Source of the DNA: Candidatus Thalassarchaeaceae archaeon
Lineage (GTDB): Archaea > Thermoplasmatota > Poseidoniia > Poseidoniales > Thalassarchaeaceae
Direction of reading: 5' to 3'
DNA: 64,000 nucleotides
Assembly (NCBI GenBank): GCA_023268715.1
Contig: JALRLV010000003.1
Location: 321-64,320 of the forward strand
Shown here piece by piece: positions 1 through 64,000 of this stretch. Positions within the stretch are counted from its first letter, which is position 1. Every line of letters begins with the position of its first letter. The position numbers were made by a program, and so were the translations under genes. The notes under the pieces are model-generated. The model saw nothing but the letters and a program-made list of their open reading frames with translations. It had not been told where the DNA came from and did not search any database.

Positions 1-49
1 ATCTACACGCGTACAAACACTCTGTCCCTACACGACGCTCTTCCGATCT
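1..49 (+). other. Illumina P5/Read-1 adapter contamination
   Basis: Bases 1-8 match the end of the P5 flow-cell oligo, 9-16 fit an 8-base i5 index (gcgtacaa), and 17-49 match the 33-base TruSeq Read-1 primer with one mismatch (g for t at 24). The coding frame of the binding protein begins at base 50, directly after the adapter. This is library-construction sequence left on a contig end, so base 1 is an assembly edge and not a genomic junction. Seen directly by comparison with the known adapter. Confidence 0.97.
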
Positions 50-475
50 AAGGAGCCTCTAGGCGCTGCTACCCGTGACATGGATTCCGACTTCAAGGAC
101 GTAGTTGCTTGGGTCTGGTACGGAATGGTCACTGCTGAGGAAATGGGTGTTACTTCATCCAACTACGCTCAGATGGCTACCGATGCTTGTGCTCAGAATG
201 CAGATGGTGCAACCACAGACCCTGGTATGTGCCGACTTCTAACAGAGAACCTAGGTCTAGGAACTGCTGACAACATGCTAGCAGGAACTTGGATGCAGGC
301 AGTTCTAGATGCTGCTGGTAACTACGGTGAGGCATACGACGACGCATTCTGTGATGGTACCTATGATGGTGTCAGTGGATCAGATGCAATGACCGGATGC
401 CTAATCTCCCGTGCTGGTACCCTTAACGCTCTCGTATCCGAGGGTGGTATCCAGTACGCACCACCAATGCGCTGA
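50..475 (+). CDS. Polar amino-acid ABC transporter substrate-binding protein, C-terminal part
   Basis: Only the C-terminal 141 codons remain; the 5' part is lost at the adapter junction. The frame is open from base 50 and starts with KEPLG, the conserved C-lobe motif of the AapJ (general L-amino-acid binding) family, followed by a W-x-x-x-x-M-x-x-AEEMGVTSSN stretch. The C-terminus (GGIQYAPPMR) also fits AapJ. The protein would capture amino acids outside the membrane and pass them to the two permeases encoded downstream. A hairpin with a T tract follows the stop, so this gene may be expressed above the permeases. The internal ATG at 80 is not the real start. Confidence 0.9.
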   Translation, partial: KEPLGAATRDMDSDFKDVVAWVWYGMVTAEEMGVTSSNYAQMATDACAQNADGATTDPGMCRLLTENLGLGTADNMLAGTWMQAVLDAAGNYGEAYDDAFCDGTYDGVSGSDAMTGCLISRAGTLNALVSEGGIQYAPPMR

Positions 476-513
476 ATTGAGTAATTGATTCACCATAGGC
501 GGATTTACGAAAC

Positions 514-555
514 CCCTCGGGGGGGCTTTACTCCCCGAGGGATTCAACTTTTTTT
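514..555 (+). terminator. Hairpin plus T tract between binding protein and permease
   Basis: A 9-bp perfect stem (514-522 with 533-541, CCCTCGGGG/CCCCGAGGG) is followed by a run of seven T at 549-555. It lies between the binding-protein stop (475) and the permease start. It looks like a terminator or attenuator that partly uncouples the abundant binding protein from the membrane components. Whether archaeal RNA polymerase terminates mainly at the T run or pauses at the stem cannot be told here. Confidence 0.7.
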
Positions 556-570
556 CTTTAAGTGATTATT

Positions 571-2970
571 ATGATGGAAGGGATTCGAAATCTTTCATCT
601 GATTTGGTCAGTTTGATCACTGGCTTCATTCTCGTCCTTCCAATTTCAATTTTCTTATCGCTATCATTTTTCGAAACAATGGTCGCAGGTTTAGTAACTG
701 CCATACCAATTGTTTTTGTTTATCATTTCCAATTTTCTACGACTGACTTAAGCGTAAGAAATGTAATTTCATCTGGCGCTCTAGTTGCTTCGAGCAGTAT
801 CTTCTATGCATATTCAACAAAATTCTTGGGAATGTCCTCTGGATACATCACCTCGATGGTTAGAGACATCAGATGCAAGACTGGAATAGGTTGTGAAATT
901 GGTTCGCAGATGAACCTCTCGTATTTTTCACTTGAATCATTGTTACTAGTCTATGGAGGATTCATTCTTGTCTGTTATCTACTAGTCCAGAATGAATTCT
1001 CAAATTTATTTAATCTACCATCGGACATACGAAAAGGGAAATCCAACATCTTCGAGGGTGTAGTATCCTCATTCTTTGGTATCCTGATGTTCCTTTTGGC
1101 GTTCATCCTTTCCACCATGGTCTTTGAATTAAGTCCAGGTACACAAATTCCTTTCATGTTCCTTGGTGGAGCTTTAGTCGCTGGAATCATATTACTCAAC
1201 GATAGTATTCCTGTATTGTTCAAGCCAGACACATACCGTAAGATTTCATTGGAAACAATTGGTCCCTTAACGACTATCCTATCGATTGTTATCTTTATTG
1301 CAATCACTCTTAACCTGGCATTTATTCCTGTTATTTCCCAGAATATTCCCGAAGTACTTTCAATCATGACAATGATTGTTGGTCTGTCTTGGGCTTACAT
1401 ATTGTCAATGGAATTATCAAGCCCAGAAATTCAAGCAAAAAGAACAGCCGCTCTGGCATTTTTTGTTATGTTCCCATTCCTAAGTTATCTTATCCTCAGA
1501 TTCATAATCCTGCAAGTCGATGGAACTAATCCAGTGATGCTCAATCGTTGGGGATTGGATTTCGATTTCATGGATAAAGTAAACACTTTCAAAATAAATC
1601 CGTGGCCATTAGAAGCAGAACCAAATTGGGACTCTAGATGGGTTTTCCTCAAGGCTGCAATCATCAATTCAGCTCGAGTTACATTAGTGAGTATTTTCTT
1701 CTGTACTATTTTAGGAATAATCATTGGAGTTACAAGACTATCAAGCAACAAGTTAGCATCTACTGCTGCTACAGTTTACGTCGAAGTATTTAGAAATCTA
1801 CCCTTAGCGGTACTTTTGTTCTTGATAGCAACTCAAATTGGTTTACAGTTCCCAATGTTCATAGAAGAAAGATCTCTTCTCTTTGGCGCAATATATTACA
1901 GCAATGAGGGAATTTGGTTTGCTACATTTTCATCTTATGGTGCGTTATTTTTAGCCATAATTGGCCTTGCTATCCTCAGATTGTATTTGCGTCATAGCGA
2001 TAGAATTGAGCCTAGATCAATCTCGGTACCCAAAGATTTGTCAGGTAAAATAAGTCGTCCCTTCCACAAACTTGGATGGAGATATGAGGCACTGGCTGCA
2101 GACGTCTTCCTAATCTTCGCATTCGTCTTCCTAGTGGCTAGAGTTAGCATAGGTGAATCACTATTCACGTGGCTTCCCAATTATCATTTTGAAACATTAT
2201 TCTCGCCAGTAGTATCCTCACCAGAATCTGGAAACATCCAGTCTCTATCTGGCAACCTCAGAATAATGATAGGGCCTTTACTGGGGCTGGCGTTAGTCAT
2301 CTACGCTTTCTTGATATCTTCAAGAATTGATGATGATGGAATGAACTCGATGGAGATAGACGATTCCGAAGAAGGTCTCAGAAAGCGATTCACCATTTGG
2401 GTTGGTGCTATTGCAATAGCACTAGGATTCACATTTGCCGGTGGCTACTACAAGATGGGAGAGATACTTTCATTCCCTGAATACACAAAAGATTGGAACA
2501 ATGATGGTGTAATAGATGCGCCAGGAAGTTGGGATATTGTCGAGGGTACAGGATTCGAAATAACACCATTCTTCCTTGCGATGGTCTTAGGATTGACCCT
2601 ATTCACAGCAGCTGTCGTAGCGGAAATTGTTCGAGGTAGCATTCAGTCACTTCCAAGAGGTCAGGTTGAAGCCGCAATTTCTCTTTCCCTCAATCCGTTC
2701 CAAAGACTTAGACTAGTTATTCTTCCACAGGCTCTTAGGAGTATGGTGCCATTATTGAATAATCAATTCATGAATGTCTGGAAGAACTCGAGCTTAGCAG
2801 TCGTAGTAGCATACACTGACATTTTTTACGTGATTTTGGTTATGATGAATAACGTAGGGCAATTGATTCCTCTGTTCCTGTTACTACTAGTAACATATCA
2901 GGCTGGAAGTCTGACCATTTCTGCTGTAATGAATTGGTATAATTCCAGAGTAACGAGTGTGAAAATATGA
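571..2970 (+). CDS. AapQ/HisM-type amino-acid ABC transporter permease, greatly extended
   Basis: Membrane permease for amino-acid uptake. The HisM-type core starts near residue 350 (VEVFRNLPLAVLLF) and carries the EAA loop near residue 705 (GQVEAAISLSLNP), which contacts the ATPase. About 340 residues with some nine hydrophobic segments precede the core, and a further block of about 200 residues with extra segments splits it. The total is about 800 aa against roughly 400 for typical AapQ proteins. An ATGA overlap joins it to the next permease. ATG 571 or 574 is the likely start; GTG 562 is possible. The family call is firm; the role of the extra membrane part is unknown. Confidence 0.88.
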   Translation: MMEGIRNLSSDLVSLITGFILVLPISIFLSLSFFETMVAGLVTAIPIVFVYHFQFSTTDLSVRNVISSGALVASSSIFYAYSTKFLGMSSGYITSMVRDIRCKTGIGCEIGSQMNLSYFSLESLLLVYGGFILVCYLLVQNEFSNLFNLPSDIRKGKSNIFEGVVSSFFGILMFLLAFILSTMVFELSPGTQIPFMFLGGALVAGIILLNDSIPVLFKPDTYRKISLETIGPLTTILSIVIFIAITLNLAFIPVISQNIPEVLSIMTMIVGLSWAYILSMELSSPEIQAKRTAALAFFVMFPFLSYLILRFIILQVDGTNPVMLNRWGLDFDFMDKVNTFKINPWPLEAEPNWDSRWVFLKAAIINSARVTLVSIFFCTILGIIIGVTRLSSNKLASTAATVYVEVFRNLPLAVLLFLIATQIGLQFPMFIEERSLLFGAIYYSNEGIWFATFSSYGALFLAIIGLAILRLYLRHSDRIEPRSISVPKDLSGKISRPFHKLGWRYEALAADVFLIFAFVFLVARVSIGESLFTWLPNYHFETLFSPVVSSPESGNIQSLSGNLRIMIGPLLGLALVIYAFLISSRIDDDGMNSMEIDDSEEGLRKRFTIWVGAIAIALGFTFAGGYYKMGEILSFPEYTKDWNNDGVIDAPGSWDIVEGTGFEITPFFLAMVLGLTLFTAAVVAEIVRGSIQSLPRGQVEAAISLSLNPFQRLRLVILPQALRSMVPLLNNQFMNVWKNSSLAVVVAYTDIFYVILVMMNNVGQLIPLFLLLLVTYQAGSLTISAVMNWYNSRVTSVKI

Positions 2971-4697
2971 ATTCTGAGACTGAAGAGAACATTAGAATTT
3001 CTCCTCTAAAGGAGATTTCTAATTCAGTATCTGAATGGTACAACAACTTTTCACTAGTTGAATTTGAAGAATCCATAGCAGGGAAATCCGGTGCCAGTTA
3101 TCTGGATGATAACTCTAGCAAAATCGTAAGTTACGTTACCGTTGGATTAGCGGTGATACTAGGTTTATTTGGCTCATCAGAATTCTTCACAGCCGATGGC
3201 CTTCTATCGATGCTTGATTCTACTACAGATCAGGTTCTGAATGACGGGAGAATAGTTACTTCCTCAGAGTCTGCTCTCTACTCTTCAATCTCAGCAATTG
3301 CACTAATTATGGCGTGGTGGGTAACACTCAGTGTCCTGATTAAGCAAACTTTCCGAAAGAATCTTACAACCGCGTTACTTGGTATTTCCACCGCATGGAT
3401 TATTTTCATCGTAACTCGAGGACTCAGTCATTTCATTCTAATTGAAGCTGACTGGGTAGTTGTGTGGGCAAACAGAGACCTCGTAATGATGGGTCAACTG
3501 ATGAAGGAGCAAATGACTCAAGCCCCAGGTTCACACATGTGCATAGATGTAAATGACTGCTATGGAATAAATCAGAATTTCAGATTATGGTGGACTACAT
3601 ATCTTTCCTGTGTTTTAATTGGCGGGGCATACGGGACTTCGGATAAAAACCCTCTAAAATTCGTAATAGGGTTCGGAATTATCGCAGGAATAGTTTCTTT
3701 GTTAGCAACTAACCCAACCGAGGTAAGTTACAACACAGACACTGTCATGACGAAGATTCTGATTTGTGTAGCGTTCACATACCTATCTTTCGCAGCAAGT
3801 TATTATTATTCGAGTAGATCTGAAGAATATTTGGTAAATCGATTTAGATCCTACCTAATGATCTACGCTGTGAGTATCTTTTTCTTCGCGATAATCATCA
3901 TGGATCCACCAGAATTCGTAAAGAAATTAGCCGAATTCGCCGGTGGAACTCCCGCTCAGGAATTTAGTGAGGAGATAATTGCAGGAACTGCAGTACCCAC
4001 TACAATGGACAAACTCGCAGGAAATGGTATCGAAGCCTCTCAATGGGGTGGATTGTTTGTTAATCTAATCGTAGCCACAGCGGGATGTGTCCTAGGATTT
4101 GGAATTGGAGTTGTGCTCGCTTTCGGAAGACAAAGCAAACTTCCGCTATTCAAGGTGCCATCGGTAATGCTGATCGAATTAGTTCGCTCGGGTCCACTAA
4201 TCTGTTGGCTTTACTTCGCAGTTTTCATGATGCCAGATTTGATGGATCCTTTCTATGATGCCGAAGACATTATTCGTATGCTACTAATGTTCGGAATATT
4301 TGGTGGCTGTTACATTGCAGAAGTTCTCCGAGGTGGCTTACAGGCTGTTGATAGTGGGCAGAAGGAAGCCGCCATCGCTCTTGGCCTATCTCCAATTCAG
4401 ACTAAATTAACTGTTGAATTACCAAACGCTGTTAGAACGACCCTCCCTTCTATTGTTAGCGTATTCATTGGACTTTGGAAGGACACCACGCTCCTATTCA
4501 TTGTTAACATCCTTGACTTCTTCAAACTGGCAAAGGATTTGCCAAACACAGATCTCCGATTCCTAGGAGACTTCCTAGAACCGCTATATGTTACAGCGAT
4601 TGTATTCTGGGTATTCGCATTCTATCTTTCTAGACTCTCGATGGGAATCGAGAAAAACCTTGGCTTAGTCAAGGAAGGTGGAGGTGAAATAGCATGA
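2967..4697 (+). CDS. AapM/HisM-type amino-acid ABC transporter permease, extended
   Basis: Second permease subunit of the importer, 576 aa. The C-terminal third is the HisM-type core, with an EAA loop ([13 protein letters not shown]) and the [11 protein letters not shown] segment. The N-terminal part of about 340 residues has roughly seven hydrophobic helices not needed for the core fold. The start codon overlaps the previous stop (ATGA at 2967), and the stop overlaps the ATPase start in the same way (4694), so the three genes are translationally coupled. It should form a heterodimer with the upstream permease. Confidence 0.88.
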
Positions 4698-5446
4698 GTG
4701 ATAGTTCAGAAGACTACATTATTGAGACAGAAGGCGTGAAAGTAAACTTTGGAGACTTTTGGGCATTGAAAGGCGTGGATATTAAGGTAAAGAGGGGTGA
4801 AATTATCGTTATTCTAGGTCCCTCTGGTTCTGGTAAATCAACTTACATCCGTACTCTAAACCGTCTTCAACCTCATAGTGGTGGAACCATAAAAATCGAT
4901 GGAATTACTATTGACGAGGATACTACTGTTGCTGATTTGAAGTACGTAAGATCAGAAGTAGGATTCGTTTTCCAACAATTCAACCTTTTCCCTCACCTTA
5001 CAATTATGGAAAACATAACACTAGCACCTATGAAAGTCAAGGGTATGACAAAGAGGGATGCTGAAGAAAAGGCCATGGAATTACTAGAAAGAGTAGGGAT
5101 TCCTGAGCAGGCATTCAAGTATCCAAGCGGTTTATCTGGCGGCCAGCAGCAGCGTGTTGCAATCGCTAGAGCTTTGGCAATGGATCCAAAGATTATGCTG
5201 TTTGACGAACCAACAAGCGCTCTTGACCCTGAGATGATTAAGGAAGTGCTTGATGTGATGAAGGACCTAGCTCGAAGAGATATCACTATGATTGTTGTTA
5301 CTCACGAAATGGGATTCGCCAAGGAAGTAGCAGATCGATGTATTCTGTTTGACGAAGGTCATCTCATCGAGGAGAATACACCTCATGATTTCTTTGATAA
5401 TCCAAAGCACGACAGAACCAAACTATTCCTTGAGCAAATCTTGTGA
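4694..5446 (+). CDS. Polar amino-acid ABC transporter ATP-binding protein
   Basis: Cytoplasmic ATPase of the importer, 250 aa, the usual length for GlnQ/AapP proteins. Walker A is GPSGSGKST (about residues 42-50), the Q-loop is [11 protein letters not shown], the signature is [15 protein letters not shown], Walker B is [13 protein letters not shown], and the switch histidine lies in VVTHEMGFA. It ends the operon; the convergent NAD kinase-like gene stops 2 bases downstream. The family is clear, but substrate specificity within polar amino acids cannot be read from this subunit. Confidence 0.95.
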
Positions 5447-5447
5447 A

Positions 5448-6323
5448 TCAGTTGTCAAGCCAATTTGCGACTCGGTCTAGCATTGTGCTTCTGAAAGTCA
5501 GTAGTTGCAAATCAGGGCCTTGAATGTCGATAGTGATTGTAGAGCCTCGGGTAAAATGGGTTTCGTCCCAACCATCGCTCACAACATATCCACGATGCAT
5601 ATCACTCGTCAAAACTGTAGGTTGGGGGGTCCACTCCCAGTATGACCCATCTTCCTTTCTTTCCGAGCGAGGTAAATCTCTGGCTACGAATAGGTAGTGG
5701 CTGTCAACTTCCGATAGAGGGAATGTAGTTCCTTCGATATCGACAACATGTCGATACCAGGCACCTTGGCCTAGGAATGTCGAGAAGAGGCAACCGGATG
5801 AATATTGTTTACAATCGACATTCTGCCCTCGTTGAATTCTGTATTTTGAGGGTTGATATTGGTGTGTATTAGCTACTAACAAATCGTTTAATGCAGGATC
5901 GCAACGGATTTTATTTCCGCTTGTAGTTTCAATCTCTGCTTGTAACCTCGGTAGCCGATTAACGATTGCACTCCCTTCAATTGCAGAGCGTATATCCGCT
6001 GCGAAGTTTGTAGGGTCACTGCCCATGTAGAATCCGTATGATCCTTCTGCATCCTCTGACCTAGGATGTGAATTCACTCCCATCACAGGTGTGTCGGAAT
6101 CTACAGAATGGGCGATTGAGGTTAGAGTCCCATCGCCACCTAATACAACTACCAAATCGCATTCAATGAAGTCGGTTCGCCTAACATTTTCTCTAGCAGA
6201 ATAATCTACGCTGATTCCTCGTTCGGTGACAAGAATGTCCAATTCATTTCGGATTGATTGCAAAGCTTGATCGTGAACCTCCTCGAAGTTTTTTTTGTAG
6301 ACTACGAGTATGTTGTCTATCAC
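5448..6323 (-). CDS. NAD kinase family protein (plant NADK3-like)
   Basis: Phosphorylates NAD(H) to NADP(H) if active. It has the family GGDGT motif (VVLGGDGTLTSIAHS) and the following GVNSHPRS, which resembles the GVNSDP form of plant NADK3/NADH kinases more than ordinary bacterial NadK. The ALNDLLVAN segment fits the usual NE/ND motif, and SSGCLFSTFLGQGAW replaces the common SGSTAY-type loop. GTG 6323 is preferred because a purine-rich Shine-Dalgarno (aaaggggg) lies just upstream; an in-frame GTG at 6359 would add 12 residues. A TATA-like element (ctatatgg) lies near 6361-6368. Confidence 0.82.
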   Translation of the reverse strand: MIDNILVVYKKNFEEVHDQALQSIRNELDILVTERGISVDYSARENVRRTDFIECDLVVVLGGDGTLTSIAHSVDSDTPVMGVNSHPRSEDAEGSYGFYMGSDPTNFAADIRSAIEGSAIVNRLPRLQAEIETTSGNKIRCDPALNDLLVANTHQYQPSKYRIQRGQNVDCKQYSSGCLFSTFLGQGAWYRHVVDIEGTTFPLSEVDSHYLFVARDLPRSERKEDGSYWEWTPQPTVLTSDMHRGYVVSDGWDETHFTRGSTITIDIQGPDLQLLTFRSTMLDRVANWLDN

Positions 6324-6473
6324 CAATATACCCCCTTTCGCTTTATGCGCTATAATCACTCCATATAGGGGCGACCCAAGGAGTCTGAGACTTCCCTAAG
6401 GGTCTAACTTAGCATTAATTAGTTGACAAACAAAGCATAGACTCATCAGAGATAAGTTTCTCGATTTGTATCA

Positions 6474-7529
6474 ATGAGAGAGCTGTTGATGGGTGTATTG
6501 CTCATTATTTCCAGTTGTTCAGGTTGTTTAGAAGTCCCAATCGAAGATTGTGAAGATACCGATTGCTTTCCTTTCAATAATGATCTTCTAAACGAATTAC
6601 TTTCAAATCCAAACTCTCTCGATGTTTTGTTATTAGCGTCTGAAAATTCTAAACTCCGTGTTAAGTCATCAACCACTTACGAAACGGAAACTCAACAAGG
6701 AGAAATACATTGGAATGTAGCAAAAGATGACGAACAAAACCTTCGTTCAATCGCATTGAGGTTCAGTATCGGAACTAGTTCTATAGATACTGAAGTTATC
6801 GAAGGTACCGAAACCACCAACATTAGATTGGGTAATGTTTGGTATCAGGGAAGGGATGCAATTCCTGACTACAAGGATCCGTTCTATGAAATCGCCCAGC
6901 AAGCTACTGAAGACCCTGATGGCTTTTGGCCGTCTTTTGGATTTGACACTACCTCGATTTCAGGCCTTGAATGGACAATAACCCACGATGTCCAATCTCT
7001 TGAACAGGTCGCAAGTGCTCAAAATGAAACCCATAGCATAATTCTTGTATTGAAAGGAATGCCTCCTGAACTAATTGGCGTGGAATTGTATGGCAACGAC
7101 GATTCTGCTTTTGTTTTGAGTATCGAGAAAGGAGACGATGTGCAATTAATTCTTCAACCGGATTTACCCAAAGCCGCGATCGAATTCAATATTGAAGACC
7201 CAGTGGAATTGTCCGATGGGTCTACAATCTGGACAGGATATGTGCCCAGTGGTTTTACCTCTGAAGTTAATCCAGCGGATCTGACTTTCCATGTTCTAGA
7301 ATCAGAAGCAACAATCATGGAGTTTAATCTCGCGGATTTGACATTGAATCAAACTGATGAATATGGCGATTGGTGGGAGTTTCTCTATCTGGATTATTCA
7401 GGAGATGGATATTTCTCATCATCCGATTATTATGAAATTCGCACGAATTCTCCGAGAGTTGTTTCAATTAGAACCTATGATAGTTGGGCGGATTCTTGGA
7501 CCGGAGACATAACCAACTCTAATGATTGA
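6474..7529 (+). CDS. Predicted secreted lipoprotein of unknown function
   Basis: 351 aa. A short hydrophobic N-terminus (LLMGVLLIISSCSGC) ends in a lipobox-like Ser-Gly-Cys, so the mature protein is probably lipid-anchored outside the membrane, with residues after about Cys 18 exposed. The mature part is acidic and polar with alternating beta-like segments. I recognise no domain. The near-C-terminal run YLDYSGDGYFSSSDYYEI looks like a single calcium-binding loop (DYSGDGYFSSSD). It stands alone between the divergent NAD kinase-like gene and the ABC exporter. No Shine-Dalgarno is evident, so the mRNA may be leaderless. Confidence 0.75.
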   Translation: MRELLMGVLLIISSCSGCLEVPIEDCEDTDCFPFNNDLLNELLSNPNSLDVLLLASENSKLRVKSSTTYETETQQGEIHWNVAKDDEQNLRSIALRFSIGTSSIDTEVIEGTETTNIRLGNVWYQGRDAIPDYKDPFYEIAQQATEDPDGFWPSFGFDTTSISGLEWTITHDVQSLEQVASAQNETHSIILVLKGMPPELIGVELYGNDDSAFVLSIEKGDDVQLILQPDLPKAAIEFNIEDPVELSDGSTIWTGYVPSGFTSEVNPADLTFHVLESEATIMEFNLADLTLNQTDEYGDWWEFLYLDYSGDGYFSSSDYYEIRTNSPRVVSIRTYDSWADSWTGDITNSND

Positions 7530-7596
7530 TTTTCTCAAGAAAAGTACCTCTGTTTGTTAGGACAGATTCAAACACCGTCCGTAGGTAGAGACCCAT

Positions 7597-9372
7597 GTGT
7601 CACATCAGAGCCACCCTCTAATGCGCTTGTTATGGCACCTTAGGGAGTACCGATGGCAGGTATGGCTCGCCTCTTTTTGTTCAATTATGAACAAGTTTTG
7701 GGATCTTGCACCACCAATTCTAATCGGTATGGCAATCGACGTTGTAACGTACAAAGAAGATTCTATGCTTGCCGATTTTGGTTATCCGGACCCTTATGAT
7801 CAATTTTTGATTTTAGTAGCACTTACCGTGATAATTTGGGTCCTTGAATCTCTATTCGAATATTGGTTTGGAGTGTTATGGAGGAATCTTGCTCAAAATG
7901 CTCAACATGAATTGAGAATGGACGCATACGAGCATATTCAAAATCTCGAGATGCAATGGTTCTCCGGCCAAACCACAGGCGGTTTGATGGCAATAATGAA
8001 TGATGATGTCAATCAACTTGAAAGATTCCTTGACCAAGGCGCCAATGACTTACTTCAGGTCGCAACAACAGTTTTCGTTGTAGGAGGTGTGATGTTCATT
8101 CTTGCTCCTTCAGTGGCTATTTATGCAATATTACCAATCCCAATAATTGTCGGTGGTTCGTTTATGTTCCAGCGTAGAATTGGAGTTCGATATGCCAAAG
8201 TTCGTAAAGAAGTTGGCGACCTGAATGCTTTGCTGAACAACAATTTGAGTGGAATTACCACAATCAAATCATTCACCGCTGAGGAGCGAGAGGTTGAGCG
8301 AGTAGGAGTGGCCTCTCGCTCATATAGAGATGCAAATAGAGATGCAATTCGCCTTTCTGCCTCATTCGTCCCTCTTATTCGCATGGCGATTTTATTTGCC
8401 TTTACAGCCAATATGTTGGTCGGAGGTTGGTTAGCTCTCGAGGGCGAATTGTCAATAGGAGCTTATTCGATAATCGTCTTCATCACCCAAAGGTTACTCT
8501 GGCCACTAACTCGTCTTGGCCAAACTTTCGATTTGTATCAGAGGGCTATGGCATCAACTGACAGAGTTCTGAATCTACTGGATACTCCAATCGGTCTAGT
8601 TGAAGGTGATACTGAATTGGATGAAACGAAGGGAGAGATTTCCTTTAACAGCATTGAGTTTTCCTATCCCGAAAGAGAATCTGTACTAGACGGAGTCTCT
8701 CTTAATATTGGGGCAGGTGAGACCATTGGGCTGGTTGGAAGCACAGGGTCAGGGAAAACAACTCTTGTAGGTCTTCTTCTCCGCTTTCATGACCCCCTGC
8801 AAGGTTCGGTCAGTCTTGATGGAAATAATGTCAAGGAACTAAAATTAGCCTCACTAAGAGGCTCAATTTCTTTAGTCTCACAGAATACCACTCTCTTTCC
8901 AGGAACGGTACGGGAAAACATCCTCTATGGCAGACCAAGCGCTAGTGAGGAAGAGGTCTTTGAAGCGGCTCGTATAGCAGAGGCTACCAATTTCATCAAT
9001 GAACTTCCAGAGGGATGGGAGACCGATATCGGCGAAGATGGCCACAGACTTTCTGGTGGCCAGCGTCAACGATTAGCAATCGCTCGCGCTGTGCTGAAAG
9101 ATGCGCCAATATTAGTATTCGATGAAGCAACGAGCAATGTCGATAATGAGACAGAAGCAGCATTGCAGCGTTCAATTGAAAGAATTTCCACAGATAGAAC
9201 AACCATCATCATAGCTCACCGTCTTTCTACGGTTCGAAATGCAGACAAGATTGCAGTCCTAGATTCGGGTAAGATTACTGAATTAGGTAAGCATGAGGAA
9301 TTGGTTGATGCCGACGGACTATACTCTAGGTTGTGGTCGGTACAAACTGGATTAGCTGCAAGCGATGATTGA
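7597..9372 (+). CDS. ABC transporter, fused membrane and ATPase domains (MdlB/MsbA type)
   Basis: 591 aa exporter half-transporter. The type 1 exporter membrane domain covers roughly residues 15-320 with six helices. The nucleotide-binding domain follows: Walker A VGSTGSGKTTL near residue 380, signature LSGGQRQRLAIARAV, Walker B ILVFDEATSNVD, switch IIAHRLST. It probably homodimerises and exports a lipid, drug or peptide; the substrate is not readable. The start is GTG 7597 or ATG 7621 (MRLLWHLREY); neither has a strong ribosome site. The thioesterase gene follows 9 bases after the stop. Confidence 0.92.
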   Translation: MSHQSHPLMRLLWHLREYRWQVWLASFCSIMNKFWDLAPPILIGMAIDVVTYKEDSMLADFGYPDPYDQFLILVALTVIIWVLESLFEYWFGVLWRNLAQNAQHELRMDAYEHIQNLEMQWFSGQTTGGLMAIMNDDVNQLERFLDQGANDLLQVATTVFVVGGVMFILAPSVAIYAILPIPIIVGGSFMFQRRIGVRYAKVRKEVGDLNALLNNNLSGITTIKSFTAEEREVERVGVASRSYRDANRDAIRLSASFVPLIRMAILFAFTANMLVGGWLALEGELSIGAYSIIVFITQRLLWPLTRLGQTFDLYQRAMASTDRVLNLLDTPIGLVEGDTELDETKGEISFNSIEFSYPERESVLDGVSLNIGAGETIGLVGSTGSGKTTLVGLLLRFHDPLQGSVSLDGNNVKELKLASLRGSISLVSQNTTLFPGTVRENILYGRPSASEEEVFEAARIAEATNFINELPEGWETDIGEDGHRLSGGQRQRLAIARAVLKDAPILVFDEATSNVDNETEAALQRSIERISTDRTTIIIAHRLSTVRNADKIAVLDSGKITELGKHEELVDADGLYSRLWSVQTGLAASDD

Positions 9373-9381
9373 GGCTGAAAT

Positions 9382-9798
9382 ATGACTGATGAATTGAGTG
9401 TCCCAAAATTAACTAAATTGGCGGAAACAATAGGATTTGAAATAACAGAATTTACTCCAGGTAAGTGTATAGTTGAATTAACTATCAGAGAAGACCATCT
9501 AAACGCCGGAGGCGTAGCCCACGGAGGACTACATGCTACATTGTTAGATACAGCGATGGGTGGGACATTAGTGACAACTTTACCGAAGGAAGAGTGGTGT
9601 GCTACAGCACAATTGGATCTATCATATCTCGAACCTGCTTATGTCGGTTCTCATCTTATTGCGATTGGCGAAGTAGTCCGCAGGGGTCGAAATTTAGCCC
9701 ATTTACAAGGTGAAATCACAGACCAAAATGGAAAGAAAATCGCTCACGCAAGAGGCACTTGGGCAGTTTGGGAAAAGAAACCAAGTAGTCTTGTTTGA
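9382..9798 (+). CDS. PaaI-family hotdog thioesterase
   Basis: 138 aa, a single hotdog domain. The segment GGVAHGGLHATLLDTAMGG is the PaaI/YbgC-like motif, with the HGG loop and the acidic residue (D) on the central helix that activates water. Family members hydrolyse acyl-CoA thioesters, often aryl-CoAs. The gene lies 9 bases after the ABC exporter stop and is probably co-transcribed with it. The physiological acyl-CoA is unknown. Confidence 0.88.
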   Translation: MTDELSVPKLTKLAETIGFEITEFTPGKCIVELTIREDHLNAGGVAHGGLHATLLDTAMGGTLVTTLPKEEWCATAQLDLSYLEPAYVGSHLIAIGEVVRRGRNLAHLQGEITDQNGKKIAHARGTWAVWEKKPSSLV

Positions 9799-9850
9799 TT
9801 TGACTATGACGGCAAAGGATTGATGACGACCGGCTCGTTCGACATTCTCG

Positions 9851-10183
9851 ATGGCGAGGTCTGACTCTCTCATTTTCTTCCTTACCGGATTTGCCCAATT
9901 AATCATTGCATCAGAAATTGAAACTGCACTGTTGGCAGCCGTTCTCCAGGGGACTGGTAGTGGTATGCTTGCTTTAGGAGTGTATTTCCTAATCTTTGTC
10001 GCCAGAAATCACAAAGAATTTTCAGACACATACTCCAAATCAGAAAAGACAGTACTAGTTAGGGATCCGGTTACCGGGAAATTATCAAGAGAGGACGCTA
10101 CTCCTGTCGTAAATAAGGCCTTGATGTATGGAGGTCCAACCGCCCTAACTTTCTTGGCCGCCCTATTCTGGTTGGCTAATTGA
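9851..10183 (+). CDS. Small membrane protein, unknown
   Basis: 110 aa with hydrophobic segments at about residues 8-25, 31-50 and 91-108, and a polar loop of about 40 residues between the second and third (NHKEFSDTYSKSEKTVLVRDP). No family recognised. It is the first of three successive membrane-protein genes (9851, 10208, 10525) leading to the flotillin gene, which suggests a membrane-organisation or stress role, but that is context only. ATG 9851 is assumed as start. Confidence 0.65.
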   Translation: MARSDSLIFFLTGFAQLIIASEIETALLAAVLQGTGSGMLALGVYFLIFVARNHKEFSDTYSKSEKTVLVRDPVTGKLSREDATPVVNKALMYGGPTALTFLAALFWLAN

Positions 10184-10207
10184 GGTGACCTCCTGTCGAG
10201 TAAGGGT

Positions 10208-10468
10208 ATGTCGGATAGAGTTGATGATGTAATCAATAATCCAGCATACGAAATGCTGGGGGGGTACCATATTTTCCTTCGAAGAATGTTGATACCAATT
10301 TTCATTATTCTAATTGCTTTATTGGTATGGACAATTACTGAACCATATATTTCCTCGTCTCTTGTGCACAAAGTCGTCACTGCGGTAATCACAGGACTGT
10401 CTTTAGGGCCAGTGACGAATTTTGATCGGGGAGTCGCGGAATGGCTGAGACGTAGGAATAAAGCCTGA
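10208..10468 (+). CDS. Small membrane protein, unknown
   Basis: 86 aa. An amphipathic N-terminus is followed by a strong helix (MLIPIFIILIALLVWTI), a second weaker hydrophobic stretch, and a basic C-terminus (WLRRRNKA). No family recognised. It starts 24 bases after the previous small gene and precedes the NfeD-like gene, in the same direction as flotillin. The alternative of a non-coding stretch is less likely, because the frame is clean and the protein has typical membrane-protein composition. Confidence 0.62.
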   Translation: MSDRVDDVINNPAYEMLGGYHIFLRRMLIPIFIILIALLVWTITEPYISSSLVHKVVTAVITGLSLGPVTNFDRGVAEWLRRRNKA

Positions 10469-10524
10469 ACTCCCGCCTAAATCCGGCGAAGCAATCAAAG
10501 CAATATGCTCGCGTGCGGTATTCA

Positions 10525-11124
10525 ATGGTATCCATAGACGACTTCAATTTGGTGGAACTGGTTTTCGGTGAATCTGGTTCGACACTAGAATTGATTTTTG
10601 CCGCGTCAGCACTAATCGGAGGTGTTCTATTCCTGTTTTGGTTCCTCTTGATGCTCATAGGAGGTGTCGGAGAGGGTCTGTTTGAGGGTCTATTTGGAAT
10701 CGAATTCGATGTAATGAGTTCTGACGGTGCTTTCGACGCTATGACTTTCCAAGGTGTAATGGCATTCATGATGTTCTTCGGCCTTTCTGGTTTATACACA
10801 CTAAAGTCCGATGGGGGGGATACTCTAGCCATTGGCGTGGGTGGAGTTGCTGGATTAGCCTCGATGTACGGAACTGGCAAAATCTTCCAACTATTCTTTT
10901 CATTGGAAGCTAGCGGAAATGTCGAAATGGAGCAAGCTATTGGGGTGAAAGGGTCTGTTTATCTTAGAATTCCAGAAGGTGACGTTGGTCAAGTTACTAT
11001 CGAAGTAGGAGGTGCTCAGAAGACCTACAATGCAAAATCCGAGGATGGTCAAGGTATAGCCACAGGAGAATTTATCGAGGTTGTTGATATCATTAGTTCA
11101 ACTTTGGTAGTAAAGAGAGTTTAG
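10525..11124 (+). CDS. NfeD/YuaF-like membrane protein with OB-fold tail
   Basis: About 199 aa. Hydrophobic segments near residues 25-45 and 75-120 anchor it. The C-terminal 65 residues (from GVKGSVYLRIPEG to TLVVKRV) have the short beta-strand pattern of the NfeD OB fold, as in YuaF and YqiJ. In bacteria such proteins are encoded beside flotillins and act with them in membrane microdomains; here the flotillin gene starts 87 bases downstream. ATG 10525 is preferred over GTG 10513. Family call by pattern and neighbour, moderately sure. Confidence 0.72.
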   Translation: MVSIDDFNLVELVFGESGSTLELIFAASALIGGVLFLFWFLLMLIGGVGEGLFEGLFGIEFDVMSSDGAFDAMTFQGVMAFMMFFGLSGLYTLKSDGGDTLAIGVGGVAGLASMYGTGKIFQLFFSLEASGNVEMEQAIGVKGSVYLRIPEGDVGQVTIEVGGAQKTYNAKSEDGQGIATGEFIEVVDIISSTLVVKRV

Positions 11125-11128
11125 ACCC

Positions 11129-11136
11129 TTTTTTTT
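11129..11136 (+). terminator. Oligo-T tract after the NfeD-like gene
   Basis: Eight consecutive T lie 5 bases after the stop of the NfeD-like gene. Oligo-T runs act as intrinsic terminators in euryarchaea, so the flotillin gene may have its own promoter. No strong stem precedes it. Confidence 0.45.
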
Positions 11137-11154
11137 CGACCCCCTATGAAGACC

Positions 11155-11164
11155 GTGCCGGCAC
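11155..11164. promoter_or_regulatory. 10-bp perfect palindrome upstream of flotillin
   Basis: GTGCCGGCAC is a perfect palindrome in the 86-base spacer between the NfeD-like gene and flotillin, about 47 bases before the flotillin ATG. It could be an operator half-site pair, but a 10-base palindrome can arise by chance and no partner copy was seen in the window. Confidence 0.25.
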
Positions 11165-11210
11165 AGCCTTAATGAGTCGTGAGCGTTTGTGTTGATACAG
11201 AGCGATTGCT

Positions 11211-12602
11211 ATGGCTGAAGCTGGTGCACTACTAACAATAATGATGTTCGCAACCATACTATTCTTGGTTGCAATTGTGATATTCTTTGCGCAGAGGTAC
11301 AAAAGATGTCCTCCTGATAAGGTAATGGTAGTTTACGGTCGTACCGATAAGGGTAAGGCAAGTAGGACAATACACGGGGGTGCAGCCCTAGTATGGCCGC
11401 TTATTCAGGACTATGCCTTCCTTACTTTGACGCCAATTACCATTAACATCGATCTAAGGAATGCTCTTTCGCTTCAGAACATCAGAATTAACGTTCCATC
11501 TACATTCACAATCGGTGTTTCAACCGAGAAGCAAATTATGGCCAATGCAGCTGAGCGTTTGCTTGGACTAAAACAAAATGACATTGAAGAAATGGCTAAG
11601 GAAATCATCTTCGGTCAACTTCGTCTTACTGTAGCATCCTTGACAATCGAGCAGATTAACCAAGACCGTGACGCATTCCTAGAATTGACAAGGAGGAACG
11701 TAGATACAGAATTGCAGAAAGTTGGACTGTATCTGATTAACGTTAACCTGGTAGATATTACCGATGAATCCGACTATATCGAGAGTATCGGTAAGAAGGC
11801 TGCCTCAACCGCCGTCGAGAATGCACGTGTTGACGTAGCAAACGCTGAGCGTGACGGTGCCGTCGGTGCAGCAGTTGCAAACCGAACCAAGGAGATCGAG
11901 GTTGCAAAGAACCTAGCAGAGGCGGAGAAGGGTCGAAAGACTGCAGAAGCCGATCAACGTGTTTACGTAGGTCAGCAAGAAGCTCTCGCAGTTTCTGGTG
12001 AGAACAGTGCAAAGGCGGAAATCGCTCAATCGGATGCTGATTTAGCAGAAGCAGAAGCCTCCGCAAACCAGCGTGCAGAGGTTGCAACCGCTATTTCCGA
12101 GGCTGAGATTCAAAAAGCCAAGTTCACAGAAGAAGAAGAGCGTTTGAAGGCTAGCGAAATTGTACGCGAGCAGATTCAGAAGCAGCAAATCGAAATTGCT
12201 GCCGAAGCAGAGGCAGAAAGACAACGTCGTATCGCTCGTGGTGAAGCAGATGCAATTCTTGCTCGCTACGAAGCAGAGGCTTCTGGTGTTCAGAAAGTTC
12301 TCGAAGCGAAAGCCGCAGGTTACAAAGGTCTTGTTGGCAGTGCTGGCGGAGATGCAAAGGCCGCAGCTACACTTTTGATGGTTGAGAAGATTGACCAAAT
12401 GGTATCGGCACAAGTCGAAGCAATTCGTAACTTGAAGATTGATAGCATCACTGTATGGGATTCAGGCGGAGATGGAGATGGAAGTTCAACTTCCAACTTT
12501 ATTTCCAATCTCGTAAAGTCACTACCTCCTTTACATGACATCGCGTCAAATGCTGGAGTAGACCTGCCTGATTACCTAGGTTCAATGTCTGACGACGATT
12601 GA
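11211..12602 (+). CDS. Flotillin-like SPFH-domain membrane scaffold
   Basis: 463 aa. An N-terminal helix (about residues 5-28) anchors it. The SPFH/band-7 domain follows (about 30-200; VMVVYGRTDKGKASRTIHGG at its start), then a long Ala/Glu/Gln-rich coiled coil (about 200-350) with many AEAE and EAEA repeats. The tail is Gly/Ser/Asp-rich and ends in acidic residues (MSDDD). This is the YuaG/FloT architecture. Flotillins form oligomeric membrane scaffolds. The NfeD-like gene upstream supports the call. ATG 11211 lacks a clear ribosome site. Confidence 0.9.
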   Translation: MAEAGALLTIMMFATILFLVAIVIFFAQRYKRCPPDKVMVVYGRTDKGKASRTIHGGAALVWPLIQDYAFLTLTPITINIDLRNALSLQNIRINVPSTFTIGVSTEKQIMANAAERLLGLKQNDIEEMAKEIIFGQLRLTVASLTIEQINQDRDAFLELTRRNVDTELQKVGLYLINVNLVDITDESDYIESIGKKAASTAVENARVDVANAERDGAVGAAVANRTKEIEVAKNLAEAEKGRKTAEADQRVYVGQQEALAVSGENSAKAEIAQSDADLAEAEASANQRAEVATAISEAEIQKAKFTEEEERLKASEIVREQIQKQQIEIAAEAEAERQRRIARGEADAILARYEAEASGVQKVLEAKAAGYKGLVGSAGGDAKAAATLLMVEKIDQMVSAQVEAIRNLKIDSITVWDSGGDGDGSSTSNFISNLVKSLPPLHDIASNAGVDLPDYLGSMSDDD

Positions 12603-12673
12603 ATTTAATCGAGAATAGGGCTATCCCTCAAGGATAGTCAGCCTCTTGAACGGGTGTTATCTCGGAGGTAACA

Positions 12674-13906
12674 ATGAGCGAAGACGTCGTAATAATTGGC
12701 GGGGCTAGAACTCCCTTTTGTGAGTGGCTTGGGGGGAAACGTGGAGACGGTGAAGCAGGTGGAAGATTAGCCGATGTAACCGCTGAGCAGTTAGGTTCCA
12801 TTGCAATTCGAGGGGCTCTTGAAAAGACTGGAACTAGTCCAAAGTCCATCGACCACTTAGTGATGGGCCACGCATTACAGACAAGCGATCAGGCTATTTT
12901 TGGTGCTCGGCATGCAGGACTTAATGCAGGAATCCCACAAGAGGTTCCAATGCTTACCCTAAACCGATTGTGTGGCTCGGGAATCCAATCAATAATTTCA
13001 GCCTCCCATATGATTATGCTTGGTGAGGCTGAAACTGTCGTTGCTGGTGGAATGGAAAACCTAAGCCAAGCGCCTCACGTACTCAGAGGAATGCGTTCTA
13101 CCTACAAATTAGGTAGACCGCCAAGAGAGGGTGATGAACTTCCCAAAGATATGGAAGATTATCTCTTCACCAATTTGCTAGACACCACTTGTGACTCCTT
13201 CATGGCCCAAACTAGTGATGAAATCTGTCGTCGAGTCGGCGTCACTAGAGAAGAAGCCGATGCCTTTGCAGCAATTAGCCATTCAAGAACCGAAAACAGT
13301 GTAGATAATGGAGTATGGATTGACGAAATTGTTGATGTTGAAACTCCTAATGGATTAGTCACCGCAAACGAAGAAGATCACTTTGTAAGAGGCACTAGTG
13401 CTGAATCTCTTGCTTCATTAAGAACACATTTTGGCCCCACTTCTTTGGTTACTGCCGGAAATGCATCTGGTGTTGTCGACGGGGCGGCAGCTGTAGTGCT
13501 CAAGTCCGCATCTAAGGCTGCCTCGGATGGTGACACACCAATAGCTAGGATAGTCAACTGGGGGATTGTTGGACTTGAACCTGTAATCATGGCCTATGGG
13601 CCAGTACCGGCTAGCAAATTAGCTCTTGAAAGAGCAGGGATGAGTGTGGAAGATATCGATTTGTGGGAAATCAACGAAGCCTTTGCGGGCCAAGCAGTTG
13701 CTTGCATGAAAGAATTAGGAATTTCACATGAGATTGTAAACATCAACGGGGGGGCAGTAGGACTAGGCCATCCTCTAGCAGCAACTGGAAGCCGCCTCAC
13801 ACTCACTTTAGCACATACACTCAAGCGAGAAGACAAGAAATTTGGAATTGCAACCGCCTGTATCGGCGGCGGGCAAGGAATCGCAATTATCCTAGAATCG
13901 GTGTAA
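12674..13906 (+). CDS. Acetyl-CoA acetyltransferase (thiolase)
   Basis: 410 aa, the normal thiolase length. The acylated cysteine lies in LNRLCGSGIQSI (about residue 98), the catalytic histidine in NINGGAVGLGHPLAATGSR, and the second cysteine in TACIGGGQG near the C-terminus; NEAFAGQA is also conserved. It makes acetoacetyl-CoA from acetyl-CoA or cleaves 3-ketoacyl-CoA. Archaeal thiolases often feed the mevalonate pathway, but no HMG-CoA synthase gene is adjacent, so a fatty-acid or amino-acid breakdown role is equally possible. A good Shine-Dalgarno (ggaggt, 12664-12669) sets the ATG. Confidence 0.94.
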   Translation: MSEDVVIIGGARTPFCEWLGGKRGDGEAGGRLADVTAEQLGSIAIRGALEKTGTSPKSIDHLVMGHALQTSDQAIFGARHAGLNAGIPQEVPMLTLNRLCGSGIQSIISASHMIMLGEAETVVAGGMENLSQAPHVLRGMRSTYKLGRPPREGDELPKDMEDYLFTNLLDTTCDSFMAQTSDEICRRVGVTREEADAFAAISHSRTENSVDNGVWIDEIVDVETPNGLVTANEEDHFVRGTSAESLASLRTHFGPTSLVTAGNASGVVDGAAAVVLKSASKAASDGDTPIARIVNWGIVGLEPVIMAYGPVPASKLALERAGMSVEDIDLWEINEAFAGQAVACMKELGISHEIVNINGGAVGLGHPLAATGSRLTLTLAHTLKREDKKFGIATACIGGGQGIAIILESV

Positions 13907-13961
13907 ATTTAACAACACTAGGTTAGGAAGGGGTTAACTAGGAGCTCCAATTAGTCATCTT

Positions 13962-14216
13962 ATGTCTGAACACATACCCGGTACAGGACACGCGAATAGA
14001 ACACGTAGCCTCGTCAAGACACTTACTTGGAGGACAGTAGCTACTACAGATACAATCCTAATAGCAAGAGTACTTACAGGAAGTTGGACCGTTGGATTCG
14101 GAATTGCTAGTATTGAAGTATTAACAAAAATGGTTCTATACTACTTTCACGAAAGAGCTTGGAGTGCCTCTGATTGGGGATTGGAAGACGTACCATTGGA
14201 TACCGCCACTGCCTAA
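13962..14216 (+). CDS. DUF2061 small membrane protein
   Basis: 84 aa. The pattern RSLVKTLTWRTVATTDTIL then ASIEVLTKMVLYYFHERAW is the DUF2061 signature (two membrane helices linked by a short loop). Function is unknown. In bacteria DUF2061 proteins are sometimes encoded near sulfate-assimilation genes, and here the gene converges on the sulfur block: its stop overlaps the TauE stop by 4 bases. I treat that link as suggestive only. Confidence 0.85.
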   Translation: MSEHIPGTGHANRTRSLVKTLTWRTVATTDTILIARVLTGSWTVGFGIASIEVLTKMVLYYFHERAWSASDWGLEDVPLDTATA

Positions 14217-15025
14217 TTTAAATTCTCAAAAACATCGATTAAATATCGTATTAGAGAAAGGCTAACTGCTACCAAGTAAGGGAAAGTTAGAACCCTTTGT
14301 GGCAGCATAAGGATGGCGGTTTTCGCACCCGCCCATGCGATTACTAGAACAATTAGTGGTAAAGCAAGAGAAAGTGTGTTAAATTTGGTAATTTCATCTA
14401 TCAATAACGGGTTAAACAGTAAATGAGATACTATCGCTACAGGGACAACTCTCATGACAATCAAGTAAGAAGTTCCTGCTGCTTTATGTGGACCTAAGCC
14501 AAGGACAATTCTGTTCAGCATGGTGAAGATAACTCCTCCTCCAATGCCGATTAGTCCTGCAGATAATCCACCGGCTAGACACCCTAATTTGTATTTGTAG
14601 AGTAATGCTCCTCCAACAGTGACTTCCTCATCATGAATATCATTATGTTGATCTTCAATTAGTTTCTTTATGCCACGATATATTACCAATATGAGCAAAA
14701 CAATTGCTAAAATTTTGATTATACTTTCTCCGGCTTCAGCAATTATCCGATCAGCGGCTAAGGCCCCGACAATCGCCCCACATATGGCTACAATCCTACC
14801 TTTACGTCCTACTCCAGCAACAGTATACCCTCCCTCATCATGAGCTCTGCGTGAACCTATGCTGACGAACCAAACTAGAATCAATGAACAAACAATTGAA
14901 AGTTGCAATTCCATACCTAAAATGAAGTAAAGAGTTGGAACAAATAGGAATCCGCCACCTAGTCCAAGTGGAGCGAAAACGAAGGCGGTGACGAGTATTA
15001 TCGCAAGAGCAATGAATTCCTCCAA
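14213..15025 (-). CDS. TauE/SafE family sulfite/organosulfonate exporter
   Basis: 270 aa with about eight hydrophobic helices. Both repeats of the TauE/SafE motif are visible: LGLGGGFLFVPTLYFILGM near residue 22 and LIGIGGGVIFTMLNRIVLGLGPHKAAGTS near residue 160. The family moves sulfite, sulfoacetate or similar anions across the membrane. The TTG start at 15025 overlaps the stop of the molybdopterin oxidoreductase gene (TAATTG), so it is the last gene of the sulfur run and translationally coupled. A paralogue is at 21592, at the other end of the block. Confidence 0.9.
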   Translation of the reverse strand: MEEFIALAIILVTAFVFAPLGLGGGFLFVPTLYFILGMELQLSIVCSLILVWFVSIGSRRAHDEGGYTVAGVGRKGRIVAICGAIVGALAADRIIAEAGESIIKILAIVLLILVIYRGIKKLIEDQHNDIHDEEVTVGGALLYKYKLGCLAGGLSAGLIGIGGGVIFTMLNRIVLGLGPHKAAGTSYLIVMRVVPVAIVSHLLFNPLLIDEITKFNTLSLALPLIVLVIAWAGAKTAILMLPQRVLTFPYLVAVSLSLIRYLIDVFENLN

Positions 15026-17758
15026 TTACTCACTCTCCGGCATATACCAATGCTGTTTCTGAGGAGGGAGTGGTCGCTTCATCCATAGTGGTCGGCGTTC
15101 TCCTCTAGGATGAGTTTCTCGTTCTTTTGCCCATTCATTCCACCGTTTATAATACTCAAACGACTTGTTCCGATCAACTTCTATATCTCCATATTCCTCA
15201 CCCTCTCTAGGTAGGGATAAACGCACTTTCTGGAGCCAACAATGCGCTCCGGAAATCGGGTCAGGTTGAACAGCATGGGTGATGTTTTGGTGAACCCCAC
15301 CGTCTCGCCACCAAATGCGGTTGGTGTCGGGATCATCGGATTTCCATGGCTCAACTCCACTAATTGTTTTCATGCGCATTTTCCCATCACCTCGATCCTC
15401 AATTTCAACGGTGTTGGTAAGGAACCGATTACCTCGATCTTGTTCTCTTCTCCATCTTCCAATGTGGTGCGAGCAACCTACAACTCCTGGTTTGATCCCC
15501 TCTGTGACCCAGACTTTATCGACAAACCAACCAATTTCTGTTTCTATCTTCAGAAGGTCTCCTTCGGCCACGCCGAGTTTCCTTGCATCCTTGGGGTGAA
15601 TCCAGATTGGGTTTCTATGAGCGATTTCAACTAACCACTTTGCATTAGCTGAGCGTGAATGTATGTGCTGTGGCAATCTGAAATTTGGAAGAAGGCAATA
15701 TTCATCTTCACCGGATAAATTATCAGGATGTACGTGAGATTTCTGTCGATAATGAGGGATCGAATGCTCAGGATAGCCGAATTCAATCATTGTCTCTGAG
15801 TAGAATTCCTGCTTACCACTTGGAGTTGGCCAACCCTCCGTCTTGTGCTTTTCATAGGTTGACTCTTCGATTAGGAAAGCACCATGTCTGCGCATGTAAC
15901 CGAGTGCATCAGTACCTTCTTTTTCAGCAGCCTCTGGTAAACCAGGAACCCTTTCAAAGAGATACTGGTAATACTCATCCACTGTGATTTTTTCTCCCTC
16001 TCTGTATGGACTCATGAAATGATCCCTAATGCCCATTGTACCATCATCAATACGCCAAGATAATTCAATCCAGAACTCATCTTCCTCCCACACCTCTCCA
16101 GGATTTATTTCGTGGGTGAACTCAACTTCCTTACCTTCACGCCTAGCGTATTCCCTTAGCACTGGTTGCCTGAACGCTACCCATTTTCCTGCCGATGTGG
16201 CGTATGAATTTACATCGTGTCTTTCAGAGGCGTGCCCCATTGGCAAGACATAATCGGCAAAGAAGGCGGTTTCATTCCAAGTTGGTGTCAAAGCGATGTG
16301 GCAACCAATCGCCTCTTTGTTTTCTAGCATCTCAATCCAAGAGAAGCCGTCTGGATAGGTCCAAACTGGATTGAAAACGCGTGTGAAATAAACATCCATG
16401 GTACCTCTACCATCTTTTACTAAATGGGGTAGAATGTGGCTCATTTCGAAATGAGCGAGTGTGTATTCGGGGGGAAAATGCAGTTCGTTCCAACCATCGG
16501 GGTCTGGGGGGACATCGAATAGTGATGGTTTGAATTTCGACCATGAATTTGGACTTGTGCCGCCAACCGTTCCTACCGAGCCAGTCAGGACGTTTAGGAA
16601 ATGCAAGGTACGACTGACCTGCCAGCCTCCTAAGTTTCCAATCGCGGCACTGCGCCAGACATGAGTGCAAAGTTGACTGCCTGCATTAGCAACGACTTCT
16701 CCGGCTTCGATTACTTGCTCAACTGGAATTTTACATTCAGCTGCGGCAAATTCGGGAGTGTATTCTTCATATTCTTTCAATAATAATTCGATGAATCTGT
16801 CAAAATCATTCGGTTCATTAGGGTGAACTGCGGACATCCACATTTCCCAATTTACCTGAGTTTCCATAAATTCTCTGTCATACAACTCTCTCTCGAGGAT
16901 CATCTTGGCCCAAGCGAGGAAGAGAGCGGGTTCGCTACCTGGCCATGTTGGTAACCAGTGATCAGCCATTGCCGCTGTGTTTGACAGTCGTGGGTCGATC
17001 ACGATTAGTTTCGCTCCATCCATCATGCCCTCGAGAATTCTTTGAGCATGAGGGTTGAAGTAATGTCCAGTTTCAAGATGAGAAGAAGTTAGCAAAATCA
17101 CCTTGGCATTTGTATGGTCTGGACTTGGCCTATCGTGTTTATGCCATAGAGCATAACCTGTTCTCGCTCCCGCCGAACAAATATTAGTGTGAGAATTGTG
17201 CCCATCAACACCCCATGCTTTCAAAACTCGGTTAGCATATCCCTCGTGGCCGGGTCTTCCGACGTGGTAAACGACTTTGTCGACACCTCCTGCTTTCAGA
17301 GAGGTGCGAATTTTCTCAGCAATTTCGTCCAAGGCTTGGTCCCATGTGATTTGTTCCCAACCACCTTCGCCTCTACCGCCAACCCTGCGAAGGGGGTGCA
17401 TTATACGCTCGGTATCCTGAATTTGATTAATCGTCGCGGGTCCTTTAGCACAATTCCTGCCTCTACTTCCAGGGTGATGTGGATTACCTTCGAATTTCGA
17501 CACCTCGCCCGAGTCTTTGTCGACGTATGCGAGTAGACCACATGCCGATTCGCAATTGAAGCAGGTTGTTGGGACTAGTGAGTAATTCTTCTCGACTCGA
17601 ACCGGCCAAGCATTAGCGTCCAACTCTGTGTGGTTGTGCCACTCGTCTGGGTGGGGGAATTTGCGTAGAGGTTGCAGGTTGCCACCCGCGTGTTGACGAT
17701 CGAGATTTGGGATGATGCGTAGTTTTTGCGCGATGTTCTCTATGAATGTCTTTCCCAT
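15026..17758 (-). CDS. Molybdopterin oxidoreductase catalytic subunit (SoeA/PsrA-like)
   Basis: 910 aa CISM-family enzyme with bis-MGD cofactor. Numbered from GTG 17767, cysteines 69, 72, 76 and 106 (CFNCESAC...NCAKG) form the N-terminal 4Fe-4S site, Cys 197 (NICSAG) is a candidate Mo ligand, and the last 200 residues form the dinucleotide-binding domain. No twin-arginine signal is present, so the protein should stay in the cytoplasm, as in SoeABC sulfite dehydrogenase and unlike periplasmic PsrA/PhsA. The FeS/NrfD partner lies directly upstream. A Shine-Dalgarno (gaggtg) favours ATG 17758. Substrate is inferred from neighbours (sulfite is the best guess); a tetrathionate, polysulfide or other substrate remains possible. 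Confidence 0.85.
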   Translation of the reverse strand: MGKTFIENIAQKLRIIPNLDRQHAGGNLQPLRKFPHPDEWHNHTELDANAWPVRVEKNYSLVPTTCFNCESACGLLAYVDKDSGEVSKFEGNPHHPGSRGRNCAKGPATINQIQDTERIMHPLRRVGGRGEGGWEQITWDQALDEIAEKIRTSLKAGGVDKVVYHVGRPGHEGYANRVLKAWGVDGHNSHTNICSAGARTGYALWHKHDRPSPDHTNAKVILLTSSHLETGHYFNPHAQRILEGMMDGAKLIVIDPRLSNTAAMADHWLPTWPGSEPALFLAWAKMILERELYDREFMETQVNWEMWMSAVHPNEPNDFDRFIELLLKEYEEYTPEFAAAECKIPVEQVIEAGEVVANAGSQLCTHVWRSAAIGNLGGWQVSRTLHFLNVLTGSVGTVGGTSPNSWSKFKPSLFDVPPDPDGWNELHFPPEYTLAHFEMSHILPHLVKDGRGTMDVYFTRVFNPVWTYPDGFSWIEMLENKEAIGCHIALTPTWNETAFFADYVLPMGHASERHDVNSYATSAGKWVAFRQPVLREYARREGKEVEFTHEINPGEVWEEDEFWIELSWRIDDGTMGIRDHFMSPYREGEKITVDEYYQYLFERVPGLPEAAEKEGTDALGYMRRHGAFLIEESTYEKHKTEGWPTPSGKQEFYSETMIEFGYPEHSIPHYRQKSHVHPDNLSGEDEYCLLPNFRLPQHIHSRSANAKWLVEIAHRNPIWIHPKDARKLGVAEGDLLKIETEIGWFVDKVWVTEGIKPGVVGCSHHIGRWRREQDRGNRFLTNTVEIEDRGDGKMRMKTISGVEPWKSDDPDTNRIWWRDGGVHQNITHAVQPDPISGAHCWLQKVRLSLPREGEEYGDIEVDRNKSFEYYKRWNEWAKERETHPRGERRPLWMKRPLPPQKQHWYMPESE

Positions 17759-17768
17759 CACATTCACC

Positions 17769-19181
17769 TCAGTGCAGAGTCTCCAACTGTGGCTTCATCA
17801 CGGTGTGATGTGCATGGCGGCAGACAATTGCCATAAGAAGCACGGCTGCGACCCATACAAGCAGCTCGGAAGAGGTTAGCAGAACCAGACTCGCCGCTCC
17901 GAGTACGAGCATCTCAGTGAGCATCTTTAGCGCTAGGAGTTTGTCTTTGGACCAAGTCCGCCCGCGCGCTTGGCCGAATAACCAAGCGGTGTAAACGCCG
18001 GTTAAAGTCGCCAGTGGAATTCCAAAGATAGCTAAATATTCGAGATATACTCGGTCAAAGTCAAATAACAAGATAATGCCACTAAGCGCCAATACACCTC
18101 CGAATGCACCCAGGATATAAGCGCCTCTCACAAGCCAGGAATTCCAATTCGGTCGGAGCATTACATAGAGGAATCTCTCTGGTCGGTCCAAGTCCTTGAC
18201 AAGCAGTAAACCTGTCAAACCCAAAAAAGCGATGCAGCCAATTACCAACTGCCACCACAACTTGTCAGTCATCTCCAAGAAGCCGGCGAACATTGCAAGC
18301 ATTGCAACTAGATATGCACCTGAAGCAATCGCCTTTGTTATGATGTAAGCCGATACTTCCCAACCCCAAAGAATGCCCTTCGAAGGCTGGTCATAACTGC
18401 GCTTCGGGCGCTCCGCTTGTTCATCCAAGCGTTCCATAACATCACGAATAATCGCCCTGTCACGTGGATTCGCAGCCCGAGCCTTCTTTTCAAGCGCCAA
18501 TTGCACAATCATCGAATTGGTATCTGCCGCGCCCAAGCGCGAATCTGCATATTTGGCAAAATGACCGACGCCTGCTGCCTGATCTGTCCACAGATATTCA
18601 CCAGAACGCTCCGTGGCATGGGGGTCGAGTATCTCATCACTCGTCTCAACATAATACACATTCGGCCGAGCCCCACTTTCTGGCTTTCTCACCGTCGTCT
18701 CATGGTCTTGTAGATATCCAGAAATTGAGGAATTCGGGTCATCTAGATCACCCGAGACAATCGCCTCGACTGGACAAACGATTACACAGGCCGGCTCATA
18801 AGAATGCTCAATCCGGTGGGCGCAATAATTGCACTTTGCAGCAGTGCCCTTGTTCGGATCGATGTACAAAGCATCGTAAGGACAAGCTTGCATACAAGAT
18901 TTGCATCCGATACAGCGATCATCATCGAAGTCGACAATCCCGTCCTCTCGTGTGAATAATGCAGTCGTCGGACAGATTGTCGTACAGGGTGAGTCCTCGC
19001 AATGATTGCACCTATGAACCGAGAATTCGCGCGTAACATCAGGATAAGTCCCCTTCTCGATGTACTTGACATGGGTCCTGTTTACTCCAATTGGAACGTC
19101 GTGTTCTGACTTACAAGCAACAGTACAAGCGTGACAGCCAATGCATTTTCTGTTGTCTATTACAAATCCGAAATTTACCAA
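17769..19181 (-). CDS. Fused FeS electron-transfer and NrfD membrane subunit
   Basis: 470 aa. Residues 1-160 are a four-cluster ferredoxin subunit with 16 cysteines in four groups (CIGCHACTVAC, CNHCEDSPCTTIC, CIGCKSCMQAC, CNYC...CVIVC). Residues about 270-465 form an NrfD/PsrC-type domain with many membrane helices, including the signature DLDRPERFLYVMLRP. In DMSO reductase, Psr, Soe and similar complexes these are normally separate B and C subunits; here they are one chain. It would take electrons between the molybdenum subunit and the quinone pool. Base composition is visibly more GC-rich than the upstream dioxygenase gene. Confidence 0.9.
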   Translation of the reverse strand: MVNFGFVIDNRKCIGCHACTVACKSEHDVPIGVNRTHVKYIEKGTYPDVTREFSVHRCNHCEDSPCTTICPTTALFTREDGIVDFDDDRCIGCKSCMQACPYDALYIDPNKGTAAKCNYCAHRIEHSYEPACVIVCPVEAIVSGDLDDPNSSISGYLQDHETTVRKPESGARPNVYYVETSDEILDPHATERSGEYLWTDQAAGVGHFAKYADSRLGAADTNSMIVQLALEKKARAANPRDRAIIRDVMERLDEQAERPKRSYDQPSKGILWGWEVSAYIITKAIASGAYLVAMLAMFAGFLEMTDKLWWQLVIGCIAFLGLTGLLLVKDLDRPERFLYVMLRPNWNSWLVRGAYILGAFGGVLALSGIILLFDFDRVYLEYLAIFGIPLATLTGVYTAWLFGQARGRTWSKDKLLALKMLTEMLVLGAASLVLLTSSELLVWVAAVLLMAIVCRHAHHTVMKPQLETLH

Positions 19182-19205
19182 AGTACCACCTCTGTTAGAT
19201 GACTT

Positions 19206-20354
19206 CTAATTTAACATGTGACTTGCAGCACATTCATTCTTCCCTAAATCCATGACATTTTGTTCGTCATCAGAGGGCGCAATTAATCCAGCGTTAACCT
19301 TTCTAATTTCGTTGTAAACTGCCGGTTGTTCTCGCATATTCTCTACTATAAATTGAATAAATTCTTCTTCGTCATCTATTGAATAGATTTTTTCATTTAT
19401 TTGTTTGACTGTTGCAAAATCATTCATTATTATGAAATCATCATCGGATTCGTTTTCCCAGTCTGTATAATGGCCGGGAAGGACTAATAATGAATCTGGA
19501 AGAACTCCAATTCTATGCTTCAGAGTTTCATATAATCGGGACGCCCACTCTACGACTTTCTTTCCCAAATCAGGTCTTCCAACTGAGACAATAAATACAG
19601 TATCACCTGAAATCATGAATTTTTCGTCGATAACATATGTGGTAGAACCGGGGGTATGCCCGGGTGAATGAGTTACTAATATCTCAGGTCCAGTTCCATT
19701 ATTCATAACGATTTTTTCTCCATCTTGAACCGGTCGATAATTTACGTGTGAACCAGAATAATCCTCTTCATGGGCGAGGTATTGAACGCCGGCTTTTTCA
19801 CTAAGTCTAGGTCCACCTGAGATGTAATCTGCTTGTAGATGAGTTTCGAAAACGTGACTGATTTCGACGCCGAGTTTTTTGGCAAAGGAAAGATAAAAAT
19901 CAACATTTCTAGATGCATCGAAAATGGCTAATTCTCTACCAGATAATAGCCCATAAGAGCACGAAGCCTTACCTGGTCTGTTGAACTGCCAGAGGTTGTA
20001 ATTTGAAAGGGTTGGGATTTGCTTAGGAATCAATACATTTCCCCAAGAAACAATTCCTTCCTGAAGCCATAAGACGTCTGCAAAACCCTGCTGTTCAAGT
20101 GTTTCTGCGACGAATTTCGCTGAACCCTCTTTAGCACAAATTACCCTGATTGGCAAATCTTTAGGCAATCTAGCCGAAGCAAGGGATGGATTTTCAATGA
20201 AATCAAAATATGGAATGTTGATAAGAGATATTTCATTAGGTCCTTCCACCGAAAATCTGGAAAAGTCTTCTTCATTTCTGACATCGAGATAAATCATAGA
20301 TTCATCTTCTTCAATCCACTTGTACAAATCTTTAGCGGTATAAGATCCGTTCAT
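19206..20354 (-). CDS. Rhodanese-persulfide dioxygenase (ETHE1-type) fusion
   Basis: 382 aa. Residues 1-110 are a rhodanese domain with active-site Cys 73 (CAKEGS). The rest is a metallo-beta-lactamase fold. The three ETHE1 iron ligands are present: His 172 (THLQADY), His 233 (HSPGHTPGS) and Asp 251 (ISGDTVF). The common HxHxDH motif reads H-L-Q-A-D-Y, so the second-metal residues are gone, as expected for a mono-iron enzyme. It would oxidise a low-molecular-weight or protein persulfide to sulfite. The rhodanese is N-terminal, unlike CstB or the Burkholderia fusion, where it is C-terminal. Gene is AT-rich. Confidence 0.87.
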   Translation of the reverse strand: MNGSYTAKDLYKWIEEDESMIYLDVRNEEDFSRFSVEGPNEISLINIPYFDFIENPSLASARLPKDLPIRVICAKEGSAKFVAETLEQQGFADVLWLQEGIVSWGNVLIPKQIPTLSNYNLWQFNRPGKASCSYGLLSGRELAIFDASRNVDFYLSFAKKLGVEISHVFETHLQADYISGGPRLSEKAGVQYLAHEEDYSGSHVNYRPVQDGEKIVMNNGTGPEILVTHSPGHTPGSTTYVIDEKFMISGDTVFIVSVGRPDLGKKVVEWASRLYETLKHRIGVLPDSLLVLPGHYTDWENESDDDFIIMNDFATVKQINEKIYSIDDEEEFIQFIVENMREQPAVYNEIRKVNAGLIAPSDDEQNVMDLGKNECAASHMLN

Positions 20355-20365
20355 TTAATCTCAAC

Positions 20366-20869
20366 CTACATGAATAATTGAATGTCAGCATCCATGGCGA
20401 AATCCAAGAAGGCTGCTGCGCCAGCATAAGATATCCCTTCGATAAAATCCTTCTCTTCAAACCCAAAAACATCCATGGTCATCTGACAAGCTATGAGGTC
20501 TACACCTAAGTCTAGACACATGCCTCTAAGTTCGGTAATCGTAGCCACTCCTTTGTTTTTGAATTGTTTTTTCATTAACGCAGTTGCCATGCTGTCAAAT
20601 CCGGGAACGACTCCGCTTACTGCGTGTGGAATAGGCCAATCTATTGCTTGAAAACCCTTAGGTCCGAAAGGCATTTTCATAGGCATCGCGGGGTTGGCAG
20701 CAGGCGTAACTTTTGCCTCCAACTTTGGCTTCAAAAGGGGCAATCCGTAGAACGTAAAAAAAACCTTTACTTCCATTCCCATTGCTGCAGCTGTAGATGC
20801 TAGTATGAAGGGTGGATAGGCCCAATCTAGAGAACCCTGAGCGGCAATAATTGCCATTTTTTTCCCCAT
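20366..20869 (-). CDS. DsrE2-like sulfur carrier protein
   Basis: 167 aa of the DsrE/F/H-like family (DsrE2 group). The conserved cysteine sits in LIACQMTMDVFGF near residue 140; another conserved region is the N-terminal MAIIAAQGSLDWAYPP. In sulfur oxidisers DsrE2 passes sulfane sulfur between a rhodanese and TusA, and all three partners are encoded here in a row. The start directly follows the TusA stop (TGAATG), so the genes are coupled. The loop around residues 50-75 is rich in Pro, Met and Lys. Confidence 0.9.
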   Translation of the reverse strand: MGKKMAIIAAQGSLDWAYPPFILASTAAAMGMEVKVFFTFYGLPLLKPKLEAKVTPAANPAMPMKMPFGPKGFQAIDWPIPHAVSGVVPGFDSMATALMKKQFKNKGVATITELRGMCLDLGVDLIACQMTMDVFGFEEKDFIEGISYAGAAAFLDFAMDADIQLFM

Positions 20870-21109
20870 TCAATCACCTTTCTTGACAAGGAAGAAGTAT
20901 TCTCCATCTCCTTCTTCGGTCGCCAATAACTCATGCCCAACTCTAGATGCCCATGCTGGCATGTCTTTGCAGGAACCCGGGTCTGTGGTGGTGACTTTCA
21001 GTATCTGACCAGGTTCCATGGCATCTATCTTCATCTTGGTTTTTAATACAGGTAGGGGACAATTCATCCCAGAGCAGTCTATTATATCGTCGTGTTTTAC
21101 ATTATTCAT
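20870..21109 (-). CDS. tusA: TusA-family sulfur carrier
   Basis: 79 aa, full family length. The CPxP motif is present (DCSGMNCPLPVLKTK, Cys 17 as sulfur carrier), and a second cysteine lies in DPGSCKDMPAW. TusA proteins accept persulfide sulfur from rhodaneses or desulfurases. Position between ArsR and DsrE2 in a sulfur operon favours a dissimilatory or detoxifying role over tRNA thiolation. The start overlaps the ArsR stop by 8 bases. Confidence 0.93.
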   Translation of the reverse strand: MNNVKHDDIIDCSGMNCPLPVLKTKMKIDAMEPGQILKVTTTDPGSCKDMPAWASRVGHELLATEEGDGEYFFLVKKGD

Positions 21110-21524
21110 TTTTGTTCACCTCCATGAATGCATCAAGCAAGTGCACCCATTCACCAGTTCCTACTTTCTCAGAACACTCTGAGAAGCAACCAAACAATTT
21201 CCAGATAAACGGATTTTCAATCGAATAGTATCTCCGATTGCCATCTTTCCTGCATTCAAGGATCCCTCTTTCGTTCATTACGGATAGATGTTGTGAGGCT
21301 CTTGGTTGACTTATTTCAAGCTCCCTCTGAACTTGCCCCATTGTCATTTCCCCTTCTGACAATAATTGAATGATACTTAATCGGTCAGGATGTCCTAGCG
21401 TCCTCAACATAATCGCAGCCGCTTCTCTAAAGCGATATTCTCTGTCTATGCTATCTACCTCGGAGGACATCGTCATGTTCGCAATCGGCACTGCGTGAAG
21501 AATCAAGAATAAAAGAGTTTTCAT
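21102..21524 (-). CDS. ArsR-family winged-helix repressor
   Basis: About 140 aa. The winged helix is clear: LGHPDRLSIIQLLSEGEMTMGQVQRELEISQPRASQHLSVM, then the wing CRKDGNRRYYSI. It lacks the ELCVC metal site of ArsR/SmtB. Cysteines lie in the wing (about residue 91) and in a C-terminal FGCFSEC pair, which could sense persulfide or oxidation (inference). First gene of the sulfur run, so probably an autoregulated repressor. Start is uncertain: TTG 21530, ATG 21524, or ATG 21470/21476, which would drop a hydrophobic leader. A TATA-like element at 21547-21559 fits a leaderless mRNA from about 21525. Confidence 0.88.
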   Translation of the reverse strand: MKTLLFLILHAVPIANMTMSSEVDSIDREYRFREAAAIMLRTLGHPDRLSIIQLLSEGEMTMGQVQRELEISQPRASQHLSVMNERGILECRKDGNRRYYSIENPFIWKLFGCFSECSEKVGTGEWVHLLDAFMEVNKNE

Positions 21525-21546
21525 ATTCAAAGAAGGGAATATAAGA

Positions 21547-21559
21547 TTATTTTTATATA
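21547..21559. promoter_or_regulatory. AT-rich TATA-like element between divergent arsR and tauE
   Basis: The 67-base divergent spacer contains an AT-rich block (atttttatata on the plus strand). It is placed about 25-30 bases before the likely start sites on both sides, the archaeal TATA distance. A short palindrome CGCATGCG lies at 21572-21579, just before the plus-strand ATG, and could be part of an ArsR operator. Assigned by position and composition only. Confidence 0.4.
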
Positions 21560-21591
21560 CGAATGGTTGTGCGCATGCGGATTAGGCGAGT

Positions 21592-22392
21592 ATGATGCCC
21601 CTCGAAATATTGGTTGCGTTATTGCTAATTCTAACTGTTGCAGCTATATTTTCGCCGATAGGTCTGGGCGGAGGGATATTATTCGTTCCAATTCTCCATT
21701 ATTTACTTGGATTCTCTATGGAAAATTCAATGATCGGTTCCCTTTGTTTGGTTTGGATGGTTTCTCTTGGCTCGATGATTGCACACCACAGTGCAGGCCA
21801 AGATGATGTAGAATCCGCAAAATTAGGTATAATGATGTACGTTCCTTCAGCAATCATTGGCTCGATTATAGGGATATTTTTGGTTAACAGGGTTTCAGAT
21901 TTTTCGATTAAAATTTTGGTTGTAATTTTGATGCTCTTCATTTTGTATAATTCAATCCGACCAAATAAAAATGCAAAAACTATCTCAAATAAAAATCCCA
22001 ATTCGAGTTATGGTATTGGATGTGGGGTGGGTGGTTTGTCGGCAGGTTTACTCGGTATTGGTGGAGGTGCAGTCATGGTAATGCTTAGCAAAAGCTACGC
22101 AGGACTTGGATCACATTCAGCTGCAGGAAACAGTTATTCTGTTGAAGTAATAGGCGTGCCAGTAGCTCTTATTCTCCATATATTTGCAAGTGGCCACGCT
22201 CCAGAAATATCCAATCTAGGAATATACGTTCAAATTTTTCTTATTATGTTCACCGTAGCGCTAACGGCCTGGGTTGGAGCTAGAATTGGCATGAAGTTTT
22301 TACCCGATAAAGCGATAAATTTCGCCTATTTGACTATTGTAAGTATCGGTTTGTTGAGCTATCTTAACGATATAATTGTGAATTTGTTGTAA
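21592..22392 (+). CDS. TauE/SafE family exporter, second copy
   Basis: 266 aa with about eight helices and both family repeats: IGLGGGILFVPILHYLLGF near residue 24 and LLGIGGGAVMVMLSKSYAGLGSHSAAGNS near residue 155. It is a diverged paralogue of the gene at 14213. It is transcribed away from the arsR-led run and could share its control region. Expected role is export of sulfite or a related anion made by the persulfide dioxygenase. ATG 21592 or 21595. Confidence 0.9.
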   Translation: MMPLEILVALLLILTVAAIFSPIGLGGGILFVPILHYLLGFSMENSMIGSLCLVWMVSLGSMIAHHSAGQDDVESAKLGIMMYVPSAIIGSIIGIFLVNRVSDFSIKILVVILMLFILYNSIRPNKNAKTISNKNPNSSYGIGCGVGGLSAGLLGIGGGAVMVMLSKSYAGLGSHSAAGNSYSVEVIGVPVALILHIFASGHAPEISNLGIYVQIFLIMFTVALTAWVGARIGMKFLPDKAINFAYLTIVSIGLLSYLNDIIVNLL

Positions 22393-22396
22393 TGCA

Positions 22397-23554
22397 TCAG
22401 CCAAACAAAACGCCCAAAATCGCACCGCCTGCGAGCCATGCACCTACGGCTGAGCCTATGTTTCCAAACGCGGTGACAAGCAGTACCTTTCCCACACGAT
22501 TTCTATAGAACAAACTGTAATTCTGTAGCGCTAGAAACTCCGTTGCATCTCCTCCAGTTGGGGCGGCTATCTTCAGTTGGGTATATCCAGCGAACCAACC
22601 TGCTGCTAAAGTCGGATTCAAACTGGTAATCGGGCTAGCCAATGCTCCAACTAATATCGAGAGGGGATGTCCTCTGGCTAATGCGACACCTAATCCAGCT
22701 AGAATTGCATTTGCCGCAGTCCAATACCAGATTGTATCTTTCAAGGCTTCAGTGTCTCCATTCCAAAATAGGTAACCAACTACAGATAAAAGGAAGATAG
22801 GAATAGCCCAAACCACAATCTTAGGCCAAACTGGTTTAGGCGGTTCGGAAGATAATTCGCTTAGTCTTGATGTAGTTTCAAGCGCCGGCTTCTCAAGATG
22901 TTCGATTATTCCACTTATGTGGCCTGCGCCGACAACAGCCAGAACTTTTCCTTTACCTCTGATTTGTTGAATTCTACCAGCCAAAAACGCGTCTCTCTCA
23001 TCAATCAAAACCTCTCCAGCGCGTGGAGCCGCCTCTCTTGCTTCCTCCATCATAGTTGTCAATAAATCGGAGTCCTCGACTAATTCATCGAGGTCAAATT
23101 CTTCATCATCGTCTTCCCATAGCAGGGCATTCAAAACTCGCCATTTTTCTCTCAAGCCCATTTTTCTCCATGCCCGTCGCAGTGTGGTAACCACATCTCT
23201 GTCGATTAGAGCGTAATCTATCTTATTCTCCTCAGCCGCCTCGATAGCCGCGAGTAATTCGGCTCCGGGCTTTTCTCCGGTTTCCATCCCCATCCGTCTC
23301 TGTTGTGCGGCTAGAGCAGATTGTAGCAATATCATCGCGGCCTTCCCTTCATTGATTATTTTCAATAGGTCATCATTATCCAAATCGTCAGGCTGTTGCA
23401 ATGACCTCAACCTAGAATCACAGAGCTCAACTGCAACCAAGTTTGGTTTCCATTCCTCTATTTGTTCTCTAACTAATTCCACTGATACAGTACTAACGTG
23501 AGCCGTTCCGATGATTCTTAAATTATCGTCGATATCAACTATATTCTGTCCCAT
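22397..23554 (-). CDS. TraB/GumN-family membrane protein
   Basis: About 385 aa. The N-terminal 230 residues form the TraB domain: GTAHVSTVSVELV near residue 17, VAVELCDSR with its conserved Glu, and VVGAGHISGI near residue 215. The C-terminal 140 residues hold about four membrane helices. TraB was described for pheromone shutdown in Enterococcus; related TIKI proteins are metalloproteases, and archaeal members are uncharacterised. It follows folP by 9 bases on the same strand. ATG 23554 follows a purine-rich ribosome site. Confidence 0.85.
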   Translation of the reverse strand: MGQNIVDIDDNLRIIGTAHVSTVSVELVREQIEEWKPNLVAVELCDSRLRSLQQPDDLDNDDLLKIINEGKAAMILLQSALAAQQRRMGMETGEKPGAELLAAIEAAEENKIDYALIDRDVVTTLRRAWRKMGLREKWRVLNALLWEDDDEEFDLDELVEDSDLLTTMMEEAREAAPRAGEVLIDERDAFLAGRIQQIRGKGKVLAVVGAGHISGIIEHLEKPALETTSRLSELSSEPPKPVWPKIVVWAIPIFLLSVVGYLFWNGDTEALKDTIWYWTAANAILAGLGVALARGHPLSILVGALASPITSLNPTLAAGWFAGYTQLKIAAPTGGDATEFLALQNYSLFYRNRVGKVLLVTAFGNIGSAVGAWLAGGAILGVLFG

Positions 23555-23563
23555 CAAATCGCC

Positions 23564-24397
23564 TCAATCGATTGCTCGCATGGCCGCATACATGTCTGCG
23601 TGCTCACGCACATCGTGTACCCTGATGATATCGACTCCTTTGGATGGAGCCATTGCGGCGATTCCTAAACTTCCAGCTAACCTCTCTTCACTATCGCTCC
23701 GACCAATCAGGTCAGCAAACATTCGTTTCCTACTTACTCCCCACATTAATGGCATATCTTGTCTAGGGGCAATTTCTTTTCCAGCGGCCAATAATGATAG
23801 ATTATGCTCAAGTAATTTGCCAAATCCTATCCCTGGATCTGTGATAATCATATCAGGATTTAATCCTAAATGCACTAACTTTTGGGCTGTGATGTCAAGT
23901 CTTTCACGAACTTCTGATACTACGTCACCGTAACTTGGGTTATTTTGCATATTTTCTGGTAATCCTTGCATATGCATTATACAAACAGGACATTTGTTTT
24001 CTATGATCACATCTGCCATATTTGGGTCGGATAAGGAACTTACATCATTCACCATATCTGCTCCTAAATCTAGCGCGGCCTTCGCCACAGCAGCACGTCT
24101 TGTATCTATTGAGATTCCAACATTAGGAAATGCGGTTCTAACTGCCTTAATCACAGGTAAAACCCGATTCATTTCTTCATCTATGTCGACAGGTTCTGCT
24201 CCGGGTCTTGTAGATTCCCCGCCAATATCTAGCCAATCTGCCCCATCATCTACCATTTGCTGGGCCCGGGACAGAGCTTCGTCAACAGAATCAACTCTTG
24301 AATCAGAATGAAATGAGTCAGGGGTTATGTTCAAAATCCCCATAATTCTTGGAAAACCATCGCTTCGGCGATTTAGAATAGGTCTCCAGTCGGCCAT
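23564..24397 (-). CDS. folP: Dihydropteroate synthase
   Basis: 277 aa. Conserved elements include MGILNITPDSFHS, DIGGESTRPGA (pterin and phosphate site), SIDTRRAAVAKAAL, VNDVSSL and TDPGIGFGK. It joins p-aminobenzoate to dihydropterin pyrophosphate in the folate pathway. The window also has folB, a pteridine-reductase-like SDR and PCD, so the cell probably makes or recycles tetrahydrofolate. The start at 24397 has a strong Shine-Dalgarno (ggaggt, 5 bases upstream); an upstream GTG would add 16 residues. Confidence 0.92.
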   Translation of the reverse strand: MADWRPILNRRSDGFPRIMGILNITPDSFHSDSRVDSVDEALSRAQQMVDDGADWLDIGGESTRPGAEPVDIDEEMNRVLPVIKAVRTAFPNVGISIDTRRAAVAKAALDLGADMVNDVSSLSDPNMADVIIENKCPVCIMHMQGLPENMQNNPSYGDVVSEVRERLDITAQKLVHLGLNPDMIITDPGIGFGKLLEHNLSLLAAGKEIAPRQDMPLMWGVSRKRMFADLIGRSDSEERLAGSLGIAAMAPSKGVDIIRVHDVREHADMYAAMRAID

Positions 24398-24452
24398 TTC
24401 AGACCTCCCATTAGACGCACCCTTTATGATGTGACGGAGCGGCAATCCGCCA

Positions 24453-25121
24453 ATGGTTTTGGGCGACGAGCCTTCTAACAGGGTTGAAAATACCTCTCAA
24501 CAAGGTATTGCTGCCGCTGCTAAGGAAGAACTTCCAACCAATGATGCGCTGGAATTAATGGAATCAATCCTACAGCGCTTACAACCTAAAGATAGACATG
24601 AAATTAGAGATATGATTACAAATCGCGGGTGGCTTTCCGGGGTATTATTGATGATGTCTGGATTATTCTGGTGGATAGCCGTCCAAAAGGGCTCAGAAGC
24701 CCTAAACAATGCAGACGTACCTGATTCATTATTGGGTGATTTTGACTATTCTATGTTAGCAAAGATGGTTCCTGTAGTAGTCTTCTTTGCAACCGTGGTT
24801 TGGAGCGTTGGTAGAGAGAGAGGACACGCTTCAATGTCAAATTTAGGTGGATTACTTGTTGTAGTTGCAGTATACTATATCTTGGAACCTCTTGGATTCG
24901 CTCTACTAACAAACGACGTAGATACTCAAACTGCAACATTCGCCAGCCTACGACTTCTTGCTTTGGCAATAATGATCCATTACTCTGCTAAGTTATTTAT
25001 CGATGCCTGGCTACTTCAATGGGTTAGATTGCAAATGATTAACATGCCAGTCGACTTAATTCCCAATTTTAGTCAGTCATCTGACATGGGTCAGGCTGAT
25101 GAAGGCGGCCCTTCTGCGTAA
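24453..25121 (+). CDS. Four-helix membrane protein, unknown
   Basis: 222 aa. A polar N-terminal 60 residues is followed by hydrophobic segments at about 65-80, 105-122, 130-155 and 165-185, with a short polar tail. No family recognised. It is divergent from folP (55-base spacer) and 4 bases upstream of the aTrm56 gene, so it is probably the first gene of the operon leading to carAB. Composition and neighbours support a real gene. Confidence 0.72.
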   Translation: MVLGDEPSNRVENTSQQGIAAAAKEELPTNDALELMESILQRLQPKDRHEIRDMITNRGWLSGVLLMMSGLFWWIAVQKGSEALNNADVPDSLLGDFDYSMLAKMVPVVVFFATVVWSVGRERGHASMSNLGGLLVVVAVYYILEPLGFALLTNDVDTQTATFASLRLLALAIMIHYSAKLFIDAWLLQWVRLQMINMPVDLIPNFSQSSDMGQADEGGPSA

Positions 25122-25125
25122 TCAC

Positions 25126-25689
25126 ATGGCTGCTTCGAACCGAAGGGTCTCAGTTCTGAGATTAGGGCACCGAAGAGAGCGTGACAAGCGCATTACCAGC
25201 CATCTCGGTTTGACTGCTAGAGCATTTGGCGCGGATGAAGTAATTCTCGCCGGAGAAGAAGATGAATCTGCCATAGAAACTTGGAGATCGGTAAGTGAGA
25301 GATTTGGAGGCGAGTTTGAATGTCGATACGAAGCCAATCCAATGTCCTTCCTTCGTCGATTCACCAAAGATGCAGGAGATGGTAAACCGGGACAAATTGT
25401 CCACCTAACCATGTATGGAGAATCTTGGAGGAGATCTCTATCCTCAATTGAAGGCAATCGCCCATTAGTAATTGTAGTTGGAGGGACTAAAGTCCCAGGT
25501 GAAGTGTTCAGGTTAGCAAACTACAACATCTCTATTGGCAATCAACCACATTCAGAAGTGGCTGCATTGGGTGTATTCCTCGAATCTTTGATAGGCGAAA
25601 TCGATGAGTCTAAGCACTTTCAAGGCGGAGAAATTCAGGTAGTACCTAGTTTAGATCGAAAGAAGGTTATGAGCCTTGAAGAAGAATGA
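25126..25689 (+). CDS. tRNA (cytidine(56)-2'-O)-methyltransferase
   Basis: 187 aa SPOUT-class enzyme. The archaeal aTrm56 signature is clear: LRLGHRRERDKRITSHLGLTARAFGAD at the N-terminus, with IVVGGTKVPGEVF and NISIGNQPHSEVAALGVFLE in the knotted SAM site. It methylates C56 in the T-loop of archaeal tRNAs, a modification limited to archaea. ATG 25126 is preferred; ATG 25099 would overlap the previous gene and add nine residues. The stop overlaps the carA start (ATGA). Confidence 0.93.
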   Translation: MAASNRRVSVLRLGHRRERDKRITSHLGLTARAFGADEVILAGEEDESAIETWRSVSERFGGEFECRYEANPMSFLRRFTKDAGDGKPGQIVHLTMYGESWRRSLSSIEGNRPLVIVVGGTKVPGEVFRLANYNISIGNQPHSEVAALGVFLESLIGEIDESKHFQGGEIQVVPSLDRKKVMSLEEE

Positions 25690-27059
25690 AATCCCTCTTA
25701 ATGATTATTAGGCTCTTTCAGGCCGTATTGCTGATGTCGGAGAACCCTCCCGGCAGAGGATTCATTCCTGGCGCTGGTGTTTCAGGAGTCAGTAATCCGC
25801 CAAGTTTCCCTGATGCGGCGGATGCTTTGTTAGATTCTAGCAATCCAGAGCCACTTTCTGAAGTTGATGGATTATTGCTATTAGCCGATGGTACACGCTA
25901 TCGAGGACGACTATTTGGAGCACCAAAAATTGCTGAAGGCGAATTAGTCTTCACAACTGGAATGGCTGGTTATCAGGAGAGTTTAACCGACCCCTCTTTC
26001 GCAGGACAGGTTCTAACATTTACCTGGCCCCTGCTCGGAAATTATGGGGTACACGCAGGTACCTCAGAATCTGCGGGAGTTTGGCCAAGGGGTGTTGTTT
26101 GTAGGCAATTGATGGAAGTTCCCGATCACAGAGATGCCATAGGGAGTGTACATGATCTTCTATTTGCTCATGGTGTCCCAGGTATACAAGACATAGACAC
26201 AAGGAAATTAACTCGCCGGGTTAGAGAGCACGGAACGGTTCTGTGTGTCTTTGGTCCGGCTGAAGCAGAAAGAGAAATGCTAGTTCGACTTGACGAGATG
26301 ACACCTCCTGATGTTGAGGATCTAGTGGCTGAAGTAACGTGTGATGAGGCGGTAATTATCAATCCAGGTGCTGTTGATGAGGAAGGTAAGCCCCTTCCTC
26401 GTTTGGCGGCTATAGATTGTGGAGTCAAGTACAATATTCTTCGAGAATTAGCCCAAAGATTTGAGGTAATTTGGTTTCCAGCGACTACATCTTTTGATGA
26501 TATTTTGAAATGGAAACCGGATGCATTCTTCGCTTCGAATGGCCCAGGTGATCCAGCACATTCGGGAGCTGCCACAACCGCTAGAGACAGTTTAGCCGCC
26601 GCGGTTAGAGCTGGTTTACCGGTTATGGGTATTTGTCTCGGCCATCAGTTAATGGGGCTCGCAGCAGGTCTACGAACTTACAAATTGAGATACGGGCATA
26701 GAGGGGCAAACCAACCTGTAGTAGACCTTGAAACCGGACGAGTTTATATCACCAGCCAGAATCATGGGTTTGCAGTCGAGGACCCGGAAAAAGGTATGCT
26801 TGCCCCTCACCCATCCGGTGCTTGTTCAGCCCGTGGGGGCAATGAACTTGAGGCACCATTCAAGGTAAGATACGTCAATGCCAACGATAAAACTGTAGAA
26901 GGCCTAGATCTGATTGGTAAAAGGGCCTTCACAATTCAATATCATCCAGAAGCTTGTCCAGGTCCACATGACGCTTCTCCACTCTTCGACAGATTCGCTA
27001 GTATGGTAGCTGATCATTTAGCAGGAATTCCAATCCCTACCTCAGGAGGGGATAGTTGA
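25686..27059 (+). CDS. carA: Carbamoyl-phosphate synthase small subunit
   Basis: Glutaminase subunit that feeds ammonia to CarB for pyrimidine and arginine synthesis. The CarA N-terminal domain starts near residue 60 (LLLADGTRYRGRLFGAP, VFTTGMAGYQESLTDPSF). The class I glutaminase has its catalytic Cys in MGICLGHQLMGLAAG and His/Glu in IQYHPEACPGPHD. An unusual N-terminal extension of about 55 residues precedes the domain. The start at 25686 overlaps the previous stop; ATG 25734 would remove a hydrophobic leader of 16 residues and is equally possible. Confidence 0.94.
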   Translation: MKSLLMIIRLFQAVLLMSENPPGRGFIPGAGVSGVSNPPSFPDAADALLDSSNPEPLSEVDGLLLLADGTRYRGRLFGAPKIAEGELVFTTGMAGYQESLTDPSFAGQVLTFTWPLLGNYGVHAGTSESAGVWPRGVVCRQLMEVPDHRDAIGSVHDLLFAHGVPGIQDIDTRKLTRRVREHGTVLCVFGPAEAEREMLVRLDEMTPPDVEDLVAEVTCDEAVIINPGAVDEEGKPLPRLAAIDCGVKYNILRELAQRFEVIWFPATTSFDDILKWKPDAFFASNGPGDPAHSGAATTARDSLAAAVRAGLPVMGICLGHQLMGLAAGLRTYKLRYGHRGANQPVVDLETGRVYITSQNHGFAVEDPEKGMLAPHPSGACSARGGNELEAPFKVRYVNANDKTVEGLDLIGKRAFTIQYHPEACPGPHDASPLFDRFASMVADHLAGIPIPTSGGDS

Positions 27060-30000
27060 TGCCTCGTAGAGACGATTTGAAACGAATTGTAATTTTAGGC
27101 AGTGGTCCTATCCGTATTGGCCAAGCGGCTGAATTCGATTTTTCCGGTAGTCAGGCTTGTAGAGCACTTCGGGCAGATGGTTACGAAGTCATTCTGATTA
27201 ATTCCAATCCGGCAACAATTCAAAATGACCCCGAAATGGCAGATCGAATTTACATCGAACCTTTGTTACCGGAGGTTGTCAAGAGAATTTTAGAAATCGA
27301 GAAACCGGATGCTCTACTCGCCGGAATGGGTGGGCAAACAGCCCTCAATATCGCTTCTGCCCTTGCTCATGATGGTAGTTTAGATGAATTGGAAGTTGAA
27401 TTAATCGGTTGCGACTTGGTATCTATTGATGAGGCAGAAGACAGGGATTTATTCAAACAGGTGTGTGAAGAAATCGATCTTCCTGTTTGCAAAGCAATTG
27501 CATGTGATTCGATTGATGCAGTTATGCAAGCTGCGGATAGTTTGGGAGGTTTCCCCCTCCTGATTCGACCGGCTTTCACCTTGGGTGGCCTTGGAGGCGG
27601 TACTGCTCACAATATGGGAGAATTGGTAGAGATTGCTAGTCAAGGTATACTTCATTCCGCCATAGGTCAGGTACTAATCGAGGAAAGCATCCTTGGTTGG
27701 CAAGAGCATGAATACGAGGTTATGAGGGATAGTGCAGATAACGCAATTATTGTCTGCACAATGGAAAATATTGACCCTATGGGTGTACATACCGGAGAGT
27801 CGGTTGTCGTTGCCCCACAGCAGACGCTTTCAGATAGAGATCATCAGATGTTACGCGATGCTGCTCTTCGCCTGATTAGACGGCTGAATATCAAAGGCGG
27901 TTGTAACGTTCAATTTGCAGTCGAACAATCAACTGGAGAATATCGAGTAATAGAGGTTAATCCAAGAGTCTCAAGGTCTTCAGCATTAGCAAGCAAGGCA
28001 ACGGGATACCCAATCGCTAGAATGGCGGCATTAATCGCTGTAGGTTATACTCTGGATGAACTGCCTAACCCAATTACCGGTGAAGGCACCACTGCTGCTT
28101 TCGAACCAACATTGGATTATTGTGTAGTTAAGATTCCTAGATGGCCCTTCGATAAATTTCGGACCGCAGATCGAACTATTGGTACATCAATGAAATCAAC
28201 AGGCGAGGTTATGGCAATAGGTCGGTGCTTTGAGGAGGCCTTCCTCAAGGCATGGGCCAGTCTTGAGTATGGTCAACCTCACCCTAGGCCACTCACCATG
28301 GCCGATGCTTCCGGTGGGGAGACCATGGATGAGAGAGCAAGTGAACCATTGCCTGAAGCCCTCCTAATCGATTGGTTGAGAGTTCCTACAGATAGAAGGA
28401 TGGGGGCCTTATTTGAGGCATTTAGACGAGGTTATTCAATCGAAGATGTTAGAGATGTATCGGGTGGTATTACTCGATGGTTCCTTCACAGATTTGAGAA
28501 AATGGCCGCGCTTGAAACAGAGATACGTGCAGCAGGAGAATTAGGAATGAGCGCGTCAGAAATACCTGTTCTAGAGATGCGCCGCTGGAAGGGCGCAGGG
28601 TTCACAGATTTACACATAGCAGATGCACTCGCTGGCTTCCCAGCTAGCGGATTCAAGACTTTACCTGAGGGTTCAAATGAAGATTCGGTAATGGCCAGGA
28701 GGCACGAATTAGGAATTCATCCTAGATTCAGAATGGTTGATTCTTGCGCAGCAGAGTTTGCCGCTGTAACTCCATATTACTACGCTACCTATGAAGGAGG
28801 ATCTGCTCCAACTGGAATCGATCACGTTCCAGGAATCGATGAATTCACCAAGCAACGGATTGTTGTGGTGGGTAGCGGGCCAATTCGAATTGGTCAGGGA
28901 ATAGAATTTGATTACGGGTGTGTTCATGCCGTTGGTGCAATAAGAGAATTAGGACATGAAGCGATTATTATCAATAATAATCCCGAAACAGTTTCTACTG
29001 ATTTTGATACCAGCGACCGTCTATACTTCGATCCACTAACATTGGAACACTCAGCTGAGGTCTTGCTGCGTGAGAAAGCACACGGAATTTTACTACAATT
29101 TGGGGGCCAGACTGCAATCAATCTCGCCCTTCCATTGGCTGGTAGACTTCCTCACCTCGAAGGAATGGGTCTCAATTTAGCAATGCAGGGGACAACTCCG
29201 GATGCAGTCGATGAAGCTAGTGACAGAGAACGCTTCGAAGCGTTTGCAGCACGGGTTGGTCTAAGGATGCCTAATGGGGCCACTGCAAGTACGCCAGAGG
29301 GAGTTAGGGAAGCAGTTGAAGAGATAGGCTATCCAGTTCTAATTCGTCCTTCTTACGTTCTAGGCGGTCGAGGTATGGAGATACTCTCCAATAACCGACA
29401 ATTGGATGCATATATGGAGGAAGCATTTCTTTCACCGGATCGGCCATTATTGGTTGACGAATATCTTGGTAATGCTATCGAATTAGATGTTGATGCGGTT
29501 TGTGATGGTAGCGAAGTGCTAATTGGAGCAATTATGGAACACCTTGAGGAAGCAGGAATTCACTCAGGGGATTCAACTTGTTTTATACCCCCACAAAATG
29601 TCTCAAAGAAAATATTAGCACAAGTCGAAGATTGGACAAGAAAGATTGGTATTCAACTTGGAGTTAAGGGTTGTTTCAATATTCAATACGCCATTCGTGG
29701 AGAAACCCTGTATGTTTTGGAAGTAAACCCTCGTGGCTCGAGAACATTCCCATTCGTAGCCAAGGCAACCGGAGTTCCACTAGCCCGTATTGCTGCCCGT
29801 CTTACTATGGGTGAAAAATTAGCAGACCTAGATTTCCCAGAGCCACAGAGCGAGGCAGTTTGCGTCAAAGCACCGGTATTCCCTTTTATCAAATTACGTG
29901 GCCTCGACCCCGCCCCGGGTCCAGAAATGAAGAGTACTGGAGAAGTGATGGGAAGCCACAAGCGCGCCTCCGCGGCATATCTGAAAGCGCGCTTGGCAAC

Positions 30001-30427
30001 TGAAATCCCAGTTCCGACAGATGGTGGAGTCTACATCACTGTCAAGAACGCCGACAAGCACGATGTCATTCCTTTGGCTCAAGAATTGGAGGAGATGGGT
30101 TTCACAATTTATGCTACAAGAGGAACCGCCCACGTCCTCCGAGATTCCGGAGGAGTAGATGTTCAGACCTGCTATCGTATCGCTGAGGGTTTGACTCCGG
30201 ATGCATTAGATCTAATGCGCCAGGGTAAGATTCAGCTAATCATCAACACACCCAGGAGTACTGGCGGAGCGGTATTGGACGGGAATATGATGCGCAGGCT
30301 TGCGGTCGAACTTAACATTCCATTTGTGACGACGATGGCTGGAGCACGGATGGAAGTACAAGCTATTGCTGAGGCCAAGGAGGGCATGCCAGAACCAAGG
30401 CTACTGGATATAGCGATTCTAAATTAG
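27059..30427 (+). CDS. carB: Carbamoyl-phosphate synthase large subunit
   Basis: 1122 aa, full length with both ATP-grasp halves. The first half opens with ILGSGPIRIGQAAEFDFSG and the second with VVGSGPIRIGQGIEFDYGC near residue 605; both have VEVNPR(G/V)SR. The C-terminal MGS-like domain (from about 985) ends with INTPRSTGG. Middle residues about 400-590 form the oligomerisation domain. ATG 27059 follows a strong Shine-Dalgarno (aggagggg, 27044-27051) and overlaps the carA stop by one base. Confidence 0.96.
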   Translation: MPRRDDLKRIVILGSGPIRIGQAAEFDFSGSQACRALRADGYEVILINSNPATIQNDPEMADRIYIEPLLPEVVKRILEIEKPDALLAGMGGQTALNIASALAHDGSLDELEVELIGCDLVSIDEAEDRDLFKQVCEEIDLPVCKAIACDSIDAVMQAADSLGGFPLLIRPAFTLGGLGGGTAHNMGELVEIASQGILHSAIGQVLIEESILGWQEHEYEVMRDSADNAIIVCTMENIDPMGVHTGESVVVAPQQTLSDRDHQMLRDAALRLIRRLNIKGGCNVQFAVEQSTGEYRVIEVNPRVSRSSALASKATGYPIARMAALIAVGYTLDELPNPITGEGTTAAFEPTLDYCVVKIPRWPFDKFRTADRTIGTSMKSTGEVMAIGRCFEEAFLKAWASLEYGQPHPRPLTMADASGGETMDERASEPLPEALLIDWLRVPTDRRMGALFEAFRRGYSIEDVRDVSGGITRWFLHRFEKMAALETEIRAAGELGMSASEIPVLEMRRWKGAGFTDLHIADALAGFPASGFKTLPEGSNEDSVMARRHELGIHPRFRMVDSCAAEFAAVTPYYYATYEGGSAPTGIDHVPGIDEFTKQRIVVVGSGPIRIGQGIEFDYGCVHAVGAIRELGHEAIIINNNPETVSTDFDTSDRLYFDPLTLEHSAEVLLREKAHGILLQFGGQTAINLALPLAGRLPHLEGMGLNLAMQGTTPDAVDEASDRERFEAFAARVGLRMPNGATASTPEGVREAVEEIGYPVLIRPSYVLGGRGMEILSNNRQLDAYMEEAFLSPDRPLLVDEYLGNAIELDVDAVCDGSEVLIGAIMEHLEEAGIHSGDSTCFIPPQNVSKKILAQVEDWTRKIGIQLGVKGCFNIQYAIRGETLYVLEVNPRGSRTFPFVAKATGVPLARIAARLTMGEKLADLDFPEPQSEAVCVKAPVFPFIKLRGLDPAPGPEMKSTGEVMGSHKRASAAYLKARLATEIPVPTDGGVYITVKNADKHDVIPLAQELEEMGFTIYATRGTAHVLRDSGGVDVQTCYRIAEGLTPDALDLMRQGKIQLIINTPRSTGGAVLDGNMMRRLAVELNIPFVTTMAGARMEVQAIAEAKEGMPEPRLLDIAILN

Positions 30428-30438
30428 GAGGGGAAAAA

Positions 30439-30768
30439 ATCGAGTTAATCACAAACTACGGAGTAAAGGGTATAGTAGGTTTCTTTCTTGGGGCTACTGC
30501 AGCTTTCTTAGCTAGCATATCCTTGAAGGCAATCAGAATTATCGCATTAGCTCAAGTATCATTTCTGGGATTTTTGGCAGTTTCAGGAATAATCACCATC
30601 AACTTCAGGCGTATTTTGGAAATTTTTTCAGATATTATTGGATGGATAGCTGATTCAATAGAATCAATTTTTTCTTCAATTCTGGAATTGGGTTTATTCG
30701 GTGCAGGTTTCGCTGGAGGCTTTATTGGCACCACTGTCGTTCTTGAGAGATTGAATGATGACTCCTGA
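30439..30768 (+). CDS. FUN14-like small membrane protein, apparent ATC start
   Basis: 110 codons if started at 30439. Gly-rich membrane helices (GVKGIVGFFLGATAAFLAS), then SLKAIR and VSFLGFLAVSGIITINFRRIL, match the FUN14 family layout. A strong Shine-Dalgarno (aggagggg, 30426-30433) sits five bases before the ATC at 30439, and no ATG, GTG or TTG occurs in frame until TTG 30523, which would cut off the first conserved helix. So either ATC is used as start or the G of an ATG is misread. Function in archaea unknown. It follows carB and converges on lysS. Confidence 0.7.
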   Translation: MELITNYGVKGIVGFFLGATAAFLASISLKAIRIIALAQVSFLGFLAVSGIITINFRRILEIFSDIIGWIADSIESIFSSILELGLFGAGFAGGFIGTTVVLERLNDDS

Positions 30769-30769
30769 A

Positions 30770-32347
30770 CTATGAGCTGAACAGTTCTATGGCAGCGTTC
30801 TTTCCGATTTCAAAAATTAGCGCGGAAGCTTTTGGTCCATGACTTCGTCCGAGCATAGCCCAATACAGTGCAATATAGGCCTCTCTTCCACTGACACCCG
30901 AGTTAGCAGATGTTATTCGAATTGTGTTTCCGATTGCTTCATCGGACCATTCAGAATCACCAAGTTGAATAGCCAATTTTTCAAGGAATGATAGTTGTTC
31001 TGGGCTTAATTGTGCACGTGAATTGTCATCAATAATCTCTTGAATATGGATTCTTGCATCTTCAGGGAAGTGTATGCTTCCAATCCAGTTTCGCATCCTT
31101 TCTAATCGATTTTGCAAAGCCGAATTCGGCTCACCATTAAGGTGGCCACTATTTCTTAGTGAATTCCAAACATCATCATCAGAAGTTTTGATTTGTGCCA
31201 GCATTGCCAAGTGTCGGAAAGTAACTCCGGCAACAGAATCAACAGGATCGCTTCCTATCTTTATTTGGCTTAGTCGCATTGCTCCACTTTGGGTTATTGC
31301 AGCAACCCGCTGTCTCTTTGTCAGATCTTCATCATCTGGATTTGGCGGATCAGAAACCAATCTCTCGTATTCATCCGCCATCTGAAACAGTGCAGAACCA
31401 GTATTGAAATCGATATGCCGATTCATCTTCGAGCCCGCGATAAGATAGCGTAGAATTTCAGGTGGTACCAAATTCAGTGCTTCTATTGGGCCAACGGTAT
31501 TACCAGAGGAGGAAGACATCGGTCCCGCTCCTTTTACCTGAATCCACTCGTAGACCATCTTTGATGGTGGTTCAGAACCCAATAATTTGCAAATCGGCAA
31601 TCCCGTGTCAAATGATCCACCAGCGGCCCCGTGGTCCTTTCCTGCTGGCTCACAGGTAATTCCATGAATCCCCCAGCGAGCCGCCCAATCTATTCTCCAA
31701 GGTAACTTTCCTTCTGCTTTTCTTGTATCAGCAGAACCCGACTTTCCATGCCTATCTGTCCAATGAACAAATGGTTTCTCATAACCGGTAACAGTTACAC
31801 CATCCATACTACCATCTGAGCCAAGTGGTTTGTATGGAAACCAATCATCGTCTAATTCTCTACCAGAAATTGTTTCGATAATTTCGCGAATTTCTTCGGC
31901 CTGTTCTATAGCAGAATCTATCTTTTCAGCAAATTGACCGCTTGAGTAGGTCTCATGATTCATTATTACTTCAGGAAAAACTCCAATTTCTGCAAGCGCA
32001 TCTAAAAATGGCCTGAGGAAATGTTCAGCGTATGATAGGCCATTAGGGTCAGGATTTCCGTCTGAATCTGGTGCAGGGATAAATGCAAGAGGACAACCGA
32101 TGTATTTCTCGTATTCTTGCGAAAGGAAGGGATATACACGGCGAAGAGGGTCCATTGAGTCAACGATGAATATGTATCTAGAATCCAACCCTGCATCAAG
32201 ACATGCTCTGTGTATCATTTCAGCTGAGAGAATCTCTCTAATGTGACCAATGTGGAATTCACCCGATGGTGTTATTCCTGAACATGCAACTTGCTTATTA
32301 CCTCGTTCTTTGCTGAGTCTTTCAGCGGTAAAGTCCGCCCAGTGCAT
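30770..32347 (-). CDS. lysS: Lysyl-tRNA synthetase, class I
   Basis: 525 aa archaeal-type class I LysRS. The HIGH motif is at residues 32-35 (PSGEFHIGHIRE), and the KMSKS equivalent is GPMSSSSGNTVGP near residue 285. The C-terminal helical anticodon-binding cage follows. It charges tRNA-Lys. Class I LysRS is typical of euryarchaea and rare in bacteria, which supports the archaeal assignment. Convergent with the FUN14-like gene (one-base gap). Confidence 0.95.
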   Translation of the reverse strand: MHWADFTAERLSKERGNKQVACSGITPSGEFHIGHIREILSAEMIHRACLDAGLDSRYIFIVDSMDPLRRVYPFLSQEYEKYIGCPLAFIPAPDSDGNPDPNGLSYAEHFLRPFLDALAEIGVFPEVIMNHETYSSGQFAEKIDSAIEQAEEIREIIETISGRELDDDWFPYKPLGSDGSMDGVTVTGYEKPFVHWTDRHGKSGSADTRKAEGKLPWRIDWAARWGIHGITCEPAGKDHGAAGGSFDTGLPICKLLGSEPPSKMVYEWIQVKGAGPMSSSSGNTVGPIEALNLVPPEILRYLIAGSKMNRHIDFNTGSALFQMADEYERLVSDPPNPDDEDLTKRQRVAAITQSGAMRLSQIKIGSDPVDSVAGVTFRHLAMLAQIKTSDDDVWNSLRNSGHLNGEPNSALQNRLERMRNWIGSIHFPEDARIHIQEIIDDNSRAQLSPEQLSFLEKLAIQLGDSEWSDEAIGNTIRITSANSGVSGREAYIALYWAMLGRSHGPKASALIFEIGKNAAIELFSS

Positions 32348-32357
32348 CGATTCTACC

Positions 32358-32942
32358 TCAGACAGTGACCACTCTAACTAGGCCTCTCAACGGGACTCCG
32401 TCAATATCGTTCATTTCGGTCTTATTTGCTAGAACCAAACAGAGTTTGACGTCAGCACCTGATTCACGAAGATGTTGCACGGTCTTTCTCATAGTAGTTC
32501 CAGAAGAAACAACATCGTCGATAACGACAACTCTCTTTCCACTAACATAAGCGAATACCTCGGATAGATGACCGGCTTCGGATTCGCTAATACTTCGACT
32601 TACTGCCAACTCAAGGTCCATCTGCCCAGCAATTGCTTGGGCGAATGGAATTCCGTTAATTGAAATTCCAACCATTGTATCAACTTCTTCTCCTATTTCT
32701 TCTTCGATTATGTCACAGAATACGTATGATACTGCTTCCACTCTTGCAGCCTTAACTGCAACAGAACGCCATCCAACCCTGATATCGGAAGGAGTTTCTT
32801 CATCAAGCGGTACATTTGAGGAGGAAAGCCATTGGATTGTGGTCTGAGAAAGTGACAACTCATCAGCAATTTGCTGACCGTTCAGGCCCTTGTTGTGGTA
32901 TTCTTCGACCTTTCTGCGAAGCTCGTCTATGCTCAGTGGCAT
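32358..32942 (-). CDS. HTH-PRTase regulator (GfcR / PyrE-like)
   Basis: 194 aa. An N-terminal helix-turn-helix (about residues 5-45, LNGQQIADELSLSQTTIQWL) is joined to a phosphoribosyltransferase fold with the PRPP motif VVVIDDVVSSGTTMRKTV near residue 140. This arrangement matches the archaeal GfcR/orotate PRTase-like regulator family; in haloarchaea GfcR controls sugar catabolism genes. It is located 10 bases upstream of lysS on the same strand. Whether it has PRTase activity is open. ATG 32942 is chosen over TTG 32945. Confidence 0.87.
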   Translation of the reverse strand: MPLSIDELRRKVEEYHNKGLNGQQIADELSLSQTTIQWLSSSNVPLDEETPSDIRVGWRSVAVKAARVEAVSYVFCDIIEEEIGEEVDTMVGISINGIPFAQAIAGQMDLELAVSRSISESEAGHLSEVFAYVSGKRVVVIDDVVSSGTTMRKTVQHLRESGADVKLCLVLANKTEMNDIDGVPLRGLVRVVTV

Positions 32943-32999
32943 CAATTCGACCGCTCCATCCGCCCCGTATCAAGGATTCGTATGTTGAATATGTAGAAG

Positions 33000-33018
33000 C
33001 ACGGTTCTACGAACCGTG
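33000..33018. promoter_or_regulatory. Perfect 8-bp inverted repeat between dut and the HTH-PRTase gene
   Basis: CACGGTTC-TAC-GAACCGTG forms an 8-bp stem with a 3-base loop. It lies 10 bases after the dut stop and about 58 bases before the regulator start (both minus strand). No T run follows on the minus strand, so a simple terminator is less likely than an operator for the adjacent HTH protein or an RNA-processing stem. Confidence 0.5.
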
Positions 33019-33027
33019 TAAAGACAG

Positions 33028-33477
33028 TCAGAATCTTCCTGTGGAACCGAATCCACCATCTCCTCGATCAGTCTCACCAAGTTCATCCAAATCCACTTCT
33101 TTGAAGGTTGATTGAGGGATTGGAGTAATCAGTAATTGAGCGATTCTTTCACCCTTCGATATTGTGTAAGAATCGCCTTCACCAATCCATGTCATCATGA
33201 CAAATAACTCTCCGCGATAATCAGCATCTATGGTGCCGATTCCATGTGGTGGAATCAAACCTCTCTTGCCTAGAGAAGATCTAGCTCGAACTTGACCTTC
33301 ATAGCCAATTGGAATCGCTACGTGTATACCAGTTCGTACTAATGTTGCATTGCGATAGAGAACATCTGTATCTTCCAAGGCATACAGGTCGTAACCCGCT
33401 GCGTGAGCGCTACCTCTAGTTGGTAACTGTGCATCCTCGTGGACCTTAGCCACCTTTACCTCGATGACCTCGTCCAT
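33028..33477 (-). CDS. dut: dUTP diphosphatase (trimeric dUTPase)
   Basis: 149 aa. All five trimeric dUTPase motifs are visible: HAAGYDLYAL, RARSSLGKRG, GTIDADYRGEL, GERIAQLLI and RGDGGFGSTGRF. It removes dUTP and supplies dUMP for thymidylate synthesis. The motif order and length match standard dUTPase rather than dCTP deaminase. It is divergent from aIF2-beta across a 93-base spacer. Confidence 0.95.
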   Translation of the reverse strand: MDEVIEVKVAKVHEDAQLPTRGSAHAAGYDLYALEDTDVLYRNATLVRTGIHVAIPIGYEGQVRARSSLGKRGLIPPHGIGTIDADYRGELFVMMTWIGEGDSYTISKGERIAQLLITPIPQSTFKEVDLDELGETDRGDGGFGSTGRF

Positions 33478-33570
33478 ACCCCGCCGTTGCTAAACTGGTC
33501 TTTGACGGTTAGTGCCTAGCCGTGAGCCTATCCGGTGGGGTGAAAAGGGAGACGTTGCTCCCCCGAATAG

Positions 33571-33981
33571 ATGAGTGACTTCGAATATGATACTCTGCTT
33601 GAACGAGCACGGGATAGAATTCCGACAGACATCAGCGAAAGAAATCGATGGACTATGCCTAATCCTGAGATTTTAGTTGAGGGTAACCAAACAATAATTC
33701 GTAATTTTTCCGCCATAGTAGATGCAATGGATAGGGATGCAAATCACGTCTATCAATATCTCATCAATGAACTGGGAACATCAGGCACCAGAGAGCAAGT
33801 TCGTGTTATGCTCAAAGGCAGGGTTCCGCCGAAAAGAATCAAAGAGAAAATAGTTGGATATGTCAAAACATACATTCTCTGTGAGCAGTGTAAGGCACCC
33901 GATACACGATTCATCAAAGAAGATCGAACAACTCTGCTAAAGTGCCAAGCCTGTGGGGCCACCCGTCCAGTCCGGCTATGA
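33571..33981 (+). CDS. Translation initiation factor aIF2, beta subunit
   Basis: 136 aa, the usual archaeal length. The central domain holds RIPTDISERNRWTMPNPEI, then VYQYLINELGTSGTREQ. The C-terminal zinc ribbon has two CxxC pairs (CEQCKAP, CQACGA). With alpha and gamma subunits it delivers initiator tRNA to the ribosome. No Shine-Dalgarno is visible; the ATG at 33571 fits the conserved N-terminus. The stop is 12 bases from the convergent ferredoxin-like gene. Confidence 0.95.
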   Translation: MSDFEYDTLLERARDRIPTDISERNRWTMPNPEILVEGNQTIIRNFSAIVDAMDRDANHVYQYLINELGTSGTREQVRVMLKGRVPPKRIKEKIVGYVKTYILCEQCKAPDTRFIKEDRTTLLKCQACGATRPVRL

Positions 33982-33993
33982 TTTTCTCTTGAT

Positions 33994-34308
33994 TTAGTCA
34001 CGCATCAGAAATTCATCAGCGACATTTCCTCCCGCTAGATGATCTACAATTTTGGCTATTGCATGGTCATTGTCAGGTATAGTATACCAAATTCCATCTG
34101 GGTATACGACACAAGAAATTCCTTGCTCACACTTGTCTAGGCAACCCGATTTATTGACTCGGACATCTTTGATTCCAGCTGATTTAGCCGCTCGCTTGAG
34201 CCGAGTCATTACATCGAGAGAGTTCTTCGCAGCACAGCATTCTCGTTGTTTCTCCGGGTCCCGTTGATTGGTACAAACAAAAGCGTGAAGGCGAAAATCA
34301 TTCGCCAT
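33994..34308 (-). CDS. Thioredoxin-like [2Fe-2S] ferredoxin domain protein
   Basis: 104 aa. The 2Fe-2S thioredoxin-like ferredoxin fold is indicated by cysteines in FVCTNQRDPEKQRECC and SGCLDKCEQGISCVVYPDG, a spacing typical of the family also found in HoxE/NuoE C-termini. It probably carries electrons; partner unknown. It is the last gene of a three-gene minus-strand run with PCD and an unknown protein (10-base gap). Confidence 0.88.
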   Translation of the reverse strand: MANDFRLHAFVCTNQRDPEKQRECCAAKNSLDVMTRLKRAAKSAGIKDVRVNKSGCLDKCEQGISCVVYPDGIWYTIPDNDHAIAKIVDHLAGGNVADEFLMRD

Positions 34309-34317
34309 ATTCTCACC

Positions 34318-34644
34318 TTAAATCTCGTCAAACTTAGCCGCGAGGAAGAAATCAGATTCGGTAAGTCCGTTTATTTTGTGAGTCCAAATCATCGCCTTCA
34401 CACGACCCCAACCTAATTCAAAATCAGCATGATGATCTTGTGCTTCGCAAATTCCACCTGCGGAGTTAACAAATTGAAGAGCGGACTCAAAATTGGGGAA
34501 AATCCAGACTCTTTCAATGTGGTGTGTATCGATTAATTTCCAATCTGAATGAATTTGCCGAATCATTTCTTCGGCTTCTTCAAGCCCCATTGGGGGGACA
34601 CCTCCCTTGCAGGGTATGCATTCTTTCTTTGCTAAGTCTGACAT
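34318..34644 (-). CDS. Pterin-4a-carbinolamine dehydratase
   Basis: 108 aa, family length. The active-site block QDHHADFELGWGRVKAMIWTHKINGLTESD shows the two adjacent His and the WGRV/TH pattern of PCD/PhhB. It recycles the oxidised pterin cofactor of aromatic amino-acid hydroxylases, or acts on a tetrahydropterin or related intermediate. No hydroxylase is visible in the window. The N-terminus has a CIPCKGG motif, common in family members. Confidence 0.92.
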   Translation of the reverse strand: MSDLAKKECIPCKGGVPPMGLEEAEEMIRQIHSDWKLIDTHHIERVWIFPNFESALQFVNSAGGICEAQDHHADFELGWGRVKAMIWTHKINGLTESDFFLAAKFDEI

Positions 34645-34647
34645 TCT

Positions 34648-35103
34648 TCAGCCCCACAAGTGACTATCGTCGGAGCCGCCATCGGCTTGTCTCTCCGCCT
34701 GTTCATGAACATTCGATCTCCTTCGCATGTCCTCTTTTTCGAAGGTAAGTAATTCATCATCCTCGATGTATGGTTTTCTCAGATGTGTCACAAGTCGTAC
34801 TTCCACTATCACATCTCTTGCAATAGAGCGATATTGACCGAATTCGTCCAACATCTCTACAGCATTTCTAGAAGTGGCTAGTAACATACCCCGAACCCAA
34901 GGGTCATCATCTTCTCTTAGTGCTCGGGCATCGATTAGTAATTCGATTAAATCGTCTTTCCTAAGACCGCTACGTCGGTCGATTAGAGGGCCAAAGAAAA
35001 CATCCCCACGACCACCCAAATCTTCTGTGCCATATTCTTCAGCAAATCGCTTCGCCCATGCAGGCAAATCTGCAATTCTCTTACCGCGCCGTTCACCGGT
35101 CAT
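34648..35103 (-). CDS. Hypothetical acidic soluble protein
   Basis: 151 aa, charged and mostly helical in appearance, no signal or membrane segment. Recognisable runs (RGDVFFGPLIDRRSGLRKDD, VRGMLLATSRNAVEMLDEFG) match no family I know. First gene of the run ending in the ferredoxin-like protein (3-base gap to PCD), divergent from the NOG1-type GTPase. Coding status is supported by tight operon spacing. Confidence 0.7.
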   Translation of the reverse strand: MTGERRGKRIADLPAWAKRFAEEYGTEDLGGRGDVFFGPLIDRRSGLRKDDLIELLIDARALREDDDPWVRGMLLATSRNAVEMLDEFGQYRSIARDVIVEVRLVTHLRKPYIEDDELLTFEKEDMRRRSNVHEQAERQADGGSDDSHLWG

Positions 35104-35182
35104 AGGGTGGCGTGAGGTCCGCCATAGAAAAGCACGCTGTTTGAAGAAGTATGGATGCGGCCGCTAGACGGGAGGAGAGGTC

Positions 35183-36313
35183 GTGGCTTCTGTTGAATGG
35201 CGCAAGATTCCAACTGTTCTGTATCCTCAGGAAGTTCTAGACAAGGCGTTTCGTCGTGCTGGAAAGCAATCTGACTTGGTTGAGGACCCAGACAAGTACC
35301 ATAGGGTGCGAAAACAGATGGCAAGAATGGTACAAGCAGCCAGCGATACAATTGCTGAAACACTTCTAAAATGGGTCGATCAGTGGCCTAGTCTCAACGC
35401 TCAGTCAGAATTTGACCAAGCCTTGGTTGATGCCGCGGTAGGTGCTGATGAATTTAGGCAAAATCTTGGCGCCATTCAGTGGGCTGCAGAAAGAGTACGG
35501 AAAATTGCAGGTGAATCGCAATCTAAGATGCTCAAATTCCGTAACATAGAGGCTTTCCACGATGAAAGGCGTCATGCATATGGTAGGATGTCATCGATTA
35601 TTGATCAAATTGGAGAAAATATTCTCTGGTTAGGTGAGGCTCGGAACATTCTACGAGAATTACCTTCGATTGATGCTGCCGAGCCTTGTATTGTGGTCGC
35701 AGGGGCTCCCAATGTTGGTAAGTCTGCTTTAATCACAGAATTATCCAGTGGAGAGCCAGAAGTTGCTGCTTACCCCTTTACAACTAAGCGCTTACACGTT
35801 GGCCACTTTGAGCATAGAAGAAGAATTTACCAGATGGTCGATACACCTGGCCTTCTAGATAGACCAATGACCGAACGTAATCAAATCGAGATGCAAGCGA
35901 TTGCGGCTTTGGAAAATGTAGGAGACATTGTATTATTCTTAATCGACCCATCTGAATCAAGTGGTATGAGTTTGCAAGATCAACAACATCTACTTGGTGA
36001 AGTTACAGAATTACTCGCTGAAAGACCACTGCTGAAGGTATTTTCAAAGTCTGATTTGCATGAAGTTAATGAAAACGGAGTATTGCGAATTAGTTCAATA
36101 ACTGGAGATGGCATCGATGATTTACGGAGTCAACTAATACAATTCATAGCCGCTGACGAAGTAACTGATCCACTTGCTTTGCCAGATACTTGGCATAGAG
36201 AAATAGAAGAAATCGAGCCAGTGGGTTCACCTGAAGAAATTGAAGCAAGAAGGGAAGAGGCTATGAGGCATGCACCCAAACCAAGGCGTGGAAGAAAGAA
36301 GTCTTCTGATTGA
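35183..36313 (+). CDS. NOG1-family GTPase
   Basis: 376 aa. An N-terminal helical domain (about 1-160) precedes the G domain: P-loop GAPNVGKSA (174-182), G2 FTTKRLHVG, G3 DTPGLLDRP, and a G4 variant FSKSDLHE (SKSD in place of NKxD). NOG1 proteins act in large ribosomal subunit assembly. The basic C-terminus (RHAPKPRRGRKKSSD) could bind RNA. GTG 35183 is chosen for its Shine-Dalgarno (ggaggagagg, 35171-35180). Confidence 0.92.
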   Translation: MASVEWRKIPTVLYPQEVLDKAFRRAGKQSDLVEDPDKYHRVRKQMARMVQAASDTIAETLLKWVDQWPSLNAQSEFDQALVDAAVGADEFRQNLGAIQWAAERVRKIAGESQSKMLKFRNIEAFHDERRHAYGRMSSIIDQIGENILWLGEARNILRELPSIDAAEPCIVVAGAPNVGKSALITELSSGEPEVAAYPFTTKRLHVGHFEHRRRIYQMVDTPGLLDRPMTERNQIEMQAIAALENVGDIVLFLIDPSESSGMSLQDQQHLLGEVTELLAERPLLKVFSKSDLHEVNENGVLRISSITGDGIDDLRSQLIQFIAADEVTDPLALPDTWHREIEEIEPVGSPEEIEARREEAMRHAPKPRRGRKKSSD

Positions 36314-36315
36314 CT

Positions 36316-36507
36316 TCAATCTACTCTGAATTGAGCACCACAGGTCACGCAGTAAATGTTGTATCCTCCAAAGGATTGAGGAAGTCCTTCAGCCCTAATT
36401 TCTGCCCCACAGGAGCGACACTTGGTTACTGCCATAAAAGGTCGAGATAATACTGGTTCTTCAATTAGCCGACGAAGCGGGTAGTCAATAGAGTCATGAT
36501 TTGACAT
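36316..36507 (-). CDS. Small zinc-ribbon protein
   Basis: 63 aa. Two CxxC pairs (KCRSCGAEI and YCVTCGAQF) form a likely zinc ribbon at about residues 29-59. No further domain. Start overlaps the upstream membrane-protein gene by 14 bases, suggesting coupling, and the stop is 2 bases from the convergent NOG1 stop. Role unknown. Confidence 0.75.
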   Translation of the reverse strand: MSNHDSIDYPLRRLIEEPVLSRPFMAVTKCRSCGAEIRAEGLPQSFGGYNIYCVTCGAQFRVD

Positions 36508-37084
36508 ACTTCTTCCAAAATAGTTCGATTGGATAAATCATCTCTACGGCCCCAATCATTAGTAGAATCCCAATTACAGCGAGGAGAATCTCTCCAACCT
36601 GAGAAATATGGAACGTTGATGTAATTGTTACTAATTGATTGTCAAGACTAGCCCCATCTCGTCCTCCGCTTGTAAATCGATAGTCGCCTGGTTTTAGGGA
36701 GAAAGTGAACTCATCTGAATCCTCAGGGCCTCCTGCGACAAATTCGAAATCCTCCGCTTCACAGCTAGTTAATCCATTAGGGTCGGGGGGACAGTTTCCT
36801 TCTTCGGCGTATTTTGCATCGACAACTCCTATCCAAGCCTTTTCAGGCTCATTCCAAGCGACATTTACTTCTACATCGATCAAACTGAAACCCCAAGGTA
36901 CATGGAAATCAGACCCAGTCATACCAACTGGGCAACCACCAGCGTCATCGTCCAAACATGGTACAGTAGTAGCCTGAACGCGAGTGGAATCAATTTCTAT
37001 TCCAACCAAACTAGCAGTCAGCAATACTAGGCATACAAATCCAACAAATCCTGGTAGAACACCCAGAACTCGCACCATCCGCAT
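36494..37084 (-). CDS. Membrane-anchored extracytoplasmic protein, unknown
   Basis: 196 aa. Helices at about residues 8-28 and 162-182 flank a roughly 130-residue external region with four to five cysteines (VPCLDDDAGGCPVGMTGSD, CPPDPNGLTSCE) that may form disulfides. The middle has beta-like stretches (FTFSLKPGDYRFTSGGRD). No family recognised. Starts ATG 37084 or 37078. Confidence 0.75.
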   Translation of the reverse strand: MRMVRVLGVLPGFVGFVCLVLLTASLVGIEIDSTRVQATTVPCLDDDAGGCPVGMTGSDFHVPWGFSLIDVEVNVAWNEPEKAWIGVVDAKYAEEGNCPPDPNGLTSCEAEDFEFVAGGPEDSDEFTFSLKPGDYRFTSGGRDGASLDNQLVTITSTFHISQVGEILLAVIGILLMIGAVEMIYPIELFWKKYVKS

Positions 37085-37131
37085 GTCATTCTCTCTTTGT
37101 GTTTTGGTGTTGAACCTAACGATACTTCGGG

Positions 37132-37431
37132 TTAAATTGCAGTCATAATTGCTAGTAGAATGGCAATTGCAGGGAATAAGTACAACATGAAGGTTAGACG
37201 TTTACGGGATGATTCTCTTTTCTCGTATGTTGATTCACAGTCTGCATCATTACACACCGGAGGTTCTGCCTTAAGTGGAATAGGTGCCCAACAAACTGAA
37301 CAGTGCCTATGAGCAGAAACTCCAGAAGCACTGATTGTTCGCTTACTTCTTCCTCTCTCACGTGCAGCAGTTTCCCTTGCTTGTGAGGCAGTTTGAGTAG
37401 CGGCTCTAGCGATCCTTTCTTTCCTGCCCAT
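37132..37431 (-). CDS. DUF2116-type zinc-ribbon membrane protein
   Basis: 99 aa. A basic N-terminus (RAATQTASQARETAARERGR) leads to a zinc ribbon (HRHCSVCWAPIPLKAEPPVCNDADCE, residues about 40-70), then one C-terminal membrane helix (LTFMLYLFPAIAILLAIM). This fits DUF2116. The basic N-terminus may contact nucleic acid, but that is inference. ATG 37431 has an AGGAGG ribosome site; GTG 37440 overlaps the pyrH stop. Confidence 0.8.
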   Translation of the reverse strand: MGRKERIARAATQTASQARETAARERGRSKRTISASGVSAHRHCSVCWAPIPLKAEPPVCNDADCESTYEKRESSRKRLTFMLYLFPAIAILLAIMTAI

Positions 37432-37436
37432 TGGAA

Positions 37437-38150
37437 TCACTCCTCCTCTTCGCTTTCTACAATAGTTCCTAGGAATGATTCTCCTTCTATTGCAGATTTT
37501 ATTCTAGAGATATCCCTACCATCCAATATGCAGAGGGTCAAATTGGCTTTAGTGGCGTCTGCAACCCCCATAGGGTCAACAACTCCGGAAGGTCCAGCCT
37601 TTGTATGCTCTGCTGGTCCTACAATTTCTTGCAACTCTTCATGGGTTAGTGAATCGTGTCCATTTGCATTCGGATTATCACGAGGGTCAGAGTCATAGAC
37701 TCTGTCAACATTAGTGCAGATAACACAGCGTTCCGCACCACTAGCAATTGCTAGACGAATTGCAACTGCATCAGTAGTGTGGCCGGGTTTGGTACCCCCC
37801 ATCACTACTACTGGTCTTTCATCGAATAACATTGTAGCTTCGTTGATTGAACGCGGGATTGCCCCTGATACCGTAACTCCAGCATCTGCTAGAGATTCTC
37901 TAACTATGGTGGCATTTAGCCGAGTTGCCGCAATACCGATTCGGTCTAGTCGATCTTCGTTATCGATAATGGGTCTTGCGAGCGTTATTCCTTCTCTAGC
38001 AGGGGCACCTCCTCCAACAACAATTCCAATTCTATCATCGACCAAAACCCTGTCTCGAATGATGGAAACTAACTCTTCCAACCAAGCGTGCCGCTCTTCC
38101 ACTTCGGGCCTCAGAAGGCTCCCTCCAAGTGCGAGTACTATGGTCGCCAT
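37437..38150 (-). CDS. pyrH: UMP kinase, archaeal type
   Basis: 237 aa amino-acid-kinase fold. VLALGGSLLRP at the N-terminus and VVGGGAPAREGI form the ATP and UMP sites; GGTKPGHTTDAVAIRLA and CTNVDRVYDSDPR are archaeal PyrH features. It converts UMP to UDP. ATG 38150 fits the conserved start (MATIVLALGG); an upstream ATG at 38180 would add ten residues. Followed by the zinc-ribbon membrane gene (6-base gap). Confidence 0.94.
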   Translation of the reverse strand: MATIVLALGGSLLRPEVEERHAWLEELVSIIRDRVLVDDRIGIVVGGGAPAREGITLARPIIDNEDRLDRIGIAATRLNATIVRESLADAGVTVSGAIPRSINEATMLFDERPVVVMGGTKPGHTTDAVAIRLAIASGAERCVICTNVDRVYDSDPRDNPNANGHDSLTHEELQEIVGPAEHTKAGPSGVVDPMGVADATKANLTLCILDGRDISRIKSAIEGESFLGTIVESEEEE

Positions 38151-38250
38151 CGTGCATTCGGGGATGAGTGCCCCTTTCAATGCCTTCGCTGGATACGCGC
38201 GAGAGGGTTGAAATGCACCTCACCTCGGCCTTCCGTCAAGAGGCTTAGCC

Positions 38251-39498
38251 ATGGCAGATGACTTGGAGATGCAGCAACGTAGACTGCGAACCAAGAAGAC
38301 GCTACAAGAGCTACAGAACATGAGAGGTATGGGCACGGAATTGGTTACGGTAATCATCCCCCCGGACCGTCTAATCAGCGACGTTCGCGGCCAACTAGGC
38401 CAAGAAGGCGCCCAGGCCGCGAATATCAAGTCAAAATTAACTAGAAAGCACGTAGGGGATGCTATTGAATCGGCCATTTCAGTATTGAATCGATACAAGA
38501 ATGCTGGAGAGTACGGAATAGCTATTTTCGTGGGTCATGTTATTGTTGGAAATAACAAAACACGATTGGTTACTGTAGTAATTGACGACCCGCCAGAAAT
38601 TTTCACTTCTTTCCGTTATCGTTGCGATTCGACTTTTGAATTAACACAATTAGAAGATATGCTCATCGATAGGACTTCTTACGGTCTATTTGTTATCGAT
38701 AGAGGAGAGGCAGCCTATGGAATTGCAAGTGGAAAAAGAATTCACTGTCAAGAGGAATTGCAATCAAACATAATGGGGAAACACCGCCAAGGAGGCCAAT
38801 CCGCTCAGCGATTCGAACGGCTAATTGAGGAAGCTGCTCATAACTTCTTCAAGCGGGCAACAGAACATGCTTGCAATTATTGGCTTCCGAATTTAGCCGA
38901 TATTAAAGGAATCATAGTTGGAGGGCCTGGGCAGACTAAGGATTTCGTTGTCAAGAACGATTACTTCCATCATGAAGTAAAGAAGTTGATTCGTGAACCA
39001 TTCTTTGATGTGGGATATTCCAATGAAAGTGGCCTCAGGGAATTAGTTCAGCGTGCTGGCAATCTAATGGATCAGATAGAGTTGGATGCTGAACGTGAGT
39101 TAGTGGATAATTTTCTTCGTGAAGTAATGCAGGCACATCCCAAAGCAACTTACGGTGAGATGATGATTCGGTCAGCATTGGACCAAGGTGCAGTTGACAC
39201 TCTATTATTGTCTGAAGGTCTAAGGAAGAGGCGGGTTGGTTGGTATTGTAAGCCATGTTCAAATGAATGGGAGGCTACGCAAAATAGTCGCTCAGAAATA
39301 CCAGATTGCCCAAAGTGCGGCTCGGAAGATGTACGCGAAGATCCTGATAGAACTAGAGATATTATCGATGAATTGACGGAATTAGCCGGACATACCTCTG
39401 CTAAAGTTAGCCTGGTTTCTATGGATTCAGAAGAAGGCGCAACACTACAAACCTCATTTGGAGGAATAGCTGCATTGTTGAGGTACTCCCTTACTTGA
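38251..39498 (+). CDS. Peptide chain release factor aRF1
   Basis: 415 aa. It has the NIKS stop-codon motif (residues 58-61), YRCDSTF (123-129), and the GGQ peptidyl-hydrolysis motif (181-183). A C-terminal zinc ribbon follows (CKPCSNEW, CPKCGSE). It recognises all three stop codons. Archaeal hallmark. Divergent from pyrH (100-base spacer) and 9 bases upstream of argS. Confidence 0.96.
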   Translation: MADDLEMQQRRLRTKKTLQELQNMRGMGTELVTVIIPPDRLISDVRGQLGQEGAQAANIKSKLTRKHVGDAIESAISVLNRYKNAGEYGIAIFVGHVIVGNNKTRLVTVVIDDPPEIFTSFRYRCDSTFELTQLEDMLIDRTSYGLFVIDRGEAAYGIASGKRIHCQEELQSNIMGKHRQGGQSAQRFERLIEEAAHNFFKRATEHACNYWLPNLADIKGIIVGGPGQTKDFVVKNDYFHHEVKKLIREPFFDVGYSNESGLRELVQRAGNLMDQIELDAERELVDNFLREVMQAHPKATYGEMMIRSALDQGAVDTLLLSEGLRKRRVGWYCKPCSNEWEATQNSRSEIPDCPKCGSEDVREDPDRTRDIIDELTELAGHTSAKVSLVSMDSEEGATLQTSFGGIAALLRYSLT

Positions 39499-39507
39499 GG
39501 TTAGAAT

Positions 39508-41235
39508 ATGCGAGATTTGGAAGACGCAATCCGTCCACTTCTTGGTACGGCGATGTCGGAAATTGGCCTTCAAGACTCTGATTGGAATAACCTTCTTGCA
39601 GGCTCTACAGATTCAACATTTGCCGATGTAGCATTGCCTTGTCATTCACTTTCCAAAGTGCTGAGAAAGTCTCCAAATACGATTGCAGACGAAATTTTAG
39701 AAAATCTAGGTTCCACAACTGATGAGATTTGCCAAGTTAGTTCGATTAACGGTTTCCTAAATTTTTCAGCAGACCCCAATTGGTTGTCTGAGATATTACA
39801 AGAATCTCTAATCGATGATAGATTGAGGGTTTTAACTGAGGAGCCTAGAATCATTGTCATCGATTATTCTTCACCCAATGTAGCCAAGCATATGCACGTT
39901 GGTCACCTTCGCTCAACAGTGATTGGTGATGCTCTCAATCGAATGCTAGGCTACAAGGGGCACAGAGTTGTGGCCGAGAATCATATTGGAGATTGGGGAA
40001 CTCCTTTCGGAATGCTCATCGAACATCTAATCGACCTGGGTCTCGATTCAGAGGCGCAGCATATCGATTTGAGTACGTTTTATTCTGATGCTAGGGCGAA
40101 ATTTGACTCTGATTCAGACTTCGTATCACGCTCACGAGAAAGGGTAGTTAGAATGCAGTCTAGCGAACCGGAAACCATTACCTTATGGCAGATGCTTGTG
40201 AATCGCTCATTAATTCACTTCAACGAAGTTTACCAAAGAATGGGGATATTGCTTAGCAACGACAATCTTGCAGGTGAATCAAAGTATGAATCGGCATTGC
40301 CAGGGGTTGTCGAAAAACTTGCGGAAGTGGGATTGCTAGAGGAAAGTGATGGTGCGAAAGTAGTCTATCTCGATGGTTGGAAAAATCGCGAAGGGGAGCC
40401 ACTCCCATTGATCATCCAAAAAGCGGACGGTGGCTACAATTACGCCACCAGTGATTTAGCATGCATTTTGGATAGAATCGAAAATGTTGGTAGTCGTGAA
40501 TTCCTATATGTTGTAGGTGCAGAACAGGCACAACATTTTGCTATGGTCTTTGAGGTTGCAAGAAATGCTGGATTCATGGATAAAGGAGTTAATGCAATCC
40601 ATGTTCCGTTTGGTTTGGTAATGGGTACAGACGGCAAGAAGTTGGCTAGTAGAACAGGTGGAGCCGTCCATCTGAATGATCTATTGATTGAAGCGGTCGA
40701 AAGAGCGGATGCAATCGTTGCAGAGAAAAGTCCAAATCTCTCTGAAGATGAAAGAGCAGAGGTGTCAAAGATGCTAGGAATCGGGGCAATAAAATATGCA
40801 GATCTTTCTACCGACCGAAATAACAATTACACATTTGAATGGGAAAAAATGCTTTCTTTCGACGGAAACACCGCTCCATATCTGCAATATGCACATGCAA
40901 GAATTTGCAGCATATTTTCTAAGGATGAAATCGATAGAAATTCAATTAGTGAAGTAAAAATTATGTTGACTCATGAAAGAGAGATAGCACTGGCTCGGGC
41001 ATTGATTAAATTTCCCGAAGCCCTTGATTCGGCTTGCTCAAGTCACTCTCCTCACAAATTAGCAACTCAATTACACAATATCGCCCAAGCTTTTGGTTCA
41101 TTCTATGAGGTTTGTACGGTTCTAAACGCAGAAGATAGTACGAAACTAAGCAGATTGGCACTGTGTGACTTGACTGCAAGAACCTTGCAAACAGGTCTCG
41201 ATTTACTTGGAATTGACTCGCCACATAGAATGTAG
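39508..41235 (+). CDS. argS: Arginyl-tRNA synthetase
   Basis: 575 aa class I enzyme. The HIGH motif reads HVGH at 130-133 (SSPNVAKHMHVGHLRST). The N-terminal domain is typical of ArgRS, and the C-terminal anticodon domain has YLQYAHARICSIF. KMSKS is degenerate or absent (GTDGKKLASRTGG), as in many ArgRS. ATG 39508 with a gaggtt ribosome site. Co-directional with aRF1. Confidence 0.95.
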   Translation: MRDLEDAIRPLLGTAMSEIGLQDSDWNNLLAGSTDSTFADVALPCHSLSKVLRKSPNTIADEILENLGSTTDEICQVSSINGFLNFSADPNWLSEILQESLIDDRLRVLTEEPRIIVIDYSSPNVAKHMHVGHLRSTVIGDALNRMLGYKGHRVVAENHIGDWGTPFGMLIEHLIDLGLDSEAQHIDLSTFYSDARAKFDSDSDFVSRSRERVVRMQSSEPETITLWQMLVNRSLIHFNEVYQRMGILLSNDNLAGESKYESALPGVVEKLAEVGLLEESDGAKVVYLDGWKNREGEPLPLIIQKADGGYNYATSDLACILDRIENVGSREFLYVVGAEQAQHFAMVFEVARNAGFMDKGVNAIHVPFGLVMGTDGKKLASRTGGAVHLNDLLIEAVERADAIVAEKSPNLSEDERAEVSKMLGIGAIKYADLSTDRNNNYTFEWEKMLSFDGNTAPYLQYAHARICSIFSKDEIDRNSISEVKIMLTHEREIALARALIKFPEALDSACSSHSPHKLATQLHNIAQAFGSFYEVCTVLNAEDSTKLSRLALCDLTARTLQTGLDLLGIDSPHRM

Positions 41236-41275
41236 AGCCCCGCGACCTTGAAAATCGATATTGCCTCCCCAACTC

Positions 41276-41734
41276 ATGGTATCCGTAGGCGACATGGCAC
41301 CTGACTTCGAATTGATGGCATTTGACAAAAATATGGTTAGACTTTCTGACTCTATTGGTAACCGGGTAGTTTTACTCTTTTATCCCGCCGCATTTACTGG
41401 CGTCTGTACAAAAGAAATGTGTACAGTTTCTGATTCTATGAATCGTATGGAAGCCGCAGAGGCGGAAGTCTTCGGAATTTCTGTAGATGGTATTTTTGCT
41501 AACGCTGCCTTCGCTGATGCCAATCAAATAAACTTCCCATTACTATCAGATACAAATCGTCAGGCAACCCGTGCCTATGGGGTCGAGATTCCTTTTGTAA
41601 TGCCTGAATATACTGCTTCCCAAAGGTCAGTATTTGTTATCGATGAGACCGGAAAGATCTCATATGCATGGATCGCGGAAAATCCAGGTATAGAACCAGA
41701 TTACGATGCGATTATTGAGCACTTAGAATCTTGA
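41276..41734 (+). CDS. Peroxiredoxin (AhpC/TSA, BCP-like)
   Basis: 152 aa. The peroxidatic cysteine is in AAFTGVCTKEMCTVSD, with a second Cys five residues later as in BCP/PrxQ-type enzymes. C-terminal QRSVFVIDETGKISYAW is typical. It reduces hydroperoxides in the cytoplasm using a thioredoxin-like donor. ATG 41276 is preferred over TTG 41261. It ends 3 bases before the convergent peptidase gene. Confidence 0.92.
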   Translation: MVSVGDMAPDFELMAFDKNMVRLSDSIGNRVVLLFYPAAFTGVCTKEMCTVSDSMNRMEAAEAEVFGISVDGIFANAAFADANQINFPLLSDTNRQATRAYGVEIPFVMPEYTASQRSVFVIDETGKISYAWIAENPGIEPDYDAIIEHLES

Positions 41735-41737
41735 AAG

Positions 41738-43453
41738 TCAATCGCCGTAGGCGAGGTAATACACCAATGATCCGTAGATTATTCCAGAGACAGCTAGGCT
41801 TTCTTCATTGAATCTGTCCATATTATCTAGATATGTGTGATATTCCGTGGACCCTGAGCCATAGCAAACTACAGCCCTGCCGTATTGTTTTCCATCCGAT
41901 TCATCTTCATCGATATTGTATACGAATGGAGCGTGATCAGAGTTGTATGGCATGTCCGTATCATCAAGTTTGCGAACTTGGATATTGTATCGGTTTGCAA
42001 GGTCTGGATATTGTTGTTTGAATTTCTCCGAAATACCTCTGATATGGCTAACGTCTGTGTTATGGTTTCCAAACAAAGTGACCCCTGAATTTCTTTCGGC
42101 ATCGACGTGATTCATGTCTAAATTGATGTATAGACGGAGATTCTCATAGAGGTTATTTCGATGTTTAGTTACCCATGCTGAAGATCCAAACAGTCCTTCT
42201 TCCTCCCCTCCCCAAGTACAGAAGTAAATGGTGTGTTTTGGGGTGCCCATTTGACTTTCAATTAATCCGAATTGTCGAGCCATCTCTAGAACAGTGGCAG
42301 TCCCTGAAGAATCGTCTACAGCCCCTTGAGCCATGTATACTGTATCATGGTGTGCGCCGATTATGATCAAAGAATCAGACTCTCCTTGAATAATTCCACA
42401 AGGAACTTTGACAGTGGCTTCACCTGCATTCTCAACATAGGTCATAAATTGTAATCTACCATCCTGATTAATCACATTGTCAATTATTATCTCACCAACA
42501 CTTTGGCTGACCATTATGAATCCCATGTCTATGGGTATATTGTTGATCGTAGATATGTCGACTGATTTGAAGTAAGGAATACAATCTCCGGAAACCAATT
42601 CGTCACAATTCTGTCTTTCATTAATCAGGATTAATCCTTCAACATCGTTTTCTGATGCTCTCTTGAATAGGGCGGTATTGGATTCGGTTTCTTCTGTCAT
42701 GTGTATCAGTACAACAGAACCCGCTCCAGTGTTCCAATCCGCACTTTCGTTTCCTGTACCTAAGTCAACTACATCTATGTCATCTACATATCGAATAAAG
42801 GAAGAGCCGGAATACCCCTGTAAAACAAAATCACTTCTGTGTTCAAAGTTGATGAAATCAGCATTTACATCGGTGGCACCACAAGCAAAAGCAGGGAGGG
42901 TTTGGCCTACATCTCCTGCATGACAAATTCCCAATTCGGGTTCATCATCAATGACAAACATTGGAACGTCAAAATCCTCAATGGTTGATGGAATTCCCAT
43001 AGAGGTAAAATTGGCTTTGATAAAATCCGCAGTGTTGTGTTCCTCGATAGTTCCGGACATTCTACCCTCCCATTCTGGATGTCCTAGATTTACCAGACTC
43101 TGCGCATATCCTCTAGCACTCGTCGGATCAAATTCGATTAATTGGTAATCTGGTTCTCCCTGAATCCAATCGATTACATCATCCCCGTAGAGTAATCCTC
43201 CTCCCATAGTACCAATTAGCATGATTCCAATCACAGCCAAAACCGATACAGGCAGTTGTTTCACTCGACCTAGAATACTTCGTGTGTTATGTGGGCTTGA
43301 ATCGTCGGCTATTTCTGCATCAAGGACATCATTTGGGATGGTGTGTTCCTCGAGTCTAGCCACTAAATCAGTCTTCTTTCCACCAACCGAAAGCCCACGG
43401 CTTTTGCACTCCTGTTTCAGTTGTGCTACGGTAAGTGACTCCCAGTTCGTCAT
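41738..43453 (-). CDS. M28 metallopeptidase with SAP domain and membrane anchor
   Basis: 571 aa. The first 40 residues are a SAP motif (LTVAQLKQECKSRGLSVGGK), normally a DNA-binding helix pair. A membrane helix follows at about 68-90. The external part has a PA-like insert (about 185-340) and an M28 peptidase domain with zinc-site motifs GAHHDT, VDDSSG, WGGEEEG, LDMNHVD and SDHAPF. It likely cleaves peptides at the outer surface, supplying the amino-acid importer. The SAP part would sit in the cytoplasm. Domain calls are from motifs. Confidence 0.88.
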   Translation of the reverse strand: MTNWESLTVAQLKQECKSRGLSVGGKKTDLVARLEEHTIPNDVLDAEIADDSSPHNTRSILGRVKQLPVSVLAVIGIMLIGTMGGGLLYGDDVIDWIQGEPDYQLIEFDPTSARGYAQSLVNLGHPEWEGRMSGTIEEHNTADFIKANFTSMGIPSTIEDFDVPMFVIDDEPELGICHAGDVGQTLPAFACGATDVNADFINFEHRSDFVLQGYSGSSFIRYVDDIDVVDLGTGNESADWNTGAGSVVLIHMTEETESNTALFKRASENDVEGLILINERQNCDELVSGDCIPYFKSVDISTINNIPIDMGFIMVSQSVGEIIIDNVINQDGRLQFMTYVENAGEATVKVPCGIIQGESDSLIIIGAHHDTVYMAQGAVDDSSGTATVLEMARQFGLIESQMGTPKHTIYFCTWGGEEEGLFGSSAWVTKHRNNLYENLRLYINLDMNHVDAERNSGVTLFGNHNTDVSHIRGISEKFKQQYPDLANRYNIQVRKLDDTDMPYNSDHAPFVYNIDEDESDGKQYGRAVVCYGSGSTEYHTYLDNMDRFNEESLAVSGIIYGSLVYYLAYGD

Positions 43454-43525
43454 AGGATATCGGAAATTTGCGGCTGATACCTCTCTCTTGAACCCAACCT
43501 GTACTGGAGCATAATTTGAATCGAT

Positions 43526-44104
43526 TCACTGGGAGCCGATTTCATCTCCAGTCCAGCGTTTTCCTATTTCATGGTCGATATTTAATTGGTCAAGGATTCT
43601 AGCCACGATGAAGTCGACCATATCCTCAAGTGTCTGAGGTTTATTGTAAAATCCGGGGCTTGCAGGAAGAATTACCACACCCCATTCAGAAAGATTTGCC
43701 ATTGCTCTTAGATGAGGCGTTGCATAAGGTGCTTCCCTTGGGACTAGGATGAGTTTTCTTCTCTCTTTCATCGCAACCAATGCACTTCTGGTTGCTAAGT
43801 TATCTGAAATCCCATTTGCTATTTTTCCAATTGTCGTTCCACTTGCGGGGCAGACGATGTATGCATCAAAACGGGCAGACCCTGATGCTGATTTGGCAGC
43901 AAGATTGTTGTTATTTTCCAAAATTACAGAATCATTGGCCAGATCTTCTGGAGATATACCACATTCTAATTCTAGATTTAGTGCCCCTTCGCGAGTCACA
44001 ATCAGGTGGGTTTTCCAACCTGCTTCGCTAAGAGCTTCCAACAGTCTAACTCCATATCGTGCTCCCGATGCACCGGTAATTGCGACAACTGCTTCCCCCA
44101 TCAT
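43526..44104 (-). CDS. UbiX-type flavin prenyltransferase
   Basis: About 192 aa. The Rossmann start VVAITGASGARYGVRLLEAL and the APRE-like segment (VPREAPYATPHLRAMANLSE) match UbiX/Pad1. The enzyme makes prenylated FMN for UbiD-type decarboxylases; no ubiD gene is in the window. A ribosome-site-like gagggtgag lies just before ATG 44104/44101; ATG 44131 would add nine residues. It is at the end of the aminotransferase/lipoate run, spaced 80 bases from it. Confidence 0.92.
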   Translation of the reverse strand: MMGEAVVAITGASGARYGVRLLEALSEAGWKTHLIVTREGALNLELECGISPEDLANDSVILENNNNLAAKSASGSARFDAYIVCPASGTTIGKIANGISDNLATRSALVAMKERRKLILVPREAPYATPHLRAMANLSEWGVVILPASPGFYNKPQTLEDMVDFIVARILDQLNIDHEIGKRWTGDEIGSQ

Positions 44105-44184
44105 CTCACCCTCATTTGTCTCCTTGGGCATTTATCCGGTCAATTATCAACTACTTCTATTCATGTATTGACGAAAATAGTAAT

Positions 44185-45369
44185 TTAGAGACTTTCTTGC
44201 AAAATTTCTGCTAGGTATTCATACTCTTCTATAGTATTGTAAAGATAAGCAGAAATTCGAAAATATCTCATTTCGTGGTGTGGCCAAGGGAACACTGGAA
44301 CTTGGATGCCAAATTCATCGAGGAGTTTGTTGTGAAGTGGGTCGTGCATTTCATCCGCACCTCCTGAATATGTCCCTGGTAGGTCGATTGTAGCCATTGC
44401 AGATATCATCGAGTCTGGAGTTGGAGGGTCGGTGCCCAAACTCTCGCAAAGAAGGTTTCTTGCTTTCAAAGCGAGAGAATTGTTACGCTCCATTATTTCA
44501 TCAAATCCTCCTGAAACCATTGATTCGAGAGTCTCAATGGATTTAGGAATACAGAGAATCGCAGTAGGGTCTCTAGTTCCTTGCCAATCAAATTCGAATC
44601 TGAATTTTTCTTGAGGGGATAAATCTGCATTATGTCCATGACTGATTGTTAGTGGTTTAGTTTCCTTTTTCTTGTCTTCTCTGATGTGTAGGAATGCAGA
44701 CCCTTTCGGGCTACATAGCCATTTGTGACAGTTTCCAGTCACCCAAGCCACATCTAATTTTTCCAAATCCATTGGTACTATGCCTGGGCCATGTGCTGCA
44801 TCAAGCAAAACATCGACTCCCCTCGATTGAAATTCATCGACAAGTTTCTCGAATGGCATTCTAAGTCCCGTGGGGCTTGTTACTGTGTCAATCATTGCTA
44901 GAACTGTTTTAGGTGAAATTGCGGCTAATAATGGTTCGATGATTTCTTCTTCTGAATCACATCTAAATGGCAGGTCTACTATTACGACCTTAGCACCCCA
45001 TCTGGATGCTACGAAATCGATTGCATTCCAACATGCCTGATACGAATGATTTGGAATGATTATTTCGTCTCCTCTATTTAGAACCAAACTTCTAACAACA
45101 GTATTTACTCCACTTGTGGCATTTTGACAAAAGGTCATGCCATCGGGATTTGCGTTGAGAAATTTAGAGAGTTGACGGCTTGCAAAATTCATATTTTCAA
45201 AAGCCTCTCTTTCAAAGAACCGAACAGGGTCTGATTCTAGATGTAATCTCAATCGATTTTGTTCTTCCAAAACCATATTCGGAGTAGCGCCGAAGGAACC
45301 GTGGTTTAGGAAAGTCACATCAGGGTCCAAAGACCAATATTTCTCCAGATGGCTTCTGTTTGGCCTCAT
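44185..45369 (-). CDS. Class V aminotransferase (isopenicillin-N-epimerase-like)
   Basis: 394 aa PLP enzyme. The PLP lysine is in GNCHKWLCSPKG, with DAAHGPG as the Asp-containing cofactor site and LNHGSFGATP at the start, as in isopenicillin-N-epimerase-like and cysteine-desulfurase-related proteins. Substrate unknown. The start overlaps the lipB stop (ATGA, 45366-45369), which places it in the bkd/lipoate operon. A role in sulfur insertion or amino-acid breakdown is conceivable but not shown. Confidence 0.87.
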   Translation of the reverse strand: MRPNRSHLEKYWSLDPDVTFLNHGSFGATPNMVLEEQNRLRLHLESDPVRFFEREAFENMNFASRQLSKFLNANPDGMTFCQNATSGVNTVVRSLVLNRGDEIIIPNHSYQACWNAIDFVASRWGAKVVIVDLPFRCDSEEEIIEPLLAAISPKTVLAMIDTVTSPTGLRMPFEKLVDEFQSRGVDVLLDAAHGPGIVPMDLEKLDVAWVTGNCHKWLCSPKGSAFLHIREDKKKETKPLTISHGHNADLSPQEKFRFEFDWQGTRDPTAILCIPKSIETLESMVSGGFDEIMERNNSLALKARNLLCESLGTDPPTPDSMISAMATIDLPGTYSGGADEMHDPLHNKLLDEFGIQVPVFPWPHHEMRYFRISAYLYNTIEEYEYLAEILQESL

Positions 45370-46076
45370 ACAACCAACTCCCCACTCCAATCTTCAGGTT
45401 GCATCGGTACCCGATCGAGATATTGTTCGGCAAGAACAAGCAATGCTTCTTCCAGCCGTGCACGATCTAGAATTCTCCCTTCAAGGTCATGGGTGTGGCC
45501 GAGGGCTTGTAGGGAAGTGGTCATGCCAGCAGGAAGCCCGCAACAAGAAAGGGCCTCTACTCGGTTAGTGTTTGTATTGTAATTTAGAGCGAGACCATGG
45601 CGGCTTACCCAATGCTTGAATGCCAGTCCAATTGAACATACTTTGTATCCTTCCAACCAAACACCCATCATCCTTTCATCGCGATATCCTTCTATCCCAC
45701 AATCAGCAAGAGCGGCCATAACCCAATCCTCAAGTCGATTGATTATCTTTCGAACAGATTGTTCCCCAACTTGCCACTTGATTATTGGATAAACAACCAA
45801 TTGACCAGGTCCATGATAAGTCATGCCTCCTCCTCTATCTACGACTCTCGTCGGATAATCCGATAGCGCGACGTCCTCCAAGGCTCCATCTCTTTCCGCC
45901 TTAGGACCAAGCGTTACCACCTCTGGATGTTGTACTAGAATCAAAGTATCCGGGATCTCATCTAGGATTCGTTTTTCTTGTAACTTCGACATGGCTGCGT
46001 CGACTACTTCATGTGATTCAATTTCGGCTCTGAGGATTTGCAATTTTAGCAAAAACGACCCTCCATTTTGAATCAT
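45366..46076 (-). CDS. lipB: Octanoyltransferase (lipoate pathway)
   Basis: 236 aa. The RGGGMTYHGPGQLVVYP motif binds the lipoyl chain, and KVCSIGLAFKHWVSRHG plus LSCCGLPAGM hold the conserved Lys and catalytic Cys of LipB. It moves octanoate from acyl carrier protein to the lipoyl domain of E2. ATGA overlaps join it to lpd upstream and to the aminotransferase downstream. Confidence 0.93.
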   Translation of the reverse strand: MIQNGGSFLLKLQILRAEIESHEVVDAAMSKLQEKRILDEIPDTLILVQHPEVVTLGPKAERDGALEDVALSDYPTRVVDRGGGMTYHGPGQLVVYPIIKWQVGEQSVRKIINRLEDWVMAALADCGIEGYRDERMMGVWLEGYKVCSIGLAFKHWVSRHGLALNYNTNTNRVEALSCCGLPAGMTTSLQALGHTHDLEGRILDRARLEEALLVLAEQYLDRVPMQPEDWSGELVV

Positions 46077-47509
46077 GCGGAGTGGATAGCGTGACCGAGG
46101 GTCTTCAATACCCCTTCGTGGAAGGCCTCAGTCATTGTGGGGTGTGCATGGACAGTATCAGCGATGTCTTCCAATAAAGCCCCCATTTCTAGCGCTAGAA
46201 CGAATTCACCATGTAATTCAGCAACGTGGCTTCCAACCGCCTGAATGCCAAGAATAACATGGTCGGATTCACGAGCAGTAACTCGAATGAATCCAGCTGT
46301 TTTCTCTGCTTCCAATGTTAGCGCACGACCGTTTGCTGCTAGAGGGAATTTTCCTGTTATGATTTCTTCACCTCTTTCTTTGGCTTCATCAGGAGACAAT
46401 CCAACAGAGACGATTTCAGGCTCGGTAAAGACGATTGCTGGAATCGCCACCTTATCGAAATCTCTGTTATGTCCTGCAAGTATTTCGGCCACCATTTCGC
46501 CTTGAGAGGAGGCCTTGTGGGCCAACATAGGTTCACCTGCTACATCGCCTATGGCGTAAACACCTGGTACATTGGTTCTACATTGTCGGTCGATACGAAT
46601 GAATCGCCCTCCTGTGTCCATCCTGACACCCATATTTTCCAATCCCCATCCTTTGGTATTCGGACTTCTACCAACAGTTACTAGGACCTTATCAACTTTG
46701 ATTGTCTGCTCTTCTCCATCCTTCTCAAAGGTCAGATGCGCCTTGCGGCTCGCTCCTTTGCCTTTGATTTCTGTACCGCGAGCAAGAGCATTTGTATGAA
46801 CTGCAACCTTATGTTTTTTCAACCAAATTTCGAGCGGTCTTCGAATTTCTTTGTCCATTATTCCAAGAATTGAATCCATTCCTTCTACAACGGTAACATC
46901 AGTTCCCAATTTTGCTAGAGCACAACCTAATTCTAGTCCAATGTAACCACCGCCTACAATAGCGGCAGATTTTGGTAACTTTTGTAGATCCAAAGCACCG
47001 GTAGAAGATAGCACGAACTCTTCGTCACAGGGCATGAAAGGTAAGTCAATATGGCTAGATCCGGTTGCAATAATTACGTTTTCAGCCTCAATTTCAAGAG
47101 CCCCTTCAGAGGTTTCTACAGTGCATTTCTTTGGTCCCGTAAAGGTCGCCCAGCCCTTCACTAATTCTGCCCCAGCGCCCTTCAAAAGTGCCTCTACACC
47201 TTTGTTTAATCGTTCTACTATTGCATCTTTCCAATCTACCAAAGCAGCCATGTCTATTTCAGGCTCTGAGGCTAGAGATAGTCCCATATGGCCTCCTTCA
47301 CTTGCGTGTTGCTGCAGTGATTCGAATCTCTCAGCTGCATGGATAATGGCCTTGCTTGGAATACAGCCCCTAATCAAACAGGTTCCACCTGCTTTGTCTC
47401 CTTCAACAATAACCGTATCTAAGCCCAGTTGGGCACTGCGAATTGCGGCAACATATCCTCCAGGTCCTGCTCCTACAACGAGCACCTTACACTTGCGAGT
47501 TTCAGTCAT
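46073..47509 (-). CDS. lpd: Dihydrolipoyl dehydrogenase (E3)
   Basis: 478 aa flavoprotein. The FAD motif GAGPGGYVAAIRSAQLGL, redox disulfide GGTCLIRGCIPSKA, NAD motif GGGYIGLELGCALAKLG, and the C-terminal HAHPTMTEAFHE (active-site His-Glu) are all present. It reoxidises the dihydrolipoyl arm of E2. Ribosome site gaggtgg precedes ATG 47509. In the bkd operon after E2. Confidence 0.96.
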   Translation of the reverse strand: MTETRKCKVLVVGAGPGGYVAAIRSAQLGLDTVIVEGDKAGGTCLIRGCIPSKAIIHAAERFESLQQHASEGGHMGLSLASEPEIDMAALVDWKDAIVERLNKGVEALLKGAGAELVKGWATFTGPKKCTVETSEGALEIEAENVIIATGSSHIDLPFMPCDEEFVLSSTGALDLQKLPKSAAIVGGGYIGLELGCALAKLGTDVTVVEGMDSILGIMDKEIRRPLEIWLKKHKVAVHTNALARGTEIKGKGASRKAHLTFEKDGEEQTIKVDKVLVTVGRSPNTKGWGLENMGVRMDTGGRFIRIDRQCRTNVPGVYAIGDVAGEPMLAHKASSQGEMVAEILAGHNRDFDKVAIPAIVFTEPEIVSVGLSPDEAKERGEEIITGKFPLAANGRALTLEAEKTAGFIRVTARESDHVILGIQAVGSHVAELHGEFVLALEMGALLEDIADTVHAHPTMTEAFHEGVLKTLGHAIHSA

Positions 47510-47518
47510 TTTTCCACC

Positions 47519-48844
47519 TCACATGAAGATTAGTGCAGGATGTTCAAGCATACGCTTGAGTGACTGCACTAAGGCTGCTCCATCAGCCCCATCGACGATT
47601 CTATGATCAAATGAGCTAGATACATTCATAATTCTTCGAACCACGATACCGCCATTTCTAACCACAGGCATTTCACGTGCTTTGTGAACGCCTAGTATAG
47701 CTACCTCTGGGTGATTGATAATCGGAGTGGCTCCAAGTCCTCCATCTCTTCCGAGGCTAGTAATTGTGAATGTAGAGCCCGTAAGGTCGTCAAGCGAAGC
47801 AGTTCCATCTCTGGCCGCCCCAGACACTCTTTGCATTTCTGCGGCTGCCTGCCAAACATCCATCGCTTCAGCGTGCTTTACCACAGGGACGAATAATCCT
47901 CTATCGGTTTGAGTTGCAATTCCCAAATTAACAGCGCCATACCTTCTAGCAATTCCATTTGCTTCGTCATAATGCCCATTGCATTCAGGATGATTTGGCA
48001 TTATTTTCGCTAGAGCCATCATGATGAATGGAAGATAGGTTAATTTCGGTTGGTCCGGGGACTTTGTTGCATTTAGGAATTGACGCAATTCCTCCAATTC
48101 TGTAACATCGATTTCTTCAAAGTAAGAGAAATGTGGAATATGTCGCTTGGAGATGGTCATTGCTTCGGCAATCTTCCTCCTCAATCCAACTACCTTAATT
48201 TCCTCAACATCACTTCTTCGGGTTGTGTAAGCGACTGGAGCCGCCCCCTGTACCATGCCTCCAGCAGCGATGAATGCATCAAGGTCTGCGTGACGAATTC
48301 GACCCGCTGGTCCGCTACCACGAACTGATGCTAAATTTACTCCTGCCTCGCGTGCACGCCTGCGAACAGCGGGACTGGCCAGCGCTTTACCTCCAGACCC
48401 ACCACTGCTTTCAGTTGGTTTGGAAACCGCTGGTAATGGAGCGGGTGTTGAAATTGCTGGTACAGGTGGAGGCGCAACCGGTTCAGTAGCCACCGGTGGA
48501 GGCGTTTGAGTTGGCTCTGGCTGGGATACAACTTCTGGCTCAACGGTTTTTTCCGGTGCTGGTTCTTCTTCCTCAACTGATTCGACAGGGTTATCTCCAC
48601 CGTCTCCAAATTCAACCAAGGTAGCACCAACTGCAACCATATCACCCACGCCACCATGTAGAGCGGATATTGTTCCATCATGAGGTGAGGGTATTGTCAC
48701 AGTCGCCTTATCTGTCATTACATCTACAAGTGCATCATCTTCGGAGACAGAATCTCCAACGGATACGTGCCATTGCACGACTTCTCCTTCGACTACTCCT
48801 TCTCCGATATCTGGTAGTTTGAATACGCGATTTGTCATTTTCAT
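47519..48844 (-). CDS. bkdB: Branched-chain 2-oxoacid dehydrogenase E2
   Basis: 441 aa. The lipoyl domain (about 1-80) has its lysine in DVMTDKATVTIPSP; a Pro/Glu/Val linker follows, then a peripheral-subunit domain (ASPAVRRRAREAGVNLASV) and the acyltransferase domain ending in SSFDHRIVDGADGA (catalytic His and Asp). It transfers the acyl group to CoA. Start ATG 48844 overlaps the E1-beta stop (ATGA). An ATG at 48976 in frame lies inside E1-beta and is rejected. Confidence 0.94.
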   Translation of the reverse strand: MKMTNRVFKLPDIGEGVVEGEVVQWHVSVGDSVSEDDALVDVMTDKATVTIPSPHDGTISALHGGVGDMVAVGATLVEFGDGGDNPVESVEEEEPAPEKTVEPEVVSQPEPTQTPPPVATEPVAPPPVPAISTPAPLPAVSKPTESSGGSGGKALASPAVRRRAREAGVNLASVRGSGPAGRIRHADLDAFIAAGGMVQGAAPVAYTTRRSDVEEIKVVGLRRKIAEAMTISKRHIPHFSYFEEIDVTELEELRQFLNATKSPDQPKLTYLPFIMMALAKIMPNHPECNGHYDEANGIARRYGAVNLGIATQTDRGLFVPVVKHAEAMDVWQAAAEMQRVSGAARDGTASLDDLTGSTFTITSLGRDGGLGATPIINHPEVAILGVHKAREMPVVRNGGIVVRRIMNVSSSFDHRIVDGADGAALVQSLKRMLEHPALIFM

Positions 48845-49851
48845 TCCTCCATAGTTTTCTTTATTGCATCGGCGATTCTCGCCGGACTGGGCATATAATC
48901 CCATTCTGTTGTGTGCGGGAACGGTGTGTCCCATCCCGTGACTCTCTCTATTGGCGCTTCCAAGTGGTAGAAGCATCTCTCCTGGACACTGGCTGCCATT
49001 TCTGCTCCAAATCCACTAGTTTTCGGTGCTTCGTGAACTATAACACAACGTCCAGTTTTTTCTATTGATTTTACAATCGCATCTTTATCCCAAGGTACCA
49101 GGGTTTGCAAATCAATTAGGTCGCAACTAACTCCACTGTCTATGATTGCCTGTTCGCTTACATGAACCATAGCACCCCAAGAGATAACAGTGCAATCAGT
49201 ACCCTCCATGGCAAGTCTTGCTTCCCCAAGGGGTACTGTGTAATGCGCCTCTGGGACTTCGGCCTCTGGGTGATTTTTCCATGTGGGAACATTATGGGGG
49301 TCGCCATAGAAAGGCCCTCGGTAACATCGCTTGGGCTCGAATACCACAACTGGATCGTTGGATTCAATCGCAGAAATAAGTAGGCCCTTGGAATTATAAG
49401 GTGTCGATGTGTAAACCACATTTATCCCAGAAGTGTGGGTAAATTGAGATTCTGGGCTCTGCGAGTGATGATGTCCACCGCGAATTCCGCCACCTGCAGG
49501 GGTTCTGATTGTTAACGGGCACCAAAACTCACCACCCGACCGGTGTCTAACTTTGGCGATTTCATTTACAATTTGGTCATAGGCTGGGAAGATGTAATCG
49601 GCAAATTGAATTTCTGCCACTGGCCTTAATCCGTTGATCCCCATACCAAATGCGATTGCAGCAATTCCACCTTCGGAGAGAGGTGTGTCGAATACACGGT
49701 GTGTACCGTGTTTTTCTTGCAAACCATCTGAAGTCCGGAAAACACCTCCAAAGTATCCCGCATCTTCGCCAAAGAAGACTACATCAGGGTCTTGCTCCAG
49801 CATAATGTCTAGGGCCGAATTAACTGCTTGAACAATATTCATTTCAGGCAT
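48841..49851 (-). CDS. bkdA2: Branched-chain 2-oxoacid dehydrogenase E1 beta
   Basis: 336 aa transketolase-type subunit. GVFRTSDGLQEKHG, HHHSQSPESQF and VFEPKRCYRG match the BCKDH beta family more than PDH beta. Pairs with E1 alpha encoded just upstream with a one-base gap. ATG 49851 (MPEMNIVQAV) is preferred over the overlapping ATG 49863. Confidence 0.94.
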   Translation of the reverse strand: MPEMNIVQAVNSALDIMLEQDPDVVFFGEDAGYFGGVFRTSDGLQEKHGTHRVFDTPLSEGGIAAIAFGMGINGLRPVAEIQFADYIFPAYDQIVNEIAKVRHRSGGEFWCPLTIRTPAGGGIRGGHHHSQSPESQFTHTSGINVVYTSTPYNSKGLLISAIESNDPVVVFEPKRCYRGPFYGDPHNVPTWKNHPEAEVPEAHYTVPLGEARLAMEGTDCTVISWGAMVHVSEQAIIDSGVSCDLIDLQTLVPWDKDAIVKSIEKTGRCVIVHEAPKTSGFGAEMAASVQERCFYHLEAPIERVTGWDTPFPHTTEWDYMPSPARIADAIKKTMEE

Positions 49852-49852
49852 T

Positions 49853-51100
49853 TTAGTCCACACTCCATTTCTTCATTTCATCCCATTGTTCTTGAAGATG
49901 CCAAGGAACTTCCTCGTATACTTCTGTGAAGATTGTATCCGCTGAAGGATAAGGCCCATTGGCAAGATCTCCGTATGTAACCGCTTCTTTGTAAGCGGCC
50001 ATAACCTCACCATCGACTCTTTCCTCTAATTCCTTTTGCTGCTCTTCCGACCATTCTCCGATTTCAACCAAATGCTGCACTAATCGGTCGATTGGGTCGC
50101 CACCGGGCCAAGCCTCGTGTTCATCTCCGGGCCGATATCTACTCGGGTCATCGCTGGAGGAGTGTGCTCCAGCACGATAGGTAAGCACCTCAATATGAGT
50201 AGCTCCCTCTCCGGCAGCAGCGCGCTCTCTTGCCCATTTCGTAACTGAATAGAGCGCTAAGAAGTCATTTCCATCCACTCTCATTGAAGGGACATTGTAG
50301 GCTAATCCTCTTGCAGCGAATGTTGGGTTACCACTTGCTAAGTTAGCGTGAGTCGAAATTGCCCATTGATTGTTAACGATATTGAGAATCACCGGCGGCT
50401 TGAAGACCGAGGCGAAATTGAGTGCGTAATGGTAATCCCCTTCAGCACTTGAACCGTCTCCTATCCAAGTGATACAGCATTCATCGAGGGCCTTGTATTG
50501 AGAAGCCATCGCAACACCCACAGCTTGACTAAATTGGGTCCCAACGGGGCTTGAAACTGAGATAAAACGCCCCTCGCGATAGGTGTAATGGACAGGCATT
50601 TGCCTACCCTTGACGTTGTCTTCTTCATTACCGATACAGTGGTTGATCATGCTGACCATGTCTCTTCCTCTGACAAATTGCGCTCCAGGCTGTCTGTAGG
50701 TAGGGAATATCCAATCCTGAGTTTCTAATGCCATGGTTTGTGCGATTGCAACAGCCTCTTCTCCAAAGGAGCGCATGTAAAACGACAACTTACCGGTACG
50801 TTGCATTTTCATCATTCTATCATCGAATATTCGCATTCTAACCATGTGTTCTAAGCCTTCGCGAAGCTCATCAGGAGTTAAATCGGGATTCCAAGGGCCA
50901 CTAGCATTACCTTCGAAATCTAGTACTCTTACAAGCCCATATGCATGGTCTGTGGTATCAGATGCAGTGCAATTTAACGGATCGGGCCTAGGAAGATCTC
51001 CTGGCTCATTTTCAAAGGGTGCGAAACTAGCCTTGTCCCCTGGTCGGAAGGGAGCGGAGGGTACGTGCAGGGTTACTTCCTTCTCCTTTTCCCCTTCCAT
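49853..51100 (-). CDS. bkdA1: Branched-chain 2-oxoacid dehydrogenase E1 alpha
   Basis: 415 aa. The thiamine-diphosphate motif is GDGSSAEGD...NNQWAIS. KGRQMPVHYTYREGRFISVS, SIRVDGND-like MRVDGNDFLALY and AGAHSSSDDPSRYR resemble human BCKDHA, which favours 2-oxoisovalerate-type substrates over pyruvate. It decarboxylates branched-chain oxoacids from Val, Leu and Ile breakdown. Second gene in the operon after lipA. Confidence 0.94.
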   Translation of the reverse strand: MEGEKEKEVTLHVPSAPFRPGDKASFAPFENEPGDLPRPDPLNCTASDTTDHAYGLVRVLDFEGNASGPWNPDLTPDELREGLEHMVRMRIFDDRMMKMQRTGKLSFYMRSFGEEAVAIAQTMALETQDWIFPTYRQPGAQFVRGRDMVSMINHCIGNEEDNVKGRQMPVHYTYREGRFISVSSPVGTQFSQAVGVAMASQYKALDECCITWIGDGSSAEGDYHYALNFASVFKPPVILNIVNNQWAISTHANLASGNPTFAARGLAYNVPSMRVDGNDFLALYSVTKWARERAAAGEGATHIEVLTYRAGAHSSSDDPSRYRPGDEHEAWPGGDPIDRLVQHLVEIGEWSEEQQKELEERVDGEVMAAYKEAVTYGDLANGPYPSADTIFTEVYEEVPWHLQEQWDEMKKWSVD

Positions 51101-51122
51101 AATTTAGCCTCCGATTATTCCT

Positions 51123-52211
51123 TCATATTGTTTTGTGCTCCGAGGACAACCGAGCCTCATTGGTAGCGAGCAGATCTTTGCTAGGGTTCAGATGGCTAAT
51201 TGCTGAACCCGTAGAGTCTCTTGTTACGACTGGTTCTCCACCCATTGCTTCTTCCCAAAGCAAACCTGCTCTGTAAGAAGAGCGTACTAACGGTCCACTA
51301 GCGACTGCAGTGAACCCCATTTCTCTTGCGGCTTGGTCCCACTCAGCGAAAGTTTGCGGCTCAGGAAATCTATCGACTGCAAGATGTTTCCAACTTGGTT
51401 GCAGATATTGACCCAGAGTGATCAACTCAACCCCGACCCCCCTTAGCAGTTGCATTGCCTCAACAACTTCTTCATCAGTTTCCCCTACACCGACCATTAT
51501 GCTAGATTTTATTGCCAAATCTGGCCTTAATCGCTTAGCTTCTTCTAGAATATTCAGTGATTGTGTAAACGAAGCACGAGGGTCGCGGACAGTCGAGTCC
51601 AACCTGGGCACACATTCTACATTGTGGGCGAAGACTTTGAGCGGTAGTTCATCAAGTAAAACTGCTAGAGCCTCAAGATTCCCATCTAGGTCTGAGCAGA
51701 GTAATTCTAGTCCAACATCAGGGCATCTTTCGTGTACTGCTTTGATACAATTGCGGTAATGCTGTGCGCCTCCGTCTGCTAAGTCATCACGATTGACTAC
51801 TGTGATAACAGCGTGAGTAACGCCCATTCTATCAACAGCTTCAGCAAGTTCGGCAGGTTCGTTTGGATTCAATGGAGGAGGAGTTTTCTCTGTGCCAACT
51901 GCACAGAACCTACATCCACGTGTGCAGACTTCGCCTGCAATCATGAAAGTAGCAGTCCCTCTACCCCAACAATCGTGTATGTTTGGACACCGAGCCTCTT
52001 CGCAAACTGTATGCAACCCATGTTCGTGGACATTGGATTTCGTCTCATTAAACCGACTTTGTGCATTTCCAGTGGGGAGTGTAGTCCTGAACCAAGAAGG
52101 CAGCCGCTTTCTTTCCGCTTTTCGGCGTTCTTCAGCATTAATCCTGACTGTGTGTCCACAGCTGCTTGACGACACTTCAGTGCCATTTGCTTGGGGCAGC
52201 GGTACACCCAT
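51123..52211 (-). CDS. lipA: Lipoyl synthase
   Basis: 362 aa radical SAM enzyme. The auxiliary cluster motif CEEARCPNIHDC and the SAM cluster CTRGCRFC are present, and a Ser in the C-terminal RSSYRAG region is the expected auxiliary ligand. It inserts two sulfurs into octanoyl-E2. It opens the lipA-bkd-lpd-lipB operon and is divergent from the SDR gene. Sulfur for the auxiliary cluster must come from Fe-S assembly, not visible here. Confidence 0.96.
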   Translation of the reverse strand: MGVPLPQANGTEVSSSSCGHTVRINAEERRKAERKRLPSWFRTTLPTGNAQSRFNETKSNVHEHGLHTVCEEARCPNIHDCWGRGTATFMIAGEVCTRGCRFCAVGTEKTPPPLNPNEPAELAEAVDRMGVTHAVITVVNRDDLADGGAQHYRNCIKAVHERCPDVGLELLCSDLDGNLEALAVLLDELPLKVFAHNVECVPRLDSTVRDPRASFTQSLNILEEAKRLRPDLAIKSSIMVGVGETDEEVVEAMQLLRGVGVELITLGQYLQPSWKHLAVDRFPEPQTFAEWDQAAREMGFTAVASGPLVRSSYRAGLLWEEAMGGEPVVTRDSTGSAISHLNPSKDLLATNEARLSSEHKTI

Positions 52212-52315
52212 TGATTGCGAGGACCGGACACACGGCGTTAATCATTCGCCTCAAACCTCCAGATGAGGTCTTTCAAAACGAGGAGAGATATACGAGACTT
52301 CGTTCGCAAGTAAGT

Positions 52316-53080
52316 ATGGCTCGCAGTGCTGCACTCGTGACAGGGGGTGCTAAGAGAATTGGCGCTGCAATTTGTCTTCACCTAGCAGAAAAAGGCTACT
52401 CGGTCGCAGTCCACCACAATTCGTCTGCAAAAGACGCTGAGCAATTGGCAGAGAAGATTAGACAATTCGGTGTAGATGCTTGCACGGTAAAAGGAGATTT
52501 ATCGAATCCGGAAGAATTTACCAAAATTATTACCGAGGCATCATCCAAAATTGGGCCGATTTTACACCTCGTAAACAACGCATCAAAATTCCAGCATGAT
52601 GATTTAGAAAGTTTTGATGATAAATCTTGGAATGAGCACATGGATGTGAACGCAAAAGCACCTCTGATGTTAACTCGGGAACTACTACAAAATCTCCCTG
52701 ACACCACGGCAGGGTCAGTGGTCAACATTTTGGATCAGAAAATTGCAGCACCTAATCCAGATCACATTTCGTACACTGCCTCAAGATACGCCCTTCTAGG
52801 AATTACCGAGGCTCTTGCGAGGGGCCTTGCTCCTAAACTGAGGATTAACGCTGTCGCACCAGGTCACACATTAGCAAGCCCGGACCAAACAGAGGAAGGT
52901 TTCCATCGAGCACAGACTGAAAGTCCACTAGGGTACGGTCCTTCTCCAGACGACATTGCTCAGGCTGTGGTTTTTCTGATTGGTGGAGAATCGATTACCG
53001 GACAGGTAATTTTCGTCGATGCTGGTGAAAGATTTCTTTCCAGAAGCCGAGACGTTTCATTTGAAACAGAGGGTGTTTAA
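52316..53080 (+). CDS. Pteridine-reductase-like SDR (FolM/PTR1 type)
   Basis: 254 aa short-chain dehydrogenase. The NADP motif TGGAKRIGAAICLHLAEKGY matches PTR1/FolM-type reductases; catalytic-site region SVVNILDQKIAAPNPDHISYTASR has the Tyr of YxxxR where a YxxxK is usual. It would reduce dihydropterin or dihydrofolate. The stop overlaps the folB ATG by one base, which supports a pterin role. Internal ATG 52316 is used; upstream frame runs into the lipA gene. Confidence 0.85.
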   Translation: MARSAALVTGGAKRIGAAICLHLAEKGYSVAVHHNSSAKDAEQLAEKIRQFGVDACTVKGDLSNPEEFTKIITEASSKIGPILHLVNNASKFQHDDLESFDDKSWNEHMDVNAKAPLMLTRELLQNLPDTTAGSVVNILDQKIAAPNPDHISYTASRYALLGITEALARGLAPKLRINAVAPGHTLASPDQTEEGFHRAQTESPLGYGPSPDDIAQAVVFLIGGESITGQVIFVDAGERFLSRSRDVSFETEGV

Positions 53081-53481
53081 TGACTTTACATTCGGATGCC
53101 TTAATGCAAATTTTAACTCGCAATCAGGCGGCGACGTGTTTATTCTTAGAGGATGTAATTAGACAAGTGGATATAGGTGTTCATGACCACGAAATTGGCT
53201 CGCCACAGCGTCTTTCTTTCGATATCTACGTTCTGCTATCCGGAGATAGTGCTCCGGAGGAAGATGAAATTTCTGAAGTGCTTGATTACGAATACTTGGT
53301 GGCAGTTTTAGATGAGACTTTGAATTTGCAGCGAGTTTCACTATTGGAAACACTTGCAAACCGTTTGTTGGATCGATTACTAAATCCTCGTTCGGTTGAG
53401 GCTGCTACTATCGTAATCACCAAACTGGATGTATTGGACGGTGATGGTCAATTGGGCTGTTCCATCACTCGAATAAAGTAG
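53080..53481 (+). CDS. folB: Dihydroneopterin aldolase
   Basis: 133 aa. FLEDVIRQVDIGVHDHEIGSPQRLSFDIYV is the conserved N-terminal part of FolB, and the C-terminus (VEAATIVITKLDVLDGDGQLGCSI) completes the fold. It makes hydroxymethyldihydropterin for folate synthesis. The stop codon directly abuts the CCA end of the convergent tRNA-Leu. The start overlaps the SDR stop (TAATG). Confidence 0.92.
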   Translation: MTLHSDALMQILTRNQAATCLFLEDVIRQVDIGVHDHEIGSPQRLSFDIYVLLSGDSAPEEDEISEVLDYEYLVAVLDETLNLQRVSLLETLANRLLDRLLNPRSVEAATIVITKLDVLDGDGQLGCSITRIK

Positions 53482-53567
53482 TGGTGCAGGGGGTGGGATT
53501 TGAACCCACGAAGCTCTACGCACCGGAGCTTAAGTCCGGCCCCTTTGACCAGCTCGGGTACCCCTGC
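53482..53567 (-). tRNA. tRNA-Leu (anticodon UAA)
   Basis: Read on the minus strand: acceptor GCAGGGG pairs with CCCCTGC, discriminator A, encoded CCA. Anticodon stem CCGGA/TCCGG closes loop CTTAAGC, anticodon TAA. A long variable arm (class II) precedes T arm GTGGG-TTCAAAT-CCCAC. Reads UUA codons. No intron seen in the anticodon loop region. Confidence 0.96.
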
Positions 53568-53610
53568 GAGGTCTCTGAGGACCTTATCAGACTTGAAACG
53601 AGCGGATTTA

Positions 53611-53628
53611 CGCCCCCTCTTGGGGGCG
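53611..53628. promoter_or_regulatory. GC-rich 7-bp hairpin upstream of tRNA-Leu
   Basis: CGCCCCC-TCTT-GGGGGCG is a perfect 7-bp stem with a 4-base loop, 44 bases upstream of the tRNA 5' end, in the divergent spacer to the surface-protein gene. It may be a stem in the surface-gene leader or a tRNA flanking element; no T run follows on either side. Confidence 0.4.
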
Positions 53629-53648
53629 TGTAAAAACGATGCAAATAC

Positions 53649-53687
53649 CACTCGGACTTCACGAACGCTTTAACACCCCTCCGAGTG
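53649..53687. repeat. Inverted repeat before the 979-aa surface-protein gene
   Basis: CACTCGGA (53649-53656) and TCCGAGTG (53680-53687) are perfect 8-base inverted copies separated by 23 bases, ending 10 bases before the ATG at 53698. They could form a leader stem or an operator pair. A second copy was not seen elsewhere. Confidence 0.4.
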
Positions 53688-53697
53688 CCGAGAGACG

Positions 53698-56637
53698 ATG
53701 AGTAGGAGCAGTACGCCGTTTCGAGATGGCAAGTTCACCCAAATTGCGATATTCCTCGCGATATTGATGATAACTCCTCAAATGGCCACCTTTTTTACAC
53801 AACCAACCTACCTTCAAACGGACTCTAGGGCTGAAAATTCAGATGTGTTTGAAACAAAAATCTACACACTCTATTTTGCAGAAGCCAATTCGTCTTCTGG
53901 AGGTGATGGACACATATCAACAATGGTCCCAGAGTCGGGTGGTCAATCGACCTCAAGTGCATTAGATTCAACGATAGAGTTCACAACTGGAGATTTGTTG
54001 AGTCCCCTAGAAATAACTGGCCGACCAAAACATGGTTCATCCAGCGGCCAATTTTACATTCCGGTGCAATTTTTCCTCCGCGCTCAGGGGCCTAGCAACT
54101 CCCAAGTTACTTGGGATATTGTGATTAGGGCAAATGGCAATACCGTCGGCTCTGAGTCGTGGGAAACTGACGCCTGTAATCCAGGGATAACTAATTCCTG
54201 CAATTTTGATCACGAAATATTCGAAGTTACACTGGATGGTGGTGATGGTTTTGTTATTCAAGACGGCAATGAATTAACAGTTGAGGTATCTGCTGAAATG
54301 TCTGGGTGTGAAAGTTCGGGCGGTCCGTTTGGCAGTAGCTGTGAAGCAGAAGTAGCATGGAACGAGATTGATGGAGAAAGCAATCGATACTCCCAGATGG
54401 AAGTAGAAACTAACGCAATTGCTGAGAGTGAAGTCATACTCCAAAGAGATGGAGCCGAACTCGCCGATGGAGCAGAATTGGAATGGTATCCAAATGATGT
54501 ATTGGCCGATAGAACAATGCAATTTTCATTTGATGTGAAGAGCGCCTTTGGCAGAGAGGACATGGATTCTGTAAAATTACTGATGCGAGATCCAAATGGA
54601 AATTACCGCATAGACCATGAGATTTCATCAGATGATGATGGTATTAGAGATACTAGTCAGGGTATCTTCGGGACCTACACATGGACCTACCCGAGTGGAC
54701 TCCCTTCTGGAGAATATTCCGTCGAATTGGAAATTACTGACGTACAAGGTAACGCATTTCTCGTTGAGCATGACCCTGTTGAAATGAAACAATGGGGTGT
54801 AGCGATTAACCACCGGGAAGACCGAACTGTGGAATATGTTGCCCCCGATGAAACAACTCCCGTACCACTTCAATTAGTCCACAGAGGAGACTCCACGAAA
54901 TCAATGACTGTGGTACTTGAGTTGCTAACTAACTTAGGTAGTTCATGGCTTGTTGAGTTCGATTCCCCTGGAGGTTATACTCTGAATTCAGGTGGCGATA
55001 TTCTGAATCCAATACTTACTATAACGGCCCCTGATGATTTGACAAGAACACCTGATAAAATTGAGATTAGAGCAGTTGCTGAAGCCACTATAGAGGGTGT
55101 TCAAACCGTTGTCCATCAAGACCTACTTACCCTCGATTTAGAAAAGCTGGAAGTCTATCAGCCCCCAGATGTTTCGATATGGAATGAAGATCACGATACC
55201 CCAATTGCCAACTCAAGCCGCCCTGGAGATATCGACCCAACTATTCCAAGATATGTCGAGGACAACCAATTCAATACGTTCTTACTAGAGATTTTCAACA
55301 CAGGATTCGACACAGATAATTTTAGAGTAGATATCCTAAAGCGTTCGAAGTCGATTATCCAGATTTACGACAACGACACCGGTGAAAGAATCCTAGAGGA
55401 TGATGGCGATGGAACCTTCCACGTACCACCTTTGGAGAGACATTCTACTCAGATTCTTCGATTCAATGTAAAACCTTCAGCAGACCGAGAAGATCCAGAC
55501 ATCGGAATGATTGAATTAGAGGTGATTAGCAGTGGAAATGCCTCTCTCAGGACTACGGTTGAGTTTACAATTCAGAGAACATTCGGTATTCGAGCGGAAG
55601 TTTCGCAGGATTGTGACGGCACTCCACTAGGCCACATCCAAGTCTCCCTTTGTTCAACACTCAACGATCCCGAAGTGAATCTGCGTGCTCGGATAACCAA
55701 CAGTATGACGAGCGGAGAATCCGCAACTCAATGGCAGATTATCAATCCAGCTAGCCTGCAGGAGAATACCGACAGATTAGCGGCCTATGGACAATGGGAA
55801 TACCGAATTTTGGATCAAAATGGGTCGGCTGTACCCAAAGTATCTCTCGGTCCTGGTGACTTCACAGAGGTGTTTGTAGTAGTCACCCTTACTGACCAAG
55901 TCATTGTTGGTAACCACACAGTTTACCTAAGAATCAGAGAGGACACAACTGATTCAAATCCAAGATATTTTGATCTGCCAATGGTATTCGAAGTTGATGC
56001 CGATGAACCAGACCTCACAATTGTACAAGTTACCTCAAACCGTAAACTAGCACCTGGCGGTCTTTATGACTTCCAATTTGAGGTTCGAAACAAAGGTAAC
56101 AGCCCACTAATTGTTCTGCTTGACGCCGAAGTAGAAGGTGCTGCCGGATGGAATGTAGACATAGGCGGCCCTACTGGGTCAAGGTTGATTGAATTGGACG
56201 CCTTTGAAGAGGTGACTTTCATTTTGGAAGTCTCGGTTCCGTCCTCAGCAAATAACGGCGATACAGCGAAGATTACTATAACAGCAGAACCTCACGACAC
56301 CGAGCAGAGTTGGCCTGATGAATTCACAGCCGAAAAGAACCTCAACATGGTGGTCGGAATTGATGGTATTTTTGATCGTCTGACAAATGAGGTTACTAAT
56401 CCTCGTGCGTCGACATTAATCGTAATGGTAGTCGCGATTTTGCTTATTTTTGCCGGAGTTCAAAGTCGAATGAACCGCAGAAAATGGGCAGCTCATTTGG
56501 CGCTACTTGAGGCTATGAAAGAGACTGAAAATGACAATTCCGATGCCGACTCTGAAGGAGATTTAGAAACTCCAATTCTTGAGGAAGAAGAAGAGGAAGA
56601 GATGGTTTATGACGACGATGATATAGAACTCGTATGA
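53698..56637 (+). CDS. Large secreted, membrane-anchored surface protein with acidic tail
   Basis: 979 aa. A signal-like helix lies at about 14-32. The external part is made of beta-rich domains of NEW3/CARDB or Ig-like type (for example LTIVQVTSNRKLAPGG, VRNKGNSPLIVLLDAEV near residue 800). A single C-terminal helix (about 902-922, STLIVMVVAILLIFAGV) is followed by a cytoplasmic tail with EEEEEEE and DDDD runs. Topology implies an exposed adhesin or scaffold. No enzyme motif was seen. It is followed at 56719 by another giant surface protein, probably functionally linked. Confidence 0.83.
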   Translation: MSRSSTPFRDGKFTQIAIFLAILMITPQMATFFTQPTYLQTDSRAENSDVFETKIYTLYFAEANSSSGGDGHISTMVPESGGQSTSSALDSTIEFTTGDLLSPLEITGRPKHGSSSGQFYIPVQFFLRAQGPSNSQVTWDIVIRANGNTVGSESWETDACNPGITNSCNFDHEIFEVTLDGGDGFVIQDGNELTVEVSAEMSGCESSGGPFGSSCEAEVAWNEIDGESNRYSQMEVETNAIAESEVILQRDGAELADGAELEWYPNDVLADRTMQFSFDVKSAFGREDMDSVKLLMRDPNGNYRIDHEISSDDDGIRDTSQGIFGTYTWTYPSGLPSGEYSVELEITDVQGNAFLVEHDPVEMKQWGVAINHREDRTVEYVAPDETTPVPLQLVHRGDSTKSMTVVLELLTNLGSSWLVEFDSPGGYTLNSGGDILNPILTITAPDDLTRTPDKIEIRAVAEATIEGVQTVVHQDLLTLDLEKLEVYQPPDVSIWNEDHDTPIANSSRPGDIDPTIPRYVEDNQFNTFLLEIFNTGFDTDNFRVDILKRSKSIIQIYDNDTGERILEDDGDGTFHVPPLERHSTQILRFNVKPSADREDPDIGMIELEVISSGNASLRTTVEFTIQRTFGIRAEVSQDCDGTPLGHIQVSLCSTLNDPEVNLRARITNSMTSGESATQWQIINPASLQENTDRLAAYGQWEYRILDQNGSAVPKVSLGPGDFTEVFVVVTLTDQVIVGNHTVYLRIREDTTDSNPRYFDLPMVFEVDADEPDLTIVQVTSNRKLAPGGLYDFQFEVRNKGNSPLIVLLDAEVEGAAGWNVDIGGPTGSRLIELDAFEEVTFILEVSVPSSANNGDTAKITITAEPHDTEQSWPDEFTAEKNLNMVVGIDGIFDRLTNEVTNPRASTLIVMVVAILLIFAGVQSRMNRRKWAAHLALLEAMKETENDNSDADSEGDLETPILEEEEEEEMVYDDDDIELV

Positions 56638-56718
56638 GTTGACCCATGAGCATCGTCCGAACTACGCTCCATTCCGCTTAAGACCCGTATGAACCGCCGT
56701 AGGCGGTAGAGAGGGTAC
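56638..56718. other. Spacer between the two giant surface-protein genes
   Basis: 81 bases. The only structure is a 6-bp hairpin ACCGCC-GTA-GGCGGT at 56693-56707, just before the ribosome site. No T tract, so a leader stem is more likely than a terminator. Confidence 0.4.
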
Positions 56719-59700
56719 ATGATGTTCGGCAACTCGAGTCAGAATAATCTCGTAATCGCTCGTAGAAAGGAACGTTCGGCGATTCTATTCACACTTCTAA
56801 TGTTGCTAACATCTTACTCGGCAATAGAATTTGCAACCTGGGAGGCTATGGGGTCAACAGACGCTGATGGAGACGGCCTCCCCTATGGATTGGAGTACTA
56901 CATCAACACCCAACCGCAAGATTGGGATTCCGATGGTGATGGTTTACCAGATGGCTGGGAATGGCAGTATGGACTCGACCCACTTTCAGCCTCCGGAATC
57001 AATGGCTCAACCGGAGACCCCGATGGAGACTCACTAACTAATCTGAATGAATACCAATATGGAATACCTTCTAACTGGGATTCGGCAACTACACCCAATA
57101 AGCTCGATAATGGAGTTTGGTGGAATGGCACAGTTCCAGTAAGCAATTGGGATGAAGAGAGCGCTATGCAGTTGATTCAAGGATTGAACTCTGATGGTGC
57201 CGATGAAGATCCAATGGGGAATATTTGCTTCAACACATTCGACGATGACCATGATGGAATGGTCGACAGTTGGGATGGCGACAATGACGGCGATGCCGAT
57301 TGTTCGAGCAATGATGATGATGGAGATAATCTAACCGATGAAGACCCTGATGGCTGGGATACAGATGGTGATGGAATGCCTGATGGTTGGGAGGTCGCCA
57401 ACAACCTAGATCCAACCTCTAATTCCGGTGACGATGGTACTTATGGCGACCCTGATGGTGATGGCTTAATCAATCTCTACGAATACGTCAATCCTGCTTG
57501 GGACACAAGGAATGGGACAACAAATCCTCCAACTCAATATTGGAAGCCCGGTCCTGATAATCGGACGAATACTGAATCTCCTTGTAATCCTGTACTAGGT
57601 CTTGGACCCGGGTCTCCTCCTTGCTCTTTGTTTACAGCTGAAGTAGATGGAATTACTTACACAGATCCCAACAATAATGATACCGACGGAGATGGACTAA
57701 ATGATTCATACGAAGCATTAGTCCTTCTCACAGATCCAACAGCAGTCGACACAGATGGGGACGGGATTTCAGATGGTGTTGAGGTCAACGGTTCATACGG
57801 AAATCCTCCACAAGCTTCTGACCCTAGGAACAATAATACCGATGGCGACCAATTTGATGATGGTGAAGAAGATACTAATTTCAATGGAGTAGTTGACGCT
57901 AACGAAACCGACCCCACTAGGATAGAGGATTCTGGAGATTTTGATGGCGATGGGATACAAAATTGGGAAGAAAATGCTACCTGCACACTATGGGATGTTG
58001 CCGACACAGATGGTGGTGGCATTGATGATGGTACGGAACTTTCCCCCGCCCATGGTACCAATCCCTGTACATCAACCTACGAAATATATCTTGATGTGAT
58101 TGCATGGCTTCCAGTTGGTTCTTCTGTGACGGTTAATAATACCAGCAAATTAGATCCAACACCGATTGATTGGCGTCAAGACGGGGCTCCTATGGCCTAT
58201 TTTGAGTCAGCCATAGGAAACAGAACGCCATTCCAATATTCTTCAATCGATGGCAATATCTTACGCTCAGTTTCAATCACTATGCCTTCAGACGCTCAGT
58301 ATGTTGTCGTGCTCAATGGCTCTTGGTGTTGGGATGCATCCCTAGGCTCAGCCAATGAACAGCATTGTGATGACGATTATCTAGATACAGACGGAGATGG
58401 TTTAGCAGATTGGGAAGAGTCATTGGGTTCTTGGGGCTTTGAATCAATACCTACGCTAACTGATTCAGACGGTGACGGAGTCAATGATTTCGATGAAATC
58501 ATCAATGCTACTGATCCGCTAGAGCCTTGTGATAATCTAAATGATTTTGATGGTGACGGATTGAATAATTATTTTGAAAATACCACAGGTTGCCCCCTTA
58601 TCTTTGGTATTGAAAATGGTAATATGTCGTTAGACAACTACACAACTCTATGGAATAACTCCGACACAGATAACGGTGGAGTAATTGACTATCAAGAATA
58701 TCTTGATGGCACTAACCCCCAAAATAATCCCGATGACGATTTAAATCCACAAGATACAGATGGAGACGGAATTCCTGACACCATCGAACGAGAAATGGGG
58801 ACAGACTGGCTAGATCCAGATACGGATGGAGGCGGTATCCCAGATGGAGACGAATGTCCTCCTGAATACTGGGAAAACGGGTGCTTAGACTCACCTTTCA
58901 ATCCTTGGGATCCAACAGATGACGTTTCTACGAACATGCTTTATTTCTTCGCAGAGAATACCACAATTGGAGTCGACTTCAATCAAACTCATTATTGGCG
59001 ATGGCATACCTACGACTATTACACGGGTGTTTCTTGGGGTGTTAACAAGACACTCGTAGGATATACCCAAATGTTCCCAACATGGTCGACAACTCAGGGG
59101 GTTGCACACCCAGACTTTTGGGATAATTCTGCCCTACACTCCTGGCAAATTTCATTCAGAAATAACGGAATACTAAGTCCCGGAGAGGAATTGATTGCAC
59201 CTTACAATGCAGTCAACTACACAAGTTGGAGTGATACATCGTCCGGCCTCAACTTCTCTAACTATACACGGGATGTATTGATTGATTCCTCCACTATTGA
59301 TGAATTGTTCGTCACCACCCCTCAAGTCATCTTTACTGATGCAATTCGGGACAACACTACAGCTTTCCAAAACAGTACTTATGCGACTGAGTATGATGGA
59401 TTCGATAATGTCTCGATTATTACTCAACAGGTTCTAAATGAGAGCGGTTGGGTATCCGCATGGGATCAGATTGAAGCTATCCAACAATTCCTCATCAATG
59501 GAAACAATACTACCGTATTCCTCAGAAATCATGCAGGTTCAAATTTGAACCGAACTCTTACCTCGGGGGTTTCTGAAGCCTCGGATGATATTGCAGTTTG
59601 GATTCTTGAGGAAGCTCAAGAGGGAGATTGTGATGAGTTTGCAACAGTTTTCGCCGCCATGTTGAGAAGTATTGGACTACCTACTAGAAAAGTTACAGGC

Positions 59701-62700
59701 TTTTCTGGCGGAACTTGGGTTGACAATGGATTCGAAGTTTATGGTAATGATTTCTCATGGTGGGTTGAAGTCCATCTTCAGACAAATGCAAATCAAGGTG
59801 AACTAGACCTTGGTTGGATTCCGTTCGAAGCGTGTCCTGATGCCTCAGTCGTAGAGGTAGTGGACGAGACATATTCACCTGATACATTGGAGAGAGATTA
59901 CTCTTCGGGTAACATTACTCTTAACGGCACACTGCAATTTGTCAGTAACTCTTCAAGTGTTGAGGGAATTACACTAGAACTTTACTTGACACCAGATAAC
60001 GAGACAGCGAATGTTCCCGGTAGCGCTGCATTGGCAACCCGACTGATTGGTACTGCCGTCACTGATTCCGAGGGTTTCTTTTCATTCAATGGTTCACCTT
60101 CCGAAATGATAATTCCAGGATATGGTTCCTTAGTTGTCTTAACCCAAACTAAAGGGTATGTTGGAGTTCAAGCTGTAACATTCCCATGGGTGATTAACAT
60201 AACAGATGATGTAAATTTGGAGATTACTAATCCAATACCAATAGACCAACCTATGCTGGGCGTTGGTGTAAATACAAGCGTTACCGGTTACATGGCACTT
60301 GCAAATTTACCTCAGACCGATCCGGCATTGCTAGATAGCCTCCAGGTATTACTTAATTTCACGACTATAGAAGACGGGGAAGTAAATCTAATCTCAGACT
60401 TGGGTGCTGGCGGATACTTCGAATTTAGGGTACCTATTTCTGAAAACGAACCTCTTGGATTGATCAATGCCAGTTTGGCATTCCTAGGGTGGCATCAGAG
60501 CGATTTGAATAATGCCAGTATTCCAGAATATCATTTAAGACCCAAAACTCTAGATTTCAACTTCAACATCACACCTTCTCCAGACCTATCCATATCCCTA
60601 GAAGGAAGTGACTCGAATTCCTCTATTCTTGATATCAATGAGTTGATTTTCATAAATGGTACTGCAGTTAGTAGAGGACCCTCTCCTGACCCATTGAATG
60701 GCACACTTATTTTCCAGATGCGCAGGGCGGGAACAAACGGCCCTTATACGGATCTCGCGACCTGGTCATTGAACTCCAGTAATTGGACAACGTCTCCTGG
60801 ACAATTTGCAATCCAATGGGACTTCAATGAGTCCTCGGTACCAATACCAGCTGGCCTTGTGGATGTGAAATTCATCTACACTGCAGATGACTTATTCGCC
60901 TCTGATGAGGAGTCATTTGTGTCTAGTTTTGGAATCAGGTCATATGTAGAGTTCGAATATACTCTAAATCCAACTGAGAGAGGTCTCGAAGCCTCGGTTG
61001 CTGTACAGTTGTCAGACCATACCGGGACTTCGGTCGCTGATTTCCCGGGGACGTATGCCGTCGATTTTAATGGCACCGAGGTGTTCAATATTACCGATCC
61101 CGATTCGGGTAATTTCAACGTGGTTTGGATCCCGAATGCGGACATGTTTGCAGGGGACTATGAATGGCGGCTAAACTATACCGGGTCTACTTGGCTCAGA
61201 TCAACTTCCGTTTCTGATACAATCAGGATACAAGGAAGGGCGAATGTTACTGTGACTTTGGGTTCAGAGTGGACTGATGGGGGCACCGTTACCTGGGTCT
61301 CAGGATTTGCCCAGGATACTTTCCATCTAACACCAATCACGGGTAACAACTCTTCTATTGTTGTCCAAATGGAGGTTCCCTCTGAACTCCCTCCAGGGCC
61401 AGATGGTAGCCCTGCGCCTCCGATAATAGTGCCGCTGACCAACAATGGTTGGATAAATGAAACCACAGGATTTTACAATTATTCATTCACCATGCCGGGT
61501 GATGTTCGATCCGGCGCCTATTTCCTTCGATTTGTGTTAGACTTCTCAACAACCGCGGAGGTTCAAGGACCGTTCTACACTGCAATTACCCAAACAAGAG
61601 TTCTGGCTGGTCTTCAAAGTGAGTTCGTAGTGGATGCTGAACCTCAATCAATCATCGTCATTGCTGGTACTACTCTTCTTCTAAATGCCACAATTACAGA
61701 TATTGCAGATGAGACTGTGCTGTCAGATGTAGATGTCGACCTCTACTTTGATTGGGGTGGCCCGAATCAGGTAATTATTGACTCAGCTACAACAGATGTC
61801 GATGGTGTTGCGAGATTTAATCCTACTATTCTAGAAGACACTACCCCAGGGTTCTACGATCTTAGAGTCCATGCCGCTGACGATCTAACAGACAATCTAA
61901 CAGACGCCAATCCAGGGCGCTGGATTGGTAATGATACATTTGCGAATTTAACAGTGCAGGTGGACAGCCAGGTCGAAATTACCTCAATACCTCTGGAAGT
62001 TACTGCAGGCCAATCATTTACACTTTCTGGACGAGTTTTGGATGGTTTTGATGGAAATAGAAGTGTCAGTGGACCAATGGCCGTAGAAGTCTTCTTCCTA
62101 AACGATTCAAGTGAAACTTTAGTGTCCAGTCATACAACAACAAACAATGGTTCCTTCTCAGTATCAGTTCCAACTGACCCATTCGGGGATGGAGTATCAA
62201 GTGGTACGAAGACTGTAGTCGTGAGCGTGATTGAAGGAAGTACACCATTCTACCTTACAGGTACGGGTAATGCCTCAATTCTCGTAAAGGGTGTCACTCG
62301 ATTCACAGACAGGACCCCAATAATCCAGACGGTTGTTGATCGGGGAACATCGATTACCTTCGGTGCTCGATTGACAGAATTTTCAGATAATGACCTTCCA
62401 GTTGGAGACACGCAGGTCGCGGCTAAGTTCCACGATACGTGGTTGACTGAAGGAGTTACTAATGGGCAAGGATTAGTAAATTTCACATTCGATGTGCCAC
62501 ATTCACACCCACTTGGATTAATTGGGGTTACACTATATTTCAATGGCTCATCAACTCTCCACTCAACAATCACTGTAATGAACCAAATTTTCGTCCGTTC
62601 ACCTACCAATCTAACAATTTCATCGGTAACCGATAATCCAGTTGCGGGCGAATCATTCAATGTTAGCGGAACCTTGCTTTCCAGCAATGGTACAGGAATA

Positions 62701-64000
62701 ATGGATAGAACAGGGGCGGCCTTACCTTCATCGCTAACATTCTCAATCGATGGCACGGATTCTGGATTCCAAGTCACGGGTGGTGTAGTGAATCCAAATG
62801 GTACTTGGAGTGCTGTTATTACCCTTGGACTATCCTTCCCTAGAGGAACTCATAATATTACAGCAAGCTATACTCCAACCGTCAATTATTATGGTTCTAG
62901 TAGTGATACAGGTACTTTTGACAGTAGAGGTTACTCCCTAATTTCAATCCTAGACCCCGCTGACCTAGATCCAGATAGAAGAGTGGTTAGAGGCGATGAT
63001 GTAAGTGTTAATCTTTCAATCATAGATAATGCTGGTCAGTTGGTCGAAAATGCCGAGATAGATATCCTAGTTGATGGTTCATTCATCCAATCTGTAACAA
63101 CGGATTCAACTGGAAGAGCAACGTTGGTCATTCCGGTTGACTCACAAAGAATCCAAGGCTCTATGTTAATTTCAGCAGAATTCCCTGGAATAAATGGAAC
63201 TACAGGATTGATAGGTGATTCCACTTGGTCTAGAGTAATTGTTCTGGCCCCAACTGTAATCGAATTCATTGAATTAACTGGGTCTATGGTCGCGGGAGAG
63301 AACATTACGTTCACTGGAACACTTCTGGATGAACACGGCCAATTATTGACCGACAACGGCCTAATTTCAGGTGGAGTAATCCATATTTGGATTGATGGAA
63401 TTGATGTTGGGTCAGCCTACACAACAGTTTCTAATGCTTCCACTGGGCAATGGAGAGTTACCTATGATTTACCATTAGACATGGATTACGGCGCTCATAC
63501 AGTTACAGCAAAATTCCTTGGAGGGTTTACTTGGGTTGACCCTATGGGTCAAGGAGATTCCTTGAACCCTGAATATTACCTGCCTTCTGCTACTACAATC
63601 GGATTCAACGTCACTCAAACATCTCAAGTCGTCCTTACGACTCCGCCTGGCGAGGTGGATAGGAACGAACTACTCCTGATAGAGGGTATGCTTACCGATG
63701 GAGCTGGTCGTACACTAGGAGATAGATATCTAGAAGTCACTATGAATGGCCAATTCTTAACTGGCCTACAAGTAGAGAACAATGGCACATTCAGCGTATA
63801 TCTCCCAATCCCTCCAGACATGCCCCTAGGGCCTCGTTTGGTGAAGATAATTTTCCAAGGTGAAGAGTTCATACTACCTTCTAACTCAACCACAGTATTC
63901 ACAGTATACGCACCGACCATCATTTCGATAGACCCTCCAAGTGCCTATGCCGTAGGGGATGAAATGAGGCTAACGGGAACCGTTAGGGATAATCTTCCAG
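56719..64000 (+). CDS. Giant surface protein: TSP3 repeats, transglutaminase-like domain, Ig-like repeats (runs off window)
   Basis: The frame is open from ATG 56719 to the window end (2427 complete codons, no stop), with the 3' end missing. A signal-like helix (SAILFTLLMLLTSYSA) is followed by many DxDGDGxPDGWE thrombospondin type 3 calcium-binding repeats to about residue 730. A transglutaminase-like domain follows with candidate Cys 971 (EGDCDEFATVF), His 1019 (WWVEVHLQ) and Asp 1041 (FEACPD). The rest is beta-rich, Ig-like/Big-type repeats of about 100-150 residues. It could be a protease or crosslinking enzyme on the surface. Ribosome site gaggg precedes the ATG. Confidence 0.88.
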   Translation, partial: MMFGNSSQNNLVIARRKERSAILFTLLMLLTSYSAIEFATWEAMGSTDADGDGLPYGLEYYINTQPQDWDSDGDGLPDGWEWQYGLDPLSASGINGSTGDPDGDSLTNLNEYQYGIPSNWDSATTPNKLDNGVWWNGTVPVSNWDEESAMQLIQGLNSDGADEDPMGNICFNTFDDDHDGMVDSWDGDNDGDADCSSNDDDGDNLTDEDPDGWDTDGDGMPDGWEVANNLDPTSNSGDDGTYGDPDGDGLINLYEYVNPAWDTRNGTTNPPTQYWKPGPDNRTNTESPCNPVLGLGPGSPPCSLFTAEVDGITYTDPNNNDTDGDGLNDSYEALVLLTDPTAVDTDGDGISDGVEVNGSYGNPPQASDPRNNNTDGDQFDDGEEDTNFNGVVDANETDPTRIEDSGDFDGDGIQNWEENATCTLWDVADTDGGGIDDGTELSPAHGTNPCTSTYEIYLDVIAWLPVGSSVTVNNTSKLDPTPIDWRQDGAPMAYFESAIGNRTPFQYSSIDGNILRSVSITMPSDAQYVVVLNGSWCWDASLGSANEQHCDDDYLDTDGDGLADWEESLGSWGFESIPTLTDSDGDGVNDFDEIINATDPLEPCDNLNDFDGDGLNNYFENTTGCPLIFGIENGNMSLDNYTTLWNNSDTDNGGVIDYQEYLDGTNPQNNPDDDLNPQDTDGDGIPDTIEREMGTDWLDPDTDGGGIPDGDECPPEYWENGCLDSPFNPWDPTDDVSTNMLYFFAENTTIGVDFNQTHYWRWHTYDYYTGVSWGVNKTLVGYTQMFPTWSTTQGVAHPDFWDNSALHSWQISFRNNGILSPGEELIAPYNAVNYTSWSDTSSGLNFSNYTRDVLIDSSTIDELFVTTPQVIFTDAIRDNTTAFQNSTYATEYDGFDNVSIITQQVLNESGWVSAWDQIEAIQQFLINGNNTTVFLRNHAGSNLNRTLTSGVSEASDDIAVWILEEAQEGDCDEFATVFAAMLRSIGLPTRKVTGFSGGTWVDNGFEVYGNDFSWWVEVHLQTNANQGELDLGWIPFEACPDASVVEVVDETYSPDTLERDYSSGNITLNGTLQFVSNSSSVEGITLELYLTPDNETANVPGSAALATRLIGTAVTDSEGFFSFNGSPSEMIIPGYGSLVVLTQTKGYVGVQAVTFPWVINITDDVNLEITNPIPIDQPMLGVGVNTSVTGYMALANLPQTDPALLDSLQVLLNFTTIEDGEVNLISDLGAGGYFEFRVPISENEPLGLINASLAFLGWHQSDLNNASIPEYHLRPKTLDFNFNITPSPDLSISLEGSDSNSSILDINELIFINGTAVSRGPSPDPLNGTLIFQMRRAGTNGPYTDLATWSLNSSNWTTSPGQFAIQWDFNESSVPIPAGLVDVKFIYTADDLFASDEESFVSSFGIRSYVEFEYTLNPTERGLEASVAVQLSDHTGTSVADFPGTYAVDFNGTEVFNITDPDSGNFNVVWIPNADMFAGDYEWRLNYTGSTWLRSTSVSDTIRIQGRANVTVTLGSEWTDGGTVTWVSGFAQDTFHLTPITGNNSSIVVQMEVPSELPPGPDGSPAPPIIVPLTNNGWINETTGFYNYSFTMPGDVRSGAYFLRFVLDFSTTAEVQGPFYTAITQTRVLAGLQSEFVVDAEPQSIIVIAGTTLLLNATITDIADETVLSDVDVDLYFDWGGPNQVIIDSATTDVDGVARFNPTILEDTTPGFYDLRVHAADDLTDNLTDANPGRWIGNDTFANLTVQVDSQVEITSIPLEVTAGQSFTLSGRVLDGFDGNRSVSGPMAVEVFFLNDSSETLVSSHTTTNNGSFSVSVPTDPFGDGVSSGTKTVVVSVIEGSTPFYLTGTGNASILVKGVTRFTDRTPIIQTVVDRGTSITFGARLTEFSDNDLPVGDTQVAAKFHDTWLTEGVTNGQGLVNFTFDVPHSHPLGLIGVTLYFNGSSTLHSTITVMNQIFVRSPTNLTISSVTDNPVAGESFNVSGTLLSSNGTGIMDRTGAALPSSLTFSIDGTDSGFQVTGGVVNPNGTWSAVITLGLSFPRGTHNITASYTPTVNYYGSSSDTGTFDSRGYSLISILDPADLDPDRRVVRGDDVSVNLSIIDNAGQLVENAEIDILVDGSFIQSVTTDSTGRATLVIPVDSQRIQGSMLISAEFPGINGTTGLIGDSTWSRVIVLAPTVIEFIELTGSMVAGENITFTGTLLDEHGQLLTDNGLISGGVIHIWIDGIDVGSAYTTVSNASTGQWRVTYDLPLDMDYGAHTVTAKFLGGFTWVDPMGQGDSLNPEYYLPSATTIGFNVTQTSQVVLTTPPGEVDRNELLLIEGMLTDGAGRTLGDRYLEVTMNGQFLTGLQVENNGTFSVYLPIPPDMPLGPRLVKIIFQGEEFILPSNSTTVFTVYAPTIISIDPPSAYAVGDEMRLTGTVRDNLP

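What the first reader, a model, noticed from the sequence alone, without database searches (positions are those of the whole stretch)
13962..22392. Complete cytoplasmic sulfane-sulfur oxidation module in a presumed MGII archaeon
One block encodes ArsR, TusA, DsrE2, a persulfide dioxygenase-rhodanese, a fused FeS-NrfD subunit, a Tat-less molybdopterin enzyme and two TauE exporters. The parts form a path: sulfur transfer, persulfide to sulfite, sulfite to sulfate or export, with electrons to the quinone pool. MGII are usually viewed as heterotrophs, so this suggests mixotrophic sulfur use or sulfide/persulfide detoxification. It is the best candidate for an undescribed system here.
Basis: partly seen in the sequence, partly recalled or inferred. 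Interest (0 to 1): 0.78.

Follow-up and report, generated by a model that had tools for sequence, protein, structure and literature searches.

The report
Archaeal sulfite-burning island with persulfide feeder
A common ocean archaeon (Marine Group II) carries a seven-gene operon, acquired from bacteria, that most likely turns sulfur stripped from cysteine into sulfite and then sulfate and passes the electrons to respiration; relatives fill the same chromosomal spot with a transporter family tied to sulfite resistance, which supports the idea that the spot is for getting rid of sulfite.

Summary
The genes are real and correctly named. The host is a Thalassarchaeaceae (MGIIb) genome. TauE1, a 913-aa cytoplasmic Mo enzyme, a fused FeS-NrfD protein, a rhodanese/persulfide dioxygenase, DsrE2, TusA and ArsR form one tight operon, with TauE2 divergent. 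It is not an assembly artefact: a congener has the identical block, and the Mo enzyme is in 40 of 97 Poseidoniales genomes. It is not wholly undescribed: the bacterial version is published in Marinimicrobia as 'psrABC', and an MGII Mo-enzyme/FeS/TraB set was noted as possible DMSO respiration.

New here: (1) MGII acquired the Mo enzyme once, from the Marinimicrobia lineage. (2) The MGII NrfD anchor is clipped from 8 to 6 membrane helices. (3) The persulfide half is optional: intact in about 10 genomes, decaying in one. (4) At the same site other Thalassarchaeaceae carry YeiH (a sulfite-resistance family) instead; MoA in 35/59, YeiH in 12/59, both in none. (5) MoA genomes without the persulfide half usually have a cysteine dioxygenase (24/28); those with it usually lack one (2/7). 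These point to sulfite as substrate and cysteine as sulfur source. SQR was not found, so chemolithotrophic mixotrophy is weakly supported. Substrate and direction remain biochemically untested.

The parts
13962..14216 (+). DUF2061 membrane protein; flank gene that stays at the site when the island is absent
   Evidence: PF09834; adjacent to TraB in the empty sites L152, L153, L157
14213..15025 (-). TauE1, sulfite-exporter family protein, last gene of the operon
   Evidence: PF01925, 77 bits; next to MoA in many relatives, next to YeiH where MoA is absent
15026..17767 (-). MoA: 913-aa cytoplasmic molybdopterin (Cys-ligated Mo, 4Fe-4S) catalytic subunit, proposed sulfite dehydrogenase
   Evidence: PF04879, PF00384, PF01568; HTNICSAGAR and no signal peptide across phyla; 40/97 Poseidoniales
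17769..19181 (-). BC: four [4Fe-4S] electron-transfer domain fused to a clipped (6-helix) NrfD quinone-reactive anchor
   Evidence: Fer4_11 + NrfD; 16 invariant Cys; 6 TM helices at pLDDT mostly >90 versus 8 in the bacterial homologue; nearest folds PsrB and PsrC
19206..20354 (-). Rhodanese + metallo-beta-lactamase fusion, proposed persulfide dioxygenase with the variant motif ETHLQADYISG
   Evidence: PF00581 + PF00753; nearest PDB chains 3tp9 and 3r2u (MBL proteins of the CstB/PDO type); motif in all 20 MGII/Marinimicrobia members, one with V for I
20366..20869 (-). DsrE2 sulfur carrier (CQMTM cysteine)
   Evidence: NF047629, 211.6 bits against a cut-off of 210; motif conserved
20870..21109 (-). 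TusA sulfur carrier (CPLP)
   Evidence: PF01206; a second TusA exists at C33:124704
21102..21530 (-). ArsR-family regulator, first gene of the operon; proposed persulfide/sulfite sensor
   Evidence: NF033788 above cut-off, weaker hit to BigR; Cys in the last helix conserved in the MGII and Marinimicrobia members
21592..22392 (+). TauE2, divergent sulfite-exporter family protein
   Evidence: PF01925, 89 bits; syntenic TauE2 in L139
22397..23557 (-). TraB/PrgY family protein, right-hand flank of the variable site
   Evidence: PF01963; conserved next to DHPS with and without the island
12674..13906 (+). Thiolase, left-hand flank of the variable site
   Evidence: PF00108/PF02803; conserved flank

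Best explanation
A sulfite-disposal island with an optional persulfide feeder. MoA plus the fused BC subunit form a cytoplasm-facing, membrane-tethered Soe-type molybdenum sulfite dehydrogenase: sulfite is oxidised to sulfate at the Cys-ligated Mo, and electrons run through one 4Fe-4S cluster in A and four in B to menaquinone at the retained first helix bundle of the clipped NrfD domain. TauE1 and TauE2 (inferred) vent excess sulfite or a related anion. In this genome and about ten others of 97, TusA and DsrE2 collect sulfane sulfur and pass it, through a low-molecular-weight persulfide, to the rhodanese-dioxygenase fusion, which makes the sulfite with O2; ArsR switches the operon on when persulfide rises. 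In most other carriers the sulfite probably comes from cysteine dioxygenase. Physiologically, a protein-eating aerobic archaeon burns the sulfur of dietary cysteine and salvages electrons. Shown: gene content, operon, family motifs, distribution, single origin of MoA, clipped anchor, site exchange with YeiH, complementarity with cysteine dioxygenase. Inferred: substrate, direction, electron acceptor, regulation, sulfur source.
For: Cytoplasmic Mo enzyme (no Tat signal) with Cys ligand and FeS/NrfD partner, features listed for SoeA. Operon with persulfide dioxygenase, DsrE2, TusA and TauE. Repeated neighbours of this Mo enzyme in other phyla: persulfide-dioxygenase-type MBL proteins in Marinimicrobia, Bacteroidota, Rhodococcus and haloarchaea, and TauE, SulP sulfate permease, YeeE and Mo-cofactor genes in several of these. 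Same-site exchange with YeiH: 35 MoA, 12 YeiH, 0 both in 59 genomes, Fisher p = 2.4e-6, both states within three genera; YeiH is the main driver of sulfite resistance in Salmonella (PMC12880088). Sulfite sources are complementary: cysteine dioxygenase in 24/28 MoA genomes without the block and 2/7 with it, p = 0.006. Menaquinone genes present; SQR not found; an O2-dependent feeder fits aerobic MGII (PMC6336850).
Against: No activity data. The closest solved enzyme by sequence is polysulfide/thiosulfate reductase, and the bacterial version is published as psrABC. No authentic SoeA sequence could be fetched, so clade membership is untested. Six MoA carriers (G002, G018, G019, G028, G071, G082) have neither the persulfide block nor a detected cysteine dioxygenase, though genomes are incomplete. 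Four genomes have the dioxygenase but neither MoA nor YeiH. Fisher tests ignore phylogeny. The dioxygenase could act on another thiol (3-mercaptopropionate dioxygenase is also a match). The persulfide dioxygenase motif is non-canonical (HxQxDY for HxHxDH), though the inferred iron ligands are kept.
Confidence: 0.62

Rival explanations
1. Chemolithoheterotrophy: the module oxidises environmental reduced sulfur (sulfide, thiosulfate, polysulfide) as a supplementary energy source.
For: Same gene set; the Bacteroidota locus L096 has YeeE-type sulfur transporters next to the operon; the dysoxic-water review considers facultative sulfur oxidation likely for one Marinimicrobia genome (PMC8359478).
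Against: No SQR-type protein among the own genome's Pyr_redox_2 hits (genome 86% complete). The persulfide half is lost in most relatives while the Mo enzyme stays. A cysteine dioxygenase is present in 41 of 59 Thalassarchaeaceae.
Confidence: 0.2
2. Polysulfide or sulfur reductase (PsrABC/Sre type): the complex takes electrons from quinol and reduces sulfane sulfur delivered by TusA/DsrE2.
For: Best PDB matches are PsrA, PsrB and PsrC; published reading for Marinimicrobia (PMC5688066); bacterial SreA clusters with SoeA (PMC10100899).
Against: No Tat signal and cytoplasmic location, unlike PsrA/PhsA; partnered with an O2-using dioxygenase family and sulfite-exporter families; aerobic host; site exchange with the sulfite-resistance family YeiH.
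Confidence: 0.12
3. The Mo enzyme oxidises another sulfur species directly, such as thiosulfate or protein-bound sulfane sulfur on DsrE2, rather than free sulfite.
For: In Rhodococcus DsrE2 and TusA sit immediately before the BC and MoA genes.
Against: MoA persists without TusA/DsrE2/PDO in most carriers, next to TauE, and trades place with YeiH.
Confidence: 0.08
4. DMSO (or other S/N-oxide) reductase for anaerobic respiration, the reading given earlier to an MGII Mo-enzyme locus.
For: Earlier annotation of an MGII contig (PMC6741140); same superfamily.
Against: Cys, not Ser, at the Mo-ligand position and no Tat signal; neighbours are sulfur-transfer and sulfite genes.
Confidence: 0.02
5. Assembly chimera or contamination: a bacterial operon wrongly joined to an archaeal contig.
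For: Bacterial nearest outgroup; an adapter remnant at window 30-49.
Against: Identical order and flanks in an independent genome (L139) and conserved flanks in many others; MGII sequences form one clade with 100% support.
Confidence: 0.01

Closest known systems
SoeABC sulfite dehydrogenase (Allochromatium vinosum; Aquifex aeolicus)
   Same: Cytoplasm-facing Cys-ligated Mo subunit, four-cluster FeS subunit, NrfD-type quinone-reactive anchor; sulfite as the presumed substrate
   Different: B and C are one polypeptide; the MGII anchor has 6 instead of 8 helices; linked to a persulfide operon and TauE; archaeal host (a published survey found only 5 archaeal bSreA/SoeA sequences, PMC10100899)
Marinimicrobia 'psrABC' cluster (PMC5688066)
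   Same: Orthologous MoA and BC (72-73% and 54-59% identity to the three loci measured), same ArsR-TusA-DsrE2-PDO-BC-MoA order in many loci
   Different: 8-helix NrfD, linked MoaA/MoaC/MobA genes; published as polysulfide reductase, whereas the present evidence favours sulfite oxidation
CstB/PRF-type rhodanese-persulfide dioxygenases
   Same: MBL dioxygenase plus rhodanese; presumed iron ligands His, His, Asp kept
   Different: Rhodanese domain N-terminal; conserved HLQADY in place of HxHADF/H
SqrR/BigR-type ArsR sensors
   Same: ArsR fold, linkage to persulfide genes, Cys in the last helix
   Different: The BigR alpha-2 cysteine is not conserved; extra Cys at other positions

Membership tests
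SoeABC sulfite dehydrogenase | Mo-bisMGD catalytic subunit with 4Fe-4S motif and Cys Mo ligand | tested here: met
   Fe4S4 and molybdopterin domains; HTNICSAGAR aligned with the Mo-ligand region
SoeABC sulfite dehydrogenase | Cytoplasmic, no Tat signal on the A and B subunits | tested here: met
   N-termini of MoA homologues without Tat across phyla; the ArxA-like outgroup has one; BC starts directly at the FeS domain
SoeABC sulfite dehydrogenase | B subunit with four [4Fe-4S] clusters | tested here: met
   16 invariant cysteines in 54 sequences
SoeABC sulfite dehydrogenase | NrfD-like anchor with 8 transmembrane helices | tested here: not met
   6 helices in MGII by model and hydropathy; 8 in the bacterial homologue
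SoeABC sulfite dehydrogenase | Catalytic subunit in the SoeA clade | not testable with these tools
   No authentic SoeA sequence could be fetched
SoeABC sulfite dehydrogenase | Sulfite:quinone activity | not testable with these tools
   Needs biochemistry
PsrABC/PhsABC | Tat-exported periplasmic catalytic subunit | tested here: not met
   No signal in the family
DMSO reductase (DmsA/DorA) | Ser Mo ligand | tested here: not met
   Cys at the ligand position; criterion from PMC10100899
Persulfide dioxygenase (ETHE1/CstB) | His, His, Asp mononuclear iron ligands in an MBL fold | tested here: met
   THL..., PGH and SGD residues conserved in the MGII/Marinimicrobia clade; ligand assignment from general knowledge of ETHE1
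Persulfide dioxygenase (ETHE1/CstB) | Canonical HxHxD(H/F) motif | tested here: not met
   HLQADY in all 20 MGII/Marinimicrobia members
SqrR/BigR persulfide sensor | Cysteine pair, one in alpha-2 and one in alpha-5 | tested here: not met
   Last-helix Cys conserved, alpha-2 partner absent in the BigR alignment
YeiH family (the exchanged gene) | TIGR00698 / PF03601 match | tested here: inconclusive
   PF03601 far above cut-off; TIGR00698 hit below its subfamily cut-off

The most novel reading that the evidence does not exclude
Thalassarchaeaceae keep a chromosomal 'sulfite slot' between thiolase/DUF2061 and TraB/DHPS that is filled either by a bacterially derived sulfite dehydrogenase with a six-helix NrfD anchor, reducing quinone without the helices assigned to one half of the ion path, or by a YeiH exporter, and that is fed by cysteine dioxygenase or by a persulfide dioxygenase module. 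Planktonic archaea would thus burn dietary cysteine sulfur to sulfate and collect its electrons.
Probability: 0.45. Interest if true: 0.72.

Novelty: new variant of a known kind. Interest (0 to 1): 0.57.

Why it matters
MGII are among the most common euryarchaea of the surface ocean and are seen as protein- and lipid-degrading heterotrophs. If right, many of them oxidise cysteine sulfur to sulfate as an extra electron source and detoxification, a sulfur flux not in current MGII models. The same reading suggests that the Marinimicrobia 'polysulfide reductase' works in the oxidative direction. The clipped NrfD is a natural test of whether quinone reduction can be separated from the proposed ion path of that family.

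Tried and rejected
The best-covering distant plasmid hit, Azoarcus (29%), has a Tat signal, a TorD chaperone gene and arsenic-resistance neighbours and looks like an ArxA; used only as outgroup. Chimera idea rejected by L139. The 'stops_inside: 1 TGA/TAA' flags for MoA in some relatives were read as end-of-gene stops for those held as loci (L013-L015, L017), since the ORF scan gives one full frame there; not pursued further. Promoter/terminator scan gave no excess over shuffles. The possibility that the window gained its persulfide block recently was considered: PDO, TusA and ArsR are simply faster evolving, and the L139 block is syntenic, so retention with repeated loss is preferred, though DsrE2 groups the window with G092 of another family.

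Full report
Observation. Seven of them, from ArsR to TauE1, lie on the minus strand with gaps of -8, 0, 11, 24, 1 and 0 nt, a tight operon; TauE2 is divergent, 61 nt from the ArsR open frame. A DUF2061 gene fills the low end of the interval. The window is part of contig 33 of a 1.55-Mb, 86%-complete genome; its closest named relatives are Candidatus Thalassarchaeum / Poseidoniales.

Mo enzyme. The 913-aa protein has the Fe4S4, molybdopterin and dinucleotide-binding domains. Its best solved relative is Thermus polysulfide/thiosulfate reductase, over part of the protein. Homologues from MGII, Marinimicrobia, Bacteroidota, haloarchaea, Rhodococcus and Thermomicrobium share the Mo-ligand motif HTN(I/V)CS and none shows a Tat signal, while an ArxA-like outgroup does. 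A published survey lists Cys ligation plus cytoplasmic location for SoeA and bacterial SreA, periplasmic location for PsrA/PhsA, and Ser ligation for the DMSO/TMAO reductases (PMC10100899).

Electron transfer and anchor. The partner protein is a fusion of a four-cluster FeS domain (16 invariant Cys) and an NrfD domain. The NrfD part is about 202 aa (median) in 67 MGII loci and about 268 aa in 35 bacterial and haloarchaeal loci. AlphaFold models, with the membrane helices at pLDDT mostly above 90 and the FeS part poorly modelled, give six transmembrane helices for MGII and eight for a Marinimicrobia homologue. Against solved PsrC the TM-score (normalised by PsrC) is 0.77 for the Marinimicrobia model and 0.53 for MGII. 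The NrfD review places the quinone site in helices 1-4 and the P-side ion half-channel in helices 5-8 (PMC8076601); by sequence, helices 1-4 are kept and two of the second bundle are lost. This clipping is, to my knowledge, unreported.

Persulfide half. DsrE2 (CQMTM) and TusA (CPLP) keep their cysteines. The rhodanese-MBL protein keeps the rhodanese Cys loop and the His, His and Asp expected to bind iron, but has ETHLQADYISG in all 20 MGII/Marinimicrobia members (one with V for I), unlike the ETHFHADF of Bacteroidota neighbours. ArsR has a conserved last-helix Cys but lacks the alpha-2 partner of BigR.

Distribution and origin. Strong MoA orthologues occur in 35 of 59 Thalassarchaeaceae and 5 of 38 other Poseidoniales genomes. 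In the MoA tree MGII are one clade (SH-aLRT 100) inside a Marinimicrobia assemblage; haloarchaea branch elsewhere. This fits one transfer from the Marinimicrobia lineage. The persulfide block is intact in about ten genomes, 9 of the 10 DsrE2 genomes also having MoA. A congener (L139) has exactly the window's order and flanks; G016 has lost DsrE2 and keeps a TusA remnant; G037 has lost the dioxygenase; the closest relatives of the window lack the block altogether.

The site. MoA-BC-TauE lies between thiolase/DUF2061 and TraB/DHPS. In G024, G034 and G052 the site is empty (L152, L153, L157). In G005, G021, G027, G031, G046 and G049 it holds a 325-370-aa YeiH-family gene followed by TauE; in G015 YeiH also follows TraB. 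The YeiH protein matches PF03601 strongly and TIGR00698 ('YeiH family putative sulfate export transporter') below cut-off. YeiH occurs in 12 of 59 genomes, MoA in 35, both in none (Fisher p = 2.4e-6, not corrected for relatedness), and three genera contain both states. [quoted passage not shown] Exchange of the Mo complex with this family, beside the same exporter, is the best genomic hint that the substrate is sulfite.

Sources of sulfite. The genome has a cysteine dioxygenase-family protein (PF05995) with a convergent aminotransferase gene next door, a plausible route cysteine -> cysteine sulfinate -> sulfite. Among Thalassarchaeaceae MoA carriers, the dioxygenase is in 24 of 28 without the persulfide block and 2 of 7 with it (p = 0.006); 11 of 12 YeiH genomes have it. 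No sulfide:quinone oxidoreductase was recognised among Pyr_redox_2 proteins. MqnA/D-type menaquinone genes and MoaC are present.

Neighbours elsewhere. Around the orthologous Mo enzyme, Marinimicrobia have ArsR-TusA-DsrE2-PDO upstream and MoaA, MoaC, TauE and MobA around it; Bacteroidota have SulP sulfate permeases, CstB-like dioxygenases and YeeE-type transporters; Rhodococcus has DsrE2, TusA, MBL and ArsR genes; haloarchaea have rhodanese-MBL, TauE and a Mo-cofactor guanylyltransferase.

Literature. The Marinimicrobia cluster is published as psrABC (PMC5688066); a later review asked for an unspecified sulfur function and found oxidation likelier for one member (PMC8359478). An MGII contig with molybdopterin oxidoreductase, ferredoxin and TraB was read as possible DMSO respiration (PMC6741140); that matches the gene content of the present site, but the contig was not compared here. 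The main MGII metabolic survey describes obligate aerobic heterotrophs with a core capacity to reduce sulfite to sulfide and does not describe this module in the passages read (PMC6336850).

Conclusion. A Soe-type sulfite dehydrogenase with an optional persulfide feeder is the best reading (0.62). It is a new variant of a known kind: fused B-C, clipped anchor, odd dioxygenase motif, archaeal host, and a sulfite-disposal site with exchangeable contents. Substrate and direction need enzymology.

Noticed in passing
window 1-49 (contig 33, about 321-369): An uncut Illumina adapter (ACACGACGCTCTTCCGATCT, exact match at 30-49) lies inside the contig, so the 320 bases to its left may be wrongly joined; it also puts a spurious peptide at the start of the first open frame.
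   Followed up: partly
L150-L160; G005, G015, G021, G027, G031, G046, G049: YeiH-family gene at the MoA-BC site beside TraB, in most cases followed by TauE, in MGII genomes without the Mo enzyme.
   Followed up: yes
L169 1237-3201 (G000 contig 44): Cysteine dioxygenase-family gene convergent with a PLP aminotransferase gene; the dioxygenase is found in 41 of 59 Thalassarchaeaceae and in none of the 38 genomes of the other family.
   Followed up: partly
L147 (G037) 3894-13961: About 10 kb separates ArsR-TusA-DsrE2 from BC-MoA and the dioxygenase is missing: a probable insertion or replacement inside the module.
   Followed up: no
L146 (G092) versus window 20366-20869: DsrE2 of a genome from another family is 91% identical to the window's although its MoA is only 80% identical, hinting at recombination of single genes between MGII families.
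   Followed up: partly
window 56719-63999+: Very large surface protein (over 2,400 aa, open at the window end) with TSP3 repeats and a transglutaminase-like domain.
   Followed up: no
window 21540-21592: A/T-rich TTTTTATATA box between the divergent ArsR and TauE2 genes; the ArsR start is probably one of the internal ATGs rather than the listed TTG.
   Followed up: no
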